A model generated the notes under the pieces. The model was not told the origin of the DNA, searched no databases, and worked only from the letters and a program-made list of their open reading frames with translations. This document shows positions 1 to 64,000 of a stretch of DNA of 64,000 nt, in pieces. Positions within the stretch are counted from its first letter, which is position 1; each line of letters opens with the position of its first letter. The position numbers were made by a program, and so were the translations under genes. Source of the DNA: a virus. The stretch covers positions 152,502 to 216,501 of the IMG/VR virus record IMGVR_UViG_3300043219_000566. The stretch is one strand, 5' to 3'.

Positions 1-797
1 TTGGTATAGCGCTCGCCCAGCGTTTCCTGAGTGACTTCGGGGTCCAGCTGCATCTTCGCAAACGTTTCCTGCAGATCCCTCACCTTGTTGACGGGATCGT
101 CGGGCGAACGCTCGCCGTCCCCCAGCGCCGCCCGCCGCTGGGTGAATTTGGCCCAGGCTTTATCGAGATGCCGGACGTTGTCCTGCAGGGAATTGCTAGC
201 CAGTAGATCGCGGCCCCAGGCCTTCGATAGCTGCTCGTTGGTCACACCCAACGAACGCAGCAACGTGTAAAGCGGAAATTTCGACTGCCCAACCCGTACA
301 TGAAACACGCCGCTCTCCGCGTCCATAAAGACCCGGAAGCCCGGCCCGGAGCCAGGCATGATATTGAAGTGGCTCTCCAGCTCACCAGTCTCTTTCTTGC
401 GCGTGTAAACGCCGGGCTTGAGGCGCATCTGGTTGGCGAGCGTGTACTCGTTACCTCTGTAGATGAACGTGCCGCGGTCGGAGACGTGCGGAACCATCGC
501 AACCCGGCTTCGCCGCTCATCGATCACCTGCCCAGTCGCCTTGTCGATCATGCGCCAGGTGCCAGACAGCGAGCGGTGCATCGTCTTTCCGCCGATGATC
601 GCGCGCTTCTGCCGCTCCAGCCCGGCGGGCTCAGGCTGATCGTAATCGACATCGCCCAGCTCCACGCGGTACTGCGTGTTCTCGATCGGATAGTGATCCT
701 GAGATGATTGACGTACGTTAGCGTAGACGCGCTGGCGCAAGGCGCTCACATCGTCGAAAGCCCGAGTCGTTGGTTCCTTGGTTCCAAGCACATCCAC
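1..797 (-). CDS. RNA polymerase beta-subunit-like protein, N-terminal part (cut by window edge)
   Basis: Open reading frame running off the left edge; I translated it by hand. A stretch reading GTFIYRGNEYTLANQMRLKP, followed by GVYTRKKETGELESHFNI and, later, KFPLYTLLRSLGVTNEQL, lines up with the lobe region of bacterial RpoB (GTFVINGTERVIVSQ, SPGVFF, KLPATIILRALNYTTEQI). So it probably belongs to the multisubunit RNA polymerase beta family, used by some large phages for their own transcription. The start is uncertain: GTG at 797 follows AGAGGTG by 11 bases, and GTG at 791 and 749 are in the same frame. The catalytic part would lie outside the window. It follows a virion-type gene, so it may be packaged or late. 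Confidence is moderate because only about 265 residues are visible. Confidence 0.65.
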   Translation of the reverse strand, partial: MDVLGTKEPTTRAFDDVSALRQRVYANVRQSSQDHYPIENTQYRVELGDVDYDQPEPAGLERQKRAIIGGKTMHRSLSGTWRMIDKATGQVIDERRSRVAMVPHVSDRGTFIYRGNEYTLANQMRLKPGVYTRKKETGELESHFNIMPGSGPGFRVFMDAESGVFHVRVGQSKFPLYTLLRSLGVTNEQLSKAWGRDLLASNSLQDNVRHLDKAWAKFTQRRAALGDGERSPDDPVNKVRDLQETFAKMQLDPEVTQETLGERYT

Positions 798-813
798 AAT
801 TCACCCAACACCT

Positions 814-2007
814 CTACGAGTACGCCGGAGCCCCGTAGCCCGGCCACTTCTGCTGCTGTCGAGGATTATTCAGCAAATAGGCCATCAAGCGCCCCACCAC
901 CGGGCGCTGCTGAGTCATGCGCTGCGTAATCGCGGGCATCATCTGCTGGTAGATCTGGCCCATAACGTGCGGATTACTCAACATGTGCTGAGTTTGCGAG
1001 CGCATGAACTTCGGGTCCTTCATCAGATCCTTTGTCCGCGCAGAAGCCCACCGTCTTCCCAGATCCGTGTTCGTCATCAGCCAACTCAGACCGAGCCCCG
1101 TGCCCGCCGACGTCCCCAAATGACGCAAAGCACGTCCAATTGCAGCGCGCTTATCGTACGCAGTCTTGGATAGATCGCTGTCGCGGTAAGGATTATCGTT
1201 GGGTTTCTCTTCCTCGTCGTCGTCGGTCTGCGTGTGAGACTCCACCTGGGGGCGAGCCATCAAGCTAACCGGGCGCTCGGCCCGCCGACGACGCTGCGCC
1301 TCGCGGTAGGCCTTCAACTCGTCGGCCTGATCGCCCGCGCCGACCATACGCCAGCCGCCGTAAGCCCCCAGCCCAGCCATGATCGCCGCAATTGTTATCG
1401 CAGTAGGCTTAATGCCTCTGCCCACATTGCCGACTGCTTTCACTGCCGACGAACCCGGTATCCAATCCGCGACCTTCCCCAGCGTCTCGTTCAACTCGCC
1501 CTGCTCGTACGCCTCGGCCAAAGCGTGCAAGTCCACCGAGAACTTCAGCGTGCGCTCCTCGGCCAGCGCATCCTCGAACTCCTGCTTGGCTTTGTCCAGC
1601 TCTTGCTGCTCGCGATGACGACGATAGGTCTTCATCAGCTTGCCCATTCCGGCCCAACCAGCAGCTCCCGCCAGCGGCGGGCCGATTACTGCAGCCGGAG
1701 CGAACCAGTCCGGACGTGGCTTACCGTCGAACAACGCCGACTTCACCGGCAACGAGATCTCGTAGCGCGGCTTCTCGTCCAGATCGCGGTCACGTTTGCG
1801 CCGAAGATTCCGCGCTATGTTTCCGTAGACCCCAACCGCGCCACGTGTCGCGGCTCCAGCAGCCAGCATAGCCAGCAGCAACTTGCCGAGATCCTTAGCA
1901 GCGTACTGGTTCACAAAAGTGTCGGCTTGCCCGCGCGTCATAGACGAACGCGACTGCGTCGGCTGCGTCGCAGATGAGCGTGCACAACGTTTCGTTAAAG
2001 CCAGCAT
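814..2007 (-). CDS. hypothetical virion-associated protein, 397 aa
   Basis: Not recognised. The protein has two glycine/alanine-rich hydrophobic stretches (about residues 40-65 and 205-225), a charged helical middle part that looks like coiled coil (about 128-175), an acidic patch (DDDEEE) and a Met/Gln-rich C-terminus. This composition resembles internal or tail-associated phage proteins that contact membranes. The ATG follows GGAGGTAACCGG. It lies between the beta-like polymerase gene and a run of other alanine-rich unknown genes that leads back to the portal gene, which suggests a structural or ejected protein. Confidence 0.75.
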   Translation of the reverse strand: MLALTKRCARSSATQPTQSRSSMTRGQADTFVNQYAAKDLGKLLLAMLAAGAATRGAVGVYGNIARNLRRKRDRDLDEKPRYEISLPVKSALFDGKPRPDWFAPAAVIGPPLAGAAGWAGMGKLMKTYRRHREQQELDKAKQEFEDALAEERTLKFSVDLHALAEAYEQGELNETLGKVADWIPGSSAVKAVGNVGRGIKPTAITIAAIMAGLGAYGGWRMVGAGDQADELKAYREAQRRRRAERPVSLMARPQVESHTQTDDDEEEKPNDNPYRDSDLSKTAYDKRAAIGRALRHLGTSAGTGLGLSWLMTNTDLGRRWASARTKDLMKDPKFMRSQTQHMLSNPHVMGQIYQQMMPAITQRMTQQRPVVGRLMAYLLNNPRQQQKWPGYGAPAYS

Positions 2008-2011
2008 CCGG

Positions 2012-2470
2012 TTACCTCCGGCGAAGAATACCGGGCTCAGCCTGCGAGTACTGTCGCTGGCTCATGGTGTCGTAGGTAAACACCTCGACCCACTCTAACA
2101 AGATCGTCCAGTTGTCATTGACAAACTGCCGATCGACCGCCGTGATAATAGCACTGCCGCGTTGTGCCATCGAGTAAACCAAAGACGCCACCATCTCGTA
2201 CCGCTTCTTGTCCTCAGCATTTCCGATATTGAACAACTCGCAACGGATACGACCGGCCGTCTGCGGTTGCAAGTGCTCCGGATCATCCTTCCGCAGGTAA
2301 CGAACACCGCGTGCTCGATGCGGTACACCGTCGAGCCCTTGAAAGGTCTGGTACCCATTGTCGTTCTCGCCACTCAGCGAGGAAATTACGCTCGCCAGCG
2401 GATCGCCCGGGTTAACCGAAGCAACCGGCTGTGAGTGGTGACCACTACCCTGTTCTCCGTTCTCGTTCAC
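2012..2470 (-). CDS. hypothetical protein, 152 aa
   Basis: Not recognised. Soluble, with a polar N-terminus and a middle part with regular helix/strand alternation (GRIRCELFNIGN, AIITAVDRQFVNDNWTILL). Its first 26 bases overlap the end of the upstream gene, typical of translational coupling in this operon. It stops five bases before the next gene. Its setting in the portal-to-polymerase block makes a virion or assembly role likely, but nothing in the sequence proves this. Confidence 0.7.
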   Translation of the reverse strand: MNENGEQGSGHHSQPVASVNPGDPLASVISSLSGENDNGYQTFQGLDGVPHRARGVRYLRKDDPEHLQPQTAGRIRCELFNIGNAEDKKRYEMVASLVYSMAQRGSAIITAVDRQFVNDNWTILLEWVEVFTYDTMSQRQYSQAEPGILRRR

Positions 2471-2765
2471 GTCGTGTACGCTCCCTGACCTCTTGAGCCA
2501 GTTGTCGGTACTGAGCCGCCAACTCCTGCGTCTTTAGCTCGCTCACATCGAGGTCGTCGGCCCGCGAAGCATGTCGGGCACCCATGCCCACAAGCGCGCC
2601 GCCAGCCAACGGTAAGCCCAGCGCTAGCGCCAAGCCGCCCTTTCCGAGTGAGCCAAGCAGCGAGTTGGCTACCTTCTCCACCGCTACTTCGATGTCGCCG
2701 GGAGTGAGCCCTATTTCCGCCAGCTTGGTCAAAAATCCGATTTTGAACTGCTCTGCGTTCCGCAC
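2445..2765 (-). CDS. small protein with one hydrophobic segment, 106 aa
   Basis: Not recognised. A predicted amphipathic N-terminal part (residues 1-35) precedes a Gly/Ala/Leu hydrophobic segment (about 36-60) long enough for one membrane span, then a strongly charged Arg/Glu-rich tail. The start is GTG, supported by GGAGC seven bases upstream. A perfect small hairpin (2784-2800) lies just above this SD. The layout resembles small phage membrane or tail-completion proteins; function unknown. Confidence 0.7.
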   Translation of the reverse strand: MRNAEQFKIGFLTKLAEIGLTPGDIEVAVEKVANSLLGSLGKGGLALALGLPLAGGALVGMGARHASRADDLDVSELKTQELAAQYRQLAQEVRERTRRERERRTG

Positions 2766-2783
2766 GGGCTCTGCTCCACAGCT

Positions 2784-2800
2784 CCAGGCTATTCGCCTGG
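2784..2800 (-). other. small RNA hairpin upstream of a start codon
   Basis: The minus strand reads CCAGGC-GAATA-GCCTGG, a perfect 6-bp stem with a 5-base loop. It lies about 10 bases upstream of the SD of the 2445-2765 gene, in one of the few non-coding gaps (109 bases). No U-tract follows, so it is not a classical terminator. It could affect translation or mark an RNA processing site. Confidence 0.4.
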
Positions 2801-2874
2801 GTCCTTACGTCGTAGTCTTCCGCGACTTTACCCTAACCAGCTCCCGACCCCAAATCACGACTCCTCGCTACTAG

Positions 2875-3279
2875 CTACGGACCAGCCGACGAGCTTTCCT
2901 CAGCAGGCGACGCAGCAGCCGACGAGCTTTCCTCAGCAGGCGACGCAGCAGCCGAGGAGCTTTCCTCAGCAGGCGACGCAGCAGCCGAGGAGCTTTCCTC
3001 AGCAGGCGACGCAGCAGCCGAGGAGCTTTCCTCGTCCGGCGGCACCACGGCGATCGGAGGAAGCCGAGACTCAAACTTCGGCTTCACGCCGCTAGGACCG
3101 CCGCCACGTCCGCCGTAGGTCTCGTGCTGGGCCAAATCGTCCAGCGGAATATCCACCCCCGCACCCGGCCGTCCGCCACGGCGCGTATCCGGCAGAATCT
3201 GCCCGATCGGCGTAGCTTCCTGCTGCTGCCCGGTGCGGTCGCTCACTCGCGGCTTAACATGTTCGTCAGAACTACTCAT
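2875..3279 (-). CDS. hypothetical protein with C-terminal Ser/Ala/Glu repeats, 134 aa
   Basis: Not recognised. The N-terminal 80 residues are polar and rich in Gly, Arg and Pro, probably disordered. The C-terminus is four full copies plus a part copy of an 11-residue unit, EESSSAAASPA, ending at TAG. The repeats are acidic and low-complexity, like flexible linkers. The repeat number probably varies by slippage. It sits in the virion block, directly downstream of the 2H phosphoesterase-GNAT gene. Confidence 0.7.
   Translation of the reverse strand: MSSSDEHVKPRVSDRTGQQQEATPIGQILPDTRRGGRPGAGVDIPLDDLAQHETYGGRGGGPSGVKPKFESRLPPIAVVPPDEESSSAAASPAEESSSAAASPAEESSSAAASPAEESSSAAASPAEESSSAGP
2885..3033 (-). 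repeat. 33-bp tandem repeat, about 4.5 copies, inside a CDS
   Basis: Four consecutive 33-base units (2885-2917, 2918-2950, 2951-2983, 2984-3016) and a part unit to 3033, differing at only one position (GAC versus GAG). The unit length is a multiple of three, so copy changes keep the reading frame. It encodes the repeated EESSSAAASPA motif. Confidence 0.9.
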
Positions 3280-3293
3280 TTTGCTTACCTCAC

Positions 3294-5051
3294 TTAGCGA
3301 AAGTGTTTGTTCGCGCGCTCAGACTCCATGCGCTTCAACCACGCGCAGTGACCATCCGACCAGTCTTTGTTGTGCATAGGAATGCGCACAGCGAAATCCG
3401 GGTCCATGGCTTGCTCTGTTACCGCGCGCATGGCGCGCAAGTATAGCTGGCCAGGCTCCGACGCGGTTTTCTTCAACTCGTTACCGCTACCCGTCGGTTT
3501 GTAACCCTGCCGCCCGTAAAAACCCGTCAGCTGCTCGTTGTTTAGCGGACGGTCACTAAAGGCGTCGACCTTCAGGCACAACGATTTACCTTTGTGCTCA
3601 CCCTCGGCCACGGCTAGCAGATACTTGGCTAGCCCCTGCCGACGATGAGGCTTGCGTACTTGCAAGCTGCCAACAGTGAGCTTGCCGTTACCGCCCCGCA
3701 TAACTCGTACCGCGCCAGCCAACTTGCCGTCGTCGGTATCAACGTAGTAGCTCTTGAGCGACGGGCGCTCCGAGCGCCGCAACTTGTACCCGTCGGGAGT
3801 GGCCACAGATCGTTTGGTCATGAAGCTCTTGAGCGCTGAGTAAATCAGCGCCGAGCCGATATTCGTGTTCTTCAACCAGCGCGGAGCACCTAGCAGCTTG
3901 GAAACGGCCCAAGCACCCCCGGCCGCCGGGACCGCGTGGACCACGACCTTGGGCAACGCCTTTATCAAAGCTCCGGCGCTGGCTAACCCAGTTCGTCCAA
4001 CACCTTGTTCCTGTCCAGCTTGCGCGACAAGCTGCTTCATCAGCACCCGGTGGCTACCGGGGATCGCCGGGTTCGTAGCGATCTCGTCCATGGCTTGCGC
4101 CACAGGAAACGTCGGGTTCCAAAGCGCCTCGCTGTAGACCATCGGGTCCGCCGCGCCTTCCTTGATCTCCTCGGGCGCTCTGGTCGCGCGTGGGCGGCCC
4201 AACGAAGCTCGCAAGAAGCGCATCATCTCCTGGGGATTCTGCGGCGCACCGCCGGGGTGGAAGAACTTCCCGTAGACTCCCTTGCGCGACAAACCGAGCA
4301 CGGCACCGGGGGTAAGCCCGGCACCGAGCCCAGCAAGAGTGAAGAATCGACGCGCCGCTCGACGGTCTAAGCCAAGCAGACGCGAGAGCAGGGGGGCCGC
4401 CAGATAGCGGCCAGCCAGAGCACCACCAGCCCCGCCAGCAGCCAACCAAGCTGGTACGTTAGTCTTCCAGCTAGGCTTGCCGTACACGGATGGATCATCT
4501 CCGGCAGTTTTCAACGCGCGCAACGAAATCGAAGTCTTCCGCCCGCCCTTCTGGGCAAACAACACCTCGTTGAACGTGTGGGTTCTTCCCTCCAGATCAT
4601 TGCGGTCTGCGTACCGTTGACCGCGCCCCTTCTTGACCCGGGCTACAGTCACGTGCGGCTGGTACTGAGGATGATTCTCCGTGTGCGGCAACAGCCGCTT
4701 GAGCCGCGCGTTGATCCGCCGCAGATCCGGGCTGAAGACCTTCACCACAACCACATCGTCGCCGTCGGTGTGCTTCGAGGCCGGGAAGCACTCGGTGCGC
4801 CCGAAGCGCACGTGGATCGACGGCTCGGCAGTCAGAATAGCGCGCACCGGCTCAGCATTCGCGGTGTGCAGCCCGTATTTCAACGTGATGTGATGACTCG
4901 TCCGTACAGCAGAAACCAGATCCTCAGACCGGATGTCCTGCGCGATTCGCCGTACCGCGGCCGACAACTCCTCCGGCAAGTTGACTTGAGTCGAAGCGAA
5001 CTCGTAAGCCGACTTTTCGATCGCGTCGAGATAGCACAGGAACGAACGCAT
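3294..5051 (-). CDS. 2H phosphoesterase - GNAT acetyltransferase fusion, 585 aa
   Basis: Residues about 40-185 carry two HxT motifs: HIT (H54, T56) in HHITLKYGLH and HVT (H133, T135) in PHVTVARVKKG. Their spacing is that of 2H phosphoesterases (LigT/cyclic phosphodiesterase group), which hydrolyse 2',3'-cyclic or 2'-5'/3'-5' oligonucleotide bonds. The middle (about 195-430) is Gly/Ala-rich with hydrophobic stretches. The C-terminus (about 445-560) looks like a GNAT acetyltransferase: LQVRKPHRRQGLAKYLL is the acetyl-CoA loop (R/Q-x-x-G-x-G/A-like) and FYGRQGYKPTG the last strand. The fusion sits among virion genes, so it may be injected with the DNA. The phage anti-CBASS enzyme Acb1 is also a 2H enzyme; an anti-defence role here is only inferred. 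Confidence 0.7.
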   Translation of the reverse strand: MRSFLCYLDAIEKSAYEFASTQVNLPEELSAAVRRIAQDIRSEDLVSAVRTSHHITLKYGLHTANAEPVRAILTAEPSIHVRFGRTECFPASKHTDGDDVVVVKVFSPDLRRINARLKRLLPHTENHPQYQPHVTVARVKKGRGQRYADRNDLEGRTHTFNEVLFAQKGGRKTSISLRALKTAGDDPSVYGKPSWKTNVPAWLAAGGAGGALAGRYLAAPLLSRLLGLDRRAARRFFTLAGLGAGLTPGAVLGLSRKGVYGKFFHPGGAPQNPQEMMRFLRASLGRPRATRAPEEIKEGAADPMVYSEALWNPTFPVAQAMDEIATNPAIPGSHRVLMKQLVAQAGQEQGVGRTGLASAGALIKALPKVVVHAVPAAGGAWAVSKLLGAPRWLKNTNIGSALIYSALKSFMTKRSVATPDGYKLRRSERPSLKSYYVDTDDGKLAGAVRVMRGGNGKLTVGSLQVRKPHRRQGLAKYLLAVAEGEHKGKSLCLKVDAFSDRPLNNEQLTGFYGRQGYKPTGSGNELKKTASEPGQLYLRAMRAVTEQAMDPDFAVRIPMHNKDWSDGHCAWLKRMESERANKHFR

Positions 5052-5606
5052 CTACCTCGGTCTTCCGAAGACCGCCTTGAAGTAGTTAGGAATTCGAGGG
5101 CGCGCGTACTGCGCCGCGTTGTACCCCATCGGCAACATGCCGGGTCCGACAGCGTTCATGTACTGCTGCGCTTGCGGACCTATCCCGGCTATTCTCCGAC
5201 TTCTAGGATCGCCAACCGGAAAGCCGTGAATATTCCTCTCGCCTTGATTCGCGTCCGGCGGCTGACCACCAAACAGTTTTCCGAGTCCCGCCGCGCCCGC
5301 CGCGAAACCAACTGTGGACTTCGGGTACTTGTAGAGCCAGTACGCCGAGCTAAGCGGATTGGGAATTACCCCGGCTACACTGCCACCGAATGCAGCCAAG
5401 TCGGCTTTGCCGCCTCGGAGCATCTTCGGTAGCAGCGGCTCAGGCGTAGCCTTCCCGAACGTCGTCGCGCGCTGCGCCCAGTTCTTAGCAACCGGCGCAG
5501 CCTTTTGCGCTTTAGAAGCCAGCCATGGCAATGCTTTGCTAGCAAAGCGGCCTGCAGACTTGTCCATGGCCAACCGCTCACCAAGTTGGTAAGCGTAGCT
5601 CGGCAT
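5052..5606 (-). CDS. hypothetical virion-type protein, 184 aa
   Basis: Not recognised. Basic and alanine-rich N-terminus, a central part rich in Gly/Ala/Leu (about residues 95-125) that could touch a membrane, and a C-terminus rich in Pro, Gly, Tyr and Asn. It ends with TAG directly before the ATG of the 2H-GNAT gene (TAGATG), so the two are probably translated together. Composition is like that of the neighbouring genes of the block. Confidence 0.7.
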   Translation of the reverse strand: MPSYAYQLGERLAMDKSAGRFASKALPWLASKAQKAAPVAKNWAQRATTFGKATPEPLLPKMLRGGKADLAAFGGSVAGVIPNPLSSAYWLYKYPKSTVGFAAGAAGLGKLFGGQPPDANQGERNIHGFPVGDPRSRRIAGIGPQAQQYMNAVGPGMLPMGYNAAQYARPRIPNYFKAVFGRPR

Positions 5607-5615
5607 GAACCACCT

Positions 5616-6032
5616 CTACAGAGTTTTCTTTTCGCTCTGCGCAGGCGGGTCGCCCGCTGGAGCAGGCGCACGCGCCCGCAAGCGGCCTACCAACCCGGCA
5701 GCGCCGATCGGCGCAGAAGCCCCTGCCGCCGCCGCCACTGGTGCCGGGGCTGGCGGCGGAGCAGGCGGCATCGGCATAGAATGCTTGAGCAAGCCCGCCT
5801 GTTTGAGCAACGTGAAATTCGTCACGAGGTTAGCCGCTCTGCGAACCGCGGCAACTTTCTCTTCCTTCTTCATGGGAAGTCCCTTGTGCTTGGTCTTGGC
5901 GAAATCCAACGCATCAGACTTAGAGATCGTCTTCGCCGTCTCGGCGACCTCCTTGGACGGTGGGCTGATGTCGCCCTTCTGCACAGCGTGTACCATCCCG
6001 AAAAAAGCGCTGTTGCTTGCGTGATTTAGCAG
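5616..6032 (-). CDS. hypothetical Ala/Pro-rich protein, possible CTG start
   Basis: Not recognised. The N-terminal half is helical and basic, with hydrophobic patches; the C-terminal half is an Ala/Pro-rich linker followed by a charged end. The frame stays open up to a TTG at 6074 and a GTG at 6065, but the only strong SD (AAGGAGGT, 6042-6049) lies downstream of both, nine bases before an in-frame CTG at 6030-6032, with no ATG, GTG or TTG nearby. I therefore place the start at CTG with caution. Confidence 0.6.
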   Translation of the reverse strand: MLNHASNSAFFGMVHAVQKGDISPPSKEVAETAKTISKSDALDFAKTKHKGLPMKKEEKVAAVRRAANLVTNFTLLKQAGLLKHSMPMPPAPPPAPAPVAAAAGASAPIGAAGLVGRLRARAPAPAGDPPAQSEKKTL

Positions 6033-6079
6033 GAACAGTACACCTCCTTCCGCAACCGCGCACACGCGGCACAAGCTAC

Positions 6080-6304
6080 CTAGATTTGCGGCCGCGCAAC
6101 ACCCGGCGCAGCCACTGTGGGCTTGCCAGCCTTGGGAGACTTACGCGCCAGAAGCTGACCGGCCAAGTGGCCAAATTGCCCAATCTGGCCTCCGCCCCCG
6201 CCTACCTCGGGTCCAACAACCTTGTCTCCAGCAGGCGGAATCCCGGCAGCCTTCATCAACTCGACGTTGACAACCGCTGCAGCCAAATCATCCATATCAC
6301 TCAT
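6080..6304 (-). CDS. small glycine-rich protein, 74 aa
   Basis: Not recognised. Starts at MSDMDDLAAAVV, chosen because the ATG at 6302-6304 follows GAGGAG at good spacing; a longer frame to 6400 would overlap the upstream gene. The N-terminus is an acidic helix, followed by a GGGGG run and a basic tail. It fits tightly between two virion-type genes with a gap of 10 bases upstream. Confidence 0.65.
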   Translation of the reverse strand: MSDMDDLAAAVVNVELMKAAGIPPAGDKVVGPEVGGGGGQIGQFGHLAGQLLARKSPKAGKPTVAAPGVARPQI

Positions 6305-6314
6305 GCTCGTCTCC

Positions 6315-7268
6315 TCAAAATCGTTCTCCGCGCTGATGGCGCGCCCACAAATCCGGGAACATGCCCGGCATGTTAGCCTGCAACACATCCGGCCTGCCAC
6401 GATAATCGCGCAGCCACCGATTAAACGAATTTACGCGTTGTTTCGCCGGGTCGGTTTCCGCCGCTTCGCGATTGGCCCGCAGTGTCTTCGCTACGTTACC
6501 GCTAATTTCAGGAATATCGTGCGTTACTGCTTTCGCCGTCGCAAGAGGCGCATAAATCATTCGCTGCTCAAACGACGGACCCGGCAACTCCGCTCCAGCC
6601 ATCGCTAATCCGGCTCGCGCTTTCCAACCTATACCAGGAACGAAATGAAGCGCACCCTGGCCAGCTGCGCCTACTCCTTCACCAACTCGGCGTGACCATG
6701 ACTTTTGCCGCTCTGTGTCGTTGTAAGCATCTACCGCACCATGCAAATCGCCTTTCCATACTTTCTGAAAAAACGGCGACCAGAAAGGTTCATCACCTGA
6801 GTCTTGCGCGCTTTGAGCAGGCTGCTCCTCGCGCATGATCTTCAACCCGCGGCCCAGCTGGCTGCCCAGCGTGTTCCGCGGCATGGACTGCAAACCTTGA
6901 TGTACGATATGGTTAAACGCCATCGCTCCGGCGTTGGGCACCGGCTTCCCCAGATCTGAGTAGTTGAAGCCTCCAGACTTGATCACTGACGGCGGCGTCG
7001 AACGACGTTTCTTCTTCAGCAACATTTTCCAATGCCGCTGCCGATCAGCTTCCGAGACCGACGCACGCTTGCGAACCGACCCGACCAACTGCACGTAGAA
7101 TTCAGCCACGTCGCTGCGCTTGGGCATCGGCTTGCGCCCGGAACGCCAGGGCATGATCTTGTTATGCACCCGGGAATCGATGTCGGCATGCGCCTTGGCC
7201 GATTCACTGGCCGGAACCGTCGCCGAGACGCTGACAGCCGACTTTACCAATTCAAGCAGCGTGAGCAT
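6315..7268 (-). CDS. hypothetical protein downstream of portal, 317 aa
   Basis: Not recognised. The N-terminal 100 residues are strongly basic (KKKRRST), then a mixed helical part, then a weakly hydrophobic Gly/Ala-rich region (about 200-235), as in the other proteins of this block. It directly follows the portal gene, where scaffold, protease or head-completion genes often sit, but no protease motif is visible. No clear SD precedes the ATG. The 52-base gap before it holds the GTAGCGCGCTAC palindrome and a CTGCCG-AG-CGGCAG inverted repeat. Confidence 0.7.
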   Translation of the reverse strand: MLTLLELVKSAVSVSATVPASESAKAHADIDSRVHNKIMPWRSGRKPMPKRSDVAEFYVQLVGSVRKRASVSEADRQRHWKMLLKKKRRSTPPSVIKSGGFNYSDLGKPVPNAGAMAFNHIVHQGLQSMPRNTLGSQLGRGLKIMREEQPAQSAQDSGDEPFWSPFFQKVWKGDLHGAVDAYNDTERQKSWSRRVGEGVGAAGQGALHFVPGIGWKARAGLAMAGAELPGPSFEQRMIYAPLATAKAVTHDIPEISGNVAKTLRANREAAETDPAKQRVNSFNRWLRDYRGRPDVLQANMPGMFPDLWARHQRGERF

Positions 7269-7311
7269 GGTGTGATTCTACGTCTGCCGCTCGGCAGCTC
7301 CCAAAAATGCC

Positions 7312-7323
7312 GTAGCGCGCTAC
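7312..7323. repeat. GTAGCGCGCTAC palindrome, copy 1 (over portal stop)
   Basis: Perfect 12-bp palindrome. On the minus strand bases 2-4 are the TAG stop codon of the portal gene. It lies 44 bases upstream of the next start codon. One of seven exact copies in the window. Confidence 0.85.
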
Positions 7324-9134
7324 ATCCCGCCCGGTGCCCCGCCCGGTGCCCCACCCGCCATCTGGGCGATGACCTGGTCCTGACCAACGCTCCGGGCTTG
7401 GCTGCGCATGTTCTGGAGCTTCTGCTTCACCACGGCATGCAGAGTCTCGTCGGTCTGCCGCAACTGGTTGAGCTGGCGTCGTCGCTCACCTTCCGGCATC
7501 GCCAGCAGCTGCTGAGCCATCTGCTCAGCCTGATCGAGCACATCTCCCGGCTGCATCGCCCCTCCGCCACCGCCGCCGCCCGGCATCCCCGGCGCACCAC
7601 CACCAGCAGCCATCGGTGGCATCCCCTGACGGGCCGCGCTGGTTTCGTTCAACCGTCGCTGCATATCCTGCGCCTGCATCTCTTCCTTCTCGATCTTCTG
7701 CTGCTCCTCGCGCAACATGCGTTGCTCGTCGAAGATGCGCCGGATCTCGTCGCGCACGTCGATCCCAAACGGAGCCAACGCCGTCTGATCCGAGATCTTG
7801 TTCGCAGCCGACAACTGCAACCGGACCAACCGCGCTTCCATGTCGTCAGCGCGAGTGACCGGAGTCATACGCCCACGCGCTCGCTCCCAGTTGAAAACCA
7901 TCGAGAGATTTTCGAGCAGCCAGTTTATCCAGTTGTTGAACCCGGCAACCAGGTGCGGCCACGTTGCCTCGAACAGCCGCAAAGCCGGAGGCATGGCCTT
8001 TAGCTCCAACGAGCCCTTGTAGAGATCTGCCGGGACGCCGCACGAATTAAGCAGCTCGTCCAGCGCCACCGTTATCAGCTCGTGCGGTGCAAGCTGATTA
8101 GCCTCGCCGCCCAGCGCCTGATACTCAATTGGAAAAGGCAAACTGTGCATCGCGAGTGGATCACGCCGATGCTCGGCAATCATGCCGCGCACCCGCGACG
8201 AGAAATTGCCCAAGTTAGCGTTCAGCAGCGGATCGACTTTGCCCTGCGGACCGCCCGGACGTCCGGGCGTAACTACGCGCCAGGGCACGATGTAGTCCAT
8301 GGCCAGCGCCTCGTTGTAGCGCTTGAGCACCTGGATGTAGAACCCCTGCTTGAAATTCGACAAGGCCCGTGGGATACCCCAGCCGCGGTTGTGCAGCCCC
8401 GCCAGCGTGTCCTCCTTGAGATGGAACACGATGCCGTCGTTGAACCCGAACAACTGATCCTTCTGGATCGCTTCAATGTATTCCCAGGGGGTGTACTGCA
8501 AATAGAACGGCACGCCACGCTGGATCTGACTTTTGAAATCTTGAGGAATACGCCACAAGTAACGGTGGTCGTGGCTAAGCGGATGGAACAAAATCTCCAT
8601 CTGGTGCGGGCTCCAGCGGATGATCCGCAACCGGTCCTGCTCCATCGAGCGGCGGTCCACCACATCGAACTCGCCGTTGCATTTACACTTCGGGCACTGC
8701 CCGTAGAACTTAAAGCCCCGGAACGTATAGAGCATACGCTCGATCGGACGATCCAACTTGCAGCTCTTGCAACGCAGATAGCGTCGGAACGGAACGAAAA
8801 TGCTCGTAAACGAGTTACCGTAGAACAGAAAATCGAGCCCCACCATCCGCAGTTGCGCAGCGACTCGCAGCGTATCGTCCAGAAATTCGTTGTACTGCTT
8901 CTTGATCTCGTCGGCGACGTCCAGGATCTCGACCTTGGTCAGGAAATACGCACACACGCGCTCCAGCGCCATCCGGTACGTACCGTTGTGCGCCCAGAAC
9001 AACTCACACCAGCGGAGCATGCTCCGCAAGTTGCGAGGCGTGTACATCCCGGAGTAGTCGAGGAAAGGGTCGGGAAACCACTGAACCCCGCCGCTGGACC
9101 CGGACGATGAGTTAGGAACAATGCTATCTGGCAT
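7320..9134 (-). CDS. phage portal protein with zinc ribbon, 604 aa
   Basis: Portal proteins form the dodecameric ring through which DNA enters and leaves the head. Support: length, the FYGNSF motif (residues about 105-110) common in portals, the long run of alternating strands and helices up to residue 400 (including FHLKEDTLAGLHNRGWG), and a Gln/Glu-rich helical C-terminus ending in Gly/Pro/Met low complexity. An unusual insertion carries four cysteines (C122, C125, C147, C150) in CxxC pairs, forming a probable zinc ribbon. The SD is weak (GGAT). Its TAG stop lies inside a 12-base palindrome. The product call rests on pattern recognition without alignment. Confidence 0.75.
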   Translation of the reverse strand: MPDSIVPNSSSGSSGGVQWFPDPFLDYSGMYTPRNLRSMLRWCELFWAHNGTYRMALERVCAYFLTKVEILDVADEIKKQYNEFLDDTLRVAAQLRMVGLDFLFYGNSFTSIFVPFRRYLRCKSCKLDRPIERMLYTFRGFKFYGQCPKCKCNGEFDVVDRRSMEQDRLRIIRWSPHQMEILFHPLSHDHRYLWRIPQDFKSQIQRGVPFYLQYTPWEYIEAIQKDQLFGFNDGIVFHLKEDTLAGLHNRGWGIPRALSNFKQGFYIQVLKRYNEALAMDYIVPWRVVTPGRPGGPQGKVDPLLNANLGNFSSRVRGMIAEHRRDPLAMHSLPFPIEYQALGGEANQLAPHELITVALDELLNSCGVPADLYKGSLELKAMPPALRLFEATWPHLVAGFNNWINWLLENLSMVFNWERARGRMTPVTRADDMEARLVRLQLSAANKISDQTALAPFGIDVRDEIRRIFDEQRMLREEQQKIEKEEMQAQDMQRRLNETSAARQGMPPMAAGGGAPGMPGGGGGGGAMQPGDVLDQAEQMAQQLLAMPEGERRRQLNQLRQTDETLHAVVKQKLQNMRSQARSVGQDQVIAQMAGGAPGGAPGGM

Positions 9135-9139
9135 AGTTA

Positions 9140-9331
9140 CTATCCGTGACGATTGACAAACCGCGGATTCGAGCCGAGTTCACTCAGCGACTGCTGGCAA
9201 CGGGCTTGCTTCTCCGACGCGCACCGTGGGCACTTCGCCGCGCCGTCTACCAGCACGTTCGCAGTCCCGGCGCAATCAGGCGTGCTGCAAGGCGTCACAG
9301 ATGGTTCAACCACGTTCTTCTTGTTCATCAT
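9140..9331 (-). CDS. small zinc-ribbon protein, 63 aa
   Basis: Starts at MMNKKNVVEP because GGAGG lies nine bases upstream of the first ATG; the longer frame overlaps the previous gene more. Carries CSTPDC and CPRC, a four-cysteine zinc site, plus a third Cys (ARCQQ). The C-terminus is polar. It lies five bases upstream of the portal gene. Small zinc ribbons of this kind occur many times in this genome; role unknown. Confidence 0.65.
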   Translation of the reverse strand: MMNKKNVVEPSVTPCSTPDCAGTANVLVDGAAKCPRCASEKQARCQQSLSELGSNPRFVNRHG

Positions 9332-10145
9332 GCTCAACAGCCTCCGGCTGCTCATCTGCGCGGGGCAAAACAACCAGGGTACCGACGCCTGGGATAACTG
9401 TCGTCAGTCCAAAATGCCGAACGGTGAACTCCTTGAAGCTACTGTCGTCCATCGGCACCTTGAGCTTAAACGTCTGGTCCATAGGCGGTTCGTACGCCAA
9501 GTCTCCGTCACCTACCCCGGCAGTATACAAAAGCGCGATGTGTTTCTCGCAAATAATAACGTCCGTCGCCTTAGAGCGGAAGCGACCAAACCCTCCCTCC
9601 AAAACGACCAGCACGAACAACTTAGCGCTTTCTTCCCCCGGCGATTTACGCTCGTCCTCCCGGTCGGGCGACAACGCGGCGCGCAACGTAGCCGCCACGT
9701 TCGGATCAGATAACGCAGCCGCTAGCGCCGTCGCGTCGACCGGCGGCGTAGAAACGACCGCTGGACCAGGAACCGCGACTGGCGTAGTTGTTGCCGGAGC
9801 TGATGGTTGATCACCCACGGGAGCCTCCCTTGCGGGTCGTCCGCTAGTTGGTAGAGGTGGTAACGCACGCGGCACAGCTTGCGCGCAACTCGGCTCGGAA
9901 CGCGATGCCGCCGGATCAGGCGCTGAAGCAGGTTGAACCGGCGACGCGACTGCCTGGCGAACAGGCTCGCCGTCCATCGGCGGATCATCGATCGGCGGCG
10001 GCAAGATCGTCGCGCCCGTGAGCCCCGGCCGACCACCGAAACTGTCCTCGAACGCGTTGGGCACCTTGGTGCCTACGGCCCCAACTTCGACTTCGGAAAC
10101 GACTTCTTTCTTCCAGCCTTGCCCGATGTCTTTGAACTCGGTCAT
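9306..10145 (-). CDS. hypothetical protein with long Pro/Ala linker, 279 aa
   Basis: Not recognised. A short N-terminal part (1-45), then about 110 residues rich in Pro/Ala/Ser/Thr, then a compact beta-rich C-terminal domain (about 170-265: KLFVLVVLEGGFGRF, DVIICEKHIALLY, TLVVLPRADE). It follows a strong terminator, so it must be read from a promoter very close by or from read-through. ATG after GGAGGAGAAAA. It precedes the zinc-ribbon and portal genes. Confidence 0.7.
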   Translation of the reverse strand: MTEFKDIGQGWKKEVVSEVEVGAVGTKVPNAFEDSFGGRPGLTGATILPPPIDDPPMDGEPVRQAVASPVQPASAPDPAASRSEPSCAQAVPRALPPLPTSGRPAREAPVGDQPSAPATTTPVAVPGPAVVSTPPVDATALAAALSDPNVAATLRAALSPDREDERKSPGEESAKLFVLVVLEGGFGRFRSKATDVIICEKHIALLYTAGVGDGDLAYEPPMDQTFKLKVPMDDSSFKEFTVRHFGLTTVIPGVGTLVVLPRADEQPEAVEHDEQEERG

Positions 10146-10183
10146 TTTTCTCCTCCGCGTGAGTTCGTTGTACCTGATAGCTA

Positions 10184-10227
10184 AGAAAAAAGAAAACGGT
10201 TACCCCGCCAAAAGCGAGGCAACCGTT
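10184..10227 (-). terminator. Rho-independent terminator
   Basis: On the minus strand, AACGGTTGCCTCGC pairs with GCGGGGTAACCGTT around a short T-rich loop (14 bp with two G-U type pairs), followed by TTCTTTTTTC. It lies eight bases after the stop of the 10235-11035 gene. Confidence 0.9.
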
Positions 10228-10234
10228 GAGCAAT

Positions 10235-11035
10235 TCATACCGTCGCGCTACTACGCCCGCGTTGCTGGCGCGCGCCACTCAAGCGCACCGGTGGACGCAA
10301 ACTGACGCGAAATGATCCCGCCTCGACATCCAGCGCAGCCGGATTTGAGAAGTGAAGCACAGACGGAACATCTGCTACTACCACTACGGCATCGTGCGAG
10401 ACAATGTGGCTAAGCCAGCGCGCCGGAACCAGTGTCATTCCGTGCTCGTTCTCGGTGTGCTCCCTCAGCAGATCCCGTATCAGAGTCATGATCGTGTTGT
10501 TCGGTATCACGCTACGGAAATGATCCTCCAGATCGAGGAAGGGAATTTCCGGCAGGATGCGCGGGCGCATCCGACGTGACAACTTGTAATCGAACGGCAC
10601 CATGCCATTCAGCCCACGCATCACGTCGTACTCCAGCATATCCCAATCCAGCGGACCAGACCGAGATGTGGAACTGTCGACGTATATCGGCAAATCCACG
10701 CCAAATGGTGCGCGAAGGTCGCGCTGCAACGCGTTTTGCAGCGTCACCAGCGCGTGGTGCGCGCCCCCTAGCCCCCGCACTTGCTTTTTGTACGCTGCGC
10801 TTAAAGCATCTGTATCCCACCACTTGAGACAATGACTTACCAACTTTCCGTGCTCATCCAAGCTCAAGCGCATGCGCGCCAGCCGATAACGAACCACGGT
10901 GTGGCCGCGCCTCCGAATCGGGTCAGGGTACAGACAAAATAACGATGCTTCGCCGAGCGGCACGTACTGCGTCTGATGCCGCGACATCGCTACAACGGCA
11001 ACTGGGTGTCCCATCAACTCTCGATTGTCCTGCAT
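10235..11035 (-). CDS. hypothetical protein flanked by two terminators, 266 aa
   Basis: Not recognised. A globular-looking mixture of strands and helices with an Arg-rich C-terminus; no catalytic motif that I can name. The ATG follows AAGGAG. Its SD begins only a few bases after the T-tract of the upstream terminator (11053-11085), and a second strong terminator follows its stop. It is thus insulated on both sides: no promoter fits in the upstream gap, so expression would need read-through or a promoter inside the upstream gene. Confidence 0.75.
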   Translation of the reverse strand: MQDNRELMGHPVAVVAMSRHQTQYVPLGEASLFCLYPDPIRRRGHTVVRYRLARMRLSLDEHGKLVSHCLKWWDTDALSAAYKKQVRGLGGAHHALVTLQNALQRDLRAPFGVDLPIYVDSSTSRSGPLDWDMLEYDVMRGLNGMVPFDYKLSRRMRPRILPEIPFLDLEDHFRSVIPNNTIMTLIRDLLREHTENEHGMTLVPARWLSHIVSHDAVVVVADVPSVLHFSNPAALDVEAGSFRVSLRPPVRLSGARQQRGRSSATV

Positions 11036-11052
11036 CGCAGACTCCTTCCACG

Positions 11053-11085
11053 AAAAAAAACCCGATGGGCTGCAGTCCCATCGGG
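11053..11085 (-). terminator. Rho-independent terminator
   Basis: Minus strand: perfect 9-bp stem CCCGATGGG / CCCATCGGG with 7-base loop ACTGCAG, followed by eight T. Lies 28 bases beyond the stop of the 11113-11547 gene. Confidence 0.95.
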
Positions 11086-11112
11086 CCAGGTCACGTTGAC
11101 AACGCGTCGACG

Positions 11113-11547
11113 TTATTCGCTAGGTGGTTCCGGAGTTGTAATCGGTGTAATGACATCACCCGACACATTCACGGAATGATCAGCGCTAGACAGCTGCACA
11201 CGCGTCGTTTGCACGACGTTGCCCGTCAGCTGGTGCCCGTAAAAGGCGTAAGTCGTCACCGCGTCCCGGCGCTGGCGAGCCGCGGCAAAAGCCTCCAAAA
11301 AAGCCTCTTCGTCGTCAAAGACTGTTAGTTCGTCCCGGCGCTCACCCACGATCAGCAAGTGGTATTGCTCGCCGAGCGAAGCATCCGCTTCCCCAGCAAC
11401 TTGCGGTTCTCCGGAACTCTCCTCCAGAAGAGGCGACTCCAGGCCAGGAATCTCAGCCGCCGTGGGTGAAGGCAGCGAGCTATCGTGGTCCGCCAGCGCC
11501 TCGGCAAAACCGGGCGCGACCTGATCATCTGGGGTTTTCTTAACCAC
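11113..11547 (-). CDS. hypothetical acidic protein, 144 aa
   Basis: Not recognised. The first 60 residues are acidic, Pro/Ser/Glu-rich and probably disordered; residues about 60-125 form a small folded part (YHLLIVGERRDELTVFDDEE). GTG start with GGGAG at good spacing; the start region overlaps the upstream gene by eight bases. It is the last gene before a strong terminator, so it closes a transcription unit that starts far upstream. Confidence 0.7.
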   Translation of the reverse strand: MVKKTPDDQVAPGFAEALADHDSSLPSPTAAEIPGLESPLLEESSGEPQVAGEADASLGEQYHLLIVGERRDELTVFDDEEAFLEAFAAARQRRDAVTTYAFYGHQLTGNVVQTTRVQLSSADHSVNVSGDVITPITTPEPPSE

Positions 11548-12082
11548 CGTGCGCTCCCGGATTAGGCAGCGGAGCCGCTGGGAAAGTCGCAGCTCCTTCA
11601 GCAGCGCCTGGTGCTACCGGAGCAGTATCACCCAACTGGTCTACCTTGACAGGCGTGATGCCACCACCAACAGGCGGCGTACCGGCCGGGGCCGCATTTG
11701 CTGCCTGTCCAGTAGGCAACGGACCAGGAGCTGCACCCGGAGCACCTCCGCCAGGCGAATTGATCCCACGTAGCAGGCGCTCCACCTGCTCGCGGTAAGA
11801 CAACTCCAGCATTCCCTGGTCCCGACGGCTCATAACAGACGCGCACAGTACGTGCAACATTGTGATCCGGTTCGGAGCTTCCTGAATCTGAAGCGTCGTA
11901 ATGGAACACGCGCCGTGCGGGTTCATGTCCCGCGAATCAGCCCATTCGTTGAACTGCTCGCTCACCGGCTTGTCCCGGGAAATCACGGTCCACTGATTAG
12001 ACTGCGCGTCCAGCTCCCACGTTTCACGTGCAGTCATCTCGACCAGGCGCACCTCGGCGTTAAGCATTGGCTGTGCTGACAT
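11540..12082 (-). CDS. hypothetical protein with Gly/Ala/Pro-rich tail, 180 aa
   Basis: Not recognised. I place the start at MSAQPM (ATG 12080-12082, AGGGA upstream); a GTG at 12097 is possible but would overlap the previous gene. Residues 1-105 are folded (NEWADSRDMNPHGACSITTLQIQ), the rest is a Gly/Ala/Pro tail. Sits in a row of small late-type genes; similar low-complexity tails recur in the neighbours. Confidence 0.7.
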   Translation of the reverse strand: MSAQPMLNAEVRLVEMTARETWELDAQSNQWTVISRDKPVSEQFNEWADSRDMNPHGACSITTLQIQEAPNRITMLHVLCASVMSRRDQGMLELSYREQVERLLRGINSPGGGAPGAAPGPLPTGQAANAAPAGTPPVGGGITPVKVDQLGDTAPVAPGAAEGAATFPAAPLPNPGAHGG

Positions 12083-12093
12083 CGTTCCCTGCC

Positions 12094-12360
12094 TCACTTG
12101 CTAGAAGAATCTGGTCTCTCTTCTCCCCGCTCAATAACGGGCTTAACTTCCTCGTTGCGATGCAAGATCGTGAGCTTGCCCTTACCACTTACCTGGAAGA
12201 CACCACGATCAAGCACGTTACCCTTGCTGTCAGCCACCACTAGCGTGCCCAGTACGGCCGGACCAACGGAGCTGTAGAACCGCGGAGTAATCGTCATGCT
12301 CTTGGCGTCGCCCTTAACGCCCGCGTCGATTTCGGACGGTGGCAGAAATCTAACTTCCAC
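12094..12360 (-). CDS. small beta-rich protein, 88 aa
   Basis: Not recognised. Predicted all-beta (MTITPRFYSS, AVLGTLVVADSKGNVL, RGVFQVSGKGKLTIL) with a charged tail. GTG start after GGGAG. It overlaps the upstream gene by 11 bases. The pattern fits a small head-tail connector, decoration or tail-tube accessory protein, but no family is recognised. Confidence 0.7.
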   Translation of the reverse strand: MEVRFLPPSEIDAGVKGDAKSMTITPRFYSSVGPAVLGTLVVADSKGNVLDRGVFQVSGKGKLTILHRNEEVKPVIERGEERPDSSSK

Positions 12361-12943
12361 TTTCGATTCTCCCTTGGCACTTTAGAACCATGTCGGACAT
12401 CTCGACAATCCGCTGATGCGGCTTATTCCACCACAACTTAGCGGGATAGCCGCCTTTGACGTTCATGCGGCCGCGATTGCCGTCTGGCAGAAACACGGTC
12501 AAGCGCACCGGCAACTGCCGCGGACGCACAACCGCCCCCACGTCAGCGGTGCCCTCTACGTTAATCGCTTGCGCTGAAACTTGCCACACGACTTGCTTCG
12601 TGAACGAAACAAACAAGACCGTCGACAGGTAGTGACAGAAATCATCCCAGACCTCCGTAGCAAGACCCTCGACATAACGACCCCAGCGGCCCAGACCCGC
12701 GACCACAGTGCGCTGGTAGTCCACCAGAAGACGCTTCTGCTCTCCAGCCTCGATCTCAAACTGGTCCGGCATCGAGTAGCCCACCCCGGCGTGAACGTAC
12801 AGGGGCGCTAACGTGAAGAACGTGTACTCCTGCAAGTAGGGCTCGATCGACATGGTGCGCACCATCTGCACCTTGCGCCGTCCCGCCCTGGTCTTGTGCG
12901 AAAACTCCTTCTTCCACTGATCTCCGCGCCCAAGCAAATACAT
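12350..12943 (-). CDS. hypothetical protein, 197 aa
   Basis: Not recognised. The start at MYLLGRGDQW forms an ATGA overlap with the upstream gene's stop and has GAGGTAG upstream; the frame stays open further but would run through that gene. Mixed alpha/beta with a basic patch (HKTRAGRRKVQ) and aromatic-rich middle (YTFFTLAPLYVHAGVGY). Coupled with the genes on both sides. A virion role is likely from context only. Confidence 0.7.
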   Translation of the reverse strand: MYLLGRGDQWKKEFSHKTRAGRRKVQMVRTMSIEPYLQEYTFFTLAPLYVHAGVGYSMPDQFEIEAGEQKRLLVDYQRTVVAGLGRWGRYVEGLATEVWDDFCHYLSTVLFVSFTKQVVWQVSAQAINVEGTADVGAVVRPRQLPVRLTVFLPDGNRGRMNVKGGYPAKLWWNKPHQRIVEMSDMVLKCQGRIESGS

Positions 12944-13167
12944 CAGATCGCGACTACCTCGACTTCGCAAAGACAGCGAGTCTCCGGCCGCTGCCACCCG
13001 TCACGATAGCGCTCGTTCTCCGAAGTAACGACTCGGCAGAAATAGCGCCGTTGCTGACGTTGAAAATACGACAGATCGCCGGGGTAAAGCAAGCGCCGCC
13101 GACCCGTCCGGATCGTAAAGCGCTCGCCCACCGCCAGCGGGAAGTTGTTCGGCGGGCGAGCGCTCAT
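12943..13167 (-). CDS. small basic beta-rich protein, 74 aa
   Basis: Not recognised. Compact and Arg-rich with alternating strands (GERFTIRTGRRRLLYPGDLSY), reminiscent of SH3-like small domains. The ATG follows GAGGAG six bases upstream, a strong signal. Its TGA overlaps the next ATG. Confidence 0.65.
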   Translation of the reverse strand: MSARPPNNFPLAVGERFTIRTGRRRLLYPGDLSYFQRQQRRYFCRVVTSENERYRDGWQRPETRCLCEVEVVAI

Positions 13168-13188
13168 ATCGCACTCCTCTCAGAAGGT

Positions 13189-13842
13189 TCAAATGCCGTA
13201 CGCTTTGTCGAGCCCGAAGGATCGCCACACGCCCCGAACAAACTGGGCCTGTTGCTCCGGATTCTCCGGATTGAACACTGCGCGCAGAGAACCACTCTGG
13301 CGCTGCGCCAGGTGCTTCTCCAGCAGCTCCACCTTAGCGATCGAGAGACCTTCGGAACCCAGTACCAGCCGCGCCGGGTCCCAGACCTCGACGACGTTCC
13401 TGATTGGCTGCGGCATGGACATGAACGCTTCCAGATACAAACCCCAGGACGCAATCAGCTTGCCCTCGCGTGCAGCTTGCACCGCGCATAAGTGCAGCAG
13501 CTTCCGCCCCTCAATGGCCCATAGCCGTAGCGGCGGCACATCGGCATCTCGGTAGTCGGCCAAACGGCCGCTAAGCGAGGTATACAGCTCAACGCCGGTA
13601 CCGTAACCAACTTGTTGACCATCCGCGTCGATCACGCAAGCCGCCTGCACGTCGCCAGCCAGCGGCATTTGAGCTGCCTGCTCCTGACGCAGCTTCCAGG
13701 CCACTTGTAGCCAGTTCTCGATGGTTTCCGGTTTGGTGTAGTTCTTGGGTACCTGGGGCTCGGTCACCAGATCTTTCCAGTTGCTGACCGGCACACACGT
13801 GAAGCCCAGAAACAAATCCTCGTAAAGATCCTTGTTATCCAC
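13189..13842 (-). CDS. hypothetical protein, 217 aa
   Basis: Not recognised. Mostly helical with a central part that contains VQAACVIDADGQQVGYGTG. GTG start after AGGAGATGACCA; overlaps the end of the RuvC-like gene by eight bases. Lies between the DNA-processing genes (RuvC, DnaQ) and the late genes, so its role could be in either. Confidence 0.7.
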   Translation of the reverse strand: MDNKDLYEDLFLGFTCVPVSNWKDLVTEPQVPKNYTKPETIENWLQVAWKLRQEQAAQMPLAGDVQAACVIDADGQQVGYGTGVELYTSLSGRLADYRDADVPPLRLWAIEGRKLLHLCAVQAAREGKLIASWGLYLEAFMSMPQPIRNVVEVWDPARLVLGSEGLSIAKVELLEKHLAQRQSGSLRAVFNPENPEQQAQFVRGVWRSFGLDKAYGI

Positions 13843-14470
13843 TGGTCATCTCCTCTGCTACCGGCGCGCCAGGCGCGCCAACGCCGTGAATGAACACCCG
13901 GCGGCAGTACTCGGCAATGAGCAACGCCGCCGCTTTTTCCGCACTCTTCTGAAGTCGTAGATCTACGCTCGGAAACATCTTGCGAGCCTTAGACAGGTAA
14001 GCCGCGCGCAGCATCTTGGGATCGTCGTGCGCGATCCCCTGCAACATCACTGCCTGCCAAGCCTTGGGCTTGACCAGCTCGTAGCCGACCCCGCGGTCAG
14101 CTAGCGCTTGCTGCAACGCCCAGAACGAGCCACCGAAGGTAAAGGCCCCCGTGACCGAGTCGCGAGGCATAGATGCGACCGCTTCGACCATACCCAGCAC
14201 CTTGCCGGGCAGCGTCACGATACGATCGAACAGACTGGCAATCCCGTTGAAATCGAACTCGCGGTTGTAGCCCTGTACCCGAACGCTTTTCAGCTCGCCG
14301 GTCTTCTTGTCCTTGCGCTTCTTGTAGCGCGCAGCCTTCGGGCTCTCGTTGATCGGAAAGTCCTCGCAGACCAAAACCAAACGATCCCGGCGAATCGCGG
14401 CAACTGCGCCATGTAAGCCGGGATCGATGCCGAGAAAAACGAACTCTGTCTCATCAATTGGTGAACTCAT
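13835..14470 (-). CDS. RuvC-like Holliday junction resolvase
   Basis: RNase H-fold nuclease that cuts branched DNA, needed to resolve recombination and packaging intermediates. Visible motifs: FLGIDPGLHGAVAAI with the first catalytic Asp (D16), MVEAVASMP with the Glu of the second motif, and a C-terminal KSAEKAAALLIAEYCRR helix that corresponds to the last acidic motif, with Glu where Asp is more usual. Length 211 aa is a little more than RuvC (about 170). ATGA overlap with the exonuclease gene upstream; the two likely form a DNA repair or recombination pair. Confidence 0.8.
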   Translation of the reverse strand: MSSPIDETEFVFLGIDPGLHGAVAAIRRDRLVLVCEDFPINESPKAARYKKRKDKKTGELKSVRVQGYNREFDFNGIASLFDRIVTLPGKVLGMVEAVASMPRDSVTGAFTFGGSFWALQQALADRGVGYELVKPKAWQAVMLQGIAHDDPKMLRAAYLSKARKMFPSVDLRLQKSAEKAAALLIAEYCRRVFIHGVGAPGAPVAEEMTSG

Positions 14471-15237
14471 GCTGCTAATTCCGCAAACCTTTCTCGCATC
14501 TCCTTGTAGAGATAATGCGTCATCAGCGTATCCGCGGCCGCGTCGTGTGCAGCGCTGGTATCGATACTGTGCTTCTCCACCAACCCATACTCACGCACAG
14601 CGAACGCTAAATTCCACAACACGCCTCTGGCTCGAATGTCGCGTACCCGGCAGAAGAAATCCCAAACGGGCTCGTCATCGCGCGGTAACAGGCCCAGTCG
14701 ATTGGCCTTGAACATCGCGCCGGTGTCGAACACACGCTCGCGGTCGAACTTGAACGGGAACCCTTCTTTCTGCATGTGGTATTCGACAAACGGGATATCG
14801 AAACCCGTTAAGTTGTGGCCCACCACGACTGCTTCCGGCAGCTGCATCGTTGTCTGCAGCAACTCCCGCAGCACGTGGTAAACCTTGGGGCGAGACACGC
14901 CGTGCTGGCGCACGTCAGCGGCTTTGACATAGCCATCGTTACCGTCGCGGATCTGCCGCTGCACGTACGAACCCTGCTCGTACATGCGCAGCTCGTCCTC
15001 GGGGCACGCTACAAAAATGCCGCCACGGCTAGTGACCTCGGCGCGTATGCACTGCAACCAGCCAAACTGCAGGATACAACCCTGAGCCGGTTGCAACGAA
15101 GTCGTCTCGATGTCCAGCACTAGATAACTATCTGATAGGTTCATGTCTCGCGTCCTCAGAATTTGAGCGATTAGTTGCCACTGCCGTTCGTACGGCATTT
15201 CCCAATCACCCACGTGAGTCGGACGCTTCTCCGTCAT
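14467..15237 (-). CDS. DnaQ-like 3'-5' exonuclease (DEDDh)
   Basis: Proofreading-type exonuclease fold. Motif ExoI is LVLDIETTSL, ExoII is VVVGHNLTGFDIPFVEYH, and ExoIII is HDAAADTLMTHYL, giving the Asp, Glu, Asp, His-Asp set of the DEDDh group. No polymerase domain is attached, so it acts as a free exonuclease in replication or repair. Starts: ATG at 15237 (GGAG ten bases upstream) overlaps the previous gene by 32 bases; ATG at 15198 is possible. Coupled to the RuvC-like gene by ATGA. Confidence 0.85.
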   Translation of the reverse strand: MTEKRPTHVGDWEMPYERQWQLIAQILRTRDMNLSDSYLVLDIETTSLQPAQGCILQFGWLQCIRAEVTSRGGIFVACPEDELRMYEQGSYVQRQIRDGNDGYVKAADVRQHGVSRPKVYHVLRELLQTTMQLPEAVVVGHNLTGFDIPFVEYHMQKEGFPFKFDRERVFDTGAMFKANRLGLLPRDDEPVWDFFCRVRDIRARGVLWNLAFAVREYGLVEKHSIDTSAAHDAAADTLMTHYLYKEMRERFAELAA

Positions 15238-15715
15238 TACATGGTTGCTCCGCAAACGCTTCCAACATTGCCAAACACTCTTTCAGATCCTTCTGATTCG
15301 GGTCATGCTCGCCACGATGAAGAGTCTCGCCGTACTTGGAGCAGAACAACGTCGTGAACTGCTCCAGCGCGACAGCACCCACCAACGCGTAAACGCGATG
15401 CGCGCAGAACCCGGACGTCTCGATTGCGCTTTGTAGATCCTCACCCCGCTTGATCACACAGACGATGATCTTGGCAAACATGCGCGCCGCGTTCCCGAGT
15501 TCCTCCTCGGTAATTCCCATGCGCTGCTTGATCGCTCGCCAAGACTCAGGCCAGTCCTCTTCCGGCTGGCTGAGAAGCTGGAAGACCTGCCGCAATAACC
15601 CCGGGTAAACAACGGTGATATCGCGGTTAGGAGACCACCATCGGCCATCGCCGCTACGCTGATCGCGTATCTGCAATAACCCGCGCTTCTGCTGTTGCTT
15701 CGAGCGGCTACCCAT
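15206..15715 (-). CDS. hypothetical protein, 169 aa
   Basis: Not recognised. Basic N-terminus (GSRSKQQQKRG) followed by a helical protein. Strong SD (AGGAGG). It overlaps the exonuclease start. Its place between DNA metabolism genes suggests a DNA-related role, but there is no motif to confirm it. Confidence 0.7.
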   Translation of the reverse strand: MGSRSKQQQKRGLLQIRDQRSGDGRWWSPNRDITVVYPGLLRQVFQLLSQPEEDWPESWRAIKQRMGITEEELGNAARMFAKIIVCVIKRGEDLQSAIETSGFCAHRVYALVGAVALEQFTTLFCSKYGETLHRGEHDPNQKDLKECLAMLEAFAEQPCNDGEASDSRG

Positions 15716-15725
15716 GAATTGCCTC

Positions 15726-16619
15726 CTACTGCAGCGACACCTTCACGCTCGGAGGGCGTCTCCGACAGTCGGCACACTCGCGCCCGTCGTGATAGGTCTC
15801 TTTACCGCACACCGCACAGGAGACTAGCTTTAACGTCTGCGGCCTGCAAGCGCGCTTGGGCTCCGGGCACGCATCTGCCAGATCGGTGGCATCCGCACCC
15901 AGAGTGCAATTGTGGCAAGACCAGCCGCAACCCACCGGACACAGCTTGACCCGCAGCTCCATCAAATTGCGGTTGTACCCGCCAAACTGGCCGAGCTTGA
16001 CTCGATCGAACGTGATCGCGTTGGTCTCGTACTTCGAGTTAGTCAGCGTAGCTACGAAACGCATGCCGACCAGCTGCGTGCGGTGCCCGGCATAGCGCCG
16101 CCGCGCGCGGTAGTTACCGATACCCAGCTCACGCGCTAACACCCACAGAAAATTGTTCGGAAACCAGCGCAAGAACTGAAACGGGCAATACTCGCCGTCG
16201 ATGACCTTGAAGGTCAGCGTCGTACCGACTCGCGGGTGCGCCCCCCGGCTCCAACCAACCTTGGCATGCACGATCTGCAGCGGTGCGATCACCGCCTGAA
16301 ATACGCCCCGCATGGGTGTAAGAGCGATACCAGCCTTGAGATGTTCGTAATTTGCCGCCAGCCGCCAGCAAACGAACTCGATCTCCTTTTGATCCAGCTC
16401 ACCGCCGTGCAACGCCGCCATCGAAGAATGAATCACACGGAGATCGAGATCGCCGCCCAGCGATCTAGCTGCTTGCTCTGCCAGCTCGAACTGCTGGGCG
16501 ATGTCTTTGCTCAGATCAACTGTAACCCAGGAATTGACCAGCCCGGACTCGCCGGGACCTGCGAACGCCAGACGCTTCGCCCGACGTTCGGTGACGTGGG
16601 GGCGAAACTCCGCGCCCAT
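15726..16619 (-). CDS. hypothetical protein with C-terminal zinc-binding cysteines, 297 aa
   Basis: Not recognised. Start at MGAEFRPHV because AAGGAG lies at good spacing. The main body (1-220) is mixed alpha/beta with an Arg-rich stretch (YRARRRYAGHRTQ). The C-terminus carries at least nine cysteines (CPVGCGWSCHNC, then CAVCGK and CADCRR), enough for two zinc sites. Might bind nucleic acid. It is the first gene after nrdJ in transcription order, with a 95-base gap that includes the 10-base palindrome GTCCGCGGAC (16663-16672). Confidence 0.7.
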   Translation of the reverse strand: MGAEFRPHVTERRAKRLAFAGPGESGLVNSWVTVDLSKDIAQQFELAEQAARSLGGDLDLRVIHSSMAALHGGELDQKEIEFVCWRLAANYEHLKAGIALTPMRGVFQAVIAPLQIVHAKVGWSRGAHPRVGTTLTFKVIDGEYCPFQFLRWFPNNFLWVLARELGIGNYRARRRYAGHRTQLVGMRFVATLTNSKYETNAITFDRVKLGQFGGYNRNLMELRVKLCPVGCGWSCHNCTLGADATDLADACPEPKRACRPQTLKLVSCAVCGKETYHDGRECADCRRRPPSVKVSLQ

Positions 16620-16714
16620 CACGATCTCCTTTTTCGTCGGGATGAATGTACCGACCGGCACGGTCCGCGGACGTCACTGGCGCTTGTTCGCACAGGCTCC
16701 GGCAGGGTCGTCAG

Positions 16715-19700
16715 CTAACCACACGCGCCTTCGCCACAGACAGAGCACTTCTGACAACCTTCGGCCCATACCAGCTCTCCCAGACAATCGAGTGTCTGAC
16801 AAGGCACCCGATACGTGCCGGTCATCGCCATAGCGCTATTCACGCGATCCAAAAAAGCCTGAGAGCGCTCGACCCCGTGTCCGTTGCCGCCAGAGACCTG
16901 CGCCGCAGCTACAACAGAAGAAGCGACAGGCTCGGGCCGCTTGTTCGGACCAGGGCGCACATCGGGCAGCTGGGTCAGAAAACCGTCGTCGTCGCGGAAA
17001 GCCTGGGTCTTAGCGAAATAGCTCAACAGCGCCATAGCCAGCTCGTTGGGTGGGCTAGTAGCCTTGTTGCTGCTGCCGTTACGAGAGGGGTGGTTGCCCA
17101 GCACGTGACTACGCATCTGCTCGATAACCAATTCCAGGCTACCGTCCAAGCGCAAGATCAAACTAGCTAAGCGCCCAAAGACCTCGATCATCGGGTGTAC
17201 GCCGTCGCCGGACCGCCCCAGGTTGAAGAACAGCTCTCGCTCGCGATAGCGCCCATCCGGGGTCAGCTCCAGCGAGATCTGCATGTGCAGATTACCGTAA
17301 GCGCTGTGGTAACGCGTGCGTGTCGCGTGCATGAACTCCGGGATCTCGACCGGAACACGGAAGTGCGGAACATCCGGTACGACCAGGACCTCGTCTTGCT
17401 CGCTGGATTTACTCAACGCCATCGGCTGATTCGCTCGACAGCCGTTTCGGTACACCGTCACGCCCTTGCAACGACTCGCGTAAGCCAGAATGTACGCCTC
17501 GCGCACGCTGCTCTCAGTAGCTTCGTGCGGCATGTTGATCGTCTTGCTGATCGAACTCGTCGTATGTCGCTGAAACGCGGCCTGCATCCGCACGTGCCAC
17601 TCCGGGCTCACATCGCGCGCCGTACGGAAAATCTCCTTCATCGGAGCGGGTACCTTCTTGGCATCCTGCAACGTGCCGTTGTCGAACATGTGCTGCTGTA
17701 GCTCCGGGCTATCGAACTGCTGTTGCTGCGCCAACTCAGCGAAATCGGGATGGCACTCCATCATCGTCTCGCCCCCGAGTATCTGGCGCTGGAACACGAA
17801 GCTGAACAACGGCTCGATGCCGCAGCTAGCGTTGGCGATGATGCTGATCGTGCCGGTCGGGGCCACGCTGGTCACGCAGGCATTACGCAGCGGGCGATCG
17901 AGACGCGCAGCCCAACGACTTTGCTCGTAGTTCTCGAACGCACCCCGTTCCTCTGCTAGACCCTGGCTAGCGCTAATCGCATTGTCGTTGACGAACTTCA
18001 TAAAGCGTTCGCCCCACCGCAAGCCCCCCTCCGAGTCGTAACGCACCCCCAGCCGAATCAACGCATCGGCAAAGCCCATGACGCCCAAGCCGATTTTGCG
18101 ATTGGTGTGGCAAATCCGCTCGATGTTCTCAGTGGGGTAGCGATTCACCGATACCACGTTGTCAAGAAGCCGCGTAGAAGTGCAGATGTCATCCTGCAGC
18201 CGGTCCCAGTCCACCAGATCATCACGCTCGTCCGCGCTAAGACTATCCGGGTTACAGGCATCGGGATGCTCGATGTAAAACGGACGCACGTAGCGCCCTA
18301 AGTTGAGCGAGCCCAAGTTACAGGACTCGTTCGGCATCAGCGGCTGTTCCCCGCAGTTACACGACACCACGCCCGACCACAAGCCCGCAGCAGAATCGCC
18401 GCGGTATTCCGGGTCAACGATCACGTAAGTATGCACATCATCGACGGTCCCGTTGTACACGGCAGCACGCCCAGCTGATCGAATCGCAACCACCTTGTGG
18501 TTGTCTCCGTAATAGCGCCTTACACCATCAGCAATCTTGGCATGCACCTCGGCCGCAGCAGTCTTCCAGCCGTGGCGTCCAAACCCGCCTGCCTCGCGCT
18601 CCGGGTAATGACGGCTATTATGTTCTTCCGGCGTCATAACCCGCAGGTTCTCGGGGCGATTGTTGTCCGGGTTTCTATCGATATGGTCGGTTACAAGGCC
18701 CTCGGGTATTTCTACGCCGAAGCAATCCAGCGCCATGCGATGGACCCACTGATGCGCGCAGCGATTAGCCACCCACGCGTGAGCACGCTGGTGGCCGTCG
18801 CGATGCCGCGAGACTGCGTAAGCCCGAACTGACTGCCCGATCCGCAGGTCTTGCGCCGTGATCTTATTGCCACGAAACGTCCGAAAGTTGTGGCCCGCCG
18901 TACAGCGAACTTTGAGCCCGCTGTCGAACTCGACCTCGATGATGTCTGCGGCGTGCTCTGTTCGCCGAATATCACGCATCATGCGGATTACAGGCAGCTT
19001 AGTATCGGAGTCCCACGCATGAACCAACGTGCTCCCGACGCCGGATTCGACCAGCTCCTCAAATGAACGCGGGCCGTCAATAGTCAAGATCTGCGTATCG
19101 CCAGTTACGCATGGATTAGTAGCTTGGATCAACCCCGCCGCAGGCGTAGCTTCCGACTCCCGGATACGGTCGATGAAGAACAACCCCGGTTCACCGGTCT
19201 GCCAGGCATTCTTGACGATCAAGTCCATCACATCGCCAACCGTCAGATATTGATCCTGCTCTCCAGCGACAATTGCCTGGCCCGTCAGCGTCAGATCCTG
19301 AATGCCGTAGCAAATATCCATCTCCCGCGGCTGCCCGTCGCTGGCAACTCCCGCCTGCACCGCTTTACGGCACCGCTCAACGATCTCTTTGGGTATAAGC
19401 CAGCCGTCCCCCTCGCGATCCGGCCAAGTCACGATGAAAGGCGCTCCCGGACGCTTGGTAACGAGTTCCATGAACTCGTCGTCGACCTTCACGCTGATGT
19501 TGTAGTTCTCGAACTGGCGCAAGTCCTGCTTAGCGAACAGGAACTTGATGATATCGGGATGGTTGACCCGCATCATCGCCATGTTGGCTCCCCGGCGGAA
19601 ACTGCCCTGCTGGATCGCCGACGTAGCCTCGCTGAACACGCGCCAGAACGCAATCGGGCCGCTGGACTGCCCGCCGCTCGAACTGACGAACGCCCCACAG

Positions 19701-20107
19701 GGGCGTAATTCGTCGAAAGCAAAACCGGTGCCACCCCCGGCCTTCTGGATGATGGCCGTGTCCTTGATCGCCTGAAAAATGCCACGAGTATCGTCTGGCA
19801 CCGGCAGCACGAAGCACGCGCTCAACAACCCCATCCGTCTGCCGCTGTTCATCAGCGTTGGACTATTGGGCATGAAGCGGCCGGAGCGCATCAGTTCGTA
19901 GAACCGCCCGCTCCACTCGTCACGCTGCGCCTCGTCCTCGCATCCAGCGACGTGGTCAGCCACGCGCTTGAACATCTCGTCGGGCGTTTCCGTGATCTCC
20001 CGTTCGTTCCGTATGAGATAGCGATTACGCAGAACTCGAACTGCGTTTTCAGTGAGAACTGGAACTTCGGGAACAATAGCCGACGCGGTACGTGACAATG
20101 TTGACAC
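16715..20107 (-). CDS. nrdJ: adenosylcobalamin-dependent ribonucleotide reductase (class II) with intein
   Basis: Reduces ribonucleotides to deoxyribonucleotides with B12 as radical source. Evidence: [20 protein letters not shown] (first active-site Cys), the [13 protein letters not shown] loop, the [21 protein letters not shown] active-site segment, [20 protein letters not shown] and a Cys-rich C-terminus ([13 protein letters not shown]) that recycles the active-site disulfide. A 252-residue intein interrupts NP/CGE, so the spliced enzyme would be about 878 aa. Start: the frame extends to a GTG at 20173, but AAGGAG lies six bases before GTG at 20107, which I prefer. With ThyX and dTMP kinase nearby it supplies dNTPs for replication. 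No small subunit is needed in class II, and none is seen. Confidence 0.93.
   Translation of the reverse strand: [1130 protein letters not shown]
18356..19111 (-). mobile_element. intein with HNH homing endonuclease inside NrdJ, 252 aa
   Basis: In-frame insertion between N-P and C-G-E of the reductase active-site motif. The N-terminal splice block is [13 protein letters not shown] (Cys1), block B is [14 protein letters not shown] with the expected His, and the C-terminal end is VVSCN followed by extein Cys. The residue before the last Asn is Cys rather than the usual His. The centre carries an HNH-type endonuclease segment ([20 protein letters not shown]). Such inteins spread by cutting intein-free alleles and often sit at the most conserved site of replication enzymes, as here. 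Confidence 0.9.
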
Positions 20108-20141
20108 AACCCACTCCTTCGACGCTATGGGTTCGACGCTA

Positions 20142-20423
20142 TTAGCGACCGTACATAAGGTGTACGGCGTCACTCTTGCTGGCAGTCATTAGGTAGTAGC
20201 AAACTGAGATAAACCGACCGATCCCCGGTAACTCTGTACTGGCATGCACTGTTGCGGGCTGAAAAACGATATGCTCGGCGCGCTCCATCCACCGCTGCAT
20301 CTGGGGCACAACTGGCTCGGTGAGCATGACGTCGGTCTGCTCGTCGATCAACGACCCCTGCACCGGTTTACGCACTCTGCATTCGTTGAATTCCTGAAGA
20401 CGCAACCTGGGGAAAACAAACAT
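20142..20423 (-). CDS. hypothetical protein upstream of nrdJ, 93 aa
   Basis: Not recognised. ATG follows GGAGCGGAGCAA, a strong start signal. The N-terminus is basic, the middle reads FQPATVHASTELPGIGRF. It ends 34 bases before the preferred nrdJ start, so it probably leads the nrdJ transcript. A possible promoter lies about 90 bases upstream of it. Confidence 0.6.
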   Translation of the reverse strand: MFVFPRLRLQEFNECRVRKPVQGSLIDEQTDVMLTEPVVPQMQRWMERAEHIVFQPATVHASTELPGIGRFISVCYYLMTASKSDAVHLMYGR

Positions 20424-20510
20424 TTGCTCCGCTCCACACTAGCACACACCAGCGACCGTTCTTTAGTCGACACTGCTCAAATGCGCCCAGATAGACGACG
20501 CGCACCAAGC

Positions 20511-20539
20511 AGTATACTCGACCAGGCAAGCCCGTCCAA
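20511..20539 (-). promoter_or_regulatory. candidate sigma70-type promoter before the nrdJ unit
   Basis: In the roughly 200-base non-coding gap between 20423 and 20622 the minus strand has TTGGAC, a 17-base spacer and TATACT (five of six matches to the -10 consensus). The -35 match is weak. It is the largest gap of this part of the genome and precedes the reductase transcript. No other clear element was seen in the gap. Confidence 0.35.
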
Positions 20540-20613
20540 TCGAGCCAGTCAAGCGCACACACCCCTCCGGTTCCCGCTCCCCGCACAGTTCCAGCCGCCA
20601 CCACCAACCGCCG

Positions 20614-20625
20614 GAAGCGCGCTAC
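20614..20625. repeat. near copy of the 12-bp palindrome (11 of 12)
   Basis: Plus strand GAAGCGCGCTAC; one mismatch to GTAGCGCGCTAC. On the minus strand it again covers the TAG stop of the gene that ends at 20622. Confidence 0.5.
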
Positions 20626-21230
20626 TGCAGCTGCCTATACGGAGCAGCCAAGATACGAGAAACCGGAGGGGCGATTTCAACTTGGAAATCGTTCAGCCTG
20701 AATCTCTCGATCCACGCCGAATTACACTTCCCGCAACGCGCGGTGCAACGCGCCAAGTAGCGCGCTACGATTTTGGTCGTCAAGTGCACCGGGCTACCGT
20801 CCTCCAGCCCACACAACGGGCAGGTAAGCTGCGGAATCGCATCGAACTTGAACAACTGCTTCCAAAGCTGCGGTTTCCAGCGCCGGGACGGAGCTGGAGG
20901 ATCGATCGATTGATGATCGCCAGATGGAGACAACGCCTCCATAGAGATGACCTGATGCAGACGCCAGTTGAGTTTCACATCCGAACCGCGGCAACCAAGT
21001 TCGACCTCGTGTCGAATAAAAACCTCGGTGATCTCTCCGCCACAAGAAGCACAACGCACTCGCATCAGCACCGCGTTGGACAACTCTTTGCAGCGCTCAG
21101 GCGGCAGCAGCAGCATGAGCGCTGCCTCACAAAATGGACAGAAACGCTCCTCGCTTTCGAGATAACGAGCGCGGGTCTCCAAGTCGACCGCCGCGTTGAT
21201 GTCGAGTTTATCGACCGCGGACAAGATCAT
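20622..21230 (-). CDS. protein with two zinc ribbons, 202 aa
   Basis: Starts with MILSAVDKLD; the ATG forms an ATGA overlap with the stop upstream. Two four-cysteine sites: CPFC ... CASCG (about residues 31-66) and CPLCG ... CGKC (about 138-170), joined by a linker rich in Pro/Trp. Likely binds nucleic acid or acts as a transcription accessory; I cannot name the family. An exact copy of the 12-base palindrome lies inside the gene, coding Val-Ala-Arg-Tyr, and a near copy covers its stop. Confidence 0.7.
   Translation of the reverse strand: MILSAVDKLDINAAVDLETRARYLESEERFCPFCEAALMLLLPPERCKELSNAVLMRVRCASCGGEITEVFIRHEVELGCRGSDVKLNWRLHQVISMEALSPSGDHQSIDPPAPSRRWKPQLWKQLFKFDAIPQLTCPLCGLEDGSPVHLTTKIVARYLARCTARCGKCNSAWIERFRLNDFQVEIAPPVSRILAAPYRQLQ
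20757..20768. repeat. GTAGCGCGCTAC palindrome, copy 2 (inside a CDS)
   Basis: Exact copy, read in frame as Val-Ala-Arg-Tyr in the double zinc-ribbon gene. Confidence 0.85.
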
Positions 21231-21667
21231 GACCAAAGCCCCCGCGGATGCGTCTTCAGCACCCGCAAATTGGCCTTGCTGGGACGTACGCCCGCATAAC
21301 GTCTTCTGCGCTTGTTCCGTACCCGGCGGATCTTGCGGGGATCACCGGCGCGGCGAGCCACTTGCCCAGAGACGCTGCCTTCCTGAATCACCACAACATC
21401 GACCAGCTTCATCATGTCGTGCCAAATAGCGCCGCAAGTCAAACACTCGTGCTCGATGTAGATCGCGCGATTGTGGAAATCTTCGTGATCAAGGTGAACT
21501 TGGCGACCGTCCAGGTAGACCCCCGGACGCCGCTTCCCGACTTGCTCGTCAATCAGCTCTGTACGCGGGAAATCCAAAACACGCTGACCGATCCGCCCGC
21601 AGTAGGGACAATGATCAGGACGCGACAGGTACAGAGCTTTGGCCGCGTTCATCTGCATTCGATCCAT
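21227..21667 (-). CDS. zinc-ribbon protein with basic tail, 146 aa
   Basis: CPYCG (about residues 20-24) and CLTCG (about 75-79) form one zinc site. The region between them is His/Asp-rich (HLDHEDFHN). The C-terminal 45 residues are strongly basic (RRVRNKRRRRYAGVRPSK), typical of nucleic-acid binding. GGAG eight bases before the ATG. Coupled by ATGA to the next zinc-ribbon gene, so they probably work together. Confidence 0.7.
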   Translation of the reverse strand: MDRMQMNAAKALYLSRPDHCPYCGRIGQRVLDFPRTELIDEQVGKRRPGVYLDGRQVHLDHEDFHNRAIYIEHECLTCGAIWHDMMKLVDVVVIQEGSVSGQVARRAGDPRKIRRVRNKRRRRYAGVRPSKANLRVLKTHPRGLWS

Positions 21668-21962
21668 GCGTAGACTCCGTAGACTCTGTGCTCCTTCCTC
21701 GCTGTGCCGCTAGCTCCTTGTTGTAGGAGCCAAGCGCGACGCGTAGCTCAGGATAAAGCCACGTGTCGTACTGGGAAGACCGTTGCGAAGGTCCAAACGC
21801 CTCCGTAGCTACAACCGCAGCTTTGTCAGCAAGACGCTTCGCCTGGTCGAGATCGTCCGTGAGTTCCTTCACCCTCTGACGCAATGCGACCCGGTCCTCC
21901 TCGTCGATTTCGCCTAACGTTGGTTGTCCAGGCGGAGGACCAAATCCGTCGTTCGTACTCAT
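21615..21962 (-). CDS. hypothetical coiled-coil protein, 115 aa
   Basis: Not recognised. Charged helical middle (EEDRVALRQRVKELTDDLDQAKRL cut short) with heptad-like spacing, then a Ser/Thr-rich tail. ATG after GAGGAGAGACTG. Its end overlaps the following gene by 53 bases. Lies directly downstream of thyX, 32 bases after the palindrome copy at 21994. Confidence 0.65.
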   Translation of the reverse strand: MSTNDGFGPPPGQPTLGEIDEEDRVALRQRVKELTDDLDQAKRLADKAAVVATEAFGPSQRSSQYDTWLYPELRVALGSYNKELAAQRGRSTESTESTHGSNADERGQSSVPVAS

Positions 21963-21993
21963 CAGTCTCTCCTCGTTTTAGAAACCAAAAATC

Positions 21994-22005
21994 GTAGCGC
22001 GCTAC
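21994..22005. repeat. GTAGCGCGCTAC palindrome, copy 3 (over thyX stop)
   Basis: Exact copy; bases 2-4 on the minus strand are the TAG stop of thyX. The next start codon lies 32 bases downstream. Confidence 0.85.
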
Positions 22006-22817
22006 ACCTTGTCGTGCTCGGGCACCCAGGCCCCGTCCTTCTCGACGAAGTCGCCGAACAGGTTGGGCTCGTTGCGGACCAGCTCGCGCGCGATCTTGCG
22101 AAAGACGTGAGCGATCTCCTCCTCAGCCGCCGGGCTAGTGCGCATCGTGACGATGTGGCGCATGGCCCGGACGTTCATCGACCAGAACCCGCCGGTGCAG
22201 CAGCCCATTGGCAATATCCGCCGGAGCATCGAGGTGACTTTCTTCTTCTCGGACATCGGCAGCTTGTCGATTTCCCACGCGCCCGCCAGCTCCTGGTACA
22301 CGTCCTCGATCGTAGTGAATATCTTCACAAAGCTGCGGCGCGTTATCCGCTTCTTCGCGGCCAACACCTCGTCATCGTCGGCGCACTCGCGAAGCGACAG
22401 CGGCAGCCAGACGTCGATACCGCGCTCGATGTTCTGCAAAATGAAGCGCATCGAGCCCTCGCTGATCGCCACGCCCGCCCGGTGCCGGTTCATCTCTCCG
22501 GTGAAAACCCGCGTGACGCCCTCGATCGCGAAGGTGTAGCTGGAGTGCTCCAGAATGCTGCCGTGCTTCGAGCGCAGCACGTTCGCAAAGAACTCTCCCA
22601 GGTCGCGACGCACCCGGGTAACGTTCAGATTAGCTCCAGGCTCGAAACTCATATAACAGCGCTTCGCCGCGCAAGCCGGAACCAGCTCCATGTCAGTCGC
22701 GTTTTCTGGAAGCGCGTGGCTTTCGCACTCCGGAAATTCCCTGATGTAAGCGAGAAGCGCCTCGCGATCGGGAACGCTGTGCTGCACCATCCACACTCGG
22801 ATGTCTTTCCAGTTCAT
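22002..22817 (-). CDS. thyX: flavin-dependent thymidylate synthase
   Basis: Makes dTMP from dUMP with methylenetetrahydrofolate, FAD and NADPH. The ThyX signature is seen as RHRAGVAISEGSMR (R111-H-R113, Ser119, Glu120, Arg124), preceded by EHSSYTFAIEGVTR, the usual H-x-x-(F/Y)-T-F strand. 271 aa is within the usual 210-300. ATG after GAGAGGTAGAT. Serves the dNTP supply with NrdJ and dTMP kinase. Ends with TAG inside the 12-base palindrome. Confidence 0.9.
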   Translation of the reverse strand: MNWKDIRVWMVQHSVPDREALLAYIREFPECESHALPENATDMELVPACAAKRCYMSFEPGANLNVTRVRRDLGEFFANVLRSKHGSILEHSSYTFAIEGVTRVFTGEMNRHRAGVAISEGSMRFILQNIERGIDVWLPLSLRECADDDEVLAAKKRITRRSFVKIFTTIEDVYQELAGAWEIDKLPMSEKKKVTSMLRRILPMGCCTGGFWSMNVRAMRHIVTMRTSPAAEEEIAHVFRKIARELVRNEPNLFGDFVEKDGAWVPEHDKV

Positions 22818-22819
22818 AT

Positions 22820-22945
22820 CTACCTCTCGATATAGTCGGCTACTTCACAGCGGCGGCAGCGCACGAACGCCACAGTCCCGCTGCGATGCACCTCGTCCCA
22901 GCTGTGCCAGCCCAGCCAACACAGCAACCGGCCGAACCACTTCAT
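22820..22945 (-). CDS. tiny zinc-finger-like protein, 41 aa
   Basis: Short gene starting MKWFGRLLCWLGWHSW and ending with RCRRCEVADYIER. Start set by the ATGA overlap with the gene upstream. The C-x-x-GWHSW ... RCRRC pattern (Cys, His, two Cys) looks like a small zinc site of a type common in phages. It shares GWHS and a following CxxC with the gene upstream, so the two may be diverged copies. Confidence 0.55.
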   Translation of the reverse strand: MKWFGRLLCWLGWHSWDEVHRSGTVAFVRCRRCEVADYIER

Positions 22946-23181
22946 CAGAACAGATTTCCCTGGCTGTCGATCATGCCCTCGTAGCCACACCACTTGCAAC
23001 GCGCATGTTGCGAGCAACCATCGTGAGATGACAGATCGTAATTTCTGCTGTGCCAGCCCCTTCGGCAAAGATAGATCTTCGCCAGACGCGAGCTAAACGG
23101 CCAGATCACATACGGCGTGATCGCCCATCCCGCGAGTCCGCCCACCGCCGTAACAAGGATCAATATCAGAATGTCTCCCAT
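22945..23181 (-). CDS. membrane-anchored small zinc-finger-like protein, 78 aa
   Basis: N-terminal hydrophobic segment (residues about 3-28, ILILILVTAVGGLAGWAI) predicts one membrane span, followed by CRRGWHSRNYDL and CKWCGYEG, a Cys/His zinc-like site. Strong SD (GAGGTG). Coupled by ATGA to the 41-aa gene below. Function unknown. Confidence 0.65.
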   Translation of the reverse strand: MGDILILILVTAVGGLAGWAITPYVIWPFSSRLAKIYLCRRGWHSRNYDLSSHDGCSQHARCKWCGYEGMIDSQGNLF

Positions 23182-23195
23182 AGGTCACCTCATTC

Positions 23196-23783
23196 CTACC
23201 TGTCGTCGAGCGCTTGTTCAAAACATCGGCACCGCACCGGATGCTGCAGCTTGCGTATAGCCTGCGCCTCTATTTGCCGCGCCCGTTCTCTAGACACGCC
23301 GATGATTTTGCCTATTTCCTCCCACTCATGGGGTTCGGTAACCGAGCCAAGCCCCAACCGCAATTCGATCACCAAACGATGTCGCTCGGACAATGTCCAC
23401 TTGACCCTGTCCCAGATCTCGCTGACCGTGGCTTCGGTAGAGGACAACACGGCCAACGGAGACGGAGCCACCAGCCGCGCCTGCGCGCCCGCGGCAGCAA
23501 GCAAACGCTCGGTAGTCGCGTGCTTGTACATCACGCGCTCCATCCCGAGCTTCATCCCGCCGAGTTCAGGAGGACAAATATCCTCGGGCTCCGAGCCAAG
23601 CAATGAAGCAATCGCAACGAGGCTACTCAACGACGTTTGACTGAAGTCCATCCGTTCAACAGCGCCCCAGGATGTTGTAGAAACCCCGGCCAAGCTCGCC
23701 GCGGCACTCTGGCTCAATTTGCGCTGACGACGAAAGCGGATCAACGATCCGCTCCGTGTTTTAGCAATTACGGCAATTTCCAT
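23196..23783 (-). CDS. Xre-type HTH fused to sigma70 region 4
   Basis: N-terminus (about 12-65) is a Cro/CI-like helix-turn-helix (RFRRQRKLSQSAAASLAGVS). Residues 127-185 match sigma70 region 4: LSERHRLVIELRLGLG, EEIGKIIGVSRERARQIEAQ and AIRKLQHP are nearly the E. coli RpoD motif ([30 protein letters not shown]). Region 4 binds the -35 element and the beta flap. There is no region 2, so it is unlikely to be a full sigma factor; more likely a regulator that docks on polymerase or recognises phage promoters. With the beta-like gene at 1-797 it hints at phage-directed transcription. ATG after GAGGTAGCT. Confidence 0.85.
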   Translation of the reverse strand: MEIAVIAKTRSGSLIRFRRQRKLSQSAAASLAGVSTTSWGAVERMDFSQTSLSSLVAIASLLGSEPEDICPPELGGMKLGMERVMYKHATTERLLAAAGAQARLVAPSPLAVLSSTEATVSEIWDRVKWTLSERHRLVIELRLGLGSVTEPHEWEEIGKIIGVSRERARQIEAQAIRKLQHPVRCRCFEQALDDR

Positions 23784-23790
23784 AGCTACC

Positions 23791-24519
23791 TCACTTCACA
23801 ATCTTGGTGATTTCATCCGGCGGGAACCGCAGCCGCTGCACACGGTTGGCCTCAAACAGATGAATCTCGCAGTCGTCCTGACAAACCTTCAAGTGCTGCA
23901 TGAACGTCTTCGGGGCGCGCGGGTCGTGCTCGTCGCAAAAATGCCGCGAGCGCACGCTGTCCTCATGAGTGATGTGACGCAGCATGGCAGGTGGATAGCC
24001 CGAAACACGGCCGCCCGCTTTCTGCGACCGGACAATCAAGTCCGTGTCCTCGTAGCCCCAGGCATAGTCGAGATTCTCGTTGTAGCCCCGAATCCGCTCG
24101 AACAGCCAACGCTGGATCGCCAGAGTGCCAGTCGCGCCGCCCATATCCTTGCTACTGAGCAACGGCGAGTTCACCACGATATCAAACCGCCGCTTCAACT
24201 GCGCCACACAGAAACTCACCCAGTTGGGGTCCAGCGCAATATCGGCATCGACGAAGCACAGGATCTCGCCGGTAGCGGCCAGCACCCCCAAATTACGCAT
24301 GTAGCTCGCCCGGTAGTGCGGGGCATTGCGCACATGCAATAGAGTACCGTGGAAGTACTCATTCTGCGGCAACAGTTTCAATCCGTCGTCCTGGGGTCCG
24401 CCGACGATCACGTATTCGACCTGGGGGTAATCCTGCCGGTACCAAGACTGCACCGAATGCTGCAAGTGATGCCACCGATCGTAGCACACAGTGATAATGC
24501 TAGCCTTCCGGAAGAACAT
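23791..24519 (-). CDS. family 2/GT7-like glycosyltransferase
   Basis: GT-A fold: SIITVCYDRWHHLQHSVQSW at the N-terminus, nucleotide-binding FVDADIAL (DxD), and YAWGYEDTDLIVRSQKAGG, the ED acceptor motif typical of the galactosyltransferase (GT7C) end. ATG at 24519 follows GGAGG by six bases (a GTG at 24522 is also in frame). 242 aa is short but complete. First of the glycan genes toward the left end of the island; works on an unknown acceptor, cytoplasmic by lack of a signal. Confidence 0.85.
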   Translation of the reverse strand: MFFRKASIITVCYDRWHHLQHSVQSWYRQDYPQVEYVIVGGPQDDGLKLLPQNEYFHGTLLHVRNAPHYRASYMRNLGVLAATGEILCFVDADIALDPNWVSFCVAQLKRRFDIVVNSPLLSSKDMGGATGTLAIQRWLFERIRGYNENLDYAWGYEDTDLIVRSQKAGGRVSGYPPAMLRHITHEDSVRSRHFCDEHDPRAPKTFMQHLKVCQDDCEIHLFEANRVQRLRFPPDEITKIVK

Positions 24520-25015
24520 CACTCTCCTCCGCGCGCCAGTGCTCGAAGTACAAATCGAGTTCTTTCAACCCGAACACCACGTCCCGGGACTGTAGCGTCG
24601 CGATCATCACGTAGAAAACACCCGACATGAACGGGCGGTAACCAGTGCGCAGCAATGAGGAATACAGCTCGGCCTGCTTGCCTTTCAGTTTGGCAGCGCG
24701 CTTGCCCTCGGACAACACCCTGCTGATCGCGTCGGCTCGCCGAGTCCAACCACGACGCACCAGCAGCCTGAGACAGTTCATAATGTAGTCGGTGTCCATC
24801 TCGTCGACATGCACATACTCCATGTTGGATGTGAACCAGACGTGAGCACGCATCTGCAGGCGCGAAGGCGTATGCTGGAACAAAAGATCTTCGGTAGCAT
24901 CGAAAAAGTAGCCGCAGTGCTGACACACCCGGCCGCTCGCGCTGTCTTGGTCGCAATGCTGACAATGGCAGCGGCGGCCCGAGTCGGGTCGCGCCGTAAA
25001 CCGACGTTTCGACAT
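24500..25015 (-). CDS. zinc-ribbon protein of unknown function, 171 aa
   Basis: N-terminal CHCQHC and CQHCGYFF form a four-Cys zinc ribbon (about residues 16-40). The rest is helical. It sits between two glycosyltransferases and overlaps the downstream one by about 20 bases, so it may belong to the same pathway, but no catalytic motif is visible. ATG after AGGAG. Confidence 0.7.
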   Translation of the reverse strand: MSKRRFTARPDSGRRCHCQHCDQDSASGRVCQHCGYFFDATEDLLFQHTPSRLQMRAHVWFTSNMEYVHVDEMDTDYIMNCLRLLVRRGWTRRADAISRVLSEGKRAAKLKGKQAELYSSLLRTGYRPFMSGVFYVMIATLQSRDVVFGLKELDLYFEHWRAEESDVLPEG

Positions 25016-25024
25016 GGGCAGCTC

Positions 25025-25774
25025 CTACCACACTTGTCCCCAGTCCTGTCCGCGATTGGCCTCCCAACCGATCTCTTGGCGATACCACGCCGAGTAGGCT
25101 TCGTGAGCCTGATAGCTGGCTCGAAGATCTGGCGCATCGTACGGAGCAGAACGCTCCTCGTCGGAATGCAACAATACGGCAACAGTCTCAGTGAGATAAT
25201 CGCCGATTGAGCAACCAGCCGTTTTCAACATGGCCTCGGCACGCAGCCGATAGTCGATGCACTCGTAACCCCAACCGTGTGGATTCTCCATCAACGGCTC
25301 GTGGAACCCGCGAAGCCGGGTATGGACCCAACGCTTGACAGCAACCAGACCCTCCAACGTCGGGTCGTAAGGCACGCGGCGAGTAATCCCCTCTGCCACC
25401 CACATGTCAAAATCGTCCCAGTGCACCATCAGCCGAGCAATAAACTCCGGGTCCACCAGAAAATCAGCAGTAGTGAAAATCAACAGCGTGCCGTACGCGT
25501 TGCGTGCTCCCAGATTTCTGGCTCGACACGGATTCCAACGCGTATCCTGCGGACGAAGCAAACGCACACGGCTCAAATCGACAGACGAAGGTTCATCCGA
25601 GAAGTCCACGACCACGATACCGATGTGACCGGTATACTTCTGCTGGAACCACGCTTCGAGAGCCTGGTTGAGATGCTTCTCTCGATCCAGGTAAGGAATG
25701 ACAACAGTGACCGGCGCGCTAGTCGTCCTTGTCTGGTCCAAAGAAGTTTTCTGGCTCTGGGTAACTATCTTCAT
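25025..25774 (-). CDS. family 2/GT7-like glycosyltransferase
   Basis: VTVVIPYLDREKHLNQALEA is the GT-A nucleotide-binding start; RARNLGARNAYGTLLIFTTA corresponds to the N-x-G segment with TTADF at the DxD position (first Asp replaced by Thr), and GWGYECIDYRLRAEAM resembles the GT7C end with Cys for Glu/Asp. Two key acidic positions thus differ from the related gene at 23791, which may mean a changed or weak activity. Start ATG 25774 with GAGGT upstream. Confidence 0.75.
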   Translation of the reverse strand: MKIVTQSQKTSLDQTRTTSAPVTVVIPYLDREKHLNQALEAWFQQKYTGHIGIVVVDFSDEPSSVDLSRVRLLRPQDTRWNPCRARNLGARNAYGTLLIFTTADFLVDPEFIARLMVHWDDFDMWVAEGITRRVPYDPTLEGLVAVKRWVHTRLRGFHEPLMENPHGWGYECIDYRLRAEAMLKTAGCSIGDYLTETVAVLLHSDEERSAPYDAPDLRASYQAHEAYSAWYRQEIGWEANRGQDWGQVW

Positions 25775-25994
25775 CGGGATCGGATACCTCACCGAAGTCC
25801 TCCCCAGACTGCGGCCCCGCGCTGCACTGATCTTGTTGGGCTTGTTGGTCCGTTAACACTTGCTGAATCGCGCCGAAGACCCGCTTCGGATCTATGTTGG
25901 TAGCGACCTCTTTTAACTCCTCCTCATCACCGTATCCGGTATCGACATCGTCGACGGGCTCAGGCAAGACTCCCATCGCGTCTTTGTAACTCAT
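25719..25994 (-). CDS. small acidic protein, 91 aa
   Basis: Not recognised. Begins MSYKDAMGVLPEP; the ATG overlaps the stop upstream (ATGA) and follows AGGAGAACGAG. Strongly acidic, Gln/Asp/Glu-rich and likely partly disordered. Its last 55 bases overlap the next gene. Confidence 0.65.
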   Translation of the reverse strand: MSYKDAMGVLPEPVDDVDTGYGDEEELKEVATNIDPKRVFGAIQQVLTDQQAQQDQCSAGPQSGEDFGEVSDPDEDSYPEPENFFGPDKDD

Positions 25995-26668
25995 CTCGTT
26001 CTCCTCGCGATGCGCTTCAGCTGATTGCACATGATGTTCGCCAGAAAAGAATGTGCCCACTCAACGCAGTACCCGGCCGGATCACGCTCGTCCGCCTGCT
26101 GTATCCGCACCTTCGTCGAAGCGAAACGGACCAGCGGAGTGCCGGGGTAGTGGGTGAACACGATCACAGGGATCTTCAACTCTTTGCTGGCGCGCGTAGC
26201 TACACCCAGTAAAGCGCGCGAACCAGGATCGCTGGCGAAGCACCACAGTGCATCTCCACGGCGACCCTGAACCATCAATTCAGCCCCCAGGGACTCGTCG
26301 GTTCCGCACTTGCCGTACGAAGTGGTGGAAGTCGCGACGTTCAGTCCCAAAACACTGGCGCGCGTAGGCCGCTCGTACTTGGACGTGGTCGTCGAGAGCT
26401 TATGGCACACGTCGACCGCCAAGCAAAATCCCGGGCCGTTGCCCGCCAGCCATAAGCTGCCGCAGTTCTCCACAGTTAAGGACATGGCTTCGAGCGCGCG
26501 CTCGATTTCTCTCAGCACAAGCTCGTCTCTGATCTGCCGAGCAGCTGTGTCGCAGGCTTTCCCGGTCGCGCGGATCTCCTCCCGAACGCTGATAAGCCGA
26601 GATAGCGCTCGCCGAGTAGACTTAGTTGCTGCTACTTTTTTCTTGGACACGGCGCTCACTTTGGCCAC
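25991..26668 (-). CDS. SIS-domain phosphosugar isomerase, GmhA-like
   Basis: Order of motifs matches sedoheptulose-7-phosphate isomerase GmhA: a helical N-terminus, LAGNGPGFCLAVDVCHKLS (in place of GNGGSAADAQHFAAEL), TSYGKCGTDESLGAELMVQG, GDALWCFASDPGSRALL (for GDVLIGISTSGNS), KIPVIVFTH and a C-terminal EWAHSFLANIMCNQL helix. GmhA makes the first heptose-7-phosphate of the ADP/GDP-heptose route. The Ser of STSGNS is changed to SDPGS and the GGS loop to GPG, so substrate or activity may differ. GTG start after GGAGG. Fits with the HldE-like kinase at 46026. Confidence 0.65.
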   Translation of the reverse strand: MAKVSAVSKKKVAATKSTRRALSRLISVREEIRATGKACDTAARQIRDELVLREIERALEAMSLTVENCGSLWLAGNGPGFCLAVDVCHKLSTTTSKYERPTRASVLGLNVATSTTSYGKCGTDESLGAELMVQGRRGDALWCFASDPGSRALLGVATRASKELKIPVIVFTHYPGTPLVRFASTKVRIQQADERDPAGYCVEWAHSFLANIMCNQLKRIARRTR

Positions 26669-26671
26669 AGA

Positions 26672-27085
26672 TCAAACCTCCGAGTCGTCGGACTCCCGTA
26701 ACTCGCCGCCCTTGAAGAACTTAGCGAGCAACATCGATGTCGCCGATTGACCTTTCGCTCTCTCGGCCAGTTGATCCCGAATGTCCTTGACCTCGGAGTC
26801 TACCGTAAATTCTCTCGCGCCGCTGAGGAAAGCAGCTGTAGATCGGTCGAATATGCCGCTCACCAGAGCCAGCAACTGCGCAAATAGCTGAGACAGCTCG
26901 CAATGTTCGGCCTTGGTAGCTTTGGCAACGTACTCGAACGGATTAAGTGCCAGCTCCTTGTGGAGAGTCGCGATCTCCTGCATGACCCCGGTCAGTTCCA
27001 GGATCGACTGCGGCGTCAGCGTCTCGGGCATCCGCTCCAGCACGTCCAGGAGCTTGCCGCGAAGGCGGTACCGGCTGTAAGCCAT
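26672..27085 (-). CDS. hypothetical helical protein, 137 aa
   Basis: Not recognised. Starts MAYSRYRLRG with GGGAG upstream. Almost all helix (LDVLERMPETLTPQSILELT, ELSQLFAQLLALVSGIF). Its 5' 142 bases are overlapped by the previous frame, which runs on unusually far. No motif. Confidence 0.65.
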   Translation of the reverse strand: MAYSRYRLRGKLLDVLERMPETLTPQSILELTGVMQEIATLHKELALNPFEYVAKATKAEHCELSQLFAQLLALVSGIFDRSTAAFLSGAREFTVDSEVKDIRDQLAERAKGQSATSMLLAKFFKGGELRESDDSEV

Positions 27086-27410
27086 GTTGATCACTCCCGA
27101 ACAGCTCCGCGAGGCCGGTCTCGGCGACCACCATCTCGGAGCTATGGTGTAAACGCCAAACCTCGATCCAGGCCTCGCCCTCATCGTCATTCCATTCGCA
27201 GCCCTCGATGAGCGCGGCCAAACGCGTGTGAACCTGCTGCTCCCATAGCTGATCTATGTCTGCAAGCTGCGCAGACGAACCGCGAACATTGAACAAGCGC
27301 TCGATCGCGAGCTTGCCGAGCACCGCCTCGTAGCGGCTAACCCGCTTGGCGTCCAGACGCCGCTGAAGCGCCAGTAGCACCGTCCACTTGTTGGTTAATC
27401 GCGCAGCCAT
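26943..27410 (-). CDS. hypothetical helical protein with long C-terminal overlap, 155 aa
   Basis: Not recognised. Start MAARLTNKWTVLL with AAGGTG upstream. The first 108 residues look like a normal helical phage protein (LIEGCEWNDDEGEAWIEVW). The last 47 (after GSDQHG) are Arg/Asp/Ala/Gly-rich and lie over the start of the next gene in another frame, so they look like run-on sequence. Either a natural long overlap or a lost stop/frameshift near 27085. Confidence 0.6.
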   Translation of the reverse strand: MAARLTNKWTVLLALQRRLDAKRVSRYEAVLGKLAIERLFNVRGSSAQLADIDQLWEQQVHTRLAALIEGCEWNDDEGEAWIEVWRLHHSSEMVVAETGLAELFGSDQHGLQPVPPSRQAPGRAGADARDADAAVDPGTDRGHAGDRDSPQGAGT

Positions 27411-27646
27411 TTCTTCGCACCTTCCAGCCAGTTCTCGGCCGCCCCAAGCTGTCCCGGCGTAACTCGCTCGTCCGCGCATATTCGCTCGTCCATACTCGTA
27501 GCTTGCTCACGGACGCTCTCAACAAAATCCTGCGCCGGGTCGCCAACTTCCTCCTCTACACGATCGAGAGTCTCGAATAAATCCTTCAACGTATCCAGCA
27601 CATCCCCGTAATCGGGACCCTCTGGACGACGTATTCCAAAGCCCAT
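27395..27646 (-). CDS. small acidic protein, 83 aa
   Basis: Not recognised. Starts MGFGIRRPEGPDYGDVL, ATG after GGAGAGTAACT. Acidic amphipathic helices (LKDLFETLDRVEEEVGD), probably a small helical bundle. Follows dTMP kinase closely and overlaps the next gene by 16 bases. Confidence 0.65.
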   Translation of the reverse strand: MGFGIRRPEGPDYGDVLDTLKDLFETLDRVEEEVGDPAQDFVESVREQATSMDERICADERVTPGQLGAAENWLEGAKKWLRD

Positions 27647-27662
27647 AGTTACTCTCCAGCAG

Positions 27663-28373
27663 TCACACGCAGCACAGCCGACAAATACGGTGCTCCAGCA
27701 CCTCATTCCACAGCTCACGACTTAGCTGCTCCGCGCGCTTGTGAGGACCAAACTCGATCGCAACACAATCTTCCCCGAGGTAAGGATACTCCGCCCGCAC
27801 CGCCAGCATCCGCCGGTAACAGGCGTCCAGCTGCTCCATGCGCCGTCGGCCTTCCTGCTCAAACACGTCCGGGCGATCTCCAGACACCTGGTGCCAGCGT
27901 TCGATAGCCAACTCGACGTCCGCCAACAACACAATCGTGATGTCGGGGACGAAGGAATTGCAGATCCGCAACAACGCCGTGATGTTCTCACGCCCTGAGT
28001 AATCGCCGAATTTCTCTCGATACTCTCTAGTTCCAGCCGCCTGCTCGAAGGCATCCTCACCGTAGGCGTAGAAGCTCGCTGAATAGCGATCGAGCACAAC
28101 GATATCGCCCACAGCAACATAATGACGCACCGTGGTGATCAACTCGCACCGCGCAGCCATGTACAACATCATCCGCGTCATCGGGTTGCCCCAGTCCGCG
28201 AACCGCGCCAGCGGACGAAGCTGCAAATGCGCGGAATGCTGCTCGTGCACACCGGGGTCCTGCAGCAGATGAACACCCCGGTCGGGATACTCGTCACGCA
28301 ACCGAGCAAGCAGTGCTCGGGCCTGAGTAGTCTTGCCTACGCCGTTTAGCCCTTCAAAACAAACGATCGCCAT
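27663..28373 (-). CDS. tmk: thymidylate kinase
   Basis: Phosphorylates dTMP to dTDP. P-loop EGLNGVGKTTQ (residues 7-17), LDRYSASFYAYG (the DRY/DR(F/Y)xxS motif that binds the base), and a LID-like Arg-containing helix near RWHQVSGDRPD. 236 aa, slightly longer than cellular Tmk (about 210). It connects ThyX to dTTP. ATGA overlap with the gene upstream. Confidence 0.88.
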   Translation of the reverse strand: MAIVCFEGLNGVGKTTQARALLARLRDEYPDRGVHLLQDPGVHEQHSAHLQLRPLARFADWGNPMTRMMLYMAARCELITTVRHYVAVGDIVVLDRYSASFYAYGEDAFEQAAGTREYREKFGDYSGRENITALLRICNSFVPDITIVLLADVELAIERWHQVSGDRPDVFEQEGRRRMEQLDACYRRMLAVRAEYPYLGEDCVAIEFGPHKRAEQLSRELWNEVLEHRICRLCCV

Positions 28374-28864
28374 CAGTGGTCATCCTCCTGCTCGAACAGA
28401 TCAAATGGATCGCGCACTCCGTCCGGCAGAGCTTCCTTGAGTAAAAAGGCCAGCTGAGACCTCCGCTGGTCCCACAGCTTCTTCACCTCCGGGTTCCGCA
28501 GCTGCGCGCTGTTCTCCAGCAGCGCCAACAAGAACACGACGTCGCAGGCTGGCAGACTCAGCACCAACACCTTATCAACGTCGTCAACCTCCTCACCGAC
28601 GAGGCACGGGAGACGCGCCTCCAACCGCGTCACCGCCAGTTTCTTACCCCGGATCTCGCCGAGCAACAAGCGATAGCTAGTGCCCGTGGCATCCCGCGTG
28701 CGCTCCAGAGTAAATCCCCCGAACTTGGCCTCACGCAAGTGCCGCGCGCGGCGAACACCCTTCTCTCCGCAGCGCCGCCGTAGCTCATCGGCAGAGTGCC
28801 ACTTCCCGTCCTTCAGCACCGCGAACGCACCGTACGCGCTGCCATCAATGGTCTTGGTAGGCAT
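28373..28864 (-). CDS. hypothetical protein with winged-helix-like N-terminus, 163 aa
   Basis: Residues 8-70 (FAVLKDGKWHSADELRRRCG, then YRLLLGEIRGKK) have the helix-turn-helix plus wing rhythm of small DNA-binding domains. The C-terminal half is helical (ACDVVFLLALLENSAQL). ATG after GGAGG. The palindrome at 28875 lies directly upstream of this SD, and this start is in frame with the TAG stop of the gene above (TAG then six sense codons then ATG). Confidence 0.65.
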   Translation of the reverse strand: MPTKTIDGSAYGAFAVLKDGKWHSADELRRRCGEKGVRRARHLREAKFGGFTLERTRDATGTSYRLLLGEIRGKKLAVTRLEARLPCLVGEEVDDVDKVLVLSLPACDVVFLLALLENSAQLRNPEVKKLWDQRRSQLAFLLKEALPDGVRDPFDLFEQEDDH

Positions 28865-28874
28865 GAGTACCTCC

Positions 28875-28886
28875 GTAGCGCGCTAC
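28875..28886. repeat. GTAGCGCGCTAC palindrome, copy 4 (over a stop, next to an SD)
   Basis: Exact copy; contains the TAG of the 28883-29728 gene and abuts GGAGG of the next gene. Confidence 0.85.
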
Positions 28887-29728
28887 GCAGACGGTTCCTT
28901 GGCCGCATCGTCGCTGTCCACCCCCGGGCCGCTATGCACAACGCAATCCACGAACTGTGGGGGAAGCTCGGTCATAACACGCATTTCGCACTCGACTACC
29001 GGCATCCCCGCGGCCAGCCGCCGCTTGCGCTCCTCGGTGATCATGTCGATCACGCCCCAGTAGCCAGCTCCATCAACGCGATTACCGCGCTTCGCGCAAT
29101 GAACCTCCCTGCCGAGCTTCATGCACTCGACAATCATCGGAATGTGCTCAGCCTTGAACGCGCGGCCGGGCTTGAGCATCTCGTGGAACAACCCCGTGAC
29201 CATCGTGGACACTTTGGTGTAGTCGTCGAGCGGATGACCGTAGCTGTCGCGCCGCGCACCATGGATCAAGCTCTCGGCTACCTGCAAAATCGAGCGCAGA
29301 TCGCGATCGTCGTCGGTATCGGTGCTGTACGGCCGCCGCTCGGGGATCAGGTCAACCGGCGTCAGCTCGAATTCGTCCGGCCTGCGCTCGGGTCCTTCTG
29401 GACCAGCTGGCGCGGTGGGCCAACAAAGCAAGAACCCCGGCTTGCCGCACTGCCAAGCCACCATTGCTTCGGTATTCGCGCCGTCGGACTCGGTCCATTC
29501 CTTCAGGAACACGATCCCGTCGGCCTCGATAACCTTGGGGATGTCCCGTTTCATGAAAAACGCTCGATCGGTGATACCTTGCTTGAGCGGCTCCTCGCTC
29601 ATCTCGCCCGGGCAAAAGACAGTATGACCCGCTGCGCGCAACGCCTCGCGCGCCCGCTTAAACGCGGGCATGTTGTGATCTGCGAAACCGGTCATCGGCC
29701 CGGCCAAGTACAATTTCATAACGTCCAT
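28883..29728 (-). CDS. DUF4406-like plus DUF6378-like protein, 281 aa
   Basis: N-terminal half (KLYLAGPMTGFADHNMPAF, then WTESDGANTEAMVAWQCG) matches the nucleoside 2-deoxyribosyltransferase-like DUF4406 family: GPM loop, and the SxGAxTE motif. The C-terminal half (GARRDSYGHPLDDYTKVS, MIVECMKLGREVH) matches a phage domain related to dATP/dGTP or MazG-type helpers (DUF6378). The two halves also occur apart in phages. Likely in nucleotide or base-modification metabolism, next to dTMP kinase. ATG after GGAGAGGCT. Stop is in the 12-base palindrome. Confidence 0.75.
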   Translation of the reverse strand: MDVMKLYLAGPMTGFADHNMPAFKRAREALRAAGHTVFCPGEMSEEPLKQGITDRAFFMKRDIPKVIEADGIVFLKEWTESDGANTEAMVAWQCGKPGFLLCWPTAPAGPEGPERRPDEFELTPVDLIPERRPYSTDTDDDRDLRSILQVAESLIHGARRDSYGHPLDDYTKVSTMVTGLFHEMLKPGRAFKAEHIPMIVECMKLGREVHCAKRGNRVDGAGYWGVIDMITEERKRRLAAGMPVVECEMRVMTELPPQFVDCVVHSGPGVDSDDAAKEPSA

Positions 29729-29737
29729 AGCCTCTCC

Positions 29738-30646
29738 TCACACTGCGGATTCCATACGGGCTCGTCTCCGGGAGTCCGTCTCCGGATTGTCCGACATGCG
29801 CAAGAGTGCTTTCTGCAGCGTCTTGCCGTCCATCGCGAATTTGTTGGTCAAGTGGTTCACCGGAGTCTTGAACGGATTCCACTCCTTGAGGTACCGGTTA
29901 CGTACGTCGCTGCGCCCGCCACCCCAGACCACGTGCGGTGTACCAGTAGCCGCAGCCAGGTGCATCGGCCCCGAAGAGGAACCGACCACCATTCCACCCA
30001 AATGGAAAATGGCCAGCAAATCGTCGAGGCTGGTCTTGTTCAACAGATCGATCCCGCGGATCTCGAACAGCGGAGCGAACCCGGCCGTGCGCCCGACAGT
30101 GACGAACTGACGCTTGTGCTTGCGTGCCCACCGATAAGCCGCTTCGTACGCGCCCAGCGGCGTGTTCTTCTTCTTGCTGCGCGAGATATGCCGAAGATGA
30201 AAAATCACCGCCTTGGGCTTGATCGTCTCAGCCCAGTGCTCCAGCTGCTCATCTGACGGCCGTAGCAACGCGAAAGCCCGGTGCCGCATCTTGAAGCGAT
30301 GGTAGCGGTACTTCGACTTGGGCAAACGCACCGACACAACGTCGTGCCCGCTGGCCACCAGCTTCTCGACCTGCTGATCGCAGCGCACACAGTGCGCCTT
30401 GTAGTGGTTGTAGGCATCAGGGCGGTGCAGCACGAAAGCGTTGCCCTCGGTGCAATCTTCGTGCTCGGCGAAGGTGTCGAACTCCGCAACGAAGTCGCGG
30501 TAAATACCCTCGTGCCCAGAACGAACCACGGCGAACGTGTGCTCGAACGGACCTTGCTCCTGGAACACAAACCGGCAGTGAGTTGCCCAATTTGTCAATT
30601 CCCATCCTAATTCTCCATAGAACGGGTAACAATACAACACACGCAT
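29738..30646 (-). CDS. GT9-like glycosyltransferase (heptosyltransferase type)
   Basis: GT-B fold: N-terminal RVLYCYPFYGELGWELTNW, C-terminal MVVGSSSGPMHLAAATGTPHVVWGG, which is the GT9 signature (S-x-GPxHLAxAxGxPxV) that binds the ADP-heptose donor in WaaC/WaaF. 302 aa, near the family's usual 320-350. With the GmhA-like and HldE-like proteins it suggests heptose transfer. The SD is weak. Neighbour on both sides of other glycosyltransferases. Confidence 0.8.
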   Translation of the reverse strand: MRVLYCYPFYGELGWELTNWATHCRFVFQEQGPFEHTFAVVRSGHEGIYRDFVAEFDTFAEHEDCTEGNAFVLHRPDAYNHYKAHCVRCDQQVEKLVASGHDVVSVRLPKSKYRYHRFKMRHRAFALLRPSDEQLEHWAETIKPKAVIFHLRHISRSKKKNTPLGAYEAAYRWARKHKRQFVTVGRTAGFAPLFEIRGIDLLNKTSLDDLLAIFHLGGMVVGSSSGPMHLAAATGTPHVVWGGGRSDVRNRYLKEWNPFKTPVNHLTNKFAMDGKTLQKALLRMSDNPETDSRRRARMESAV

Positions 30647-30650
30647 ATTG

Positions 30651-31478
30651 CTACTCGATCCCGAACTGGTGCTTCAGCTCGTCGGTTAACGGCACTTGCC
30701 CGCTCCCGGTCTGCTTGATACCGGAGTAGTTGAAGCCAGTTCCGGTCACGTAGATCGCTGCGCGGAAAGGCAACTTGGCCGTATCACGCCCCGTATTACG
30801 CAGCCGCTTGAACACGGACGCGTGCCCCGCAAACAGCCAGTGGGTCTTGCGCTCGAACGTGTTGACGCTGTGCGTCGCAGCGAACTGGTCCTTCTCCCAC
30901 TGAACCAGCCGCACGACGTTGCAAGTCCCGCAGATCTTGTGGAACCCGTTCACCTCGCGAAGAGAGTCCTCACCCACCCGCCAGGAGTAGCCGCGCGTCA
31001 CAGTATGCCCGCCCGGCCACTCGCCGTCATGCGCCAGCGCGTGCGCTACCACGTCGCGGTGCACCAGGTCGTCCGAGTCGACGAACATCACCCACTGCGC
31101 CTCGGGGTCAGCAAGCGCCGCGCTCAAGTTGATCTTGAGCTTCGAGTATTTATCGCCTATGCGCCGACGACGCACGTCCGGCAATTTGTCCAGCACCTTG
31201 CCAGCCAGCTGATTGTACATGTCCAGATTGATATCGGGCGGCCTCGGGAAATCAGCAGAATGAACTGCTATGCGCTGCGGATCTGCCACGTGCAACGGCG
31301 GCAACTCATGCGCCGCCAGGTGAATCATAAAGTCTCGCTCGCTCTGATTAAGCAGCGACTTCAAGCAACGGTCCAGCGTCGCCTCGACACTGCCGCCGCC
31401 TGGAGCATCGGACGCGTCCCAACGCCCGCGCGCCATCACCGACGACATCACCGGCACGCAGAAATGGAATCTAGCCAT
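30651..31478 (-). CDS. GT-A family glycosyltransferase
   Basis: GT2-like: KSLLNQSERDFMIHLAAHE after the N-terminal strand, then WVMFVDSDDLVHRDVVAH, a clear DxD metal motif. The N-terminal part is atypical, with an insertion (RGRWDASDAPGGGSVEATL) between the first strand and helix. 275 aa. ATG after GGGAGCGGC. Ends five bases before the GT9-like gene. Confidence 0.8.
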   Translation of the reverse strand: MARFHFCVPVMSSVMARGRWDASDAPGGGSVEATLDRCLKSLLNQSERDFMIHLAAHELPPLHVADPQRIAVHSADFPRPPDINLDMYNQLAGKVLDKLPDVRRRRIGDKYSKLKINLSAALADPEAQWVMFVDSDDLVHRDVVAHALAHDGEWPGGHTVTRGYSWRVGEDSLREVNGFHKICGTCNVVRLVQWEKDQFAATHSVNTFERKTHWLFAGHASVFKRLRNTGRDTAKLPFRAAIYVTGTGFNYSGIKQTGSGQVPLTDELKHQFGIE

Positions 31479-31674
31479 GCCGCTCCCCCAGTACCAGTAG
31501 CACGATCATCGTAACCAGCGTTGCTACACCGACTACGACCACCAAGATAGCAAGAAAGCTGGGCTCGGGTTTCCCAGCCGCACGAAACCCAGACACCTTG
31601 ATCATCTCCGGCTCAAAGTCGAACTTCGGAGGCTCAGAGACGTTATCACAATCCGGCAATTTCACCGGGGGCAT
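31471..31674 (-). CDS. small membrane protein, 67 aa
   Basis: Start MPPVKLPDCD because GGAGG is four bases upstream of that ATG. Residues about 42-62 (LAILVVVVGVATLVTMIVLL) form one membrane span near the C-terminus, with a proline-rich N-terminal part. Possibly an i-spanin-like or other envelope protein; next to a lipoprotein gene, which is the usual layout of a spanin pair, but no coiled coil is seen. Confidence 0.6.
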   Translation of the reverse strand: MPPVKLPDCDNVSEPPKFDFEPEMIKVSGFRAAGKPEPSFLAILVVVVGVATLVTMIVLLVLGERHG

Positions 31675-31687
31675 GATCACCTCCGCA

Positions 31688-31912
31688 TTAGAACAGCGCG
31701 TTGAACAAAACGTCCATCGCGCTCTCTCCCCCGAACATCTCTGTGTTGTCCTGGAACAGCTGCCAACAGGTCTCGCGCCCAGACGAAGACTCCAAGCACG
31801 CCGACAGATCCATGCCATCGACGTCCTCGGCAAACGGAGCGAACGGCGTCAGCAAGCAGCCGGGAAAAGCCAACAGAACCACGGGTAACAACCAACGCAG
31901 CTTGCGTCTCAT
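31688..31912 (-). CDS. putative small lipoprotein, 74 aa
   Basis: N-terminal signal: basic RRK, hydrophobic LRWLLPVVLLAF, then PGC at residue 19, a fair lipobox. The mature part is short and acidic (EDVDGMDLSACLES). The ATG follows AAAGGTGGAG. It neighbours two small membrane proteins (31471 and 31915); together they could form a lysis or envelope module, which is inferred from layout only. Confidence 0.6.
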   Translation of the reverse strand: MRRKLRWLLPVVLLAFPGCLLTPFAPFAEDVDGMDLSACLESSSGRETCWQLFQDNTEMFGGESAMDVLFNALF

Positions 31913-31914
31913 AG

Positions 31915-32034
31915 CTACTCCACCTTTCTATGCGGCCACCGCCACAGCGCGAGGCCAAGCACCCACGGCGCGAGACGCCCCAGCGGGACGTCCCACGCAA
32001 CCCAAATCAGAAATCGCTGCAACATCCTCCTCAT
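31915..32034 (-). CDS. tiny hydrophobic protein, 39 aa
   Basis: Begins MRRMLQRFLIWVAW, made almost wholly of a hydrophobic segment with Arg ends. Start set by ATGA overlap with the Tad2-like gene and GAGGTC upstream. Likely a small membrane peptide (holin-like or envelope); unproven. Confidence 0.5.
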   Translation of the reverse strand: MRRMLQRFLIWVAWDVPLGRLAPWVLGLALWRWPHRKVE

Positions 32035-32294
32035 GCGCCGACCTCGAACCAGTCCTCGGCCAGCACGTCGGTCTGGCTCGCGAGCCACGGGACCAGATCG
32101 CCCTGCACAGTCGTGATGAAGATGTACGGCAAGCTCATCTTGAAAACAATCTTGCCTTCGCGAGCAATGCGGGTGTCGCTCTCGGGTACTTGAAGCATGA
32201 GATTCTGGTTCGGACCGTTCCATCCCTTCCGTGCCACTCGTTTACCTGCCTTCAGTCGAGCAATTGCCTCTCCAAAACCAAAGTCCGGTTCCAT
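32031..32294 (-). CDS. tad2: Tad2-like anti-Thoeris protein (DUF2829)
   Basis: Matches the DUF2829 family along its length: FGEAIARLKAGKRVARKGWNG at the start and PYIF, VPWLASQTDVLAEDW at the end are the family hallmarks. Tad2 proteins bind and sequester the cyclic ADP-ribose-type signal (gcADPR) of the bacterial Thoeris system and so block its effector. 87 aa is the normal size. Placed among small membrane genes inside the glycan island. The family assignment is strong; sponge activity here is inferred. Confidence 0.85.
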   Translation of the reverse strand: MEPDFGFGEAIARLKAGKRVARKGWNGPNQNLMLQVPESDTRIAREGKIVFKMSLPYIFITTVQGDLVPWLASQTDVLAEDWFEVGA

Positions 32295-32321
32295 CTGTGT
32301 TCTCCTGATAGAAATCCAACC

Positions 32322-33296
32322 TCATACCGCGCCCCCGATTATTCGCAGAATGTGTCTAGCCGCGACCGGAAGCGACAACTCCCGCTCATAGTACTCCCGC
32401 GGGCGGAACGATCTCCAGTCGCCCAGCACTTCGGAGAGAACTTTCACAAACGTGTCCTTGGTGAAGGTACGTCCCGTCTCAGGCGTGATGTATTGGCTGT
32501 GCCAGAGCCGCGTGCCCTCCGAGACAACGATCGGAGTATCGCAGGCCAGAGCCTCGGGAATCACCCGCGGGCAGCTGTCCTTGCCCGCCGTCATCACTAC
32601 GGCGACCTTGGCGCGCGCGTACAGACTCGGCAAGTCAGCACGCCGTACCCAGCCAGTGAAGCTAGTATTGGGAAATTTAGCAGGCCAGCCCCGCCGTCCG
32701 ATTCCCACGTGCAGCAAACGCACCCCGCGCAAATTCGGCAACAGAAAACGATGGCCCTTATTGGCGTTGTGGTTGAAATTGGCCACGTAGATCACGTCGA
32801 ACTCGGGATGAGCAGATATCGGGGAAGCAGGCCGGAAGATATTGTCGGCCGCCGGTTTGACGAACAACTGCGCGTTGTAGCCGTTAGCTTGCGCCCGCTC
32901 CAGCTGCTCGGGTGTGTCTACCAGCACCAGATCCCAGTGCTGCCTCGGCCCGGGGATCACCCGCTGCCCGGCCCCGTAGTGGATCTTGAAGGCCTTCGGG
33001 AACTGCGCAGCCTTGGCCCGATGGATTTTGAAGCCGCCGCGGGTGAACACGACATCCGGGTCAAAGGACACCGGCGTCTGAGCGTAGCGCGCTACCCAGC
33101 GCTCCACGAAGTTCTCGCGGTACTGCGCCCTCCGCTTGCCCTTCTCGTACCACACCTCGCCGTAGCCGCCCGTCTGGTTGACCAGCTCCCAGGCCAGTTG
33201 CGTCCACATGTCGTCGTTCTGCTCCAGCTTGTCGAACATGATCTGACGCGCCGGACGATCGCTAGGCACTTGCCCGCGCAGGAATAACAGTTTCAT
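32322..33296 (-). CDS. GT-B (GT4-like) glycosyltransferase
   Basis: Start MKLLFLRGQVP (GAGGAAACTGC upstream; a longer frame to 33326 lacks support). The C-terminal PEALACDTPIVVSEGTRLW is the GT4 donor-binding E-x7-E-like segment, and FDVIYVANFNHNANKGHRFLLPNL the preceding strand-loop. 324 aa. Cytoplasmic or membrane-surface sugar transfer. An exact palindrome copy (33084-33095) codes Val-Ala-Arg-Tyr inside it. Confidence 0.8.
   Translation of the reverse strand: MKLLFLRGQVPSDRPARQIMFDKLEQNDDMWTQLAWELVNQTGGYGEVWYEKGKRRAQYRENFVERWVARYAQTPVSFDPDVVFTRGGFKIHRAKAAQFPKAFKIHYGAGQRVIPGPRQHWDLVLVDTPEQLERAQANGYNAQLFVKPAADNIFRPASPISAHPEFDVIYVANFNHNANKGHRFLLPNLRGVRLLHVGIGRRGWPAKFPNTSFTGWVRRADLPSLYARAKVAVVMTAGKDSCPRVIPEALACDTPIVVSEGTRLWHSQYITPETGRTFTKDTFVKVLSEVLGDWRSFRPREYYERELSLPVAARHILRIIGGAV
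33084..33095. repeat. GTAGCGCGCTAC palindrome, copy 5 (inside a CDS)
   Basis: Exact copy, in frame as Val-Ala-Arg-Tyr in a glycosyltransferase gene. Confidence 0.85.
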
Positions 33297-33338
33297 GCAG
33301 TTTCCTCGACGAGAACCGATCACCACAGCTCAACGACG

Positions 33339-33677
33339 TTACATCGACTTCTCTTGCTTCCGCTGCAACCGCAAGCGGACAAATTGCATCGACTCCCAAC
33401 ACGCCCGCAACCAGAGTTTCTCTCCCTGGTTCAACACAATTCCGCCGCCGTCCTCGTCGTCCAAACGCAACGGATCAGGTTTCAACGTCAGCTTCTTCTC
33501 CCAACCGCAATCGCCCATTCGCACAACGATTTCGCCGGTCTCCAAATTACCCTCGAAGACCGCCTGTTCGCCGTGTTCGTTTTCGTAGTAACCGTGCTGA
33601 ATTTCCTGTCGGTCACCATCGATCTCGGGCGGTGGGCCACTATCCTTGCACTGGTGATTAGAAACTCTGAACAGCAT
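33339..33677 (-). CDS. hypothetical protein, 112 aa
   Basis: Not recognised. Beta-rich with many acidic residues (YYENEHGEQAVFEGNLETGE) and a basic C-terminal end (RLRLQRKQEKS). ATG after GGGAGATCGGT. Lies between a glycosyltransferase and a sulfotransferase. Confidence 0.65.
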   Translation of the reverse strand: MLFRVSNHQCKDSGPPPEIDGDRQEIQHGYYENEHGEQAVFEGNLETGEIVVRMGDCGWEKKLTLKPDPLRLDDEDGGGIVLNQGEKLWLRACWESMQFVRLRLQRKQEKSM

Positions 33678-33692
33678 ACCGATCTCCCTTTG

Positions 33693-34463
33693 TCAAAACC
33701 ATTCGTCAACGCGCCCGCCCATGATCTCGAACAACTTCCGATTCCACGGTTTGTAAAACTTCCGCAGCTCGGCCCGTAAGCCGGGGTCCATGTCGCAGCC
33801 GTGATCCGTCTTCCAATTGCGAAACGCGCCTGCCACCGGAGCAGGCCGGTCCCGCTCAACGAACTTCATCTCGACTGTCTTGGGGGTGTAGGGATCAACA
33901 CCCAGCCACGCGAACAGCTTATTGGTCTCGACAGTCGTGTTAGCCGCCATGCGCTCCTGCACCAAGAAGTACAGCTGCGCGCGCCAGTCGGAGAAAAATG
34001 GGAATACCGCCCGCTCCAACTGCTGGAAATACTGCCCACGTTTCCGTGGGCTCGACCCAGCCGAGAACCGCTTGAACTTCTTGATCTTCACCGGCTTGAG
34101 ATGGTGCATCCAGAACTCGCTCAACATCCGGTCCACCGGCTCACGCACACAGAGAATCAGCTTCACCCCGGGGATCTGGCTGCTGATCCGGCGCAGAGCC
34201 ATCGGGCTCTCGATGTAGTTGGCGCACTTCTCCCCGGCCAACTGCGTTGCGTTGCTGAAGCAACCCTGATACCAGCCGGTACCCCGGGAGAAAACGTGAT
34301 ACGGCCCATCGTTGTTCCAGAAGCGGATCTCCGTCGAAGTCCGCTTCGGGTCCTCCGCATTCTTGCCCATCGTGATCTGCGGGTGCTCATTCAAATTCCG
34401 CCACAGCGCAGTCGTCCCGCACTTCATGGAACCAACAATGATGAAATCAGGAAACTTGGGCAC
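33693..34463 (-). CDS. PAPS-dependent sulfotransferase
   Basis: Transfers sulfate from PAPS to a sugar or other acceptor. DFIIVGSMKCGTTALWRNL is the 5'-phosphosulfate loop (G11-S-M-K14-C-G-T-T18), and KLILCVREPVDRMLSEFW is the 3'-phosphate motif with its Arg and Ser. 256 aa. I prefer the GTG at 34463, which has GGAGATCC upstream and puts the loop at the usual place. The clearest sulfotransferase of the five in this island. No signal or membrane segment, so it acts on a cytoplasmic substrate. Confidence 0.88.
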   Translation of the reverse strand: MPKFPDFIIVGSMKCGTTALWRNLNEHPQITMGKNAEDPKRTSTEIRFWNNDGPYHVFSRGTGWYQGCFSNATQLAGEKCANYIESPMALRRISSQIPGVKLILCVREPVDRMLSEFWMHHLKPVKIKKFKRFSAGSSPRKRGQYFQQLERAVFPFFSDWRAQLYFLVQERMAANTTVETNKLFAWLGVDPYTPKTVEMKFVERDRPAPVAGAFRNWKTDHGCDMDPGLRAELRKFYKPWNRKLFEIMGGRVDEWF

Positions 34464-34496
34464 GCCGGATCTCCAGAGCACAACGAGTATGGCTTA

Positions 34497-34817
34497 CTAC
34501 GTACCCGACTCGCGCTTTCGCCGGTCCAGTTCAATGCGTAGTCTTTTGCCCGCAGTAAGCATATTCGTAAGCAACGCTTGCAAGCGCGCGTCGTACGCGG
34601 CCGGAGTAGCGCACTCGTGCTCGTACGGAACGGGCACAAAATGGTCAGGTTCAAACCACATGCGGTTGATAAATTTTGAATCCACCGGCAAATTGCCGCT
34701 CTCATCGCGCGCAAAAATACGATTGGCCAATCGATCCACTTCGTCCTTGAACTTGTTGAACGCGAGATCAAACTCTCGCGGATCAGCATCCCCGCCTAGT
34801 CCGCCACTTTTAGCCAT
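34497..34817 (-). CDS. hypothetical protein, 106 aa
   Basis: Not recognised. Helical with charged ends (FNKFKDEVDRLANRIFARDE; GKRLRIELDRRKRES). ATG after GGAGGTGTTCG. Stands between two sulfotransferase-like genes. Confidence 0.65.
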   Translation of the reverse strand: MAKSGGLGGDADPREFDLAFNKFKDEVDRLANRIFARDESGNLPVDSKFINRMWFEPDHFVPVPYEHECATPAAYDARLQALLTNMLTAGKRLRIELDRRKRESGT

Positions 34818-34838
34818 CGAACACCTCCATCATGCGTA

Positions 34839-35672
34839 TCAATGGGCTGCAACGCCCAAATCGACCTCGATTGGTCCGAATACCGCGTCGCTCAGGCGAC
34901 GCACCTCCGCGTCATCCACTACGCGCTGCAGCGGGCGTGCTAGCCCGCGATGCTCCCCGGTGAGCTGCTCCCAGCGCCGCAACACGTTCATGTCCTGGCC
35001 GCGTCCGTCCAGATCCAAGTAGTCGAACGAACTGCCTTGCCCGTGACGAGACACACGCTGCAGCCCAGCGTCGCTGAACGGTACGTCCAGCCATTCGGCC
35101 AACTCACGCCGGTACTCCTCGTCGACGAACCAGCGGTTGTAGTTCACCCGGAGCGCGTCTGGGTAGTGCTCCAGCTCGCCCAGGAACTCGCGCGCGTGCG
35201 CCTTCCACAGCTCCACAGCCCAGTCCAGATGCAGCGGGCTCATCGCTATTCGCAAAGGAAGTTTCTCGGGGGTCTGATTCCACGGAGCCACTGACCACAC
35301 CAGACGGCTAGCAAACGTGTTGTACGGATCTCGCAGCACCAAGATGCAGCGCCGACGACGAGCGCGCCCCAAATGCAGTTGTTCGTAAGCCCCGTAGCGT
35401 GAATTAGCCGCGATCTGCGACGGAATCACGTGAGGAAAGTACTCCTCGAAATTGACGATTGCGGTATTCAGAAATCCGGGACGGCGCGCAGTCTGCCGAT
35501 GCTTCTGCCAAGGACTCAACAGCGACAGGTTGTTGAAGAACTGCGCATCGTCGCCCCACAACCCGAGCATCCAGTTAATCACCGCGTGGTGCCCAGTCCG
35601 GCGCATAGCCACGACGTAGATTATTTCGGCAGTGCGAAGTTCAATCGGATTGACTTCCAGACGGATTCTCAA
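34839..35672 (-). CDS. sulfotransferase-like protein, copy A of a diverged pair, 277 aa
   Basis: IIYVVAMRRTGHHAVINWM (loop at about residues 22-33) and ILVLRDPYNTFASRL have the shape of sulfotransferase 5'- and 3'-phosphate motifs, with R-(S/T)-G-H-H in place of K-S-G-T. Closely related to the next gene (shared RDPYNTFASRL, NYNRWFVD, QGSSFDY). The frame is open to 35759, but a TTG at 35670-35672 with GGAGGCGGAA upstream is the best start. Acceptor unknown. Confidence 0.72.
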   Translation of the reverse strand: MRIRLEVNPIELRTAEIIYVVAMRRTGHHAVINWMLGLWGDDAQFFNNLSLLSPWQKHRQTARRPGFLNTAIVNFEEYFPHVIPSQIAANSRYGAYEQLHLGRARRRRCILVLRDPYNTFASRLVWSVAPWNQTPEKLPLRIAMSPLHLDWAVELWKAHAREFLGELEHYPDALRVNYNRWFVDEEYRRELAEWLDVPFSDAGLQRVSRHGQGSSFDYLDLDGRGQDMNVLRRWEQLTGEHRGLARPLQRVVDDAEVRRLSDAVFGPIEVDLGVAAH

Positions 35673-36393
35673 TTCCGCCTCCGGGGCCGAAGATTCTTTC
35701 TGCCAGGCGGCGCACGTCGACGTCGGATAGCACGGCCTGAAAAGCAGGCTGGTGCTCAACCGTACGCCAGCGACTCAACACGTCCATCGCCTGAGCATTG
35801 CCTTGATGTGCATACGAATCGAACGAGCTGCCGCCACCGGCCCGCGGGATTCGGTGCAAACCATCGTCAGAAAACTCCAGGCCCAGCTCCGCCGACAGCT
35901 CGCGGCGATAAGCCGCATCAACAAACCAGCGGTTGTAGTTGATGCGCAACAACCCCGGAAACGGCGGCGAACCCAAGTAGAAGCGCGCGTAGTCCTTCCA
36001 TTTCCGAATGTACTTGTCCGGACGCTTGCGAGCTTCTTTGCGAAACCACGGATGCGAAAGACGGCTGGCGAACGTGTTGTAAGGATCTCGCACGACCAGC
36101 AAGTAAATCCGCCGCACGATCTCGCCGAGGCACCGGCGCTCACAGCGACGATAGACACTCTGCGACTCCGGCCGCGTCTCCGCAAAACGATCGACCCGCA
36201 CATCCTCGAAGTTGACGGACAACACTCGCGCCGCTGCCTTGGCGCTGGCCTGCCACTTGAACTGCGGCTTAGTCAGCAACTCGTTGTTGAAATGATGCTG
36301 CGGACCCGGCAATTGCGCCATGACCCAGTCGAGCACAGCATGATGGCCGGAACGCCGCATACCGAGCGTGTACACCATCGTGTCGTATGGCAA
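35641..36393 (-). CDS. sulfotransferase-like protein, copy B of a diverged pair, 250 aa
   Basis: MVYTLGMRRSGHHAVLDWV at the N-terminus and YLLVVRDPYNTFASRL in the middle parallel copy A; INYNRWFVDAAYRRELSAEL and GGGSSFDSYAHQGNAQAMDV are shared over most of the length. The pair arose by tandem duplication, and has diverged enough for separate acceptors. TTG start after AGGGG. It overlaps the start of copy A by 32 bases. Confidence 0.72.
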   Translation of the reverse strand: MPYDTMVYTLGMRRSGHHAVLDWVMAQLPGPQHHFNNELLTKPQFKWQASAKAAARVLSVNFEDVRVDRFAETRPESQSVYRRCERRCLGEIVRRIYLLVVRDPYNTFASRLSHPWFRKEARKRPDKYIRKWKDYARFYLGSPPFPGLLRINYNRWFVDAAYRRELSAELGLEFSDDGLHRIPRAGGGSSFDSYAHQGNAQAMDVLSRWRTVEHQPAFQAVLSDVDVRRLAERIFGPGGGIENPSGSQSD

Positions 36394-36417
36394 AACAGGC
36401 CCCTACGTGCCGCGTCA

Positions 36418-37431
36418 TCAAGACAACTCGAACGACCGCTCAAGAGCTTCCAAATCGTCCAGACTGGTCAACGCTGCTCTGGTATTCAACAGATACATGC
36501 GCACCCAGCGCTCCGTTAACGACAGCTCGTGATCAACAAACGCACGTCGGAAGTGCAGGTAGCCGCGCCGAGCCATTTCCACTAGCCCCTCCGGCGCGCT
36601 GAGCAACCGCTCCAGACAAGGCACGATGTTTCTGTCCAGCGTGCAGTAGTGATCCTCCGCGCGAAAATCGGCGATCTGGACCTGTTCTCGCTCGTTGATC
36701 GCATCCAGCAGCAACCCGCTGCCCGCCGCCATCACTTCCCACTCACGACGACAACGAAAACCGGAGCCCGGCGGAGAGTAGCACAACAACGCTCGGCCCA
36801 TTCCCCGCAGGTACCCCCGGGGCCTGAGCGCCGCGTTCGAGATACGAAACCGCAGCCCCAGCCGCTTACAGGCCTCGCGCAGCTCGTTAACCCGGCGATG
36901 CCGGTACCGGCGCTTGGGCTCGGCCGCGTTCATGTTGCCAATGAAAAATACGTCTAGCTCACGCGGTCCATCCTTGGGCACCGGCGGAGGATTAGCGAGC
37001 CAGGCATAATGCACCCGCGGCACTGGAAATTGCGGGAAAACCCACAAATTGTAGGTCTGCTGAGCGACGTCAACCGACGTACCCCCCAACGAGCGCCGCG
37101 ACAAGTTGGCCTTGAGGTACACGTGCCGCTCGCAGCAATGCTCCAACAAATGCGGACGCACGATCGAGCCATCGTAGATATCGGTGAACAGCACGCGAGC
37201 TTCGGTATCGCGCAGCAACCGCGCCCAGTATTCGTCGGGCACCATACGCATCCCGAGCTTACACACGGCAACGTAGCCCGGCCCCCGCGGAAACGTCGCA
37301 TGGACCTCGGGCATGAACCCCCGTACAGCTGCCTCGTCTTTGAAATACAGGAATCCCGGGTGCTTGCCCAAATGAATGACCGGATGCCCGTGGTAATGAT
37401 CGGCTTTGTAGCCGCGATCAACTAAGCGCAT
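36418..37431 (-). CDS. putative GT-B glycosyltransferase
   Basis: DVFFIGNMNAAEPKRRYRHR and the C-terminal SGFRCRREWEVMAAGSGLLL resemble the end of CgeB/spore-protein-like and GT4 glycosyltransferases (GxR..E.masG.l). N-terminal half has no clear motif. Start MRLVDRGYKAD, GGGAG upstream. 337 aa. Probably sugar transfer; the acceptor is unknown. Confidence 0.6.
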   Translation of the reverse strand: MRLVDRGYKADHYHGHPVIHLGKHPGFLYFKDEAAVRGFMPEVHATFPRGPGYVAVCKLGMRMVPDEYWARLLRDTEARVLFTDIYDGSIVRPHLLEHCCERHVYLKANLSRRSLGGTSVDVAQQTYNLWVFPQFPVPRVHYAWLANPPPVPKDGPRELDVFFIGNMNAAEPKRRYRHRRVNELREACKRLGLRFRISNAALRPRGYLRGMGRALLCYSPPGSGFRCRREWEVMAAGSGLLLDAINEREQVQIADFRAEDHYCTLDRNIVPCLERLLSAPEGLVEMARRGYLHFRRAFVDHELSLTERWVRMYLLNTRAALTSLDDLEALERSFELS

Positions 37432-37447
37432 CAGTTGTTCTCCCGGA

Positions 37448-38176
37448 TCAATATCCGTACACGTCCAGCATGCCCCCAGCCTCGCGGCGAATGATACGCC
37501 GGTCATTTGGCGTCAATCGCGCCCGCGACTCAGCGTCGAAATCAGGATGGCGGCCCAATGGGAACGGGCGACCGTACATGTTCTGCCGCCGGACCGGCGC
37601 GGACAGATCGACCGGCACCGACGCGAGCCCCAGCTCCGCAAGAATACGATCCACGCTGGCCTGGGGCTCGGCGACCAGCGCCTCGTACCGCACCACCAAA
37701 TGACGAACCTGAGCAGCATCGTCCCGCATGATCCGATTGGCCTCACGCCACTGCCTAGCACAGCGCGCGATATCGTGCCCGCGCCGACGCCGCAAACCCT
37801 CGGCCACGGCGTAACCGTCGCGAACCAGGCAGATGAAGATTGCCGGAACGAAGACCGCATTCATGAAGCGCAGGCGCAGAGCATTGTGCGGGCTCTTTTC
37901 CAGCAAGACCTCCCGGTTGCGATCCCACTTGCGGTAGAACGCATTTCGCAATCGTGCCACGTCGCGCGTCGCCACGTCCCGCTCGGTCATACAGAACTTC
38001 TTGGGGTACAAGGCGAACAGCCGCTTGGTCTTCGGCCCACGATCGCGCGGCAGTACCCGGCTGTAGTGATGACCCTCCTTGGGTAAAGTCGACACGGCAG
38101 GATGTTGAGCCAGTAATCCGCGAAGCAAACCGCTCCCGGAGTTGGTCGTTCCCGCGATAAAAGCATGCAGCCGCAT
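37448..38176 (-). CDS. sulfotransferase-like protein, 242 aa
   Basis: MRLHAFIAGTTNSGSGLLRG carries a 5'-phosphosulfate-like loop (G9-T-T-N-S-G-S-G16), and IFICLVRDGYAVAEGLRRRRG a 3'-phosphate-like segment. Later VVRYEALVAEPQASVDRILAEL is the usual sulfotransferase R-Y-E-x-L ... helix. I start at ATG 38176, right after the previous gene; the longer frame runs through that gene. C-terminus IRREAGGMLDVYGY is typical of the family (LGY end). Confidence 0.78.
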   Translation of the reverse strand: MRLHAFIAGTTNSGSGLLRGLLAQHPAVSTLPKEGHHYSRVLPRDRGPKTKRLFALYPKKFCMTERDVATRDVARLRNAFYRKWDRNREVLLEKSPHNALRLRFMNAVFVPAIFICLVRDGYAVAEGLRRRRGHDIARCARQWREANRIMRDDAAQVRHLVVRYEALVAEPQASVDRILAELGLASVPVDLSAPVRRQNMYGRPFPLGRHPDFDAESRARLTPNDRRIIRREAGGMLDVYGY

Positions 38177-38178
38177 CG

Positions 38179-38847
38179 TCACACCCACCGTGTGAAACGA
38201 GCTTTTGGCCCCCGCCGGGCAATCTGATGCCGCGCCGCCCACGGCCGCCCGATATCGCGCACCAATACCACGCCCTTGCGCGACGAGTGCATGACCGCGC
38301 AGCGCTCGCGGGAAGCAATACCCCAGGCTTTCCAGCGATACACCTCGTGCAGCTGCGTCTCCGGGTTGAAGCTCTCGTCCAACTTCCCGGCCACCCGGCT
38401 GTAAAACGCGCGACACGTCACGCCCGGAGCCAACGCGATCCGCTGCGACTTGTGCGACTGCGCCCGTCCGACGAAACGAACCTGGTAAATTCCTGGATGA
38501 GCATCGAAAGCACGGTAGACATCGGCCATGCGCGTATCGTTGATCATCTCCCAGTCGTCCTCCAGGTGCAGGATGAACTGGGTATCGGCCTGAGACCAGA
38601 GCCAGTTGATCGCTGCCGTAAAGTTGGGTTTCGCCGAGCAACGCGACACGACCGTGCCAAAGAACCTCCGCGCCACGGCGAGTACGTCGTCGGCCGTGTA
38701 TTTACCTGCCGGAGCTGGATCGACGTTGATATACAGCGTCAGATACTTGAAATCCACATCCTTCAAATGCTTCTGAAATGAAGCGTAGGTACGCCGCAGC
38801 AGGTCCGGCCGCAGCATAGCCGTCGTCGTCACCGAGAGCAGCTTCAT
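38179..38847 (-). CDS. GT-A-like glycosyltransferase
   Basis: KLLSVTTTAMLRPDLLRRTY is a GT2-like first strand-helix; FILHLEDDWEMIND supplies the acidic ExD/DD motif at the donor site. 222 aa, with the start set by ATGA overlap. Related proteins replace DxD by EDD. Likely transfers one sugar in the same pathway as the neighbouring sulfotransferases. Confidence 0.68.
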   Translation of the reverse strand: MKLLSVTTTAMLRPDLLRRTYASFQKHLKDVDFKYLTLYINVDPAPAGKYTADDVLAVARRFFGTVVSRCSAKPNFTAAINWLWSQADTQFILHLEDDWEMINDTRMADVYRAFDAHPGIYQVRFVGRAQSHKSQRIALAPGVTCRAFYSRVAGKLDESFNPETQLHEVYRWKAWGIASRERCAVMHSSRKGVVLVRDIGRPWAARHQIARRGPKARFTRWV

Positions 38848-39572
38848 GCGATTACCCACTCGCTGCCGTAGATCGCTCGGTACTGTTCCCAGACCCCGGC
38901 TCGCAACTGCTCGTCGAACTCGGGCAACAACTGCCCGGGATTGCGCCGGGAGCTATCCCACTTGTTGAATATCTCCCGCGGCGCGGCATCGAGCGTGCGG
39001 GCATTGCTCTGGGCATACTCGTAACGTACGATCCGCCCTCCAGATTCCAGCGCGTCCTGAGCAAACAAGCTCCATTCCCGAATCCAGAAGCTGATACTCG
39101 CTGCCGCATTTACCCCGCCAGTATTAGCGACGAACTCGAAGTGGCGTTTGGGCTTGGTCAAGCTGATGTACTGGTGCACCGGATGCCGAACAATGCAGAT
39201 CAGATCTCGGATCACGTCTCGGTTGCGGGAGAAGAAACCAAACATGGGAGCCCGACTGAACATCGTGACTTTGCGCGGACGACCCTTCATCCAGTGACAG
39301 TAGGCCAGCAAGTTCTGCTCGATGGTTAACCGCTCGTCGCACTGGTAACCAGTACGCCGGTGGAAACCCGCGATTGAAGCCGCAGACGGCCGCGCCGCGT
39401 AACCACGGTGGTCTAACTGCTGATCGAACTTGGTAGCCGACTTTTGTTGCTGCGGAAAGTACCACGGCAACCAATAGGTCTCCGGACGGTAGTGACCGGT
39501 GTAACGTCGCTCAAGCCGTCGTTTCAGCCACGTCGAGCCCGAACCCCCGTAGCAAGCGAAAGCGTACTTCAC
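38844..39572 (-). CDS. sulfotransferase-like protein, 242 aa
   Basis: Starts GTG at 39572 (GTGA overlap, GGGAG upstream). VKYAFACYGGSGSTWLKRRL gives a P-loop like G9-G-S-G-S-T14; VIRDLICIVRHPVHQYISL is the 3'-phosphate motif (R-H-P-x-x-x-Y-I-S). The longer frame to 39668 overlaps the previous gene and lacks an SD. Fourth to fifth sulfotransferase-type gene of the island. Confidence 0.75.
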   Translation of the reverse strand: MKYAFACYGGSGSTWLKRRLERRYTGHYRPETYWLPWYFPQQQKSATKFDQQLDHRGYAARPSAASIAGFHRRTGYQCDERLTIEQNLLAYCHWMKGRPRKVTMFSRAPMFGFFSRNRDVIRDLICIVRHPVHQYISLTKPKRHFEFVANTGGVNAAASISFWIREWSLFAQDALESGGRIVRYEYAQSNARTLDAAPREIFNKWDSSRRNPGQLLPEFDEQLRAGVWEQYRAIYGSEWVIA

Positions 39573-40303
39573 AGCATCTCCCTTCCGAAGCGCCGACGCA
39601 ATTGTCGCGCAAACCGCGGCAGCAGCAGCGCGTACGGAAACGGGCGCGGTGACGACGGAATCTTCCACCGCGCAAGATACCAGGCCAAGATAAACTCGGG
39701 TACGCCGCAGCGATACTTGCGAATCGCACCCAGAATCTCGTCACTCAGCAGCTCGGAGTACAACGCAGCATAAACCCGCATCTGCGCGGGACGCCCTGCC
39801 AGAAACGTGTCGTTGATAGCGTAGCCCGCGCTCGGCAAGCCCTTCACCTTGAAGTTCGAGTAGCACAGCTCCGTGCGAGTCCACGCCAGCAACTTATCCC
39901 AGTCGAGACAGAACGTCGGGTACCAGTCGAAACGGCAACGCAGAATGATGTCGTACTCGTCGAGGTTCCCGATCAACTCGAAAGCACTTTGAATCGTCAA
40001 ATACTGGGCAAATAGCCCGGTCTTGATGCTGAAGCGCTTGCGTTGAAACGGCAGTTGTTCGACCTGTGCGGCTTTGGCCGTGACCTCAGCCGCGACCGCG
40101 TCCCAGGAATGAAGCACCAGCTTACGTGGGCTGTACGTATCCGCAAGCGCCGCCCGGCCCTGCTCACAGCTGTAACCCTCGTCAAACGTGTCCCAGGCAT
40201 AGACATACGTATCGACCTCCTGATCACCGAGCATCTTCCGCCAGGCCGGGGCCGTCTTGGCGAACGTCCGCGGCATACCGCCGAACACCACAGCTACTTT
40301 CAT
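39569..40303 (-). CDS. putative glycosyltransferase, WavE-like, 244 aa
   Basis: MKVAVVFGGMPRTFAKTAPA at the start, VDTYVYAWDTFDEGYSCEQG, and YDIILRCRFDWYPTFCLDWD resemble WavE/DUF-type LPS biosynthesis proteins (R-x-D-x-Y/W acceptor). ATG at 40303, GGAG upstream, ATGA overlap with the gene before it. Substrate unknown; lies in the sulfotransferase-glycosyltransferase run. Confidence 0.6.
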   Translation of the reverse strand: MKVAVVFGGMPRTFAKTAPAWRKMLGDQEVDTYVYAWDTFDEGYSCEQGRAALADTYSPRKLVLHSWDAVAAEVTAKAAQVEQLPFQRKRFSIKTGLFAQYLTIQSAFELIGNLDEYDIILRCRFDWYPTFCLDWDKLLAWTRTELCYSNFKVKGLPSAGYAINDTFLAGRPAQMRVYAALYSELLSDEILGAIRKYRCGVPEFILAWYLARWKIPSSPRPFPYALLLPRFARQLRRRFGREML

Positions 40304-40749
40304 GACGTCGCTCCAATGTAACGAGCTGGGTAATCCGAGCAAATCGCGTAGCAGCCCCGCAGCTCATCCGGCGTGTAATTGGCCTGCTCGGGCAATACCG
40401 CGATGCTGCGCTGGGTCAACTGCGCACCGGTCCGCGTCCACACAAGCCCGCACGAAGTCAACGCTACCGCATCCTGGTCGTGAAAGAACACGTGTGCGTA
40501 ATTGAGCAGACGGCAAAGCGCTTCGACATTCTTGGCATGAACCCAAATGTCAGGCTGAGCCAGCCAAAATAGCTCAATGGGCTCCGACGGGCCGTCATGC
40601 CCTAGCCACAGCTCACCCTCATGCCACCAAACGTCGACCTCGACCTGAAAGCCCGCCGCACGCGCAGATTCCAGATACTCAAGCCGATTCTCGCGATTTA
40701 CCACCCGTCCAGCTACATTTCCGCGATGGCTGATGGGTCTTTGATCCAT
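40300..40749 (-). CDS. glycerophosphodiester phosphodiesterase-like protein, 149 aa
   Basis: RPISHRGNVAGRVVNRENRL matches the GDPD start (H-R-G), followed by GFQVEVDVWWHEGELWLGHD with the E-x-D and H-D metal and acid-base residues. WVHAKNVEAL and ICSDYPARY follow. Only 149 aa, about half the usual TIM barrel, so it is a short phage form. Family members of this length occur with glycan genes. Overlaps the methyltransferase gene by 37 bases. Confidence 0.68.
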   Translation of the reverse strand: MDQRPISHRGNVAGRVVNRENRLEYLESARAAGFQVEVDVWWHEGELWLGHDGPSEPIELFWLAQPDIWVHAKNVEALCRLLNYAHVFFHDQDAVALTSCGLVWTRTGAQLTQRSIAVLPEQANYTPDELRGCYAICSDYPARYIGATS

Positions 40750-41336
40750 TTCCGTACCACCGTAATGCCCCAGTCATCGTCGCGCTCCTTGAAGAACTGG
40801 TTCACGTCGAACAGCTCGCGATCGATAGCCGGGAGCAATGCAACCGGACCGGGATGAAAATTCGTGTCATGCAGCACAATAACGCCGAACGGCGAGACAA
40901 ACTCGGCGTAGCGCCAATCGCGCACTACCTGATCGACCGAGTGCCAACCGTCGATGTGTAAGAAGTCGATCACCCGCTCACCGCATAGCTCCTCGACCTT
41001 GGCCATCACGCGCTCTAGGTCCGAGGAGTCGCAGCGCAACGTATGCACGTTGGCGCGCTCGATGTAGCACTTGTCCTGCGTGTCCACGCCCAGGTAAAGC
41101 ACGTCGGCGGGCAATTCCACCAGCAGCACCTGCGTACCGGATGCACCGTCCCCGTGATTGGATACGCCAATTTCCAAAACCAAACGCCTCTGTCCCGCTA
41201 GCGAACGAAATGCTTCGCGCAACACGCTCTGATCGCGCGTAGAGTACACTCTGGAAATGCGCTTCTTAGCCGCAGCAAAATTGGGCGGACGATCCTTGTC
41301 ACCGTTGCTCGGAACATAGGTTAATCCGTAACTCAT
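40713..41336 (-). CDS. class I SAM-dependent methyltransferase (Methyltransf_24 type)
   Basis: RLVLEIGVSNHGDGASGTQ is the SAM-binding loop (E-x-G), LYLGVDTQDKC the second strand acidic residue, IDFLHIDGWHSVDQVVRDW and VIVLHDTNFHPGP the typical (D/I)G-x-H-x-x-x-V-x-x-D and HD motifs of Methyltransf_24, often seen in glycan or antibiotic pathways. 207 aa. ATG after GGGGAG. Overlaps the RuBisCO-like gene stop. Confidence 0.75.
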   Translation of the reverse strand: MSYGLTYVPSNGDKDRPPNFAAAKKRISRVYSTRDQSVLREAFRSLAGQRRLVLEIGVSNHGDGASGTQVLLVELPADVLYLGVDTQDKCYIERANVHTLRCDSSDLERVMAKVEELCGERVIDFLHIDGWHSVDQVVRDWRYAEFVSPFGVIVLHDTNFHPGPVALLPAIDRELFDVNQFFKERDDDWGITVVRKWIKDPSAIAEM

Positions 41337-42529
41337 TCAGTTACTCCCCATAGTCGAATAGCCTGACGGTACTCAGCTCCGTGCTCACCGTCGATCGCCT
41401 GGCGCATCGCCCGCGCGCCTGCCAAGGTTCCGCCGGGATGACCGTGAATACTGCCGCCACAATTCGCCAGCCAGTCGTTACCGAAGCGCTTGACAATCGC
41501 TTGCACCAGCCCCGGGTGCAACCCGCAGCTGAGCGCAGGCAGCACGTCGGCTTGCCGCAGGACGGCCAGCGTCGCGCTCAGCTCATCCTCCGGATCAGAC
41601 AGATACCCGCCCCACATCCCGGCATGAATGAAGTCGACGCCCATCAGGCCCGCCAGCTTGCAAATCACGTTCCAAGAGATGTACGCGCGGTCGGTCGGCG
41701 TGGTCATGATGCGATCGCCGCTTTTCTGAAAGAACAACGCCAACGGCAGATCCAGGCGGCGCACGGCCCGATAGGCTCCCAAGCCACTCCAGATATTGAG
41801 ATGCACAGCATTGCCGCCCAGCTCGTGCACCAACGCTACGCGATCCAGCAGTTCCGGTCCGTCGGCGGTCACACAGACCGCGTAGATCACGTGCTTGTCG
41901 TGCAAGTAGTCCATGATCAGCGGCACCCGCTCCTTCAGCGAGCAGCACGCCGGGTTCGACATGATCTCGTCTTCCTTGATGAAATTGACCCCGCCCGCGA
42001 CCAGCTCCTTGACCACAGCTAGTAACGTGGACGGGCTAATACCCACCTTGGGCTTGATAATCCCACCCAGCAGCGGTTTATCGTGGCAACGGGTAGCCTG
42101 ACGGATGCCGCCGAGCCCGTAGCGCGGCGGCAAGAAGCCCGCGCAAGCTGACTTCGGGATCTCCAGCCCGAGCAATCCGCAGCCCTCGATGAGATCGATG
42201 TCGAGCTGACCACCCATCAACTGACACAGCAATTGAGATATGCCGTCGTTCGGCAAATCGATATTAGCCAGTGGAAACGCGATCTTCACTTCGCCCTTCC
42301 GGCGGCGCGCCAGATCGTCCGGGTCGTGCGGGATCAGACAACCGTGCTTGCGGAACAGCTCGGGGCTCTCCCACGCGCTGCGCATATTCGGGTTGCCAAT
42401 ACTCTGGCCCACCGCCAATGCCCAAGCTGCCTCCTTCAGCGTAGTACGCGAGCGCAAGTTGTAACGCGCAACGATGTACTCCTCGGGGTCGTACTGGCTC
42501 GTGAAAACAATCGACTCAACTGACGACAT
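41333..42529 (-). CDS. RuBisCO-like protein (form IV type), 398 aa
   Basis: RuBisCO large-subunit fold. LLGGIIKPKVGIS holds both Lys of the KPK motif (K159, K161); GGVNFIKEDEIMSNPACC matches GGLDFTKDDENVNSQPF, giving the carbamylated Lys (K185) and metal residues Asp187/Glu188; LANCGGSIHGHPGG ends with the GG phosphate motif. But loop 6, IHAGMWGGYLSD, lacks the Lys of true RuBisCO (GKLEGE), and His294/Arg295 are not found at FFQKSGDR. It therefore should not fix CO2; RLPs act as enolases/isomerases or decarboxylases on sugar-type substrates. 398 aa is slightly short. Neighbours are cupin, methyltransferase, nucleotidyltransferase and sugar kinase, which suggest a role in making an unusual sugar. 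ATG after GGGAGACAAGC. Confidence 0.9.
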   Translation of the reverse strand: MSSVESIVFTSQYDPEEYIVARYNLRSRTTLKEAAWALAVGQSIGNPNMRSAWESPELFRKHGCLIPHDPDDLARRRKGEVKIAFPLANIDLPNDGISQLLCQLMGGQLDIDLIEGCGLLGLEIPKSACAGFLPPRYGLGGIRQATRCHDKPLLGGIIKPKVGISPSTLLAVVKELVAGGVNFIKEDEIMSNPACCSLKERVPLIMDYLHDKHVIYAVCVTADGPELLDRVALVHELGGNAVHLNIWSGLGAYRAVRRLDLPLALFFQKSGDRIMTTPTDRAYISWNVICKLAGLMGVDFIHAGMWGGYLSDPEDELSATLAVLRQADVLPALSCGLHPGLVQAIVKRFGNDWLANCGGSIHGHPGGTLAGARAMRQAIDGEHGAEYRQAIRLWGVTE

Positions 42530-42839
42530 GCTTGTCTCCCGGCCGCGAAGGGATCTTGACCACGATCAGCTCGCAGTCCTCGTGGAAGACGGGGTCCGCT
42601 AGCTCAAAGGGATGCAGGACAAATACGTCACCGGCCTGCAACTCGCGGTCTTGGATACGCATTCTTCCACGGATGAGGTAGTTGACCTCTACGGATTTCT
42701 TGTGATAGTGCCTCGGCCACTCCTCGCCTTGCCGATGCCGCAGATACCCGACCTCGCAGTCGGCAGTCTGAAAGGCCGCAGGCTCGAAGTTGCCTACGAA
42801 CCAGCCGCCTTCCATCGTCTTGATGTGGCGAATGTCCAT
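42516..42839 (-). CDS. cupin protein, 107 aa
   Basis: Single small beta-barrel: YLRHRQGEEWPRHYHKKSVEVNYL (G-x5-H-x-H-x-x-x-x-E) is cupin motif 1 and LQAGDVFVLHPFELADPVFHED motif 2 (G-D-x-x-x-x-P-x2-x-H). Such domains often isomerise or epimerise sugars or bind metal-bound acids. It overlaps the RuBisCO-like gene by 14 bases and lies two bases after the nucleotidyltransferase, so they probably form one pathway. The SD is weak. Confidence 0.78.
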   Translation of the reverse strand: MDIRHIKTMEGGWFVGNFEPAAFQTADCEVGYLRHRQGEEWPRHYHKKSVEVNYLIRGRMRIQDRELQAGDVFVLHPFELADPVFHEDCELIVVKIPSRPGDKHVVS

Positions 42840-42840
42840 G

Positions 42841-43566
42841 CTACTCGTGGGGCAAGTCTCCCCGCCTCAACTTCTCCAGGAACAACTCCAAGTCCTCGGG
42901 AATCCCAATCGCGTGATGAACCTCCGCCGGAATGCGGTAGACCACCACCTTTGAGCCTGCCTTGATCATGGCGTTGTACGTCGGGCACACGTACGGCTCG
43001 CCATCGTGAGCGCGTTCACCGGTCTGAGCAGCTCGAATGAAGTCCCGCCCGTGACGCCACCAGTGAATGCCGTTGCTGGCGATATCGCTGATGACCCGCT
43101 TCTCGACGATAAGGTCGACGACGTCGTTGTCGTCGACGCGCACGAAGCAGTCCGTCGCCCGACTGCACGGATAGCAAACCACGATGCCGTCTGCGCTAGT
43201 GTGCTCGATGAAAGTCAGAAAGCGCTGCGGGTTCCACGTCATGTACTGATCGCAGTTGGCGATCACCAGCTCGTCGTCGTTGTTGATCAACGCCACAGCC
43301 TGTATGCACGTGTCTGCCGGTCCAGCGGTATCGTCGACAATCACGATCTCCGCCTCGGGATAGTGCTCCAGCACGACCGCATCGATCCCGTAGCGCCTCA
43401 CATGCTCACGATGCAGACAGAAAATCAACCGACCCGGCAGATCCAACGTATCGACCGCCCGCTTGAACATCGGCTCCCCCGCCACGTCGATAAGAGGTTT
43501 GATCGTGTCGATGTTGCCGAACCGCGCTCCACGGCCTGCCATAGGGATAAGAACGTTCCTGCTCAT
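42841..43566 (-). CDS. sugar-phosphate nucleotidyltransferase (NTP_transferase)
   Basis: NVLIPMAGRGARFGNIDTIKPLIDVAGEP is the G-x-G-x-R-x-x-P/K signature (here cut short) with Lys at the usual place; VIANCDQYMTW is the acidic metal motif. Adds a nucleotide to a sugar-1-phosphate to give an NDP-sugar. Which nucleotide and sugar cannot be told; a heptose such as GDP-heptose is possible given the context. 241 aa. ATG after GGAGAGCTG. Confidence 0.82.
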   Translation of the reverse strand: MSRNVLIPMAGRGARFGNIDTIKPLIDVAGEPMFKRAVDTLDLPGRLIFCLHREHVRRYGIDAVVLEHYPEAEIVIVDDTAGPADTCIQAVALINNDDELVIANCDQYMTWNPQRFLTFIEHTSADGIVVCYPCSRATDCFVRVDDNDVVDLIVEKRVISDIASNGIHWWRHGRDFIRAAQTGERAHDGEPYVCPTYNAMIKAGSKVVVYRIPAEVHHAIGIPEDLELFLEKLRRGDLPHE

Positions 43567-44477
43567 CAGCTCTCCAATCGTGTAACGAATTCGCGCATCC
43601 GTTCAGCCCGCGTACCGAACTTCGCGTGCAGCAACTCCACCATATTGGTATTGAGACGCTGCCGCAAACTCTCATCTCGCAACAACCGCGAAACGTAACG
43701 AGCCGCAGTATCGATGTCGCGCGCCGGGTAAACCAACGCAGTCTGCTCGTGGATAGCGTAGTCCTGCATCCCGCTGCGCGGGTGATCGGTACAGACCAGC
43801 GCGCAGCCCGCCAGCGCCGCCTCGATCGGTGGATTGTGCAGGCCCTCCAGCTCGGTGGGCGCAAACCAGACCTTCAGTCCGTTGTACCAGTTGTTCAGCC
43901 GCTCCGGAGTCGGACGCTTGATATGGCGATTGAGCTGCTGGATCGGCTGATCAAGCTGACGTTCGAGAAAGTCGATGTCGCCGTTGCGCTTGGTCGCATG
44001 GCGATTGTTGCGCAGAGCCCCCGCCCCGGCCCGCACGCGCGGAACCAGGTGAAACCAGTGCGGGTCCAGCCCCGGGTACTGCAGCATCACCGAGATCCCG
44101 TACTCTCGCATGTAGGCGTAGAGCCACTGGGAGTTCACGAAGACGCGATCGACCGCCCGAAACGAGCGCAGTAACGTCGCCTCGGTGGCTTTCCACAGCT
44201 CCAGGCCGCGCACGTAGTAGGTCTGCAACCGAGCGGAAGTGTAGCGCGCTACAGATCTGACGCTGTTGATCCCGGTCGCGATGGTCACGTCGCAGGGCGG
44301 ATGCGTCTCGCCCCCGATGCACTCGATCTTCGCCGGATGCCAAGTGTAACGGCTACGTCCACAATGAAAGAAGGCCTTGTGCCCTAGCTCGCGCAGCGTC
44401 TCCACGCAACGCACCAGCGTACGGGAGCCGCCGTTGTTAGCTAGCCCCACGCCGCGCATGTTAAAGCAAATTCTCAT
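43566..44477 (-). CDS. GT4-like glycosyltransferase
   Basis: GT-B fold: N-terminal RICFNMRGVGLANNGGSRTL, and KVWFAPTELEGLHNPPIEAALAGC plus VYPARDIDTAARYVSRLL, the GT4 E-x7-E donor site. 303 aa. An exact palindrome copy (44241-44252) codes Val-Ala-Arg-Tyr inside it. It shares a base with the nucleotidyltransferase start, so the two are likely translated together. Confidence 0.83.
   Translation of the reverse strand: MRICFNMRGVGLANNGGSRTLVRCVETLRELGHKAFFHCGRSRYTWHPAKIECIGGETHPPCDVTIATGINSVRSVARYTSARLQTYYVRGLELWKATEATLLRSFRAVDRVFVNSQWLYAYMREYGISVMLQYPGLDPHWFHLVPRVRAGAGALRNNRHATKRNGDIDFLERQLDQPIQQLNRHIKRPTPERLNNWYNGLKVWFAPTELEGLHNPPIEAALAGCALVCTDHPRSGMQDYAIHEQTALVYPARDIDTAARYVSRLLRDESLRQRLNTNMVELLHAKFGTRAERMREFVTRLES
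44241..44252. repeat. GTAGCGCGCTAC palindrome, copy 6 (inside a CDS)
   Basis: Exact copy, in frame as Val-Ala-Arg-Tyr in the GT4-like gene. Confidence 0.85.
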
Positions 44478-44794
44478 AGCTTTATCCGTGCCCAGTGTTC
44501 TTCTGGCTCGTCACATTCGATCACGAGCATGCGAACAACCAGAGCCGGAATGGAAAAAGGCACAAAGCCCCTCAGCCCTCGGCGGCCCATGTTGATTTCC
44601 CAAAACTGCAGCTGCCCCCACTCACCATTCGGCTCGCCGTCTATCGCTCCTAAGAACCGCACCAGTTGCCCTTGGCCCTGAGACCCGAGTTTTCGGAAAG
44701 CATCGATGAACACCGGAACCACGCGGCCAATGTTGGATTCGTCGACAACTTGTCCATCGTACTCGGTAGATAACATCACCACGTACTCCTTCAT
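44474..44794 (-). CDS. hypothetical protein, 106 aa
   Basis: Not recognised. Starts MKEYVVMLSTEYDG (GGCGGGTG upstream). Alpha/beta with a hydrophobic stretch (GFVPFSIPALVVRMLVIE) that looks buried rather than membrane-spanning. Between a GT4-like gene and the next unknown. Confidence 0.6.
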   Translation of the reverse strand: MKEYVVMLSTEYDGQVVDESNIGRVVPVFIDAFRKLGSQGQGQLVRFLGAIDGEPNGEWGQLQFWEINMGRRGLRGFVPFSIPALVVRMLVIECDEPEEHWARIKL

Positions 44795-44801
44795 CACCCG
44801 C

Positions 44802-45602
44802 CTACGTCGCACCAGGAATTTCGGCATCGGCGTCCACGGCATTGGGCCATAGGTCCAGCGCCTTCCGCGGGTCTTCGGCATCGTACTCCCAGAACAGCCG
44901 CCAACGCCAAGCCGGAGCAGGCGGGATTTTGCGGTGCTCAGCCGCGAGCACCACCGACGTCGGAGTATCCGGGTTCACGCGTAGCAAGTGGTTCAGATTG
45001 ATATTGCGATTTTGGCATTCCCAGTTACGTCGACGGACCTGACGAATCCGGATGTCACCGATCAACGTAAGGTGCTCGATGCACTTCTTGTACGGAAACT
45101 TTCCGGTCGCAAAGCCAGCAGCAGTCTCACAAAAACGCGTGAGCGTGAACGGCACCTGCTTGTCGCGCGCCTGCGTCATCAGTGAATCACCCGGAAACTT
45201 GATCTCGGGCATGACCACCACCGTTAGCTCAGGATTTGTCCTATTCGTCTGCGGATGCCAGTGGCCATCCATCTCGCGCTCAAAGAAACGACACCAACGC
45301 AACCACTCCCAATCCGGCTCGGACATAATCGCGCCTGGCCGATGAGTTCCGCGCGCCCGCTCGCCCCTGCAACGCAGCACGCGCTTACCCCGCACCGCAT
45401 CGAGCGCGTGACCAATGTGCGCAGCTGTGCTGCTAGAATAGGTTTCGTCGGGATGCCGAATGTAAAAGATATCCTCCCCCACCCTCCGTCCAATCTCGTA
45501 CCAACTGTGAGACCACAGACTGATCCCGTCTGTGGACATACGGGAACCCCCGCGCTGCTTCCTGGAGATCCAGGCCGCAGCCACGTCGCTATGACTAACC
45601 AT
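44802..45602 (-). CDS. hypothetical protein, 266 aa
   Basis: Not recognised. Begins MVSHSDVAAAWISR, ATG after GAGGTAACG. Trp- and Arg-rich (WEWLRWCRFFEREMDGHWH), mixed fold, with conserved-looking pieces VVVMPEIKFPGDS and YKKCIEHLTLIGD. Lies between the heptose-kinase end of the island and the GT4-like gene; may be part of it. Confidence 0.65.
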   Translation of the reverse strand: MVSHSDVAAAWISRKQRGGSRMSTDGISLWSHSWYEIGRRVGEDIFYIRHPDETYSSSTAAHIGHALDAVRGKRVLRCRGERARGTHRPGAIMSEPDWEWLRWCRFFEREMDGHWHPQTNRTNPELTVVVMPEIKFPGDSLMTQARDKQVPFTLTRFCETAAGFATGKFPYKKCIEHLTLIGDIRIRQVRRRNWECQNRNINLNHLLRVNPDTPTSVVLAAEHRKIPPAPAWRWRLFWEYDAEDPRKALDLWPNAVDADAEIPGAT

Positions 45603-45615
45603 CGTTACCTCAGAA

Positions 45616-46029
45616 TCAATCGAAACCGGTGAATACCTCATTGGAGAATTTGTCTGCTTCGGAAGCCTCGGGCTGCAAAAGGCCCTGCTTCTCTTTGGCC
45701 CGCTCCCAACGCTGCATAACCGTTGCAACGAACTCGCTCATAACGGCCCGGCGCAATCGGTCGATCAGCTCGCGAAAGCGTGCGTTGTCAGTAGAGCGCA
45801 GATTCGCAAACCCGCGCGTAGCGGTAGAGACTCCGATAACCATGCCTTTGTGCTGAATGGGGTTGCTAGTCTGTACGATGTGATCGTACAGCGCATGACC
45901 GATGATCTTGGATTGCTCCGACGGGCCAAACTTACCTTTCAGCGGCACGCCCCGCCCTTGAAAATCGATACCATCGATCACCCGGTCGCGCTCGCGCTCG
46001 GCTAACTGCACTAGCTGCGCAAAAGTCAC
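45616..46029 (-). CDS. hypothetical helical protein, 137 aa
   Basis: Not recognised. GTG start (GTGA overlap with the kinase stop; GGAGAACGGGCT upstream). Helical, with a loop KGKFGPSEQSKIIGHALYDH. Coupled to the HldE-like kinase. Confidence 0.62.
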   Translation of the reverse strand: MTFAQLVQLAERERDRVIDGIDFQGRGVPLKGKFGPSEQSKIIGHALYDHIVQTSNPIQHKGMVIGVSTATRGFANLRSTDNARFRELIDRLRRAVMSEFVATVMQRWERAKEKQGLLQPEASEADKFSNEVFTGFD

Positions 46030-47060
46030 AGCCCGTTCTCCTTGATGTGCCGATCCAGCGCTGCCAGCAACTGTTCGCGGCTGACCGCGTTCGTATCGTG
46101 GTGCTGCACCGCCTCGGCAGCAGCAACATTGGCGAGCAACGCCGCGTCCGGAGACGATAACCCGCAGGCACAAGCCCAGGCGTAGGTCGCCAGCACGGTA
46201 TCACCCGCGCCGGTGACATTGTACACCTCGCGCGCAAACCGCGGCAGGCAGAGCTGCTCAGCTAGATCATCGTAGACCAGCGTCATGCCGTCCCGCCCAC
46301 GAGTGATAAGCAGCTCATCGATACCCAGAGTCTTAGCAAACTCCCGCGGAGCAACAACCTTACCGGCGTCGTCCAGCTGCCCGCCCATGCGCTCGAACTC
46401 GCGCAAATTGGGCTTCAGCGTAGTGTGGCTGCCGACGTTGGCGCGGTACATGGGTAGCGATTCAGGCTTGCACTCCAGGTAGCAGCGCGCGCGGGACGCG
46501 CGGATGGGCTCCAGCACGTCTTCGGCTATCGTGCCCTTGTCGTAATCAGCCACCACGATGCCGCAGACCATGGAATTGGACAGCGCTGTACGCAGCTCCT
46601 GACACAGGCGATTACGACTTCTCTTGTCGCCGCGGCAGTCTGCGGCAAGAGTAACCGACTCGTCGACCCGCAGCAGCTGCTGCTGATGCTCGGCGATGTA
46701 CCGCGTCTTCCGCTCGGTTCGCAAAGCCGGGAAAGTTACTAGCTGAGCACTGCAGCAGCCAGAAAAGTACGCGGTCAGAAAAGCCCCGTCTTCGTCGCTA
46801 CCCACCCGGCCAACGAGAGCGACCAACGCACCTAACTTCATCAAGTTGTGGGCAACGTTAGCCGCCCCGCCAGGGCACAGGCGAGTACAAGACTGTTGTA
46901 AAACAGGCACCGGGGCTTCGGGCGAGATACGCTTCACCTCGCCGTAAACGTAGCAATCGACCATCACGTCGCCGATAACGACGAAGCGCGGAGCCACGCT
47001 AGAAACCTGACGCAAGTTCTTCGCCGCCGAAACGAGGAATCGTTTGGTGTCGTCGTTCAT
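46026..47060 (-). CDS. PfkB-family sugar kinase, HldE/RfaE N-terminal type
   Basis: 344 aa with the whole pattern of heptose-7-phosphate 1-kinase: FVVIGDVMVDCYVYGEVKRI SP, CPGGAANVAHNLMKLGA (substrate loop), and EVYNVTGAGDTVLATYA, where Asp287 of GAGD is the catalytic base. It lacks the second (nucleotidyltransferase) domain of bacterial HldE; a separate nucleotidyltransferase is coded at 42841. It likely phosphorylates a sugar phosphate to feed the glycan pathway. The substrate is inferred from family and context. Confidence 0.83.
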   Translation of the reverse strand: MNDDTKRFLVSAAKNLRQVSSVAPRFVVIGDVMVDCYVYGEVKRISPEAPVPVLQQSCTRLCPGGAANVAHNLMKLGALVALVGRVGSDEDGAFLTAYFSGCCSAQLVTFPALRTERKTRYIAEHQQQLLRVDESVTLAADCRGDKRSRNRLCQELRTALSNSMVCGIVVADYDKGTIAEDVLEPIRASRARCYLECKPESLPMYRANVGSHTTLKPNLREFERMGGQLDDAGKVVAPREFAKTLGIDELLITRGRDGMTLVYDDLAEQLCLPRFAREVYNVTGAGDTVLATYAWACACGLSSPDAALLANVAAAEAVQHHDTNAVSREQLLAALDRHIKENGL

Positions 47061-47069
47061 GCTCGCAGT

Positions 47070-47510
47070 CTACCGAACCACGGAAATGATTTCGACATCG
47101 AGGTTCTGCACGCCCCACTCCAGCGCTTCTTGGTGCGTAGGAAACATCACGTCCAGCTGCCTGTCGGACAACGGCCCGCGGTCTTGCACTTCCGCCTCTC
47201 CATAACCAGGGATAATGACGCGCGTACCGAAAGGCAGTGCTCTGGCCGCCACGATTCGGCCGTCATTGTGCGTCACCAGCCTGCCAGAGGCCGTATGTCC
47301 GTCAGACCAGCGCCCGCAACACTTCACGCACGGACAATACGCAGTTACTCTGGCGACGCGCTGCTCGCGGATCGCTTCAAGCTGCTCGGACGCCCGCTCC
47401 GGCAGCAACCAGAGAGCCAGTCCCCACCCAAATCCTCCACCCAAAAAGAAAGCCGCCGCTGCTAGCAAAACAGCTGAAAATAGACTTACTGACCATCTCA
47501 TCATCCTCAT
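47070..47510 (-). CDS. membrane-anchored 3D-domain (RlpA-like) protein, 146 aa
   Basis: N-terminal hydrophobic segment (about 7-32) anchors it, then an exported domain: VTAYCPCVKCCGRWSDG, TASG, ALPFGTRVIIPGYGEAEVQDRG and LDVMFPTHQEALEWG, the motif order of 3D/double-psi beta-barrel domains, with three conserved Asp. Relatives are lytic transglycosylases or cell-wall binding proteins, so it may act in lysis or entry. ATG after GGAGCACGACG; a TTG at 47531 is less likely. Confidence 0.8.
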   Translation of the reverse strand: MRMMRWSVSLFSAVLLAAAAFFLGGGFGWGLALWLLPERASEQLEAIREQRVARVTAYCPCVKCCGRWSDGHTASGRLVTHNDGRIVAARALPFGTRVIIPGYGEAEVQDRGPLSDRQLDVMFPTHQEALEWGVQNLDVEIISVVR

Positions 47511-47623
47511 CGTCGTGCTCCATGTAACCAATCCCGTTACCGAACGTTAACCAGCCCGCCCTTGCCGCTGTCGAGATGCTTGACGATCGTTTCGATCAAG
47601 CCCTTGTCCTGCAGCGCAACTGC

Positions 47624-47968
47624 CTAGCGAGAGAAGTGCTTCCAAAGCCGCGCCCAATCGATCCTGGTCGGTTTCTGGACCCCCCAGATAGTGAATGCCG
47701 CCCGCCGCTCTAACTGCACGATGTCGCCGCGCTCCCGCAGAGCCTGGAACATCGACTCGGGCAACTTGCATTTTCGCTCATCACGCCGCAACTCACAGCG
47801 CGGCGGCCGATTGTGGCTACGCACGCGATTGGCCTGCTTGCGCCCATGGTGGAAATAAATGACCCACCCAGCTCGCAACCGCACCAGCACATCGCGCTGC
47901 ACCGAAGTCATCTCGCCCACAGGGTCCGGTGATTTCCGGCGCAGCGCGACCTGTATCCAGACCGGCAA
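47624..47968 (-). CDS. hypothetical basic protein, possible amber read-through
   Basis: Not recognised. Basic, Arg-rich, with a helix-turn-helix-like rhythm (FQALRERGDIVQLERRAAF). Start uncertain: TTG at 47968 follows the previous stop; ATG at 47911 is possible. It ends KHFSR-TAG, but the same frame continues for 28 sense codons (ALQDKGLIETIVKHLDSGKG and on) to a TAA at 47537-47539, filling the otherwise unusually long 90-base gap. Confidence 0.55.
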   Translation of the reverse strand: MPVWIQVALRRKSPDPVGEMTSVQRDVLVRLRAGWVIYFHHGRKQANRVRSHNRPPRCELRRDERKCKLPESMFQALRERGDIVQLERRAAFTIWGVQKPTRIDWARLWKHFSR

Positions 47969-47972
47969 GCGC

Positions 47973-48587
47973 TCACTCGGTTCGTTCGACGCTGTCCTTG
48001 GTCGTGAAGACGCCACTGGGATACCGCTTTCGTAGCTTCTCGATGTTCATCTCCAGCACCGCGCTCAGCTTCATGGAGCAAGCGCTGGCCGCCAAACACT
48101 GCACTTCGTGGATAATGCTCCGGAGCGCCTTCTCGATCTTCTTGCTGTACTCCTCAGTCAAATCGTGCCCGTGGTAGACCACCCACTTCAGCAGCCCAGC
48201 CACCACCTCGACTTTCTCGCAGAGCCTGTAGAAACTGTACTGAATCTTCGAGTTGTCCGCGCTTAGCGCATTAACGAACGTTATGGCGCTAGTATTGGTC
48301 CGCCCGCTCGGCTCGCCACAGATCTCCGCCAGACTAAGATCCAGCGCACCAGCTATCCCGGCACTGTACCAGGTCAGGTCACCCAGCTCCTTGGCGATCT
48401 CCAGCTCTCGGTCCTTGCAGTGAGGCGCTGCGAGAAACTTGTACTCATTCCCCTTCGGAAACAGCCAAGTCGACAGCTCCAACGCCTCGCAGGCCAGCCC
48501 CATCCCGCACGTGCCCAGCCGCTCCAACAACGTCAATTCGGGGTTCAGCGTAGCTACGGCTTTAGGTTGATACTCGTTCAACGTCAT
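47973..48587 (-). CDS. MazG-like nucleotide pyrophosphohydrolase, 204 aa
   Basis: All-helical NTP pyrophosphatase fold: NEYQPKAVATLN start, GLACEALELSTWLF (E-x-x-E), ELEIAKELGDLTWYSAGIAG (E-x-x-D metal site) and the C-terminal KLRKRYPSGVF motif. It hydrolyses NTPs/dNTPs, and phage MazG may lower ppGpp or clear modified nucleotides. A roughly 70-residue insertion lies between the metal motif and the end. ATG after AAGGAG. Confidence 0.8.
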   Translation of the reverse strand: MTLNEYQPKAVATLNPELTLLERLGTCGMGLACEALELSTWLFPKGNEYKFLAAPHCKDRELEIAKELGDLTWYSAGIAGALDLSLAEICGEPSGRTNTSAITFVNALSADNSKIQYSFYRLCEKVEVVAGLLKWVVYHGHDLTEEYSKKIEKALRSIIHEVQCLAASACSMKLSAVLEMNIEKLRKRYPSGVFTTKDSVERTE

Positions 48588-48710
48588 TGAGCCAACTCCT
48601 TCTTCAATGTGAAACGCACAGGCCGGTGTAGCCCGGCCTCGATCTCCAGCTGCAACTCACACGGAAATCATCTTCTTCTCCTGTTTCAATTGTTCAAGCC
48701 CCGCGCCCAT
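48585..48710 (-). pseudogene. small coding region split by a frameshift, about 42 aa
   Basis: ATG at 48710 (ATGA overlap with the gene above) opens MGAGLEQLKQEKKMISV then TGA. Shifting frame at GTG-TGA gives ELQLEIEAGLHRPVRFTLKK and ELAQ, ending TGA in another ATGA overlap with the MazG-like gene. Both ends have the overlaps normal for single genes here, so this looks like one gene broken by, or using, a frameshift. A GGCCGG-GCTACA-CCGGCC hairpin lies about 25 bases downstream of the shift point. Confidence 0.4.
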
Positions 48711-48985
48711 CAGACGCGAACGACCTGACTATCATCGGTAACGGCATCGGTGGGAACGATGCACCAAAGGCAACCGGGGCCGTTGCCTTCTGGATCACAC
48801 GACGGCACCACGACCGGCTTGAACGTGTCGTTCTCGGTCAACTCAGCAGGACGCGTAACCAACACAATGGGAGCGCCGTTTACTCCAAAAGGATACCCGA
48901 ACCCGCAGTGCTTTGCTTCTCTCTCCGTCATCGGACGCACGTCCACGATGACGTTGCCGACTAGAGGATGTTTGCCTTCACCCAT
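48710..48985 (-). CDS. hypothetical protein, 91 aa
   Basis: Not recognised. Starts MGEGKHPLVG with AGGAG upstream. Beta-rich with a CDPEGNGPGCLWC cysteine cluster. Its SD lies in the stop region of the tiny gene above. Confidence 0.6.
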   Translation of the reverse strand: MGEGKHPLVGNVIVDVRPMTEREAKHCGFGYPFGVNGAPIVLVTRPAELTENDTFKPVVVPSCDPEGNGPGCLWCIVPTDAVTDDSQVVRV

Positions 48986-48989
48986 ATCG

Positions 48990-49067
48990 TTACTCCTGAC
49001 GCCGGATCTTGCCCCCAGCCTCCGGAGGCTTGATGCAGCCGTTATCGCTCCGTGTGAAATCATCCAT
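48990..49067 (-). CDS. tiny protein, 25 aa
   Basis: MDDFTRSDNGCIKPPEAGGK then IRRQE. The ATG follows GGAGTAAGCTA, whose GGAG is inside the stop region of the gene above, and its own stop gives the SD for the next gene. Acceptable as a real small gene from the perfect fit; no function. Confidence 0.45.
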   Translation of the reverse strand: MDDFTRSDNGCIKPPEAGGKIRRQE

Positions 49068-49071
49068 TAGC

Positions 49072-49674
49072 TTACTCCAGTTGCTCAGGCTCATCGCGGA
49101 ACAAGCGCACTAGCTCCGCGGAAGCCACGATCTCCAGTTCCTCTGCCGTGCACACCAGCGCCATATCGTTCTGGAAAATACCGTCGTTAGTCATCCACGC
49201 CAGCGCGTAAGTGTAGTAGGGCTCCACGCCCTTCTGTTTGTCAGCGTAAGCTGCATTCAACAGAACGTCGACCACCGTCATGCGCAACCGCGCCGCCTGC
49301 TCAGACGTCACGTCCTGCGAAGCACTCACCACCTGCCCCAAGATGTAATGCGGTGCAGGCAGCATACCGCGCGCCGACTCAAACTCGGGCAGCTGGGAAG
49401 AGATCGGCACGCAGCCGTTGTCGTATACGTAGCCAAGCTTGTACTCCTGGCTCCGGGGCGACGGCAGCATCCGCACGTAGCGCAACGGACCCGCAGAATC
49501 GCAGCACATTCCAGAGATGTTCTCCAGAGTAACTAAGTCGATCCCCGCGAAGTCCTCGCGGTTAATCGGCCCTTCCAGACACAGGCACACGTGCTTCGTC
49601 ATCAGATCCAAGAACAGATCGCCTCCCAGAATCGTCTGACGGAGCGACGTACCCACGTCGTATGTGTTTGCCAT
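49072..49674 (-). CDS. hypothetical protein, 200 aa
   Basis: Not recognised. Contains TKHVCLCLEGPINREDFAG and LRMTVVDVLLNAAYADKQKG; mostly alpha/beta, soluble. ATG after AAGGAGG. Overlapped at its start by the frame of the previous gene for 113 bases. Confidence 0.65.
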   Translation of the reverse strand: MANTYDVGTSLRQTILGGDLFLDLMTKHVCLCLEGPINREDFAGIDLVTLENISGMCCDSAGPLRYVRMLPSPRSQEYKLGYVYDNGCVPISSQLPEFESARGMLPAPHYILGQVVSASQDVTSEQAARLRMTVVDVLLNAAYADKQKGVEPYYTYALAWMTNDGIFQNDMALVCTAEELEIVASAELVRLFRDEPEQLE

Positions 49675-49927
49675 GCTCAGCCGCCTCCTTCAGCGCGTTC
49701 GAGAACAAATCGAAGTCCGGGCCAGATGCGCCCATCAGCGACGCAACCTTGGACAGGAACAGCACGTTGACGGGGTGTTGCCGGTACTCATCTTCCGATT
49801 CAACCGAGCCGCGTACCGCTGAAATATGCAAAGCCCACGAGTTCAGAACTCCAGCTAGGTTGCTGGCGTCCTGAACCATGATAGCGTCCGCATAGGCGCG
49901 TTGCAGCTCCTGTGTAACTTCACCCAC
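49562..49927 (-). CDS. conserved small phage protein, 121 aa, with run-on end
   Basis: The first 85 residues (LQRAYADAIMVQDASNLAGV, then HPVNVLFLSKVASLMG) resemble a widespread phage family of about 95 residues with a VQDACNLSGV motif, function unknown. After EHGK the frame continues 36 residues over the start of the next gene, ending in an Arg/Ser/Asp-rich stretch. GTG start after AAAGGAGG. Confidence 0.6.
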   Translation of the reverse strand: MGEVTQELQRAYADAIMVQDASNLAGVLNSWALHISAVRGSVESEDEYRQHPVNVLFLSKVASLMGASGPDFDLFSNALKEAAEHGKHIRRGYVAPSDDSGRRSVLGSDDEARVPVSGRAD

Positions 49928-49940
49928 GATCGGCCTCCTT

Positions 49941-50414
49941 TCATGCTACCGCTTTCTGTTTGAGCTTGCGGCAGCGTACGACATCGTTGCTGAAATACGT
50001 GCCCCCCTGCTCCTGGGCCAGGTGGATGCCCCACCACTCGTTGCCCGTGAAGTCTGTGAACCAGATATCGCGGCGCGAGCAGCAGTACCAATTGTGCCCA
50101 CCACCCTTGTGAGACTTGACAAAGCACCGGATCTTGAACGATTCAGCGCCGTCGGTAACGAACCACTGGTAACCAGGCATTAGCAAAGACGGCTTAGGCG
50201 GGAACACGGTCCAGTGGCTGCGCGCGCATGAGGCCCGCCAACGAGCTAAGCGCTCGCGATACTTGGCCGCGAGCTGAGCGCAACACAACCGCTCAGCCTC
50301 GTAGTTACCCAGCCGAGCGGCAATCAGCTGCAGCGTAGCCGACGGCAGAACCATGCGTTTCACCAGGTACAACACGGTCTTGTCCTGCTTGAGCATCCAG
50401 TCAGGGATCTTCAT
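49941..50414 (-). CDS. hypothetical basic protein, 157 aa
   Basis: Not recognised. Starts MKIPDWMLKQ (GAGGGG upstream). Basic and aromatic-rich, with CCSRRDIWFTDFTGNEWWG and many Cys/Arg, so perhaps nucleic-acid binding. Overlaps the upstream gene by 14 bases. Confidence 0.65.
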   Translation of the reverse strand: MKIPDWMLKQDKTVLYLVKRMVLPSATLQLIAARLGNYEAERLCCAQLAAKYRERLARWRASCARSHWTVFPPKPSLLMPGYQWFVTDGAESFKIRCFVKSHKGGGHNWYCCSRRDIWFTDFTGNEWWGIHLAQEQGGTYFSNDVVRCRKLKQKAVA

Positions 50415-50727
50415 CGGAGCCCCTCTCCGACTGATTGTCCATACTTCTCCTCGCATGCCGCGCGATAAGCGTAGTCGGAGTGACCTCCACTTCACGCGCG
50501 GCGATAATGGGATCGGATACGTAAATACGGGACACGTCCGGGAGCAAGCGGAGGAGGCGTTCAGCGCGGATGACAATAGCACGATGCGGAATACCAGCCT
50601 CGTCCGCGGTGCTAATCACGCGAGCAAACGGACCCCACATTACAGTAAGCCCGCCCAACACTAATACGCGATCGCCCACCCTGATCACCTGCCCTCGCCG
50701 GTCCAGCGCGGGAGGTTCACGATTCAT
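50401..50727 (-). CDS. hypothetical protein with SH3/KOW-like start, 108 aa
   Basis: RGQVIRVGDRVLVLGGLTVM has the G-D-x-V turn of small SH3-type (KOW-like) barrels, followed by a helical, basic part. Function unknown. SD weak. Confidence 0.6.
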   Translation of the reverse strand: MNREPPALDRRGQVIRVGDRVLVLGGLTVMWGPFARVISTADEAGIPHRAIVIRAERLLRLLPDVSRIYVSDPIIAAREVEVTPTTLIARHARRSMDNQSERGSDEDP

Positions 50728-50736
50728 GAATTGTTC

Positions 50737-51090
50737 CTATGGTCCAGGGCCGGGAATTCCAGAGCTAGCCAGCTTGGCCCAGGCAGAAATGATAGCGGCG
50801 ACAACGGAGAACAGCCCGGCCACCACGCAGACAATGACCATGATTACCAACACCCGTTTGGAGCGCCGGTCCTCGCGATCCTGCGTAGTGCCGCTCGCAA
50901 TCCGCTTAGACAGCTCCTGAACGACCCGGTCGCAGTTCTCCCGACAATTTCGAGCCTCGGAGCCCATTACCTCCTGCGTCGTATGCGTATCGTTATGCTC
51001 TGTACGCAGAAGCTCGACCTGGTCACTAAGGCGTTCTAACTCGGTTAGAACGTGCTTACTCCACTCCGCCCATCCGTCTTCACCAGCCAC
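50737..51090 (-). CDS. coiled-coil protein with C-terminal membrane span, 117 aa
   Basis: Residues 8-50 form a charged coiled coil (LTELERLSDQVELLRTEHND), followed by Arg-rich linker and a single span (about 80-104, VLVIMVIVCVVAGLFSVVAA). This layout is like phage hemolysin/XhlA-type or holin-associated proteins. GTG start after AGGAG. No second lysis gene is adjacent. Confidence 0.65.
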   Translation of the reverse strand: MAGEDGWAEWSKHVLTELERLSDQVELLRTEHNDTHTTQEVMGSEARNCRENCDRVVQELSKRIASGTTQDREDRRSKRVLVIMVIVCVVAGLFSVVAAIISAWAKLASSGIPGPGP

Positions 51091-51129
51091 GACCGCGCTC
51101 CTAGCTCAACAACTCTTCGGCGCGCGACG

Positions 51130-51612
51130 CTACTCAGGCCACTCGGGGGCGCGCGGAACTGTAATTCCGACATACCAGCAATCCTCAACGAAACATCCCG
51201 CGTGCTTGACCTCCGGCTCGATCACCACGCCCATGCCTGGCAGCAGCCGCTGGTCCTCGTGGCCGTCCCGTTTGAGTATCATCGATCCGGCGTAGATGAT
51301 CAGCCACTCACGCTGGGAATGCGTATGGACCGGGAACTCGGTACCGGCCGAACTAAACCAGCGCGCGCACGAGACTTCGTCCTGCGACAGCAAATTCCAC
51401 GACAGACTGGTGCCCTTGCTCATGACGTGCTGTTTGAGCCCATCGACATCGGGACCGGTGGTTTCCGGGAAATGAGGCAAACAGTCCGTCATGACCCGCA
51501 GCCGCTTCAGCGACTCGGGACGTGCCGAACAACTGCCGCGCTCCTCAGTTTCGCCAACAGGGCGGCAAGTTTCCCCAGTCTGGCACTCTCCGTCGTTGCA
51601 GGATCGTTTCAT
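51130..51612 (-). CDS. cupin protein with Cys-rich N-terminus, 160 aa
   Basis: Start MKRSCNDGECQTGET with GGAGAACGACG upstream. The first 30 residues hold four cysteines (CNDGECQTGETC, then GSC). The C-terminal half is a cupin: FPVHTHSQREWLIIYAGSMIL (H-x-H ... E) and LLPGMGVVIEPEVKHAGCF. Might bind metal or act on a small acid. Its start overlaps the end of the gene above. Confidence 0.7.
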   Translation of the reverse strand: MKRSCNDGECQTGETCRPVGETEERGSCSARPESLKRLRVMTDCLPHFPETTGPDVDGLKQHVMSKGTSLSWNLLSQDEVSCARWFSSAGTEFPVHTHSQREWLIIYAGSMILKRDGHEDQRLLPGMGVVIEPEVKHAGCFVEDCWYVGITVPRAPEWPE

Positions 51613-51913
51613 CGTCGTTCTCCAACGGCACCGCAGAATCAGCAAAAATCCGCCCGGTCACCAGCGAGGTTTGATCAACGTCGGTATTGAAAACGATATC
51701 GAAGCCAAGGGAATTAGCTTCACCGCTCACTTCGACAGACGCTACACGCGCGTCACGAGACACTCTGCCCGCGACCTCCTTGGCCACCTGCAGACTCAAA
51801 CCAGGGTCCTGCACGTTCGCAAATACGCCGGTGCAGCCACGCGAGATCGCTTCGCTCGCGCATTCTAGCAACACAGCGGTTAACTGACATTTTGGACACG
51901 GATCGTCTGCCAT
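51545..51913 (-). CDS. hypothetical protein with N-terminal CxxC, 122 aa
   Basis: Not recognised. Starts MADDPCPKCQLTAVL (GGAGAGCATC upstream). CPKC is a possible half zinc site. Centre is alpha/beta (LSLQVAKEVAGRVSRDARVA). The end overlaps the cupin gene by 68 bases. Confidence 0.6.
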   Translation of the reverse strand: MADDPCPKCQLTAVLLECASEAISRGCTGVFANVQDPGLSLQVAKEVAGRVSRDARVASVEVSGEANSLGFDIVFNTDVDQTSLVTGRIFADSAVPLENDDETILQRRRVPDWGNLPPCWRN

Positions 51914-51953
51914 GATGCTCTCCATTCTAAAACAGTGCGCCGAGACTAAGCAA

Positions 51954-52187
51954 CTACGACACCGCGTCAAGTTTCCCAGCTTCAGTTTCGTAAGGGCAGT
52001 CAGAGCACGGATCGCCTCGACAACGCCGCTCCTGCTCGTCCCAGCGTTTTCGATTTATCGCGCAGCAAATCGGGCAGCGGCGCGCGTATCGATCAAAGTA
52101 CTTGCTGCTTTCCGTAACCGGCAGCTTAGTCGCACCGCACATCGGTGCACCACCTGAACTACGCGCAAGGTGAAGATAATCCTCCAC
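51954..52187 (-). CDS. small zinc-binding protein, 77 aa
   Basis: CPICC and CSDCPYET with a CGAT upstream provide at least four Cys for zinc. Basic middle (RRCPICCAINRKRWDEQERR). Several starts are possible; GTG at 52187 has GAGG eight bases before. Lies just below a 49-aa gene. Confidence 0.6.
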   Translation of the reverse strand: MEDYLHLARSSGGAPMCGATKLPVTESSKYFDRYARRCPICCAINRKRWDEQERRCRGDPCSDCPYETEAGKLDAVS

Positions 52188-52212
52188 AAGCACATCCTCG
52201 TCAACAAGGTGT

Positions 52213-52362
52213 TTACCCCCGCCGCCTATCAGCCAAGCGGTAGGCTAGCACGATCTCTTCAGACACGGTCAGACGAAATACTCCTGCAGAGTACAAGCAA
52301 CCGATGCCCTCGAACAAATCAGAGGGCACGCCGCCCCACTCCAACAGCAAATCAGCTCCCAT
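52213..52362 (-). CDS. small protein, 49 aa
   Basis: MGADLLLEWGGVPSDLFEGI, then GCLYSAGVFRLTVSEEI and a basic tail. The ATG has GGAGGGCTGAGC upstream and overlaps the previous stop by 11 bases, as usual here. No relatives recognised. Too short for a 60-aa cutoff but fits the operon exactly. Confidence 0.55.
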   Translation of the reverse strand: MGADLLLEWGGVPSDLFEGIGCLYSAGVFRLTVSEEIVLAYRLADRRRG

Positions 52363-52720
52363 GCTCAGCCCTCCAAGATCCCACGATCTGCATCGTCACG
52401 CTGGCCAGCACGCTGCACACGCGGCGACAAACAGCCTCGCGAGTGGGGTACCTCTCCTCGCCCTCGAATAGACCGAATATCGAAGGTGCAATACACACGA
52501 TCTCGAACAGGTAGTCACTCCGCGAGAACGCAGGTTTGGCCTGAATGATCGAAAGCGTACCGACCGAGCTGGACGCCAAAAGCTGGTACGGCCCCAGCGG
52601 AGTAAACGAAAACTTGCTAGCGACTCCGCTTAGCTTTTCCACGTCGACCCACAGCGGGTGTTCCCGTATTTCCAGCTCCAGCCCGCCCGCCGCCTGGAGC
52701 ATCTTCAGCAGCTTTTTCAT
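52352..52720 (-). CDS. hypothetical protein, 122 aa
   Basis: Not recognised. ATG after AAGGAGCCCGACC. Mixed fold with a C-terminal helix (AVCRRVCSVLASVTMQIVG). Its first 104 bases are overlapped by the previous frame. Confidence 0.6.
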   Translation of the reverse strand: MKKLLKMLQAAGGLELEIREHPLWVDVEKLSGVASKFSFTPLGPYQLLASSSVGTLSIIQAKPAFSRSDYLFEIVCIAPSIFGLFEGEERYPTREAVCRRVCSVLASVTMQIVGSWRAEHGS

Positions 52721-53513
52721 GGTCGGGCTCCTTCAGCCACGCGGGGATCTCGGTCAGCACCCAGCCACTACGCTCGTCGTCAGAGTACCTGGGCTTGTAC
52801 TGCGGCGGATTCGCATCCGGCGTAAACACCGCCATCAGAGCATTGGCCCGCGCCACCCGACCGTAGCTAGCCCACGCCGGAGTACCGACGCGCTGCCAGG
52901 CGTAACGCAGCGACAACAGGTGGCACAGAACTTGTGTGCTGGGCCGATAGCCCAAGTCGCACAGCTCCCAGCTGTCCGAGCCAAACAGCTCGGGCATCTC
53001 GTTCAACATGGTTCCGCAGCTGTGCGGATCGTCGCACTCGGATCGCAGCCAGGCTTTCATCAACGACACCACGTTGTGGACGGAAACACCGCGCTCGCGC
53101 TCGATAAGCTTTCCGGCCCACTCAGCGGGATTCTGGTCCTCCGGCACGTTCTCCATCAGGTGCTGCCACAATCTCTCGGCCATCAGCTCCGAGTCCCACT
53201 CCCGGCCGCCACGCCCAGTATCGCTAGCAAGACACTTCTCGGCGAAGTAGCCCATGCCGAGCCCGGCTAGCCACTGGAAACTGATGACATCGGACCAGCG
53301 GTAGACCGCGTCACCCAGGTCACCGTAGACCATGAGCGTGCTGTGCCGGATAACGAAGCAGCAACAGTTGATGGTGCTCTTGGGGTTGCGCCAGTCCAGC
53401 ATGAACAACACGGTGCCGTCCGGATTGACCATCTTCCGGAAGCGGGCTTCGTGTCCGTTCTGCTGCTCGGCCAGATTGTTACAGTCATCTTTGTGACGTT
53501 GCAGAGCGGACAT
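52617..53513 (-). CDS. hypothetical protein, 298 aa
   Basis: Not recognised. ATG after GGAGGAAATCT. Pieces such as TVLFMLDWRNPKSTINCCCF and FQWLAGLGMGYFAEKCLAS suggest a folded enzyme-like core, but no motif is named. The last 34 residues (EKAAEDAPGGGRAGAGN and on) are low-complexity and overlap the next gene. Confidence 0.65.
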   Translation of the reverse strand: MSALQRHKDDCNNLAEQQNGHEARFRKMVNPDGTVLFMLDWRNPKSTINCCCFVIRHSTLMVYGDLGDAVYRWSDVISFQWLAGLGMGYFAEKCLASDTGRGGREWDSELMAERLWQHLMENVPEDQNPAEWAGKLIERERGVSVHNVVSLMKAWLRSECDDPHSCGTMLNEMPELFGSDSWELCDLGYRPSTQVLCHLLSLRYAWQRVGTPAWASYGRVARANALMAVFTPDANPPQYKPRYSDDERSGWVLTEIPAWLKEPDHEKAAEDAPGGGRAGAGNTGTPAVGRRGKAKRSR

Positions 53514-54000
53514 AGATTTCCTCCGGGTTCCAGATGTTCCTCTTGTAAGAATCGGCCAGGACCTGCACCGGCGAAAGCTCGTTGCGCATCCAGTTCAGCG
53601 GAACTTCGGCCGAGATCAACGCAGTCTCCGAGTGTTTCGCACCGATACGCCAGTCGATCGAGCGCGCGTTGATTTCCAAGCGATCCCAGCCGACGCTACC
53701 AAAAGCATACTCGGGAATTGCCAGATTCCGCACAACCAAGATATCGCTGTTCGTAACCTCCTCGTAGACTTGCTCGCACTCGCTGCACCAGCCAAATATA
53801 GCCGGAGACCACTCGTAGTACGTCAGCTCACACAAGCCCCGATCCACGCCCCGTAAAGAGTTCAGCAGCGCGATGCGCGCAGCCATCCAGCCCACCAGCT
53901 CAGGCGAGAAATCGATCACCATCACGTCTTCGCCATCGTAGCCCTCGTAGTTCGCTGACAACCGCGCCAAGAGAGCGTACGGGTAGCGTCTCATTTCCAT
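53485..54000 (-). CDS. hypothetical protein, 171 aa
   Basis: Not recognised. Begins MEMRRYPYALLARLS; aromatic and acidic, with FGWCSECEQVYEEVTNS that offers one CxxC. SD is GAGGTG; palindrome copy 7 stands directly above it. Confidence 0.65.
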   Translation of the reverse strand: MEMRRYPYALLARLSANYEGYDGEDVMVIDFSPELVGWMAARIALLNSLRGVDRGLCELTYYEWSPAIFGWCSECEQVYEEVTNSDILVVRNLAIPEYAFGSVGWDRLEINARSIDWRIGAKHSETALISAEVPLNWMRNELSPVQVLADSYKRNIWNPEEIYVRSATSQR

Positions 54001-54012
54001 GGTTCACCTCGT

Positions 54013-54024
54013 GTAGCGCGCTAC
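54013..54024. repeat. GTAGCGCGCTAC palindrome, copy 7 (over a stop, next to an SD)
   Basis: Exact copy; holds the TAG stop of the HNH gene and lies four bases above the SD of the next gene. Confidence 0.85.
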
Positions 54025-55082
54025 GATACGCCCCTTGCGGCAGCTGCCATTGCTGAAAACTGACTCCAGAGCCTGCGGAGACGAACGGGCGTCTCAAGCG
54101 TAGAGGTGAATTGCCCTAGCTCGTGCAACGCCCGTTTGGCCCGTTCAACAACCTCCGTATGCGCGACATCCAGTTCATCGACGCCGAAGCGCTCCCGCAA
54201 ATCGTCAACAAGCTGCTTAGCAACTCCGAGCGCGCCGACCGGCTCGTCGATAAGCGTTTCCTGGCCCGTCACGCTCTTTATCCCCTCGGGAGTCGTAAGC
54301 AGCACGTCGACGATGGTAATACCGCAATGGTCCAGGTCCTCCAGCTCATCCCGCGTGCTGCAAATCGCTGTCTCCCAGTCGACCGCTTGAACGATGTGGT
54401 GCACGCATTGACGCGACTCGGCCCAGAACCCGATGACATGGAACTCCGACGTAAACTGGGGCTGCACCGCCCCGGGAGGAGCCGGAGCCTCCGCAGCTTG
54501 GGTCTGCTCCGCAGCCGGAGCCTGTGCGGCGGCCGCAGGCGTTCCCGTCGTCGGGAGCTGAGGCGGAGTCACCTGCACCACCTCGATAGCGTCGTTCTTG
54601 CCCACCCCTGGCGGCGGTGCCGCAGCAGCCTGATCTTTTTTGAACTCGTGGGGCATTTTGTTCCCTTTCTTCTCGTCGCAAGGCGCGCAAGCCAGGCACA
54701 AATTGTCGTACCCGTTCGAGCCGTCCTTGCTGAGTGGAATGATGTGGTCCAACCGAGCAGTCTCCAGCGTCAACAGCGCACCGCACCAGCTACATGCAGC
54801 CCGCTCACGCAGCAGCCTCCTCTTCTGGTTGCCGTAGCGCTTCTTGCGCTGAACAGTCGGGTTCTGCACCGCTGGTTCAAAAGCCAACTCGACCAGTGCT
54901 ACGATGCCGCCAGTAAACCGCTGACCTTTTCCAGTCCCGGCAATGTAGTACGTCGGACCACGGCGGCTGCGCGGATAGAAGTTCACCAGGTAGTCGCCAA
55001 TGACCTGCCAGTGACCTCCGCCGCAGTCCTTCACCTTAGCTCCGGAAGCCTGCGCGGTTTCCCTCAGATCGCTGAATTTCAT
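54021..55082 (-). CDS. HNH endonuclease-domain protein, 353 aa
   Basis: Start MKFSDLRETAQAS (TCTGGAGG upstream). N-terminal 60 residues (GGGHWQVIGDYLVNFYPRS) look like a small alpha/beta DNA-binding piece. Residues 97-142 are an HNH nuclease with zinc: CSWCG, LDHIIPLSKDGSNGYDNL and CAPCDEKKGNK. A Pro/Ala linker and a further 160-residue domain follow. It could be a homing or packaging nuclease; a fusion of this kind is not one I recognise. Stop in palindrome. Confidence 0.75.
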   Translation of the reverse strand: MKFSDLRETAQASGAKVKDCGGGHWQVIGDYLVNFYPRSRRGPTYYIAGTGKGQRFTGGIVALVELAFEPAVQNPTVQRKKRYGNQKRRLLRERAACSWCGALLTLETARLDHIIPLSKDGSNGYDNLCLACAPCDEKKGNKMPHEFKKDQAAAAPPPGVGKNDAIEVVQVTPPQLPTTGTPAAAAQAPAAEQTQAAEAPAPPGAVQPQFTSEFHVIGFWAESRQCVHHIVQAVDWETAICSTRDELEDLDHCGITIVDVLLTTPEGIKSVTGQETLIDEPVGALGVAKQLVDDLRERFGVDELDVAHTEVVERAKRALHELGQFTSTLETPVRLRRLWSQFSAMAAAARGVS

Positions 55083-55137
55083 ATTGCCTGCCTCCAGACG
55101 ATACACTGACGTCGAACACAGTTTATGGAGAACGATT

Positions 55138-55479
55138 ATGGCTATCACCGACCCTACAGCCGTCGGGTTCTGCAACGAGAAAGTGCGCCCGCTCGCTAAC
55201 ATGCTGGCGCAAATGTACTACAGCGGCAAAGCGATCATCGACGAGTACGAAGCTCGTGGGGGCACCGAGTTCATCCCCAACGACCCCGACGAAGAGGTCA
55301 TGGACGGCGCACAGACCGACAGCCGCCCGGTAATCACCGGCCAGAACGTCACGCGCATCGGTCAAATCATGACCGAGATCATCGACGCCTTCGAGGCCAA
55401 CGACGAAGAGAAACTAGGCTGGATCTTCGCAGTTGCGCACCGGCCCACCATGTTGCCCCCAGGTAGCGAGATCGTCTAA
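55138..55479 (+). CDS. hypothetical plus-strand protein, 113 aa
   Basis: Not recognised. Starts MAITDPTAVGFCNEKVRPL, ATG after GGAGAACGATT. Helical N-terminal part, acidic C-terminal part (VMDGAQTDSRPVITGQNV). It shares a 55-base divergent gap with the HNH gene and comes immediately before the beta-helix gene, so it is probably a structural or assembly helper. Confidence 0.72.
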   Translation: MAITDPTAVGFCNEKVRPLANMLAQMYYSGKAIIDEYEARGGTEFIPNDPDEEVMDGAQTDSRPVITGQNVTRIGQIMTEIIDAFEANDEEKLGWIFAVAHRPTMLPPGSEIV

Positions 55480-56877
55480 ATGGCAATCGCAGCCGTCACA
55501 GAATGGGAGCTGCGCATCACCGGCCACGCCGACAACGGCGGCTGCTTCCGCTCGGATATTGCAGGCGGCACCGATTTCTCGCAGCAAGACAGCCCAGTGG
55601 AAACCTACAAAAAAACCCTTGCCACCTCGGGCGCGCTCTCGACAACGCTCACGCGCGGCTCCGGGAGCTGGGCCACGACCGCCGCCGGGAACTGCATCTA
55701 CATCACCGGCGGAACCAACTTTGCCGTAGGATTCTACCAAATTGTTCTATGGGTCAGCAGCTCATCGGTGGTCTTGGACCGTACACCTACCCCAGTCGGA
55801 GCAGGCAGCGCTGGCGACGGGCGGCTGGGCGGCGCGCAATCTGACCCAATTAGGCTCACCGCCGCGCTAGTCGCAGGCAATCGCGTCTGGTGCAAAGCCG
55901 GAACGCACACGATGGCTGGAGCCTGGCAACTGCCGCAAAGCATCGGTACCCACAAAGACAAAATCCGCTGGACCGGCTACCACTTCATCCGCGGCGACGG
56001 AGTCTACCCGGCTGCGATCTTCGACGGTAACGGAGCCTCGCGAGACGTGATGGAAGTCGGTACTTCCGCCGCGCTCTACGGTCAATACATCTTCGAGTTC
56101 CTAGGCTGGAAGGGCGCAGGTGGCTCCTACCCGGCTGTCGATGCCAACTGCCGCAACAACATTTTCTGGCGCTGCGGCACTTACGACACCAACTCCTCCG
56201 GGTTCTCTCTAGCAGCATTCGGCAACGTCGCCATAGGCTGCGAAGCCTACAACTTCGGAATCGGCGGAACAACCTCGTACGGCATTCAGCTCTATAACAA
56301 CTCAGCAGCCATCGGCTGCTACGCGCACTCACCTGTTGCGCGCGTTTGCACCGGCTTCCTAGCCTATTACGGAGCCACTCTTACGCGCTGCGTCGCAAGA
56401 AACGTATACCGCGGATTTTACTTCTCTACGTCCTCAGCCGCCTATCAAGGATTCCTAATAAACTGCGCAGCTTACGGCTGCGCCACCGACGGTATCTACA
56501 TCGCTGGCAACGTCGGGATGCTGAACCTGATCAACTGCCTGGGCGTAAACAACCTCGGGTTCGGAATCAACGACGCAAACTCCACAGGCGGGACAGTCAA
56601 CGTCTCTAACTTCGCGCACTACGGCAACGGTTCAGGAGGAATCGACACCGGCGGACCCAGCAACATGATCAGCCTGGGCGGCCTAAGCGAAATCGCGCTG
56701 GCCGAACAGCCCTTTATGAACCCAGCCGGACATGACTTTCGGATCAAGTCGCACATGACCGAGCTGCTGCGCACGGGGTTCCCCGAGAACGTGCTAGCCG
56801 AAGGCGTAATCGCCGATCTGCCCTACGGACTCGACTACGGACCAGCGGAGTCGCCCTGGCGCGGCCGGAGGACCTAA
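55480..56877 (+). CDS. right-handed beta-helix protein (tail spike/fibre candidate), 465 aa
   Basis: Repeated short strands with Asn/Gly/Cys ladders (GNVAIGCEAYNFGIGGTTSYG, cut; CYAHSPVARV; INCAAYGCATDGIYIAG; INCLGVNNLGFGIN) are the pattern of parallel beta-helix pectate-lyase-like folds found in tail spikes that bind or cut cell-surface polysaccharide. No catalytic residues could be set. N-terminal 120 residues are a separate beta domain. It starts directly after the stop of the previous gene. Confidence 0.78.
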   Translation: MAIAAVTEWELRITGHADNGGCFRSDIAGGTDFSQQDSPVETYKKTLATSGALSTTLTRGSGSWATTAAGNCIYITGGTNFAVGFYQIVLWVSSSSVVLDRTPTPVGAGSAGDGRLGGAQSDPIRLTAALVAGNRVWCKAGTHTMAGAWQLPQSIGTHKDKIRWTGYHFIRGDGVYPAAIFDGNGASRDVMEVGTSAALYGQYIFEFLGWKGAGGSYPAVDANCRNNIFWRCGTYDTNSSGFSLAAFGNVAIGCEAYNFGIGGTTSYGIQLYNNSAAIGCYAHSPVARVCTGFLAYYGATLTRCVARNVYRGFYFSTSSAAYQGFLINCAAYGCATDGIYIAGNVGMLNLINCLGVNNLGFGINDANSTGGTVNVSNFAHYGNGSGGIDTGGPSNMISLGGLSEIALAEQPFMNPAGHDFRIKSHMTELLRTGFPENVLAEGVIADLPYGLDYGPAESPWRGRRT

Positions 56878-56879
56878 CG

Positions 56880-57278
56880 ATGCAAGAATTCCACCTGGTC
56901 GCGGGCGTCGAGAAAATCCTTCACGTATTCGTCGAGGACACCAAGCGCAGCGACGGAGGCGGAAAAACCGGGCTAGTCTACGACTCGACCGATCTCGAAT
57001 GCCACTTCGTCCGGCCCGGAGACGAAGGCTCCACGCAGCTGGTCCTGGTAGACACCGAGCTAGGCATCTGGGTCTCCGGCGGATTCAAACAAGTCGATGC
57101 CACCAATATGGCCGGATGGTATGAGCTGCAGCTTGCTGCCGCATGCGTCGCGCCCAGCTTCGAGCACTGCATGCTCCACCTGTACGACGGAGGCAGCAGC
57201 GGCATGGCCGTTACCAGTATCCGCCTCCTGGAAGACCAGCGGCGGCTGTACTGCCGCCATCCGCGCGGCCAGAGCTAA
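56880..57278 (+). CDS. small beta-rich protein after the beta-helix gene, 132 aa
   Basis: Not recognised. FHLVAGVEKILHVFVEDTKR, LECHFVRPGDEGSTQLVL and WYELQLAAACVAP are strand-rich; similar proteins follow spike genes in other phages, often as a chaperone or baseplate part. It starts three bases after the beta-helix stop. Its TAA overlaps the stop of the convergent gene. Confidence 0.7.
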   Translation: MQEFHLVAGVEKILHVFVEDTKRSDGGGKTGLVYDSTDLECHFVRPGDEGSTQLVLVDTELGIWVSGGFKQVDATNMAGWYELQLAAACVAPSFEHCMLHLYDGGSSGMAVTSIRLLEDQRRLYCRHPRGQS

Positions 57279-58099
57279 CCTCCCGACGGCTTCTTCTCGG
57301 CAGTCTCCGGTACAGCCCTTCTCTGCAACATATCTTGGACCATCCCATCGGCGGTACCGGTACCCTCACAATGACTGCACTCATGCTCGTAGAATACCTT
57401 GGAACCCTCACACGCAGGGCACTGAGCCGCTTCCCCCTTCCCATCGAGCAGATCCATCAACAATTGCGCAGCCCATTGCACCCCGTTATTCCCCGATGAC
57501 CCCCGAGATATCAGAGCTGCGGCTCTGATTACGTTCCGTTCGCGTTCCGTCATCTCATCTCTCCAATCAAATGTTTCCTGGCACCCGCCTCGCGATCTAT
57601 GCCAGTCGCTATCCTCCGGAAGATGCGACGGCTGCACGACTTCGTAAGTCTCGGTAACGTCCGGAGGTTCGTGCTGCTCGGCCATCCGCTCGATCACCTC
57701 GACTAGATCTCGGCGCTCGTCTTTAAGCGCCTGAGCCACACAAGCGCCCGCGCTGGCCGGAAAGTACACGAACTCGGTCAGCACCCCCGGTTCGGACGTA
57801 TCCCAAGGCTGGAAACCGCGCCAAGGTAAACGCCGCTTCTTGGTATTGAACGTCCAGTCCAGAATCACGAGCTTGTGCCCGGCGCGGAACAATGCCTTGA
57901 CCATCAGCTCAACAGTCGCCCAAACGCGCTCCTCGGCCACCTGAACGTAAGCCTGCCCGTGCAATGCCTTCCGTACCTCGTCAGGGCTTACCACCGCCAC
58001 GCCGCGTTTGGACCGCAGCTGCTTGCGCGCCCAAGTAGACTTGCCGCTGCGCGGCAGGCCGATAGTTACCTTCAACAACAGCGGCTTCTTTTTAGGCAT
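57275..58099 (-). CDS. P-loop polynucleotide-kinase-like protein with zinc domain, copy A, 274 aa
   Basis: KVTIGLPRSGKSTWARKQL (G14-x4-G-K-S) is the kinase P-loop of PNK-type AAA_33 proteins; VVSPDEVRKALHGQAYVQ and LVILDWTFNTKKRR supply the substrate and acidic steps. C-terminal CPACEGSKVFYEHECSHCEG is a DnaJ-type zinc finger, not found in copy B. The stop is shared, convergently, with the plus-strand gene. Probably phosphorylates a 5'-OH end or a small substrate. Confidence 0.75.
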   Translation of the reverse strand: MPKKKPLLLKVTIGLPRSGKSTWARKQLRSKRGVAVVSPDEVRKALHGQAYVQVAEERVWATVELMVKALFRAGHKLVILDWTFNTKKRRLPWRGFQPWDTSEPGVLTEFVYFPASAGACVAQALKDERRDLVEVIERMAEQHEPPDVTETYEVVQPSHLPEDSDWHRSRGGCQETFDWRDEMTERERNVIRAAALISRGSSGNNGVQWAAQLLMDLLDGKGEAAQCPACEGSKVFYEHECSHCEGTGTADGMVQDMLQRRAVPETAEKKPSGG

Positions 58100-58109
58100 C
58101 AGAGCTACC

Positions 58110-58454
58110 TCACTTTCGTTCGCCTACCAGCAGTGGTCTACCGCGCCCGTGCGGAACGTTGTCAGTCGCGGGGTTGTAAAGCCGAAATCCGGAGATCCGC
58201 CCATCGCTCTTTAGCTCCATCACGACCGGACCGCGGTCGTCGGCGCTCTCGCAAAACAAGCCGTTGATGAGCCCCAGCGGACCGAGCTTCGGCTTATCGA
58301 GCAAATCCGCCTGCACGACAACCCGCGGATGATCAGCGATCTCGCGCGAGCAATTGTACCTGCGCTGAAAAAGACTACGAATACAACCAGGATCGAGCTT
58401 GACCAGCTCAGTCAACAACTCGACCACGTCTTTCGGACTAACCGACGTTCGCAT
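58110..58454 (-). CDS. hypothetical protein between the kinase copies, 114 aa
   Basis: Not recognised. Starts MRTSVSPKDVVELL (GAGAGGG upstream). Helical N-terminus, a beta-rich C-terminus (VVMELKSDGRISGFRLYN). Overlaps the kinase copy B end by 17 bases. Confidence 0.62.
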   Translation of the reverse strand: MRTSVSPKDVVELLTELVKLDPGCIRSLFQRRYNCSREIADHPRVVVQADLLDKPKLGPLGLINGLFCESADDRGPVVMELKSDGRISGFRLYNPATDNVPHGRGRPLLVGERK

Positions 58455-58962
58455 CGCTACCCTCTCGCCAGCCCCCATCCACAGGAAAATGCGGCGGTTG
58501 AATGATCTCGTGGTACTCGGTGTCGTCCGGCGGCTCATGCCGCTCGGCCATCTGCAGTATCACATTCACCAGCTCGTGGCGCTCGTCCTTGTCCGCCTGG
58601 ATGATACATTCCTCCGGATCAGCCCGAAAGTACATGAACTTAGTTGTCACCTCGTAACCCATAATATCCCAGGGACGGAAATTGACCCAAGGCGCACGGC
58701 GCTTCTTGGTGTTAAATGTATCGTCCAGAATCACGATCTTGTGCCCGGCGCGAAATAGCGCCTTGACCATCAGCTTGACCGTCGCCCACACGAAATCCTC
58801 AGCTGACTGAAAGTAAGCCTGGCCATGCAGCGCCAAACGTATCTCGTCAGGACTGACCAGTACCGCACATCTGGCGGCGATCTGCTGACGCGCCCAGGTC
58901 GACTTGCCGCTGCGCGGCAGGCCAACAGTCACCAGCAGCATCGGCAACTTCTCTTTAGCCAT
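58438..58962 (-). CDS. P-loop polynucleotide-kinase-like protein, copy B, 174 aa
   Basis: LVTVGLPRSGKSTWARQQI, VSPDEIRLALHGQAYFQ, VKLMVKALFRAGHKIVILDD and TFNTKKRRAPW repeat copy A almost line by line; VILDD keeps the second Asp where copy A has Trp. Ends before the zinc finger of copy A. Start MAKEKLPMLL set by GAGGAAACTCTG. Tandem duplication with changed ends. Confidence 0.75.
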   Translation of the reverse strand: MAKEKLPMLLVTVGLPRSGKSTWARQQIAARCAVLVSPDEIRLALHGQAYFQSAEDFVWATVKLMVKALFRAGHKIVILDDTFNTKKRRAPWVNFRPWDIMGYEVTTKFMYFRADPEECIIQADKDERHELVNVILQMAERHEPPDDTEYHEIIQPPHFPVDGGWREGSDANVG

Positions 58963-59309
58963 CAGAGTTTCCTCACTTTCGTTATCTGGCTGCCGCTGGC
59001 CGGATCGAAGCTGATCGAGCGCAAACACGCATGCCCCCCGCCCTTCTTCTGACCGCAATCGCGACAGTGGGTTGTAGGCCCGGTCATTTCGGACAGGTCG
59101 GGTTTAGCATCAAGCAAACCAGCTACATAGGCCGCTTTGGTGCGTCCCAGCGCCCCGCACGTGAGGCAGTAGATCTCTGACCAGTCGCTAGGCGTGTAAT
59201 GACAACCGTTGAACGCCGAGTAATTGCAACGCCGGGCGATAACCACCCAGCGCCGCTGCCCTACGGGCTTTCTGCGCTCGGGGCATCTGCACCCGAATGA
59301 CACTGACAC
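58962..59309 (-). CDS. small zinc-binding protein, 115 aa
   Basis: Several Cys pairs: CRCPERR, CLTCGALGRT and CRDCGQ (about residues 48-53 and 82-85), enough for a zinc ribbon. GTG start after GGAGGTGACCA. Ends in an ATGA overlap with kinase copy B. Role unknown. Confidence 0.65.
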   Translation of the reverse strand: MSVSFGCRCPERRKPVGQRRWVVIARRCNYSAFNGCHYTPSDWSEIYCLTCGALGRTKAAYVAGLLDAKPDLSEMTGPTTHCRDCGQKKGGGHACLRSISFDPASGSQITKVRKL

Positions 59310-59620
59310 TGGTCACCTCCACACGTCCCCGCATCCGGAGCAGCGGGTAGCTCCTGCGCCTTGTCGCCCAGCAAATCGACCAGAGTGTCCCGAAGACTGG
59401 AAGCGTTCTCAACGGTCATCAAGACCTCGCCGCTAGTACGGCACTCGCCGCTCTCCAGCAAGCGAAAAGGACGCTCAGCGTTTTTGCCCTCGAAAGAGAC
59501 CCTCAACCTGATGTCATCCTTGAGATGAAAAATCTCCCCCCGCGAAACAGGCGCAGTAATATCGTCCGCGCGCTTCTGCGCATCCACACACTTTGCTTGA
59601 AGTTCAGAAAACTTGCTCAT
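59261..59620 (-). CDS. hypothetical protein, 119 aa
   Basis: Not recognised. ATG after GAGAGGTAGACG. Helical start, then a middle like a small alpha/beta fold (IRLRVSFEGKNAERPFRLLE), and an acidic/Cys-rich end (GTCGGDQCQCHSG). Confidence 0.65.
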   Translation of the reverse strand: MSKFSELQAKCVDAQKRADDITAPVSRGEIFHLKDDIRLRVSFEGKNAERPFRLLESGECRTSGEVLMTVENASSLRDTLVDLLGDKAQELPAAPDAGTCGGDQCQCHSGADAPSAESP

Positions 59621-59641
59621 TGCGTCTACCTCTCGCTTGTC

Positions 59642-60463
59642 CTACGGAAACCAATCCATCTCCGGCCGAATACGTTTGTTCTGCTCCCACGTTGCCTTCA
59701 ACAGCAAGGGGTCGAAATCGCTGGTATGCAACTGCTCAATGAGAGCAGCGATATCCTTGGGAAAGCACGAGCCGCTGAAGCCGTGCACACCGTCATCCCC
59801 TGGTGCGCTGTAGTGGCTCCGGCCGATCCGCCCGTCGGACAACACGCCCTCGATCACGCGCTCCCAGTCCAACCCGAAGCGCGCCATGCCCAGGCTCATC
59901 TCGTTGAAAAAGAGCACCTTGACCGCCAGGAAGCAGTTGCTGACGTACTTGACTGCTTCTGACTCGCTCGCCGTCATCAACAGGATCGAGACGCCCGGGA
60001 ACCGCTGGGCGTACATACGCCCTACTTCCTCGATCAAGGGAATCGGGCCGCCCAACACCACCCGAGACGGCGTCAGGAAATCGATATCGGCGTTCTTGGC
60101 TGTAAGAAACTCGGGGTTGTGGATCAACCGCAAACCGTAGGTATCGGCCAGCTCATTCGTGGTCCAGACCGGCACAGTGGACTTGAGGACAAAGATCCCT
60201 TGCGGATTGAACGGCGTCTCACTGATGAGCTTGAACGCGTCGTGGATGATATCCAGCCGCGCCGCGCCACCGTCGGGCCGAGGCATCGGCGTAGGCAAGC
60301 AGACGAAGATCAGATCGCAAGCAAGCACCTCCTCCAGCGAATGCGTACGTCGCCGCTCGTCGATATCGTACCCGCGGGTCTCGGTCCAGCTGGAGAACCC
60401 GCGGAAAACGGCTCCGCCCACGAAGCCCATGCCGATCACGCCGATAATTGGGGGTTTATCCAC
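59642..60463 (-). CDS. NDP-sugar dehydrogenase (UDP-glucose/GDP-mannose type), short form
   Basis: NAD-binding GVIGMGFVGGAV, then FVCLPTPMPRPDGG, VLKSTVPVWTTNEL, HNPEFLTAKNA, EAVKYVSNCFLAVKVLFFNE and GVHGFSGSCFPKD, whose Cys is the catalytic one. These cover the first two domains; the third domain of the usual 390-450 aa enzyme is missing (273 aa here). It would oxidise a sugar nucleotide to its uronate, giving a donor for the glycan island. GTG start after AGGAGTTTTAGA. Confidence 0.87.
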   Translation of the reverse strand: MDKPPIIGVIGMGFVGGAVFRGFSSWTETRGYDIDERRRTHSLEEVLACDLIFVCLPTPMPRPDGGAARLDIIHDAFKLISETPFNPQGIFVLKSTVPVWTTNELADTYGLRLIHNPEFLTAKNADIDFLTPSRVVLGGPIPLIEEVGRMYAQRFPGVSILLMTASESEAVKYVSNCFLAVKVLFFNEMSLGMARFGLDWERVIEGVLSDGRIGRSHYSAPGDDGVHGFSGSCFPKDIAALIEQLHTSDFDPLLLKATWEQNKRIRPEMDWFP

Positions 60464-60581
60464 TCTAAAACTCCTGCTTTCTCTTGGCAGGTTGCAAGCC
60501 CGCCTCAACCGGGGGCTCCACTACGTGGATTCCACGCTACGCTACTGCTGTATTTGGACTATCAATCTTCGCAGAATTGCA

Positions 60582-61247
60582 TCAGTCGAATTCCGCGATA
60601 TTCCACCGCCGAACTCTCCGCGCTGGAGGCGCTAGATCGGCCTCTGCCGCCGTGACCGTGATCCAGATATCGTAGATCTCGTCCAAGATGTTCCAACCGC
60701 CATACTCGTCGGTGATAGTGACTTCTGCATTGCCAAGATCACCCACGATATTCCAACCGGGGATCTCTTCGTCCAAGACGGCAGTCACTGAGCAATACCC
60801 ATACTCGTCGATAATCTCGATCCCAGCATCGCCAGGAGCAATCGCCATAAATTGAAACGTTGTGATATAAAGCCCCCCAGGCGTCGAGACAGCCGCTGGC
60901 TCTCCAAGCCAGCACCAAAGATGGTAGTAAGCATCGCCATCGTCAAACGAGTTATTAAGGCCGTCTAGCCCGTCGTCAGCTGGAAAACCAGAGAGCATCC
61001 AGACGCCAGGCTCGTCGTCCTCATTACCCAGTAGCGTCAAGCGGGTCTCGTCCCAAGTGACGATAAGCTGAGCAGCACAGAATGGATCATCGGCTCCGTT
61101 GTTGTCAGCTACGAAATAAAGATCAACTTCAACCACATTGCCGACTTCGACTATCTCCCCGTCCGACCGCAATTCCAGATCAACTTCAGCCTGCAACGAG
61201 CAAACACCTACGATTGCTGTCATCAGCGCCACTAGAAAAGTTCTCAT
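60582..61247 (-). CDS. secreted protein with cohesin-like domain, 221 aa
   Basis: Signal peptide MRTFLVALMTAIVGVCSLQA then a mature part that starts with a cohesin-like opening (VDLELRSDGEIVEVGNVVEV, then AAQLIVTWDETRLTLLGNED). Asp/Glu/Gly-rich, beta, likely calcium binding. Acidic codon choice and AT-richer base use compared to the flanks suggest recent transfer. It has its own candidate promoter. Not a usual phage gene; perhaps a moron or host-derived. Confidence 0.7.
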   Translation of the reverse strand: MRTFLVALMTAIVGVCSLQAEVDLELRSDGEIVEVGNVVEVDLYFVADNNGADDPFCAAQLIVTWDETRLTLLGNEDDEPGVWMLSGFPADDGLDGLNNSFDDGDAYYHLWCWLGEPAAVSTPGGLYITTFQFMAIAPGDAGIEIIDEYGYCSVTAVLDEEIPGWNIVGDLGNAEVTITDEYGGWNILDEIYDIWITVTAAEADLAPPARRVRRWNIAEFD

Positions 61248-61310
61248 GCTATTCTCTCTTTCGTTGTCGGTTAGAGCGAAGAACATCCCGGCACACACCT
61301 GAGACGCGGG

Positions 61311-61340
61311 ACTCTAACACAGCTACCAGCTACCGCTCAA
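61311..61340 (-). promoter_or_regulatory. candidate promoter for the secreted-protein gene
   Basis: TTGAGC, 18-base spacer, TAGAGT on the minus strand (four matches each to consensus), about 65 bases upstream of the ATG at 61247, in a 140-base gap. Confidence 0.4.
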
Positions 61341-61388
61341 GTTCTCTCGACAGCGTACTATCTCGTCGCGCTGTTGCCACATCTTCGG

Positions 61389-63155
61389 TCATGTCAAATC
61401 TTTGAACGCGACGCTCAACGCCACGTGCCCCTTGCTCGGGTACGCCACGATGCCGCTGGTACGCAGCGACGAGATGGTGTTGTCGAAGTGACTGCTGGTA
61501 CGCGACTGCTCGATTGCGCCCGCCAGCCCTTCACGCGACAGCTCACCGTGGCGCACCAGCGCATCGAAGATCCGCAGCGGCAACCCGCCCTTCAACACCA
61601 ACCGCACGCGGTCGTGCAGCTCAGTCAACGTAGCAGGCTTGTCCGGAGCATTAGCCACACGGCGTCCCGCAGCAGTCAGAGCAATCCGCCCGCCAGCAGG
61701 GTAACTGAGTAGATCCTGGGTCCGTAGCGCCGAGATCGTGTTGTCAGAGTGGCTGCTTTTGGGCTTAGCACAAGCCGCAAAAGTCACCTGCCGCCGCGTC
61801 GGGTGCTCGACACCGGCCGAGTTCCACCACGCGACCGCGTCGAGGATGCGAGACTTGAGCGAGCCGCGCGGCACATCCTGAGTCGGGTGCACAGCCCGGC
61901 AAGCATACGTCCGCTCGTGGACTGAAATAATCGGCACCGCCGCCGAAGAAGCTGCGTCGGGCGGACTCCTCTTCTTGCGCGACGACGATGCCGAATTCGG
62001 AGCAGCGGGCAACGACACGTCCGGAACCGGCGGTAGCTGCAGCATATCTATCGCCGTCCCGACGCGCAGCACGATGTCCTTGATGTAGTCGCACATGCGC
62101 GACACGGTCTTGTCCGCCTGCTGTTTGTACAACGCAAGCTGCTGCTGCGTATCATCGGCATCGCGCTGGAGCTGCGCCAACTCCTCAGCACCCGGCTGCT
62201 GGCCGTTCGCAGCGCGCTGCTCCAGATTCTGCACTTCTCGCCGCAGCTCAGCAATCTTGGCCTTAGCCTGTTCCATGTCCTTGATCTCCTGCTCAGCCTG
62301 CTCCGGCAGGTCCTCGAACTCGTCCAACATGCCCTTGATGGCCTTCGACGGCGCAGGCATGACCAGCTGCCGCCGCTTGCCGGGGCGTGGGTGAGTCGTC
62401 TGTACATCGCCCACCTTGAAATCACCGACGCCGAGGAAACTCAGCGCCGGGCCAAAACCCCAGAACTCACCGGGGGAGAGGTGCATCAGCTTGGTACGCT
62501 CACGCGATCCCATGCCCAGCACCATCCCGGCCCGCTGCAAGTCGACGTCCAGTGTGGTGGAGCCGATCAACACGTTCTTGGCCTGAGCCGCGGCGTCCTT
62601 ACTAAGCGCGCTCAGCCGCTGGGTAGCGAGCAGTCCGCAGAATCCCCGCTTACGACCCTGTGTCATAAGCGTGATAACCGCATCCAGCGACTGAGCAGCT
62701 ACGTTCCCCTTCTCGGGAGCGAACACGTGTGCCTCGTCGATGATGACCAGCACATCGTGCCACAATTTCTTCGGTACGTTCATCAGCGCGTTGAGAAAGC
62801 CGCTGACGAACTCACGGCGTTGCGCTAGCTTCAGCTCGTACAGGTCCAGCACGGCCGAGACCTTCAGCTCAGCCAAGCGGCGCGCCAGCAGAGCCGCCGA
62901 CCGCACCTCGGGCTTCAGCTCGCCCTCCTCGCCAACCAGCAAGAAGTCGTGCTTCTCGCGCAGCGTGCCGAACTCGCCCTCGGGATCGAAGATGATGATC
63001 TGAAGGTGCTTGGCCGCCTCCTCGGCGATCTTCCGCAGCAGCCAGCTCTTGCCGCCGCCCGAAGAGGCCTGCACCAGCAAACGGGTGTCAATCAGCTTGA
63101 GCACGTCCAGCCGCACCGCACTGCGACCGGACGCGCCAATCTTGATGGCGCTCAT
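61389..63155 (-). CDS. HerA/FtsK-like P-loop ATPase, 588 aa
   Basis: QASSGGGKSWLLRKIAEEA (Walker A, residues 31-38), DVLVIIDEAHVFAPEKG (Walker B, DEAH at 140-143) and the LLATQRLSALS sensor segment fit the HerA/DUF87 translocase group. A coiled coil (about 290-355) and two related C-terminal winged-helix-like repeats (HSDNTISALRTQDLLSYP and HFDNTISSLRTSGIVAYP) follow, likely to contact DNA. Could drive DNA movement in recombination, segregation or packaging. Strong SD (GAGGAGG). Directly follows the Toprim gene. Confidence 0.8.
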   Translation of the reverse strand: MSAIKIGASGRSAVRLDVLKLIDTRLLVQASSGGGKSWLLRKIAEEAAKHLQIIIFDPEGEFGTLREKHDFLLVGEEGELKPEVRSAALLARRLAELKVSAVLDLYELKLAQRREFVSGFLNALMNVPKKLWHDVLVIIDEAHVFAPEKGNVAAQSLDAVITLMTQGRKRGFCGLLATQRLSALSKDAAAQAKNVLIGSTTLDVDLQRAGMVLGMGSRERTKLMHLSPGEFWGFGPALSFLGVGDFKVGDVQTTHPRPGKRRQLVMPAPSKAIKGMLDEFEDLPEQAEQEIKDMEQAKAKIAELRREVQNLEQRAANGQQPGAEELAQLQRDADDTQQQLALYKQQADKTVSRMCDYIKDIVLRVGTAIDMLQLPPVPDVSLPAAPNSASSSRKKRSPPDAASSAAVPIISVHERTYACRAVHPTQDVPRGSLKSRILDAVAWWNSAGVEHPTRRQVTFAACAKPKSSHSDNTISALRTQDLLSYPAGGRIALTAAGRRVANAPDKPATLTELHDRVRLVLKGGLPLRIFDALVRHGELSREGLAGAIEQSRTSSHFDNTISSLRTSGIVAYPSKGHVALSVAFKDLT

Positions 63156-63178
63156 CGCGTCCTCCTCAAGCAGGTAGT

Positions 63179-64000
63179 TTAGCCGCCGTCGTTCAAGAAT
63201 TCCTCCACCTCATCGAAGCGATCGCTAAGCGCCTGTAGCACGTCCTGCTGACGACGCTCCTCGTGTAGCGCGGACGCCCAGAGTTTCTCGTCACGAAACT
63301 GCAGCACGTTGTCGCGAATGACCTGAGACAGCACGTCCGGAGGCAGCGCATCCAGCTCCCAGGAAGAACTCCCGTACTGGGATTCATAGTCCTTAAAGCG
63401 AGGATCGACCTGCTTCGCAGGGTTGGGCGGAGGATTGTGCTTCCGGATCTGCGGCATGTTCAAGGCGATGCGCTCGACCCGTAAGTCGGCCCCCAAGAAC
63501 AAACTGACCCGATCAGTGATGTCACGCGTCATATCGATCCCGGACGGATCGTGATCGCCCATGTGCAGCACGATCACTTCTTTGCCGCTATCGCGAATCT
63601 CCTGCAGGCGATTGTGCGCGCTATCGTGCAGCACCGACTGACTGGCGTAACCCTTGCAAGCGAAATAGTTCACCCGCAGTTCCTCACAAACCGGCTCGAT
63701 CACGCCCAGCAACGCCTCCTTCTCGACCCACACTTCGACGTGGTAATCCTGCTCAGCCCACAAGTCGATCTGATACTGCTTAGCGCAAGCCCGCAGGATC
63801 GAAGCCGGTTCGTCCCAGGTCAAGATCGTTTTGACCGCGCGGCCACGATCCTCGATCGCGTCCCAGTCGATCAGCCCGGCCAAGCGCCCATCGCTGACGA
63901 TACCGGCTAACCGCGAGTAGTTGGCTTGCTTGTTCTCCAGCAGACCTCGCGCGACAAACTGGTAGTACAACTGGCGCAACGTCATCTTGTAACCGTTGGC
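63179..64000 (-). CDS. Toprim-domain protein (TopoVI-A/Spo11-like), cut by window edge
   Basis: Frame open to the right edge; the codons above the first ATG (N-G-Y-K) continue the protein. YQFVARGL leads a winged-helix-like part; VWVEKEALLGVIEPVCEEL holds the Toprim Glu and VLHMGDHDPSGIDMTRDIT the DxD. This is the arrangement of topoisomerase VI A/Spo11-like proteins, though the tyrosine cannot be assigned. Next to HerA-like ATPase, so they may form one DNA-processing pair. Confidence 0.7.
   Translation of the reverse strand, partial: ANGYKMTLRQLYYQFVARGLLENKQANYSRLAGIVSDGRLAGLIDWDAIEDRGRAVKTILTWDEPASILRACAKQYQIDLWAEQDYHVEVWVEKEALLGVIEPVCEELRVNYFACKGYASQSVLHDSAHNRLQEIRDSGKEVIVLHMGDHDPSGIDMTRDITDRVSLFLGADLRVERIALNMPQIRKHNPPPNPAKQVDPRFKDYESQYGSSSWELDALPPDVLSQVIRDNVLQFRDEKLWASALHEERRQQDVLQALSDRFDEVEEFLNDGG

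Follow-up and report, generated by a model that had tools for sequence, protein, structure and literature searches.

A compact 2H phosphoesterase-GNAT protein from a phage head block, read as a candidate injected polyvalent protein

The closest described relatives of the protein examined here are the polyvalent proteins of phages and of conjugative elements, multi-enzyme polypeptides encoded among late genes (Iyer et al. 2017, PMC5512222). Both 2H phosphoesterase and GNAT acetyltransferase domains are listed among their parts, the 2H clade described below occurs there in portal-MuF fusions, and such 2H domains were predicted to be RNases or degraders of defence nucleotides. The same work covers DarA and DdrB of phage P1, which resemble our reading of this protein in being head-packaged accessory proteins from processed precursors but carry different domains, DdrB being thought to process itself. 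A second comparison is the anti-CBASS nuclease Acb1 of phages T4, FBB1 and BCSR5, which shares a 2H fold and an HxT/HxT catalytic tetrad with this protein and uses W74 and W147 for substrate stacking and as a lid (PMC9117128).

The stretch of DNA analyzed (the window, 64 kb) is the terminal part of a 216.5-kb virus record, here called G000, that is distantly related to Salmonella phage Arash. P0001 is a 585-aa open reading frame at 3294..5051, on the minus strand like all window features cited below, laid out as a 2H domain, a middle region, and a GNAT domain. Its ATG start follows directly on the TAG with which the upstream gene stops. The internal proteins of phage T4 are likewise accessory proteins that travel in the head and derive from processed precursors; their domains differ from those of P0001. 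A polyvalent protein is marked by two or more different enzymatic domains of the conflict type and by a place among virion structural genes. P0001, with 2H and GNAT and a location between the portal and RNA polymerase genes, is a compact variant of that class, in which this pair of domains is already published. It differs from the described examples in being short (585 aa, two enzymes), in its conserved helical middle, and in the bracketing of its domains by a motif of head-core proteins, which at domain edges has no description in the part of PMC5512222 that was searched. The new element appears to be this motif, common to capsid, scaffold, protease, and cargo. From sequence and gene context, we consider it probable, though well short of secure, that P0001 is a compact polyvalent head protein that is packaged, cut by the maturation protease, and injected, acting on substrates of the kinds proposed below.

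Domains and catalytic residues of P0001

Pfam, AlphaFold2, and Foldseek all place a 2H phosphoesterase domain at aa 17 to 178 (4518..5003). The Pfam family 2_5_RNA_ligase2 matches aa 27 to 142 (3.5e-9, 37.3 bits versus a cut-off of 27), and an AlphaFold2 model of the whole protein, built with 44 family sequences, has a pLDDT of 93 to 98 across most of aa 21 to 180. Foldseek matches of this part include drCPDase, Acb1, Usb1, and LigT. Two HxT motifs lie within the 2H fold, as expected for the superfamily: HIT at aa 54 to 56 (4884..4892) and HVT at aa 133 to 135 (4647..4655), with H54, T56, H133, and T135 present in 44/44 relatives. Together they supply an Acb1-type HxT/HxT tetrad. Just past the second motif, residue 138 (4638-4640) is Arg in P0001 and Tyr in 42/44 relatives, a replacement that may change the pocket. 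Assignment as the RNA 2',3'-cyclic phosphodiesterase ThpR/LigT (TIGR02258) was rejected at 23.7 bits, against an equivalog cut-off of 65.7.

The GNAT domain spans aa 421 to 528 (3468..3791) by Pfam, single-sequence AlphaFold2, and Foldseek. Acetyltransf_7 (1.6e-7) and Acetyltransf_1 (4.3e-7) both match aa 427 to 519 above their cut-offs, and RRQGLA at aa 470 to 475 (3627..3644), read directly in the sequence, fits the acetyl-CoA motif Q/R-x-x-G-x-G/A, so that family score and motif agree on a GNAT acetyltransferase. In the whole-protein model a GNAT-like beta-alpha unit appears at aa ~421 to 528 with moderate confidence; modeled in isolation, from the single sequence only, the domain shows b4-a-b-a-b-b without helices 1 and 2 (pLDDT 72.6). 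The best Foldseek match of this model in the PDB was PanZ (1.6e-5), with streptothricin acetyltransferases also among the matches. A single-sequence IMG/VR scan, tblastn, and a GNAT pair profile returned no GNAT relatives.

Because the Pfam matches exceed their cut-offs, both domains are beyond chance, which confirms the fusion of a 2H domain with two HxT motifs to a GNAT domain proposed in the sequence-only reading; the structure prediction called for there returned the 2H fold and, less firmly, a GNAT-like unit. That reading also proposed a hydrophobic middle. The region at aa 196 to 414 (3810..4466), delimited by conservation in the orthologue described below and by AlphaFold2 helices of medium to low confidence, is Ala/Gly-rich, helical, and mildly hydrophobic. 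Hydropathy over 19 residues peaks at only 1.54, so this region is not clearly transmembrane, and a transmembrane anchor was dropped on that value. Between it and the 2H domain, aa ~181 to 200 form a disordered, low-confidence linker.

Gene context, relatives, and the 2H clade

P0001 lies between the portal gene, upstream, and a fused beta-beta' RNA polymerase gene, downstream. This is the arrangement of Arash, and the earlier placement of P0001 in a virion block was right. The portal (7320..9134) has distant kin in the portals of Arash and of Vibrio phages D181, D148, and D69 (tblastn, 2e-61 to Arash and 3e-69 to D181). Between portal and P0001 are a 317-aa head-block protein with LVKSA at aa 7 (6315..7268) and a 184-aa head-block protein with MDKSA near its N-terminus (5052..5606). 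Downstream, a 134-aa reading frame (2875-3279) ends at its C-terminus in five EESSSAAASPA repeats and is followed by a 106-aa protein (2445..2765). The N-terminal part of the 1,465-aa polymerase occupies 1..797 (Pfam RNA_pol_Rpb2_6, 3.8e-44, plus Rpb1 domains). The full polymerase (G000:148901-153298) comprises beta and most beta' domains, the C-terminal part of beta' being a separate 617-aa gene (144921-146774). It is 33% identical to Arash gp206, which the Arash study reports as the most abundant protein of the virion, and an IMG/VR scan recovered at least 307 relatives. Elsewhere in the window are a ribonucleotide reductase whose HNH-containing insertion is probably an intein (16715-20173) and, among sugar and sulfotransferase-like genes, a phage RuBisCO-like protein (41333-42529; Pfam RuBisCO_large, 4.5e-35) whose best NCBIfam match, rubisco_III (1.2e-50), is far under that model's cut-off.

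Single-sequence IMG/VR scans with P0001 and with the portal gave no match, and no relative of the 2H-middle protein was found in GTDB genomes. One IMG/VR relative, L103, encodes a syntenic 434-aa orthologue that is 58% identical to P0001 across 2H and middle, with a 302-aa gene at the place of the 184-aa protein. The orthologue stops where the GNAT domain would start. The GNAT domain is therefore a variable add-on. The next L103 gene (L103:7310-8995), also in the head block, encodes a LigD 3'-phosphoesterase that also has a ligase-like region, and by our own reading the tail of this protein matches the stand-alone 106-aa protein of G000. LigD-like genes also occur in L051, L071, L078, L094, and L096, and short relatives of the tail in others. 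From the two states of the LigD tail, fused and stand-alone, and the presence or absence of the GNAT domain, conserved head proteins appear to gain and lose enzyme domains. Neither a 2H nor a GNAT domain was found in the flanks of 80 RNA polymerase-family loci; the absence of 2H counts against reading P0001 as head cargo.

A profile made from four phage 2H domains matched 215 relatives. They occur as solo proteins, as parts of proteins of 2,000 to 3,200 aa, and as fusions to portal/MuF or to a head protease. For example, L108 reads as a portal-2H-MuF fusion, and in L184 a single reading frame (L184:5119-8226), flanked by portal and capsid genes, looks like an HK97-type prohead protease fused with a 2H domain from this clade. 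A close parallel to P0001 is ORF321 of Tunturiibacter phage Tunturi_5 (1,362 aa), a SprT-2H-ART-GNAT-ART protein in which the second ART domain is called from multiple matched stretches of the ART model. Like P0001, it combines 2H and GNAT in one polypeptide of the virion block, with KxA sites at linkers; unlike P0001, it adds SprT and two ART domains and belongs to a different phage lineage, in which no relative of the RNA polymerase was detectable. In the PDB, the clade profile best matched BCSR5 Acb1 (3.1e-9), followed by FBB1 Acb1 (4.5e-5) and then by plant and bacterial CPDases.

These matches bear on what the 2H unit cuts. We favor a defence nucleotide, and the main rival is nucleic acid end healing, in which defence nucleases would break host tRNA or other RNA and the 2H unit, with a ligase, would open the 2',3'-cyclic phosphates on the broken molecules. 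The fold match to drCPDase, Usb1, and LigT equals that to Acb1, and the LigD-type gene of L103 is in the same operon as the orthologue, with LigD-like genes recurring in relatives. LigD enzymes, however, act on DNA ends, and no ligase adjoins P0001 in G000. The polyvalent 2H class is also not tied to RNA ligases (PMC5512222), and the best PDB match of the profile is Acb1. On this balance end healing is unlikely, if still a credible competitor to cleavage of a defence nucleotide.

A KxA-type motif in head-core proteins

Within the head block (G000 128 to 160 kb, RNA polymerase excluded), the pattern [LIFVMY]xKxA occurs 53 times, whereas shuffling the proteins gives an expectation of 12.8 (z 10.9, about 4-fold). 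Counts elsewhere in G000 were 18 versus 10.4 in the tail block and 42 versus 38.6 in nonvirion reading frames, and neither the reversed pattern nor an arginine version was enriched in the head block. Because the limits of the head block were set after the motif had been noticed, independent phages matter. In Arash, the core proteins gp220, gp223, and gp225 and the protease gp222 carry 9, 8, 6, and 6 copies, versus 0.5 to 0.9 expected, and Vibrio phage D181 shows the same enrichment. Across 80 relatives the motif occurs 1,257 times versus 668 expected, the reversed pattern 644 versus 658. Every major capsid protein checked has the motif close to its N-terminus, at aa 28 in G000, 25 in Arash, 25 in D181, and 17 in Tunturi_5, and in G000, Arash, and Tunturi_5 alike the protease matches phrog_18299, a head maturation protease family. 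No description of a KxA phage maturation motif was found in the literature searched, which was covered in part.

P0001 has K[ST]A at three places, aa 13 before the 2H domain, aa 181 after it, and aa 528 after the GNAT domain (P=0.013 by composition, for a KxA pattern that is short). When sites were scored with position weight matrices built from other head proteins of G000 and of Arash, IEKSA at aa 11 to 15 (5007..5021) was the best match in P0001 to the G000 matrix (P=0.002 in shuffles), and with the Arash matrix LKKTA at aa 526 to 530 (3462..3476) ranked first (P=0.017). The third candidate maturation-protease site, ALKTA at aa 179 to 183 (4503..4517) between the 2H domain and the middle, is weak alone by matrix score and lies at the low-confidence linker. 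The L103 orthologue retains KxA at the first two of these sites in different pentapeptides, IDKLA near the N-terminus and LAKAA at the junction of 2H and middle. In Tunturi_5 ORF321, KxA sites flank the 2H domain and adjoin the ART and GNAT domains, and 5/7 K[STAQV]A sites fall outside the approximate domain limits (58% of the length), a placement that is suggestive and not significant alone. Two features of that phage count against cleavage: most of the motif's hydrophobic part is gone, and two KxA sites lie within domains.

The motif could instead be a peptide that binds scaffold or capsid and so loads cargo, with no cut being made. A tag of this kind would also be densest in scaffold-like core proteins and the protease and at N-termini, as the motif is. 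The sites of the motif, close to the major capsid protein N-terminus and flanking folded domains, are, however, typical of maturation cuts, and many copies in scaffold fit degradation. Loading by docking is accordingly an improbable account, though one to be taken seriously, and a cleavage signal is the reading followed below.

Predicted route into the host and possible substrates

The motif bounds enzyme domains and recurs in head-core proteins, which suggests that P0001 is packaged in the head, undergoes trimming inside it, and enters the host together with the DNA. In the proposed sequence of events, P0001 would enter the prohead core as an injected multi-enzyme protein, and the head maturation protease would recognize the [LIFVMY]xKxA-type candidate sites at aa 13, 181, and 528. 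The 2H unit would thereby come apart from the middle and the GNAT end be released, and ejection of the DNA and virion RNA polymerase would carry the fragments along. In the host, the bonds opened by the 2H unit would be cyclic or 2'-5'/2',3'-cyclic phosphodiesters in nucleotides or at RNA ends, with defence signal nucleotides the likeliest substrate. The GNAT domain may acetylate an amine of some host molecule, probably a protein.

Cleavage of signal nucleotides or RNA ends by the 2H domain is plausible, and one form of this would be an anti-CBASS nuclease of the Acb1 family proper. The clade profile matches to BCSR5 and FBB1 Acb1 point that way, as does Arash gp143 (L020:1466-1918, minus strand), annotated as an RNA ligase, which in this distant relative is a true Acb1 (57.8 bits, over the cut-off) and was found by others in virions with 14 unique peptides. 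This suggests that Arash particles carry gp143 as an anti-CBASS enzyme; the Arash study warns that carry-over may account for some of the enzymes detected. P0001 itself was rejected as a family member, scoring 18.6 bits against the Acb1 model cut-off of 27. It is also a fusion and, because no Trp was found in aa 1 to 190, has no counterpart of W74 or of the lid residue W147. PADLOC gave no match. Membership in the Acb1 family proper is thus decidedly doubtful. Since Acb1 is the best PDB match and yet the cut-off and the tryptophans fail, we favor cleavage of a defence nucleotide by a 2H domain that probably does not use a bona fide Acb1 pocket.

That P0001 is a nonvirion protein made late in infection and sitting by chance among late genes is very unlikely, for although position alone does not prove packaging, the head-block synteny is kept, the motif brackets its domains, and the clade is fused elsewhere to portal and head protease. 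The injection proposed in the sequence-only reading is well backed by context, namely the position between portal and RNA polymerase, the synteny, the kinship with polyvalent proteins, and the motifs at domain edges, and stands as a prediction. Taken as a whole, that reading held in part and had largely been anticipated in 2017; the absence of the GNAT domain from L103, the polyvalent 2H clade, and the recurring motif lay outside it.

Once injected, P0001 would help to disarm or repair the host cell. More broadly, chances seem evenly balanced that a large phage clade marked by a fused virion RNA polymerase, together with one or more further jumbo phages, uses injected multi-enzyme polyproteins that the head maturation protease cuts in the prohead at a shared KxA-type signal, one that would also mature the capsid and let cargo domains be gained and lost. 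Polyvalent proteins have been defined by domain architecture. A motif at domain edges that is common to capsid, scaffold, and protease offers a testable answer to how the enzymes within one packaged protein come free, and it may serve as a sequence signature with which to list injected effectors of this phage group that have no known function.

Follow-up and report, generated by a model that had tools for sequence, protein, structure and literature searches.

The protein encoded at positions 41333-42529 of the window, the 64,000-nt stretch analysed here from a 216.5-kb phage record, is a form IV RuBisCO-like protein (RLP) and, judged by its residues and its place in the tree, not a carboxylase. 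Its probable role lies not in carbon fixation but in the making of an unusual component of cell-surface sugars. With a probability of about 0.55, the RLP would perform a non-carboxylating, enolising step of a nucleotide-activated sugar pathway, with a pentulose 5-phosphate as the likeliest substrate and a surface glycan as the destination of the activated sugar. The genes and residues concerned are as follows.

29738-40342, minus strand: glycan island with GT9, GT2-like and GT4-like transferases and sulfotransferases
40300-40749, minus strand: mini GDPD-like barrel, 149 aa, with HRGN, EVD and GHD motifs
40713-41336, minus strand: methyltransferase-like gene (weak match to Methyltransf_24), overlapping the RLP stop by ATGA
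41333-42529, minus strand: RLP of 398 aa, the central gene of the cassette (Pfam RuBisCO_large, 4.5e-35)
41603-41605, minus strand: Tyr309 of the RLP, replacing loop 6 Lys334 (102/102 members with a residue there)
41726-41728, minus strand: Gln268 of the RLP, replacing catalytic His294 (invariant, 103/103)
41966-41977, minus strand: Lys185-Glu-Asp187-Glu188 of the RLP, equivalent to RuBisCO Lys201/Asp203/Glu204, the carbamate/Mg centre, kept (invariant, 103/103)
42516-42839, minus strand: small cupin, 107 aa (weak match to Pfam Cupin_7, 4e-4)
42841-43566, minus strand: sugar-phosphate-activating nucleotidyltransferase (NT; Pfam NTP_transf_3, 1e-7)
43566-44477, minus strand: GT4-like glycosyltransferase, with which the run of overlapping genes begins (Pfam Glycos_transf_1, 7.5e-9)
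46026-47060, minus strand: PfkB kinase nearest to the HldE heptose-7-phosphate kinase (TIGR02198, 1.7e-71, under the cut-off)

A first-pass annotation of this DNA had described a RuBisCO-fold protein with KPK, KxDE and GG motifs, and these were found in the 398-aa ORF as KPK (residues 159-161), KEDE (185-188) and NCGG (356-359). The structural model that it had called for (AlphaFold, pLDDT 94.8) showed a complete fold, with the N-terminal domain and the TIM barrel. In Foldseek comparisons the RLP matched RuBisCO and RLP structures overall with TM-scores of 0.80-0.89. The closest solved fold was archaeal form III RuBisCO (TM 0.86-0.89, about 0.88; 25% identity), which differs in that its carboxylation residues are all intact and that it belongs to an AMP/pentose bisphosphate pathway. 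Among BFVD structures no RuBisCO fold was found (best TM 0.42). The RLP scores under all NCBIfam equivalog cut-offs. In close viral pairs of RLPs dN/dS was 0.03-0.06, which indicates that the gene is not a product of chance.

The loop 6 Lys and the His294/Arg295 pair had been reported missing, and they are indeed replaced by Tyr309 and by Gln268/Lys269. At the positions of Lys334, Asn123, His294/Arg295, Glu60 and Thr65, which characterize carboxylating RuBisCO, the RLP has Tyr, Gly, Gln/Lys, Gly and Asn. The whole clade carries the substitutions Glu60Gly, Thr65Asn, Asn123Gly, His294Gln and Lys334Tyr, and it retains the Mg/carbamate centre plus Lys175/Lys177. Of 103 members, 102-103 share this altered site, a constancy that together with the low dN/dS implies a functional enzyme whose chemistry has changed. 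At the C1-phosphate site Thr65, Trp66, Lys334 and Gly404 have all been replaced. Those of the C5-phosphate site are mostly retained (Arg295 to Lys/Ser, His327 to His/Gln, and Ser379), positions 295 and 327 varying among members; both sites were assigned by sequence mapping and from what is generally known of RuBisCO crystal structures. The replacement of the one site and the retention of much of the other point to a pentulose 5-phosphate as the likeliest substrate.

Relatives of the RLP were present on 219 viral contigs in a first search and on 348 IMG/VR contigs in a later one, which rules out a one-off acquisition by the source phage, and were absent from 50,697 GenBank phages. In 84,980 cellular genomes 22 loci were found (SAR11, Legionella, Azospirillum), and at least one of these 'cellular' loci sits on a phage contig. 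The clade is thus large and mostly viral, and not the oddity of one phage. In a tree with reference sequences of the RuBisCO family drawn from Pseudomonadota and DPANN genomes, the phage and cellular members formed a single clade (SH-aLRT 99) that excluded forms I-III, OiaX and MtnW; its nearest sister had low support (58). Placement with true carboxylating RuBisCO would have spoken against the reading in the first-pass annotation, but the clade lies outside it, and the complete fold and the loss of the carboxylation-essential residues agree with form IV. On plasmids, the nearest relatives were OiaX-type RLPs and others, with at most 36% identity.

A bacterial island was rejected for the relatives, since the L103 contig and 13 of 27 virus records that were searched encode the T4-type capsid protein Gp23; a terminase is also encoded on many of the relatives' virus records. 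The source record lacks both Gp23 and Terminase_6N, and no portal-like ORF was found in eight related phages. The source record does have phage-type DNA polymerase, RNAP beta, UvsX-like, SbcC-like and RNR genes, and these genes uphold the phage context that had been proposed. A literature search returned nothing on an RLP with capsule genes, nor on 'viral RuBisCO' phrases.

The cupin, methyltransferase, NT and GT4-like neighbours that had been named were all recovered, the cupin and methyltransferase with weak Pfam matches. The NT passes the NTP_transf_3 cut-off (32.7 versus 27 bits) and is closest to the solved structure 4evw (1.8e-30). Most junctions overlap (GT4/NT by TGATG, cupin/RLP by 14 nt, RLP/methyltransferase by ATGA, methyltransferase/GDPD-like by 37 nt), and the NT and cupin genes nearly touch, with a 1-nt gap. 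The GDPD-like gene is a conserved partner that the first-pass annotation had overlooked. Its product has the catalytic motifs HRG, E-x-D and GHD, no Pfam match, and 149 aa compared with about 250 aa for a full-size barrel. It matched the PDB glycerophosphodiesterase 7e0v at 3e-4, and its AlphaFold model (pLDDT 96) had GDPD 3mz2 as top fold match (probability 0.90, E 0.02, TM 0.49).

The association of RLP, cupin and NT recurs in other loci. Among 61 dereplicated RLP loci the NT lies within 10 kb of the RLP in 57 and within 450 bp in 49; in these 49 it adjoins the RLP upstream (39) or downstream (10), which indicates that the linkage survives rearrangement. It extends to Legionella and Azospirillum. 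The GDPD-like gene was found in 51 of the 61 loci, the cupin in 40, and the methyltransferase-like gene in 20, being frequent but not core. The conserved unit is therefore NT, cupin, RLP and GDPD-like protein. Over 82 loci, no GT4 homologue was detectable outside the window and PfkB homologues occurred in five (the window and four others), so that neither gene defines the pathway. The sugar-activation operon that had been proposed stands as regards the NT, the tightest partner, and the surrounding glycan island, but GT4 and PfkB do not belong to the unit; the upstream PfkB kinase is real and is separated from the GT4 gene by 1.5 kb and from the RLP by 3.5 kb. Three Legionella species have a LicD gene (1e-42) next to RLP-NT. 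The LicD family transfers phospho-groups from CDP-carriers; it was absent from the phage loci examined.

Two cultured cyanophages without an RLP possess NTs that nest among the RLP-linked ones (support 98 and 95). In S-SKS1 the NT is fused to DHBP synthase (PF00926, 5e-65) and in Bellamy to RpiB (PF02502, 4e-32), where the same cupin family adjoins and a GDPD-like gene lies 4.6 kb downstream. Both cassettes thus have the NT family in common with the RLP cassette, and that of Bellamy also the cupin and GDPD-like families, but in place of an RLP they carry a pentose-5-phosphate enzyme fused to the NT. DHBP synthase and RpiB use ribulose or ribose 5-phosphate. Such fusions are few, one of each kind. 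In one RLP locus (L081), distances of 1.4-3.3 kb separate the RLP from a free DHBP synthase and from a transaldolase-like gene.

The RLP reaction may be pictured as follows. The Lys201-type carbamate, Asp203, Glu204 and Mg would hold a phosphorylated sugar, most likely ribulose 5-phosphate or another pentulose 5-phosphate, by its ketose end, and abstraction of a proton would give the enediolate. Given the loss of Lys334, Asn123, Glu60 and His294, this intermediate would not be carboxylated; Lys175 or Lys177 would return a proton to it, and the outcome would be isomerisation or epimerisation. Activation of the product by the adjacent NT would yield an NDP-linked, perhaps CDP-linked, sugar or polyol, and neighbouring transferases may attach this to a surface glycan, with the cupin and the GDPD-like enzyme as putative auxiliary modifiers.

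A heptose route is unlikely, in which HldE/GmhA-type enzymes would supply the RLP with a heptose or heptulose phosphate to reshape and the NT would make an NDP-heptose. The HldE-like kinase in the window and four other loci, the HldE-type cytidylyltransferase or small HAD genes in some loci, the match of the NT profile to the heptose-pathway proteins 6jq8/5xhw (7e-9) and the fusion of NT relatives to HAD phosphatases (S-CAM9, B23) are consistent with it, but most loci lack heptose genes and the DHBP synthase and RpiB fusions indicate pentose phosphates. That the RLP acts on a nucleotide-linked sugar or the NT product, and not upstream of the NT, appears quite improbable. In favour of it, gene order does not fix reaction order and the pocket has been altered at its C1-phosphate end, but the swap partners work on free sugar phosphates and, to our knowledge, the substrates of RuBisCO-fold enzymes that act on small molecules are mono- or bisphosphates.

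The RLP has partial NCBIfam matches to MtnW (DK-MTP-1-P enolase) and to OiaX (3-oxo-isoapionate-4-phosphate decarboxylase), which could suggest that the RLP repeats one of their reactions. This is very doubtful, as two MtnW models scored 140.7 and 111.4 bits against cut-offs of 409 and 513.6, NF042437 for OiaX scored 138.9 against 700, and both enzymes belong to other clades with another active-site state. MtnW/YkrW resembles the RLP in its RuBisCO fold without carboxylation residues, its kept carbamate/Mg residues and the expected enolisation. However, it retains Trp66, which is Pro in the separate RLP clade, where Lys177 is kept and Lys334 is Tyr, and its context is methionine salvage instead of glycan genes. 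OiaX and four-carbon-kinase-linked RLPs (apionate/tetronate-type catabolism; about 31-33% identity) act on sugar-acid phosphates, but keep His294, Arg295 and Lys334 and lie in catabolic operons on plasmids. An auxiliary RuBisCO fixing CO2 during infection, to which the Pfam match and the listing of viral rbcL as a CO2-fixation AMG (PMC12607003) might point, is rejected as very improbable in view of the position outside all carboxylating clades and the replacement of Lys334, Asn123, His294, Glu60 and Thr65 in every member with a residue there, and its glycan-gene neighbours include no phosphoribulokinase-like gene.

RuBisCO-like proteins are a model for a fold gaining new chemistry, and we know of few RLP reactions. 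The clade described here is mostly viral, has fixed a different active site, is tied to an NT and is swappable in cultured phages for two enzymes whose use of ribulose or ribose 5-phosphate gives a short substrate list. Tentatively, and with the odds against so broad a claim, the clade may represent a new pentulose 5-phosphate isomerase/epimerase leading to an undescribed NDP-pentulose or NDP-pentitol on surface glycans of phage-infected cells, SAR11 and some Legionella, and viral 'rbcL' may largely be this same enzyme. By description only, as ocean homologues with an altered active site, its members are like the novel RuBisCO-homologue groups outside the known forms in the 2007 GOS study, which assigned them neither host nor function (PMC1821046). 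Virus-encoded RuBisCO has been reported as a carbon-fixation gene (PMC12607003) and a 'Rubisco large domain' as an AMG (PMC10159854). For viral 'rbcL' matches that fall in the RLP clade CO2 fixation is not expected, and published cases need re-checking. A surface-sugar module would be consistent with the known interest of phages in host-surface glycans.

The RuBisCO-like protein (RLP) is encoded in a gene run of the window whose junctions overlap or nearly touch, and which is embedded in an island of glycosyltransferase and sulfotransferase genes:

43566-44477, minus strand, GT4 gene
42841-43566, minus strand, NTP_transf_3 nucleotidyltransferase (NT)
42516-42839, minus strand, cupin
41333-42529, minus strand, RLP of 398 aa (Pfam RuBisCO_large, 121.8 bits, E 4.5e-35)
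40713-41336, minus strand, methyltransferase-like gene
40300-40749, minus strand, GDPD-like gene

The RLP scores under all NCBIfam equivalog cut-offs for RuBisCO III, MtnW and OiaX. Its AlphaFold model, with 55 relatives as input, reached a pLDDT of 94.8 and a pTM of 0.92, and structure alignment gave TM values of 0.86-0.89 with form III RuBisCO and of 0.82-0.87 with the RLP structures 2oem, 3nwr and 1tel. Phage and cellular members group together in a maximum-likelihood tree built from 81 sequences (SH-aLRT 99), in a single clade that lies outside forms I-III, the OiaX group and MtnW; support for its sister is just 58. The first-pass annotation had read the protein as a form IV RLP, which was borne out by the fold and residue criteria and by the tree position outside forms I-III. 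By fold and residues it is a form IV RLP, and it belongs to no named subfamily for which a test was possible.

Residues were mapped to spinach numbering in 103 sequences from phages, SAR11, Legionella, Azospirillum and DPANN archaea, at positions that form the RuBisCO active site according to published structures (PMC5786004, PMC9570433). Lys175, Lys177, Lys201, Asp203, Glu204, Ser379 and Gly381 are retained in the clade, as is Gly403 with one exception. Glu60 is replaced by Gly, Thr65 by Asn, Trp66 by Pro, Asn123 by Gly, His294 by Gln and Lys334 by Tyr; Arg295 has become Lys (85 sequences) or Ser (17), position 327 carries His in 78 and Gln in 24, and Ala takes the place of Gly404 in most (86/103). 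The main active-site positions are invariant in 102-103 of the 103 sequences, and synonymous change in the RLP far exceeds non-synonymous change (dN/dS 0.03-0.06). Judged by its sequence, the RLP is a working enzyme from which carboxylation cannot be expected. We take the C1-phosphate site of RuBisCO to consist of Thr65, Trp66, Lys334, Gly381, Gly403 and Gly404, and the C5-phosphate site of Arg295, His327 and Ser379. MtnW, the substrate of which is a 1-phosphate, reverses the pattern of the clade: it keeps Trp66 and has Pro for Arg295 and Leu for His327, in line with the same logic of C1- and C5-phosphate sites.

The record, a virus contig of 216.5 kb, encodes phage-type DNA polymerase, RNA polymerase beta, UvsX-like and SbcC-like proteins, a ribonucleotide reductase and a resolvase. 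T4-type Gp23 and Terminase_6N were looked for in the record and neither was found; a gene at 61389-63155 (minus strand) matches the PHROG "terminase large subunit", yet looks more like a HerA/VirB4-type ATPase. An in-frame insert of about 250 aa (residues about 355-606) with HNH-endonuclease matches interrupts the ribonucleotide reductase large subunit (16715-20173, minus strand); the insert begins with CVTGDTQI, ends in SCN followed by C, and is probably an intein. Two Pfam-supported sulfotransferases lie in the glycan island (33693-34481 and 37448-38641, minus strand), and between or beside them 34839-36393 and 38844-39668 (minus strand) appear sulfotransferase-like by eye, without a Pfam match. 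These genes suggest sulfated glycans.

Relatives of the RLP were found in 219 viral contigs with the single protein and in 348 with a 24-sequence alignment, versus 22 loci in 84,980 cellular genomes, the viral and cellular scans having slightly different search patterns, chosen by tool. None was present in 50,697 GenBank phages, and the viral structure library searched held no model with a RuBisCO fold. Of the 27 virus records searched (this one among them), 13 encode a T4-type major capsid protein and the RLP on one contig. On the cellular side, loci come from SAR11 single cells, three Legionella species, Azospirillum oleiclasticum and several MAGs, among others. The gene is seldom present in the sampled sets (2/247 genomes of the SAR11 order, 1/93 of the Legionellaceae), and the matching genomes had served as centres or were known before. 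Contig JAAXIF010000028.1 (locus L103), filed under a Sphingobacteriales MAG, carries the RLP cassette and is a phage contig that was binned with a bacterial genome, since Gp23 and terminase lie on it.

Cassette composition was counted in the 61 loci left after dereplication at 90% RLP identity. An NT lies within 10 kb of the RLP in 57 and is adjacent in 49, upstream in 39 and downstream in 10, so that the RLP-NT link survives rearrangement. Of these loci, 51 have the GDPD-like gene, 40 the cupin and 20 the methyltransferase. No homologue of the window's GT4 gene was detected in the other loci, and homologues of the PfkB gene (46026-47060, minus strand) occur in only 5/82. The GDPD-like protein has HRG, E-x-D and GHD motifs and a confident AlphaFold model with a pLDDT of 96; it is just 149 aa long, without a Pfam match, and its fold matches to GDPDs are weak. 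In a SAR11 group (loci L087-L091 and L093) the RLP is flanked by two NT-like genes, of which the upstream one is highly divergent, has no Pfam match (L093 tested) and may have lost or changed its activity. In the three Legionella species a LicD-family gene is divergent from RLP-NT (L099, 8636-9487; L100, 8940-9779; L102, 8761-9612), and these genes sit between apparent housekeeping genes as a small, mobile-looking surface-modification island. LicD proteins, like the related fukutins, are transferases that use CDP-carriers as donors of phospho-groups.

The same NT family is found in cultured cyanophages without an RLP. In Synechococcus phage S-SKS1 (L202, 8007-9434) it is fused to DHBP synthase, the substrate of which is D-ribulose 5-phosphate, and in phage Bellamy (L205, 2163-3320) to RpiB, a member of the ribose-5-phosphate isomerase family; directly downstream in Bellamy is the same cupin, and farther along a GDPD-like gene. 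Both fusions have apparently gone unremarked. S-CAM9 and B23 have an NT-HAD phosphatase fusion and, nearby, a GDPD-like gene. In the NT tree the DHBP-synthase- and RpiB-fused NTs nest among the RLP-linked ones (support 98 and 95), and the HAD-fused NTs are placed among these too. RLP locus L081 carries DHBP synthase as a free gene, together with a transaldolase-like gene, at 1.4-3.3 kb from the RLP.

A 2007 ocean survey noted RuBisCO homologues outside every known form (PMC1821046), viral rbcL appears in a list of AMGs as a CO2-fixation gene, the one tested falling into a cluster with "RbcL-like" proteins (PMC12607003), and viruses of hydrothermal mats were reported to carry "Rubisco large domain" AMGs (PMC10159854). 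The cassette or its function was described in no paper found by our literature search. By an informal estimate, the probability that the RLP performs a sugar-phosphate step in a nucleotide-activated sugar pathway is about 0.75. We infer its reaction, substrate, nucleotide and glycan as follows. Most likely the carbamate/Mg centre would enolise a phosphorylated ketose, and because Lys334 and Asn123 are absent the intermediate would be re-protonated, giving isomerisation or epimerisation. A 5-phosphate pentulose is the best single guess for the substrate class, albeit a tentative one, in view of the pattern of residues and of the NT's swap partners. The NT would then activate the RLP product, and transferases would put it on a surface glycan.
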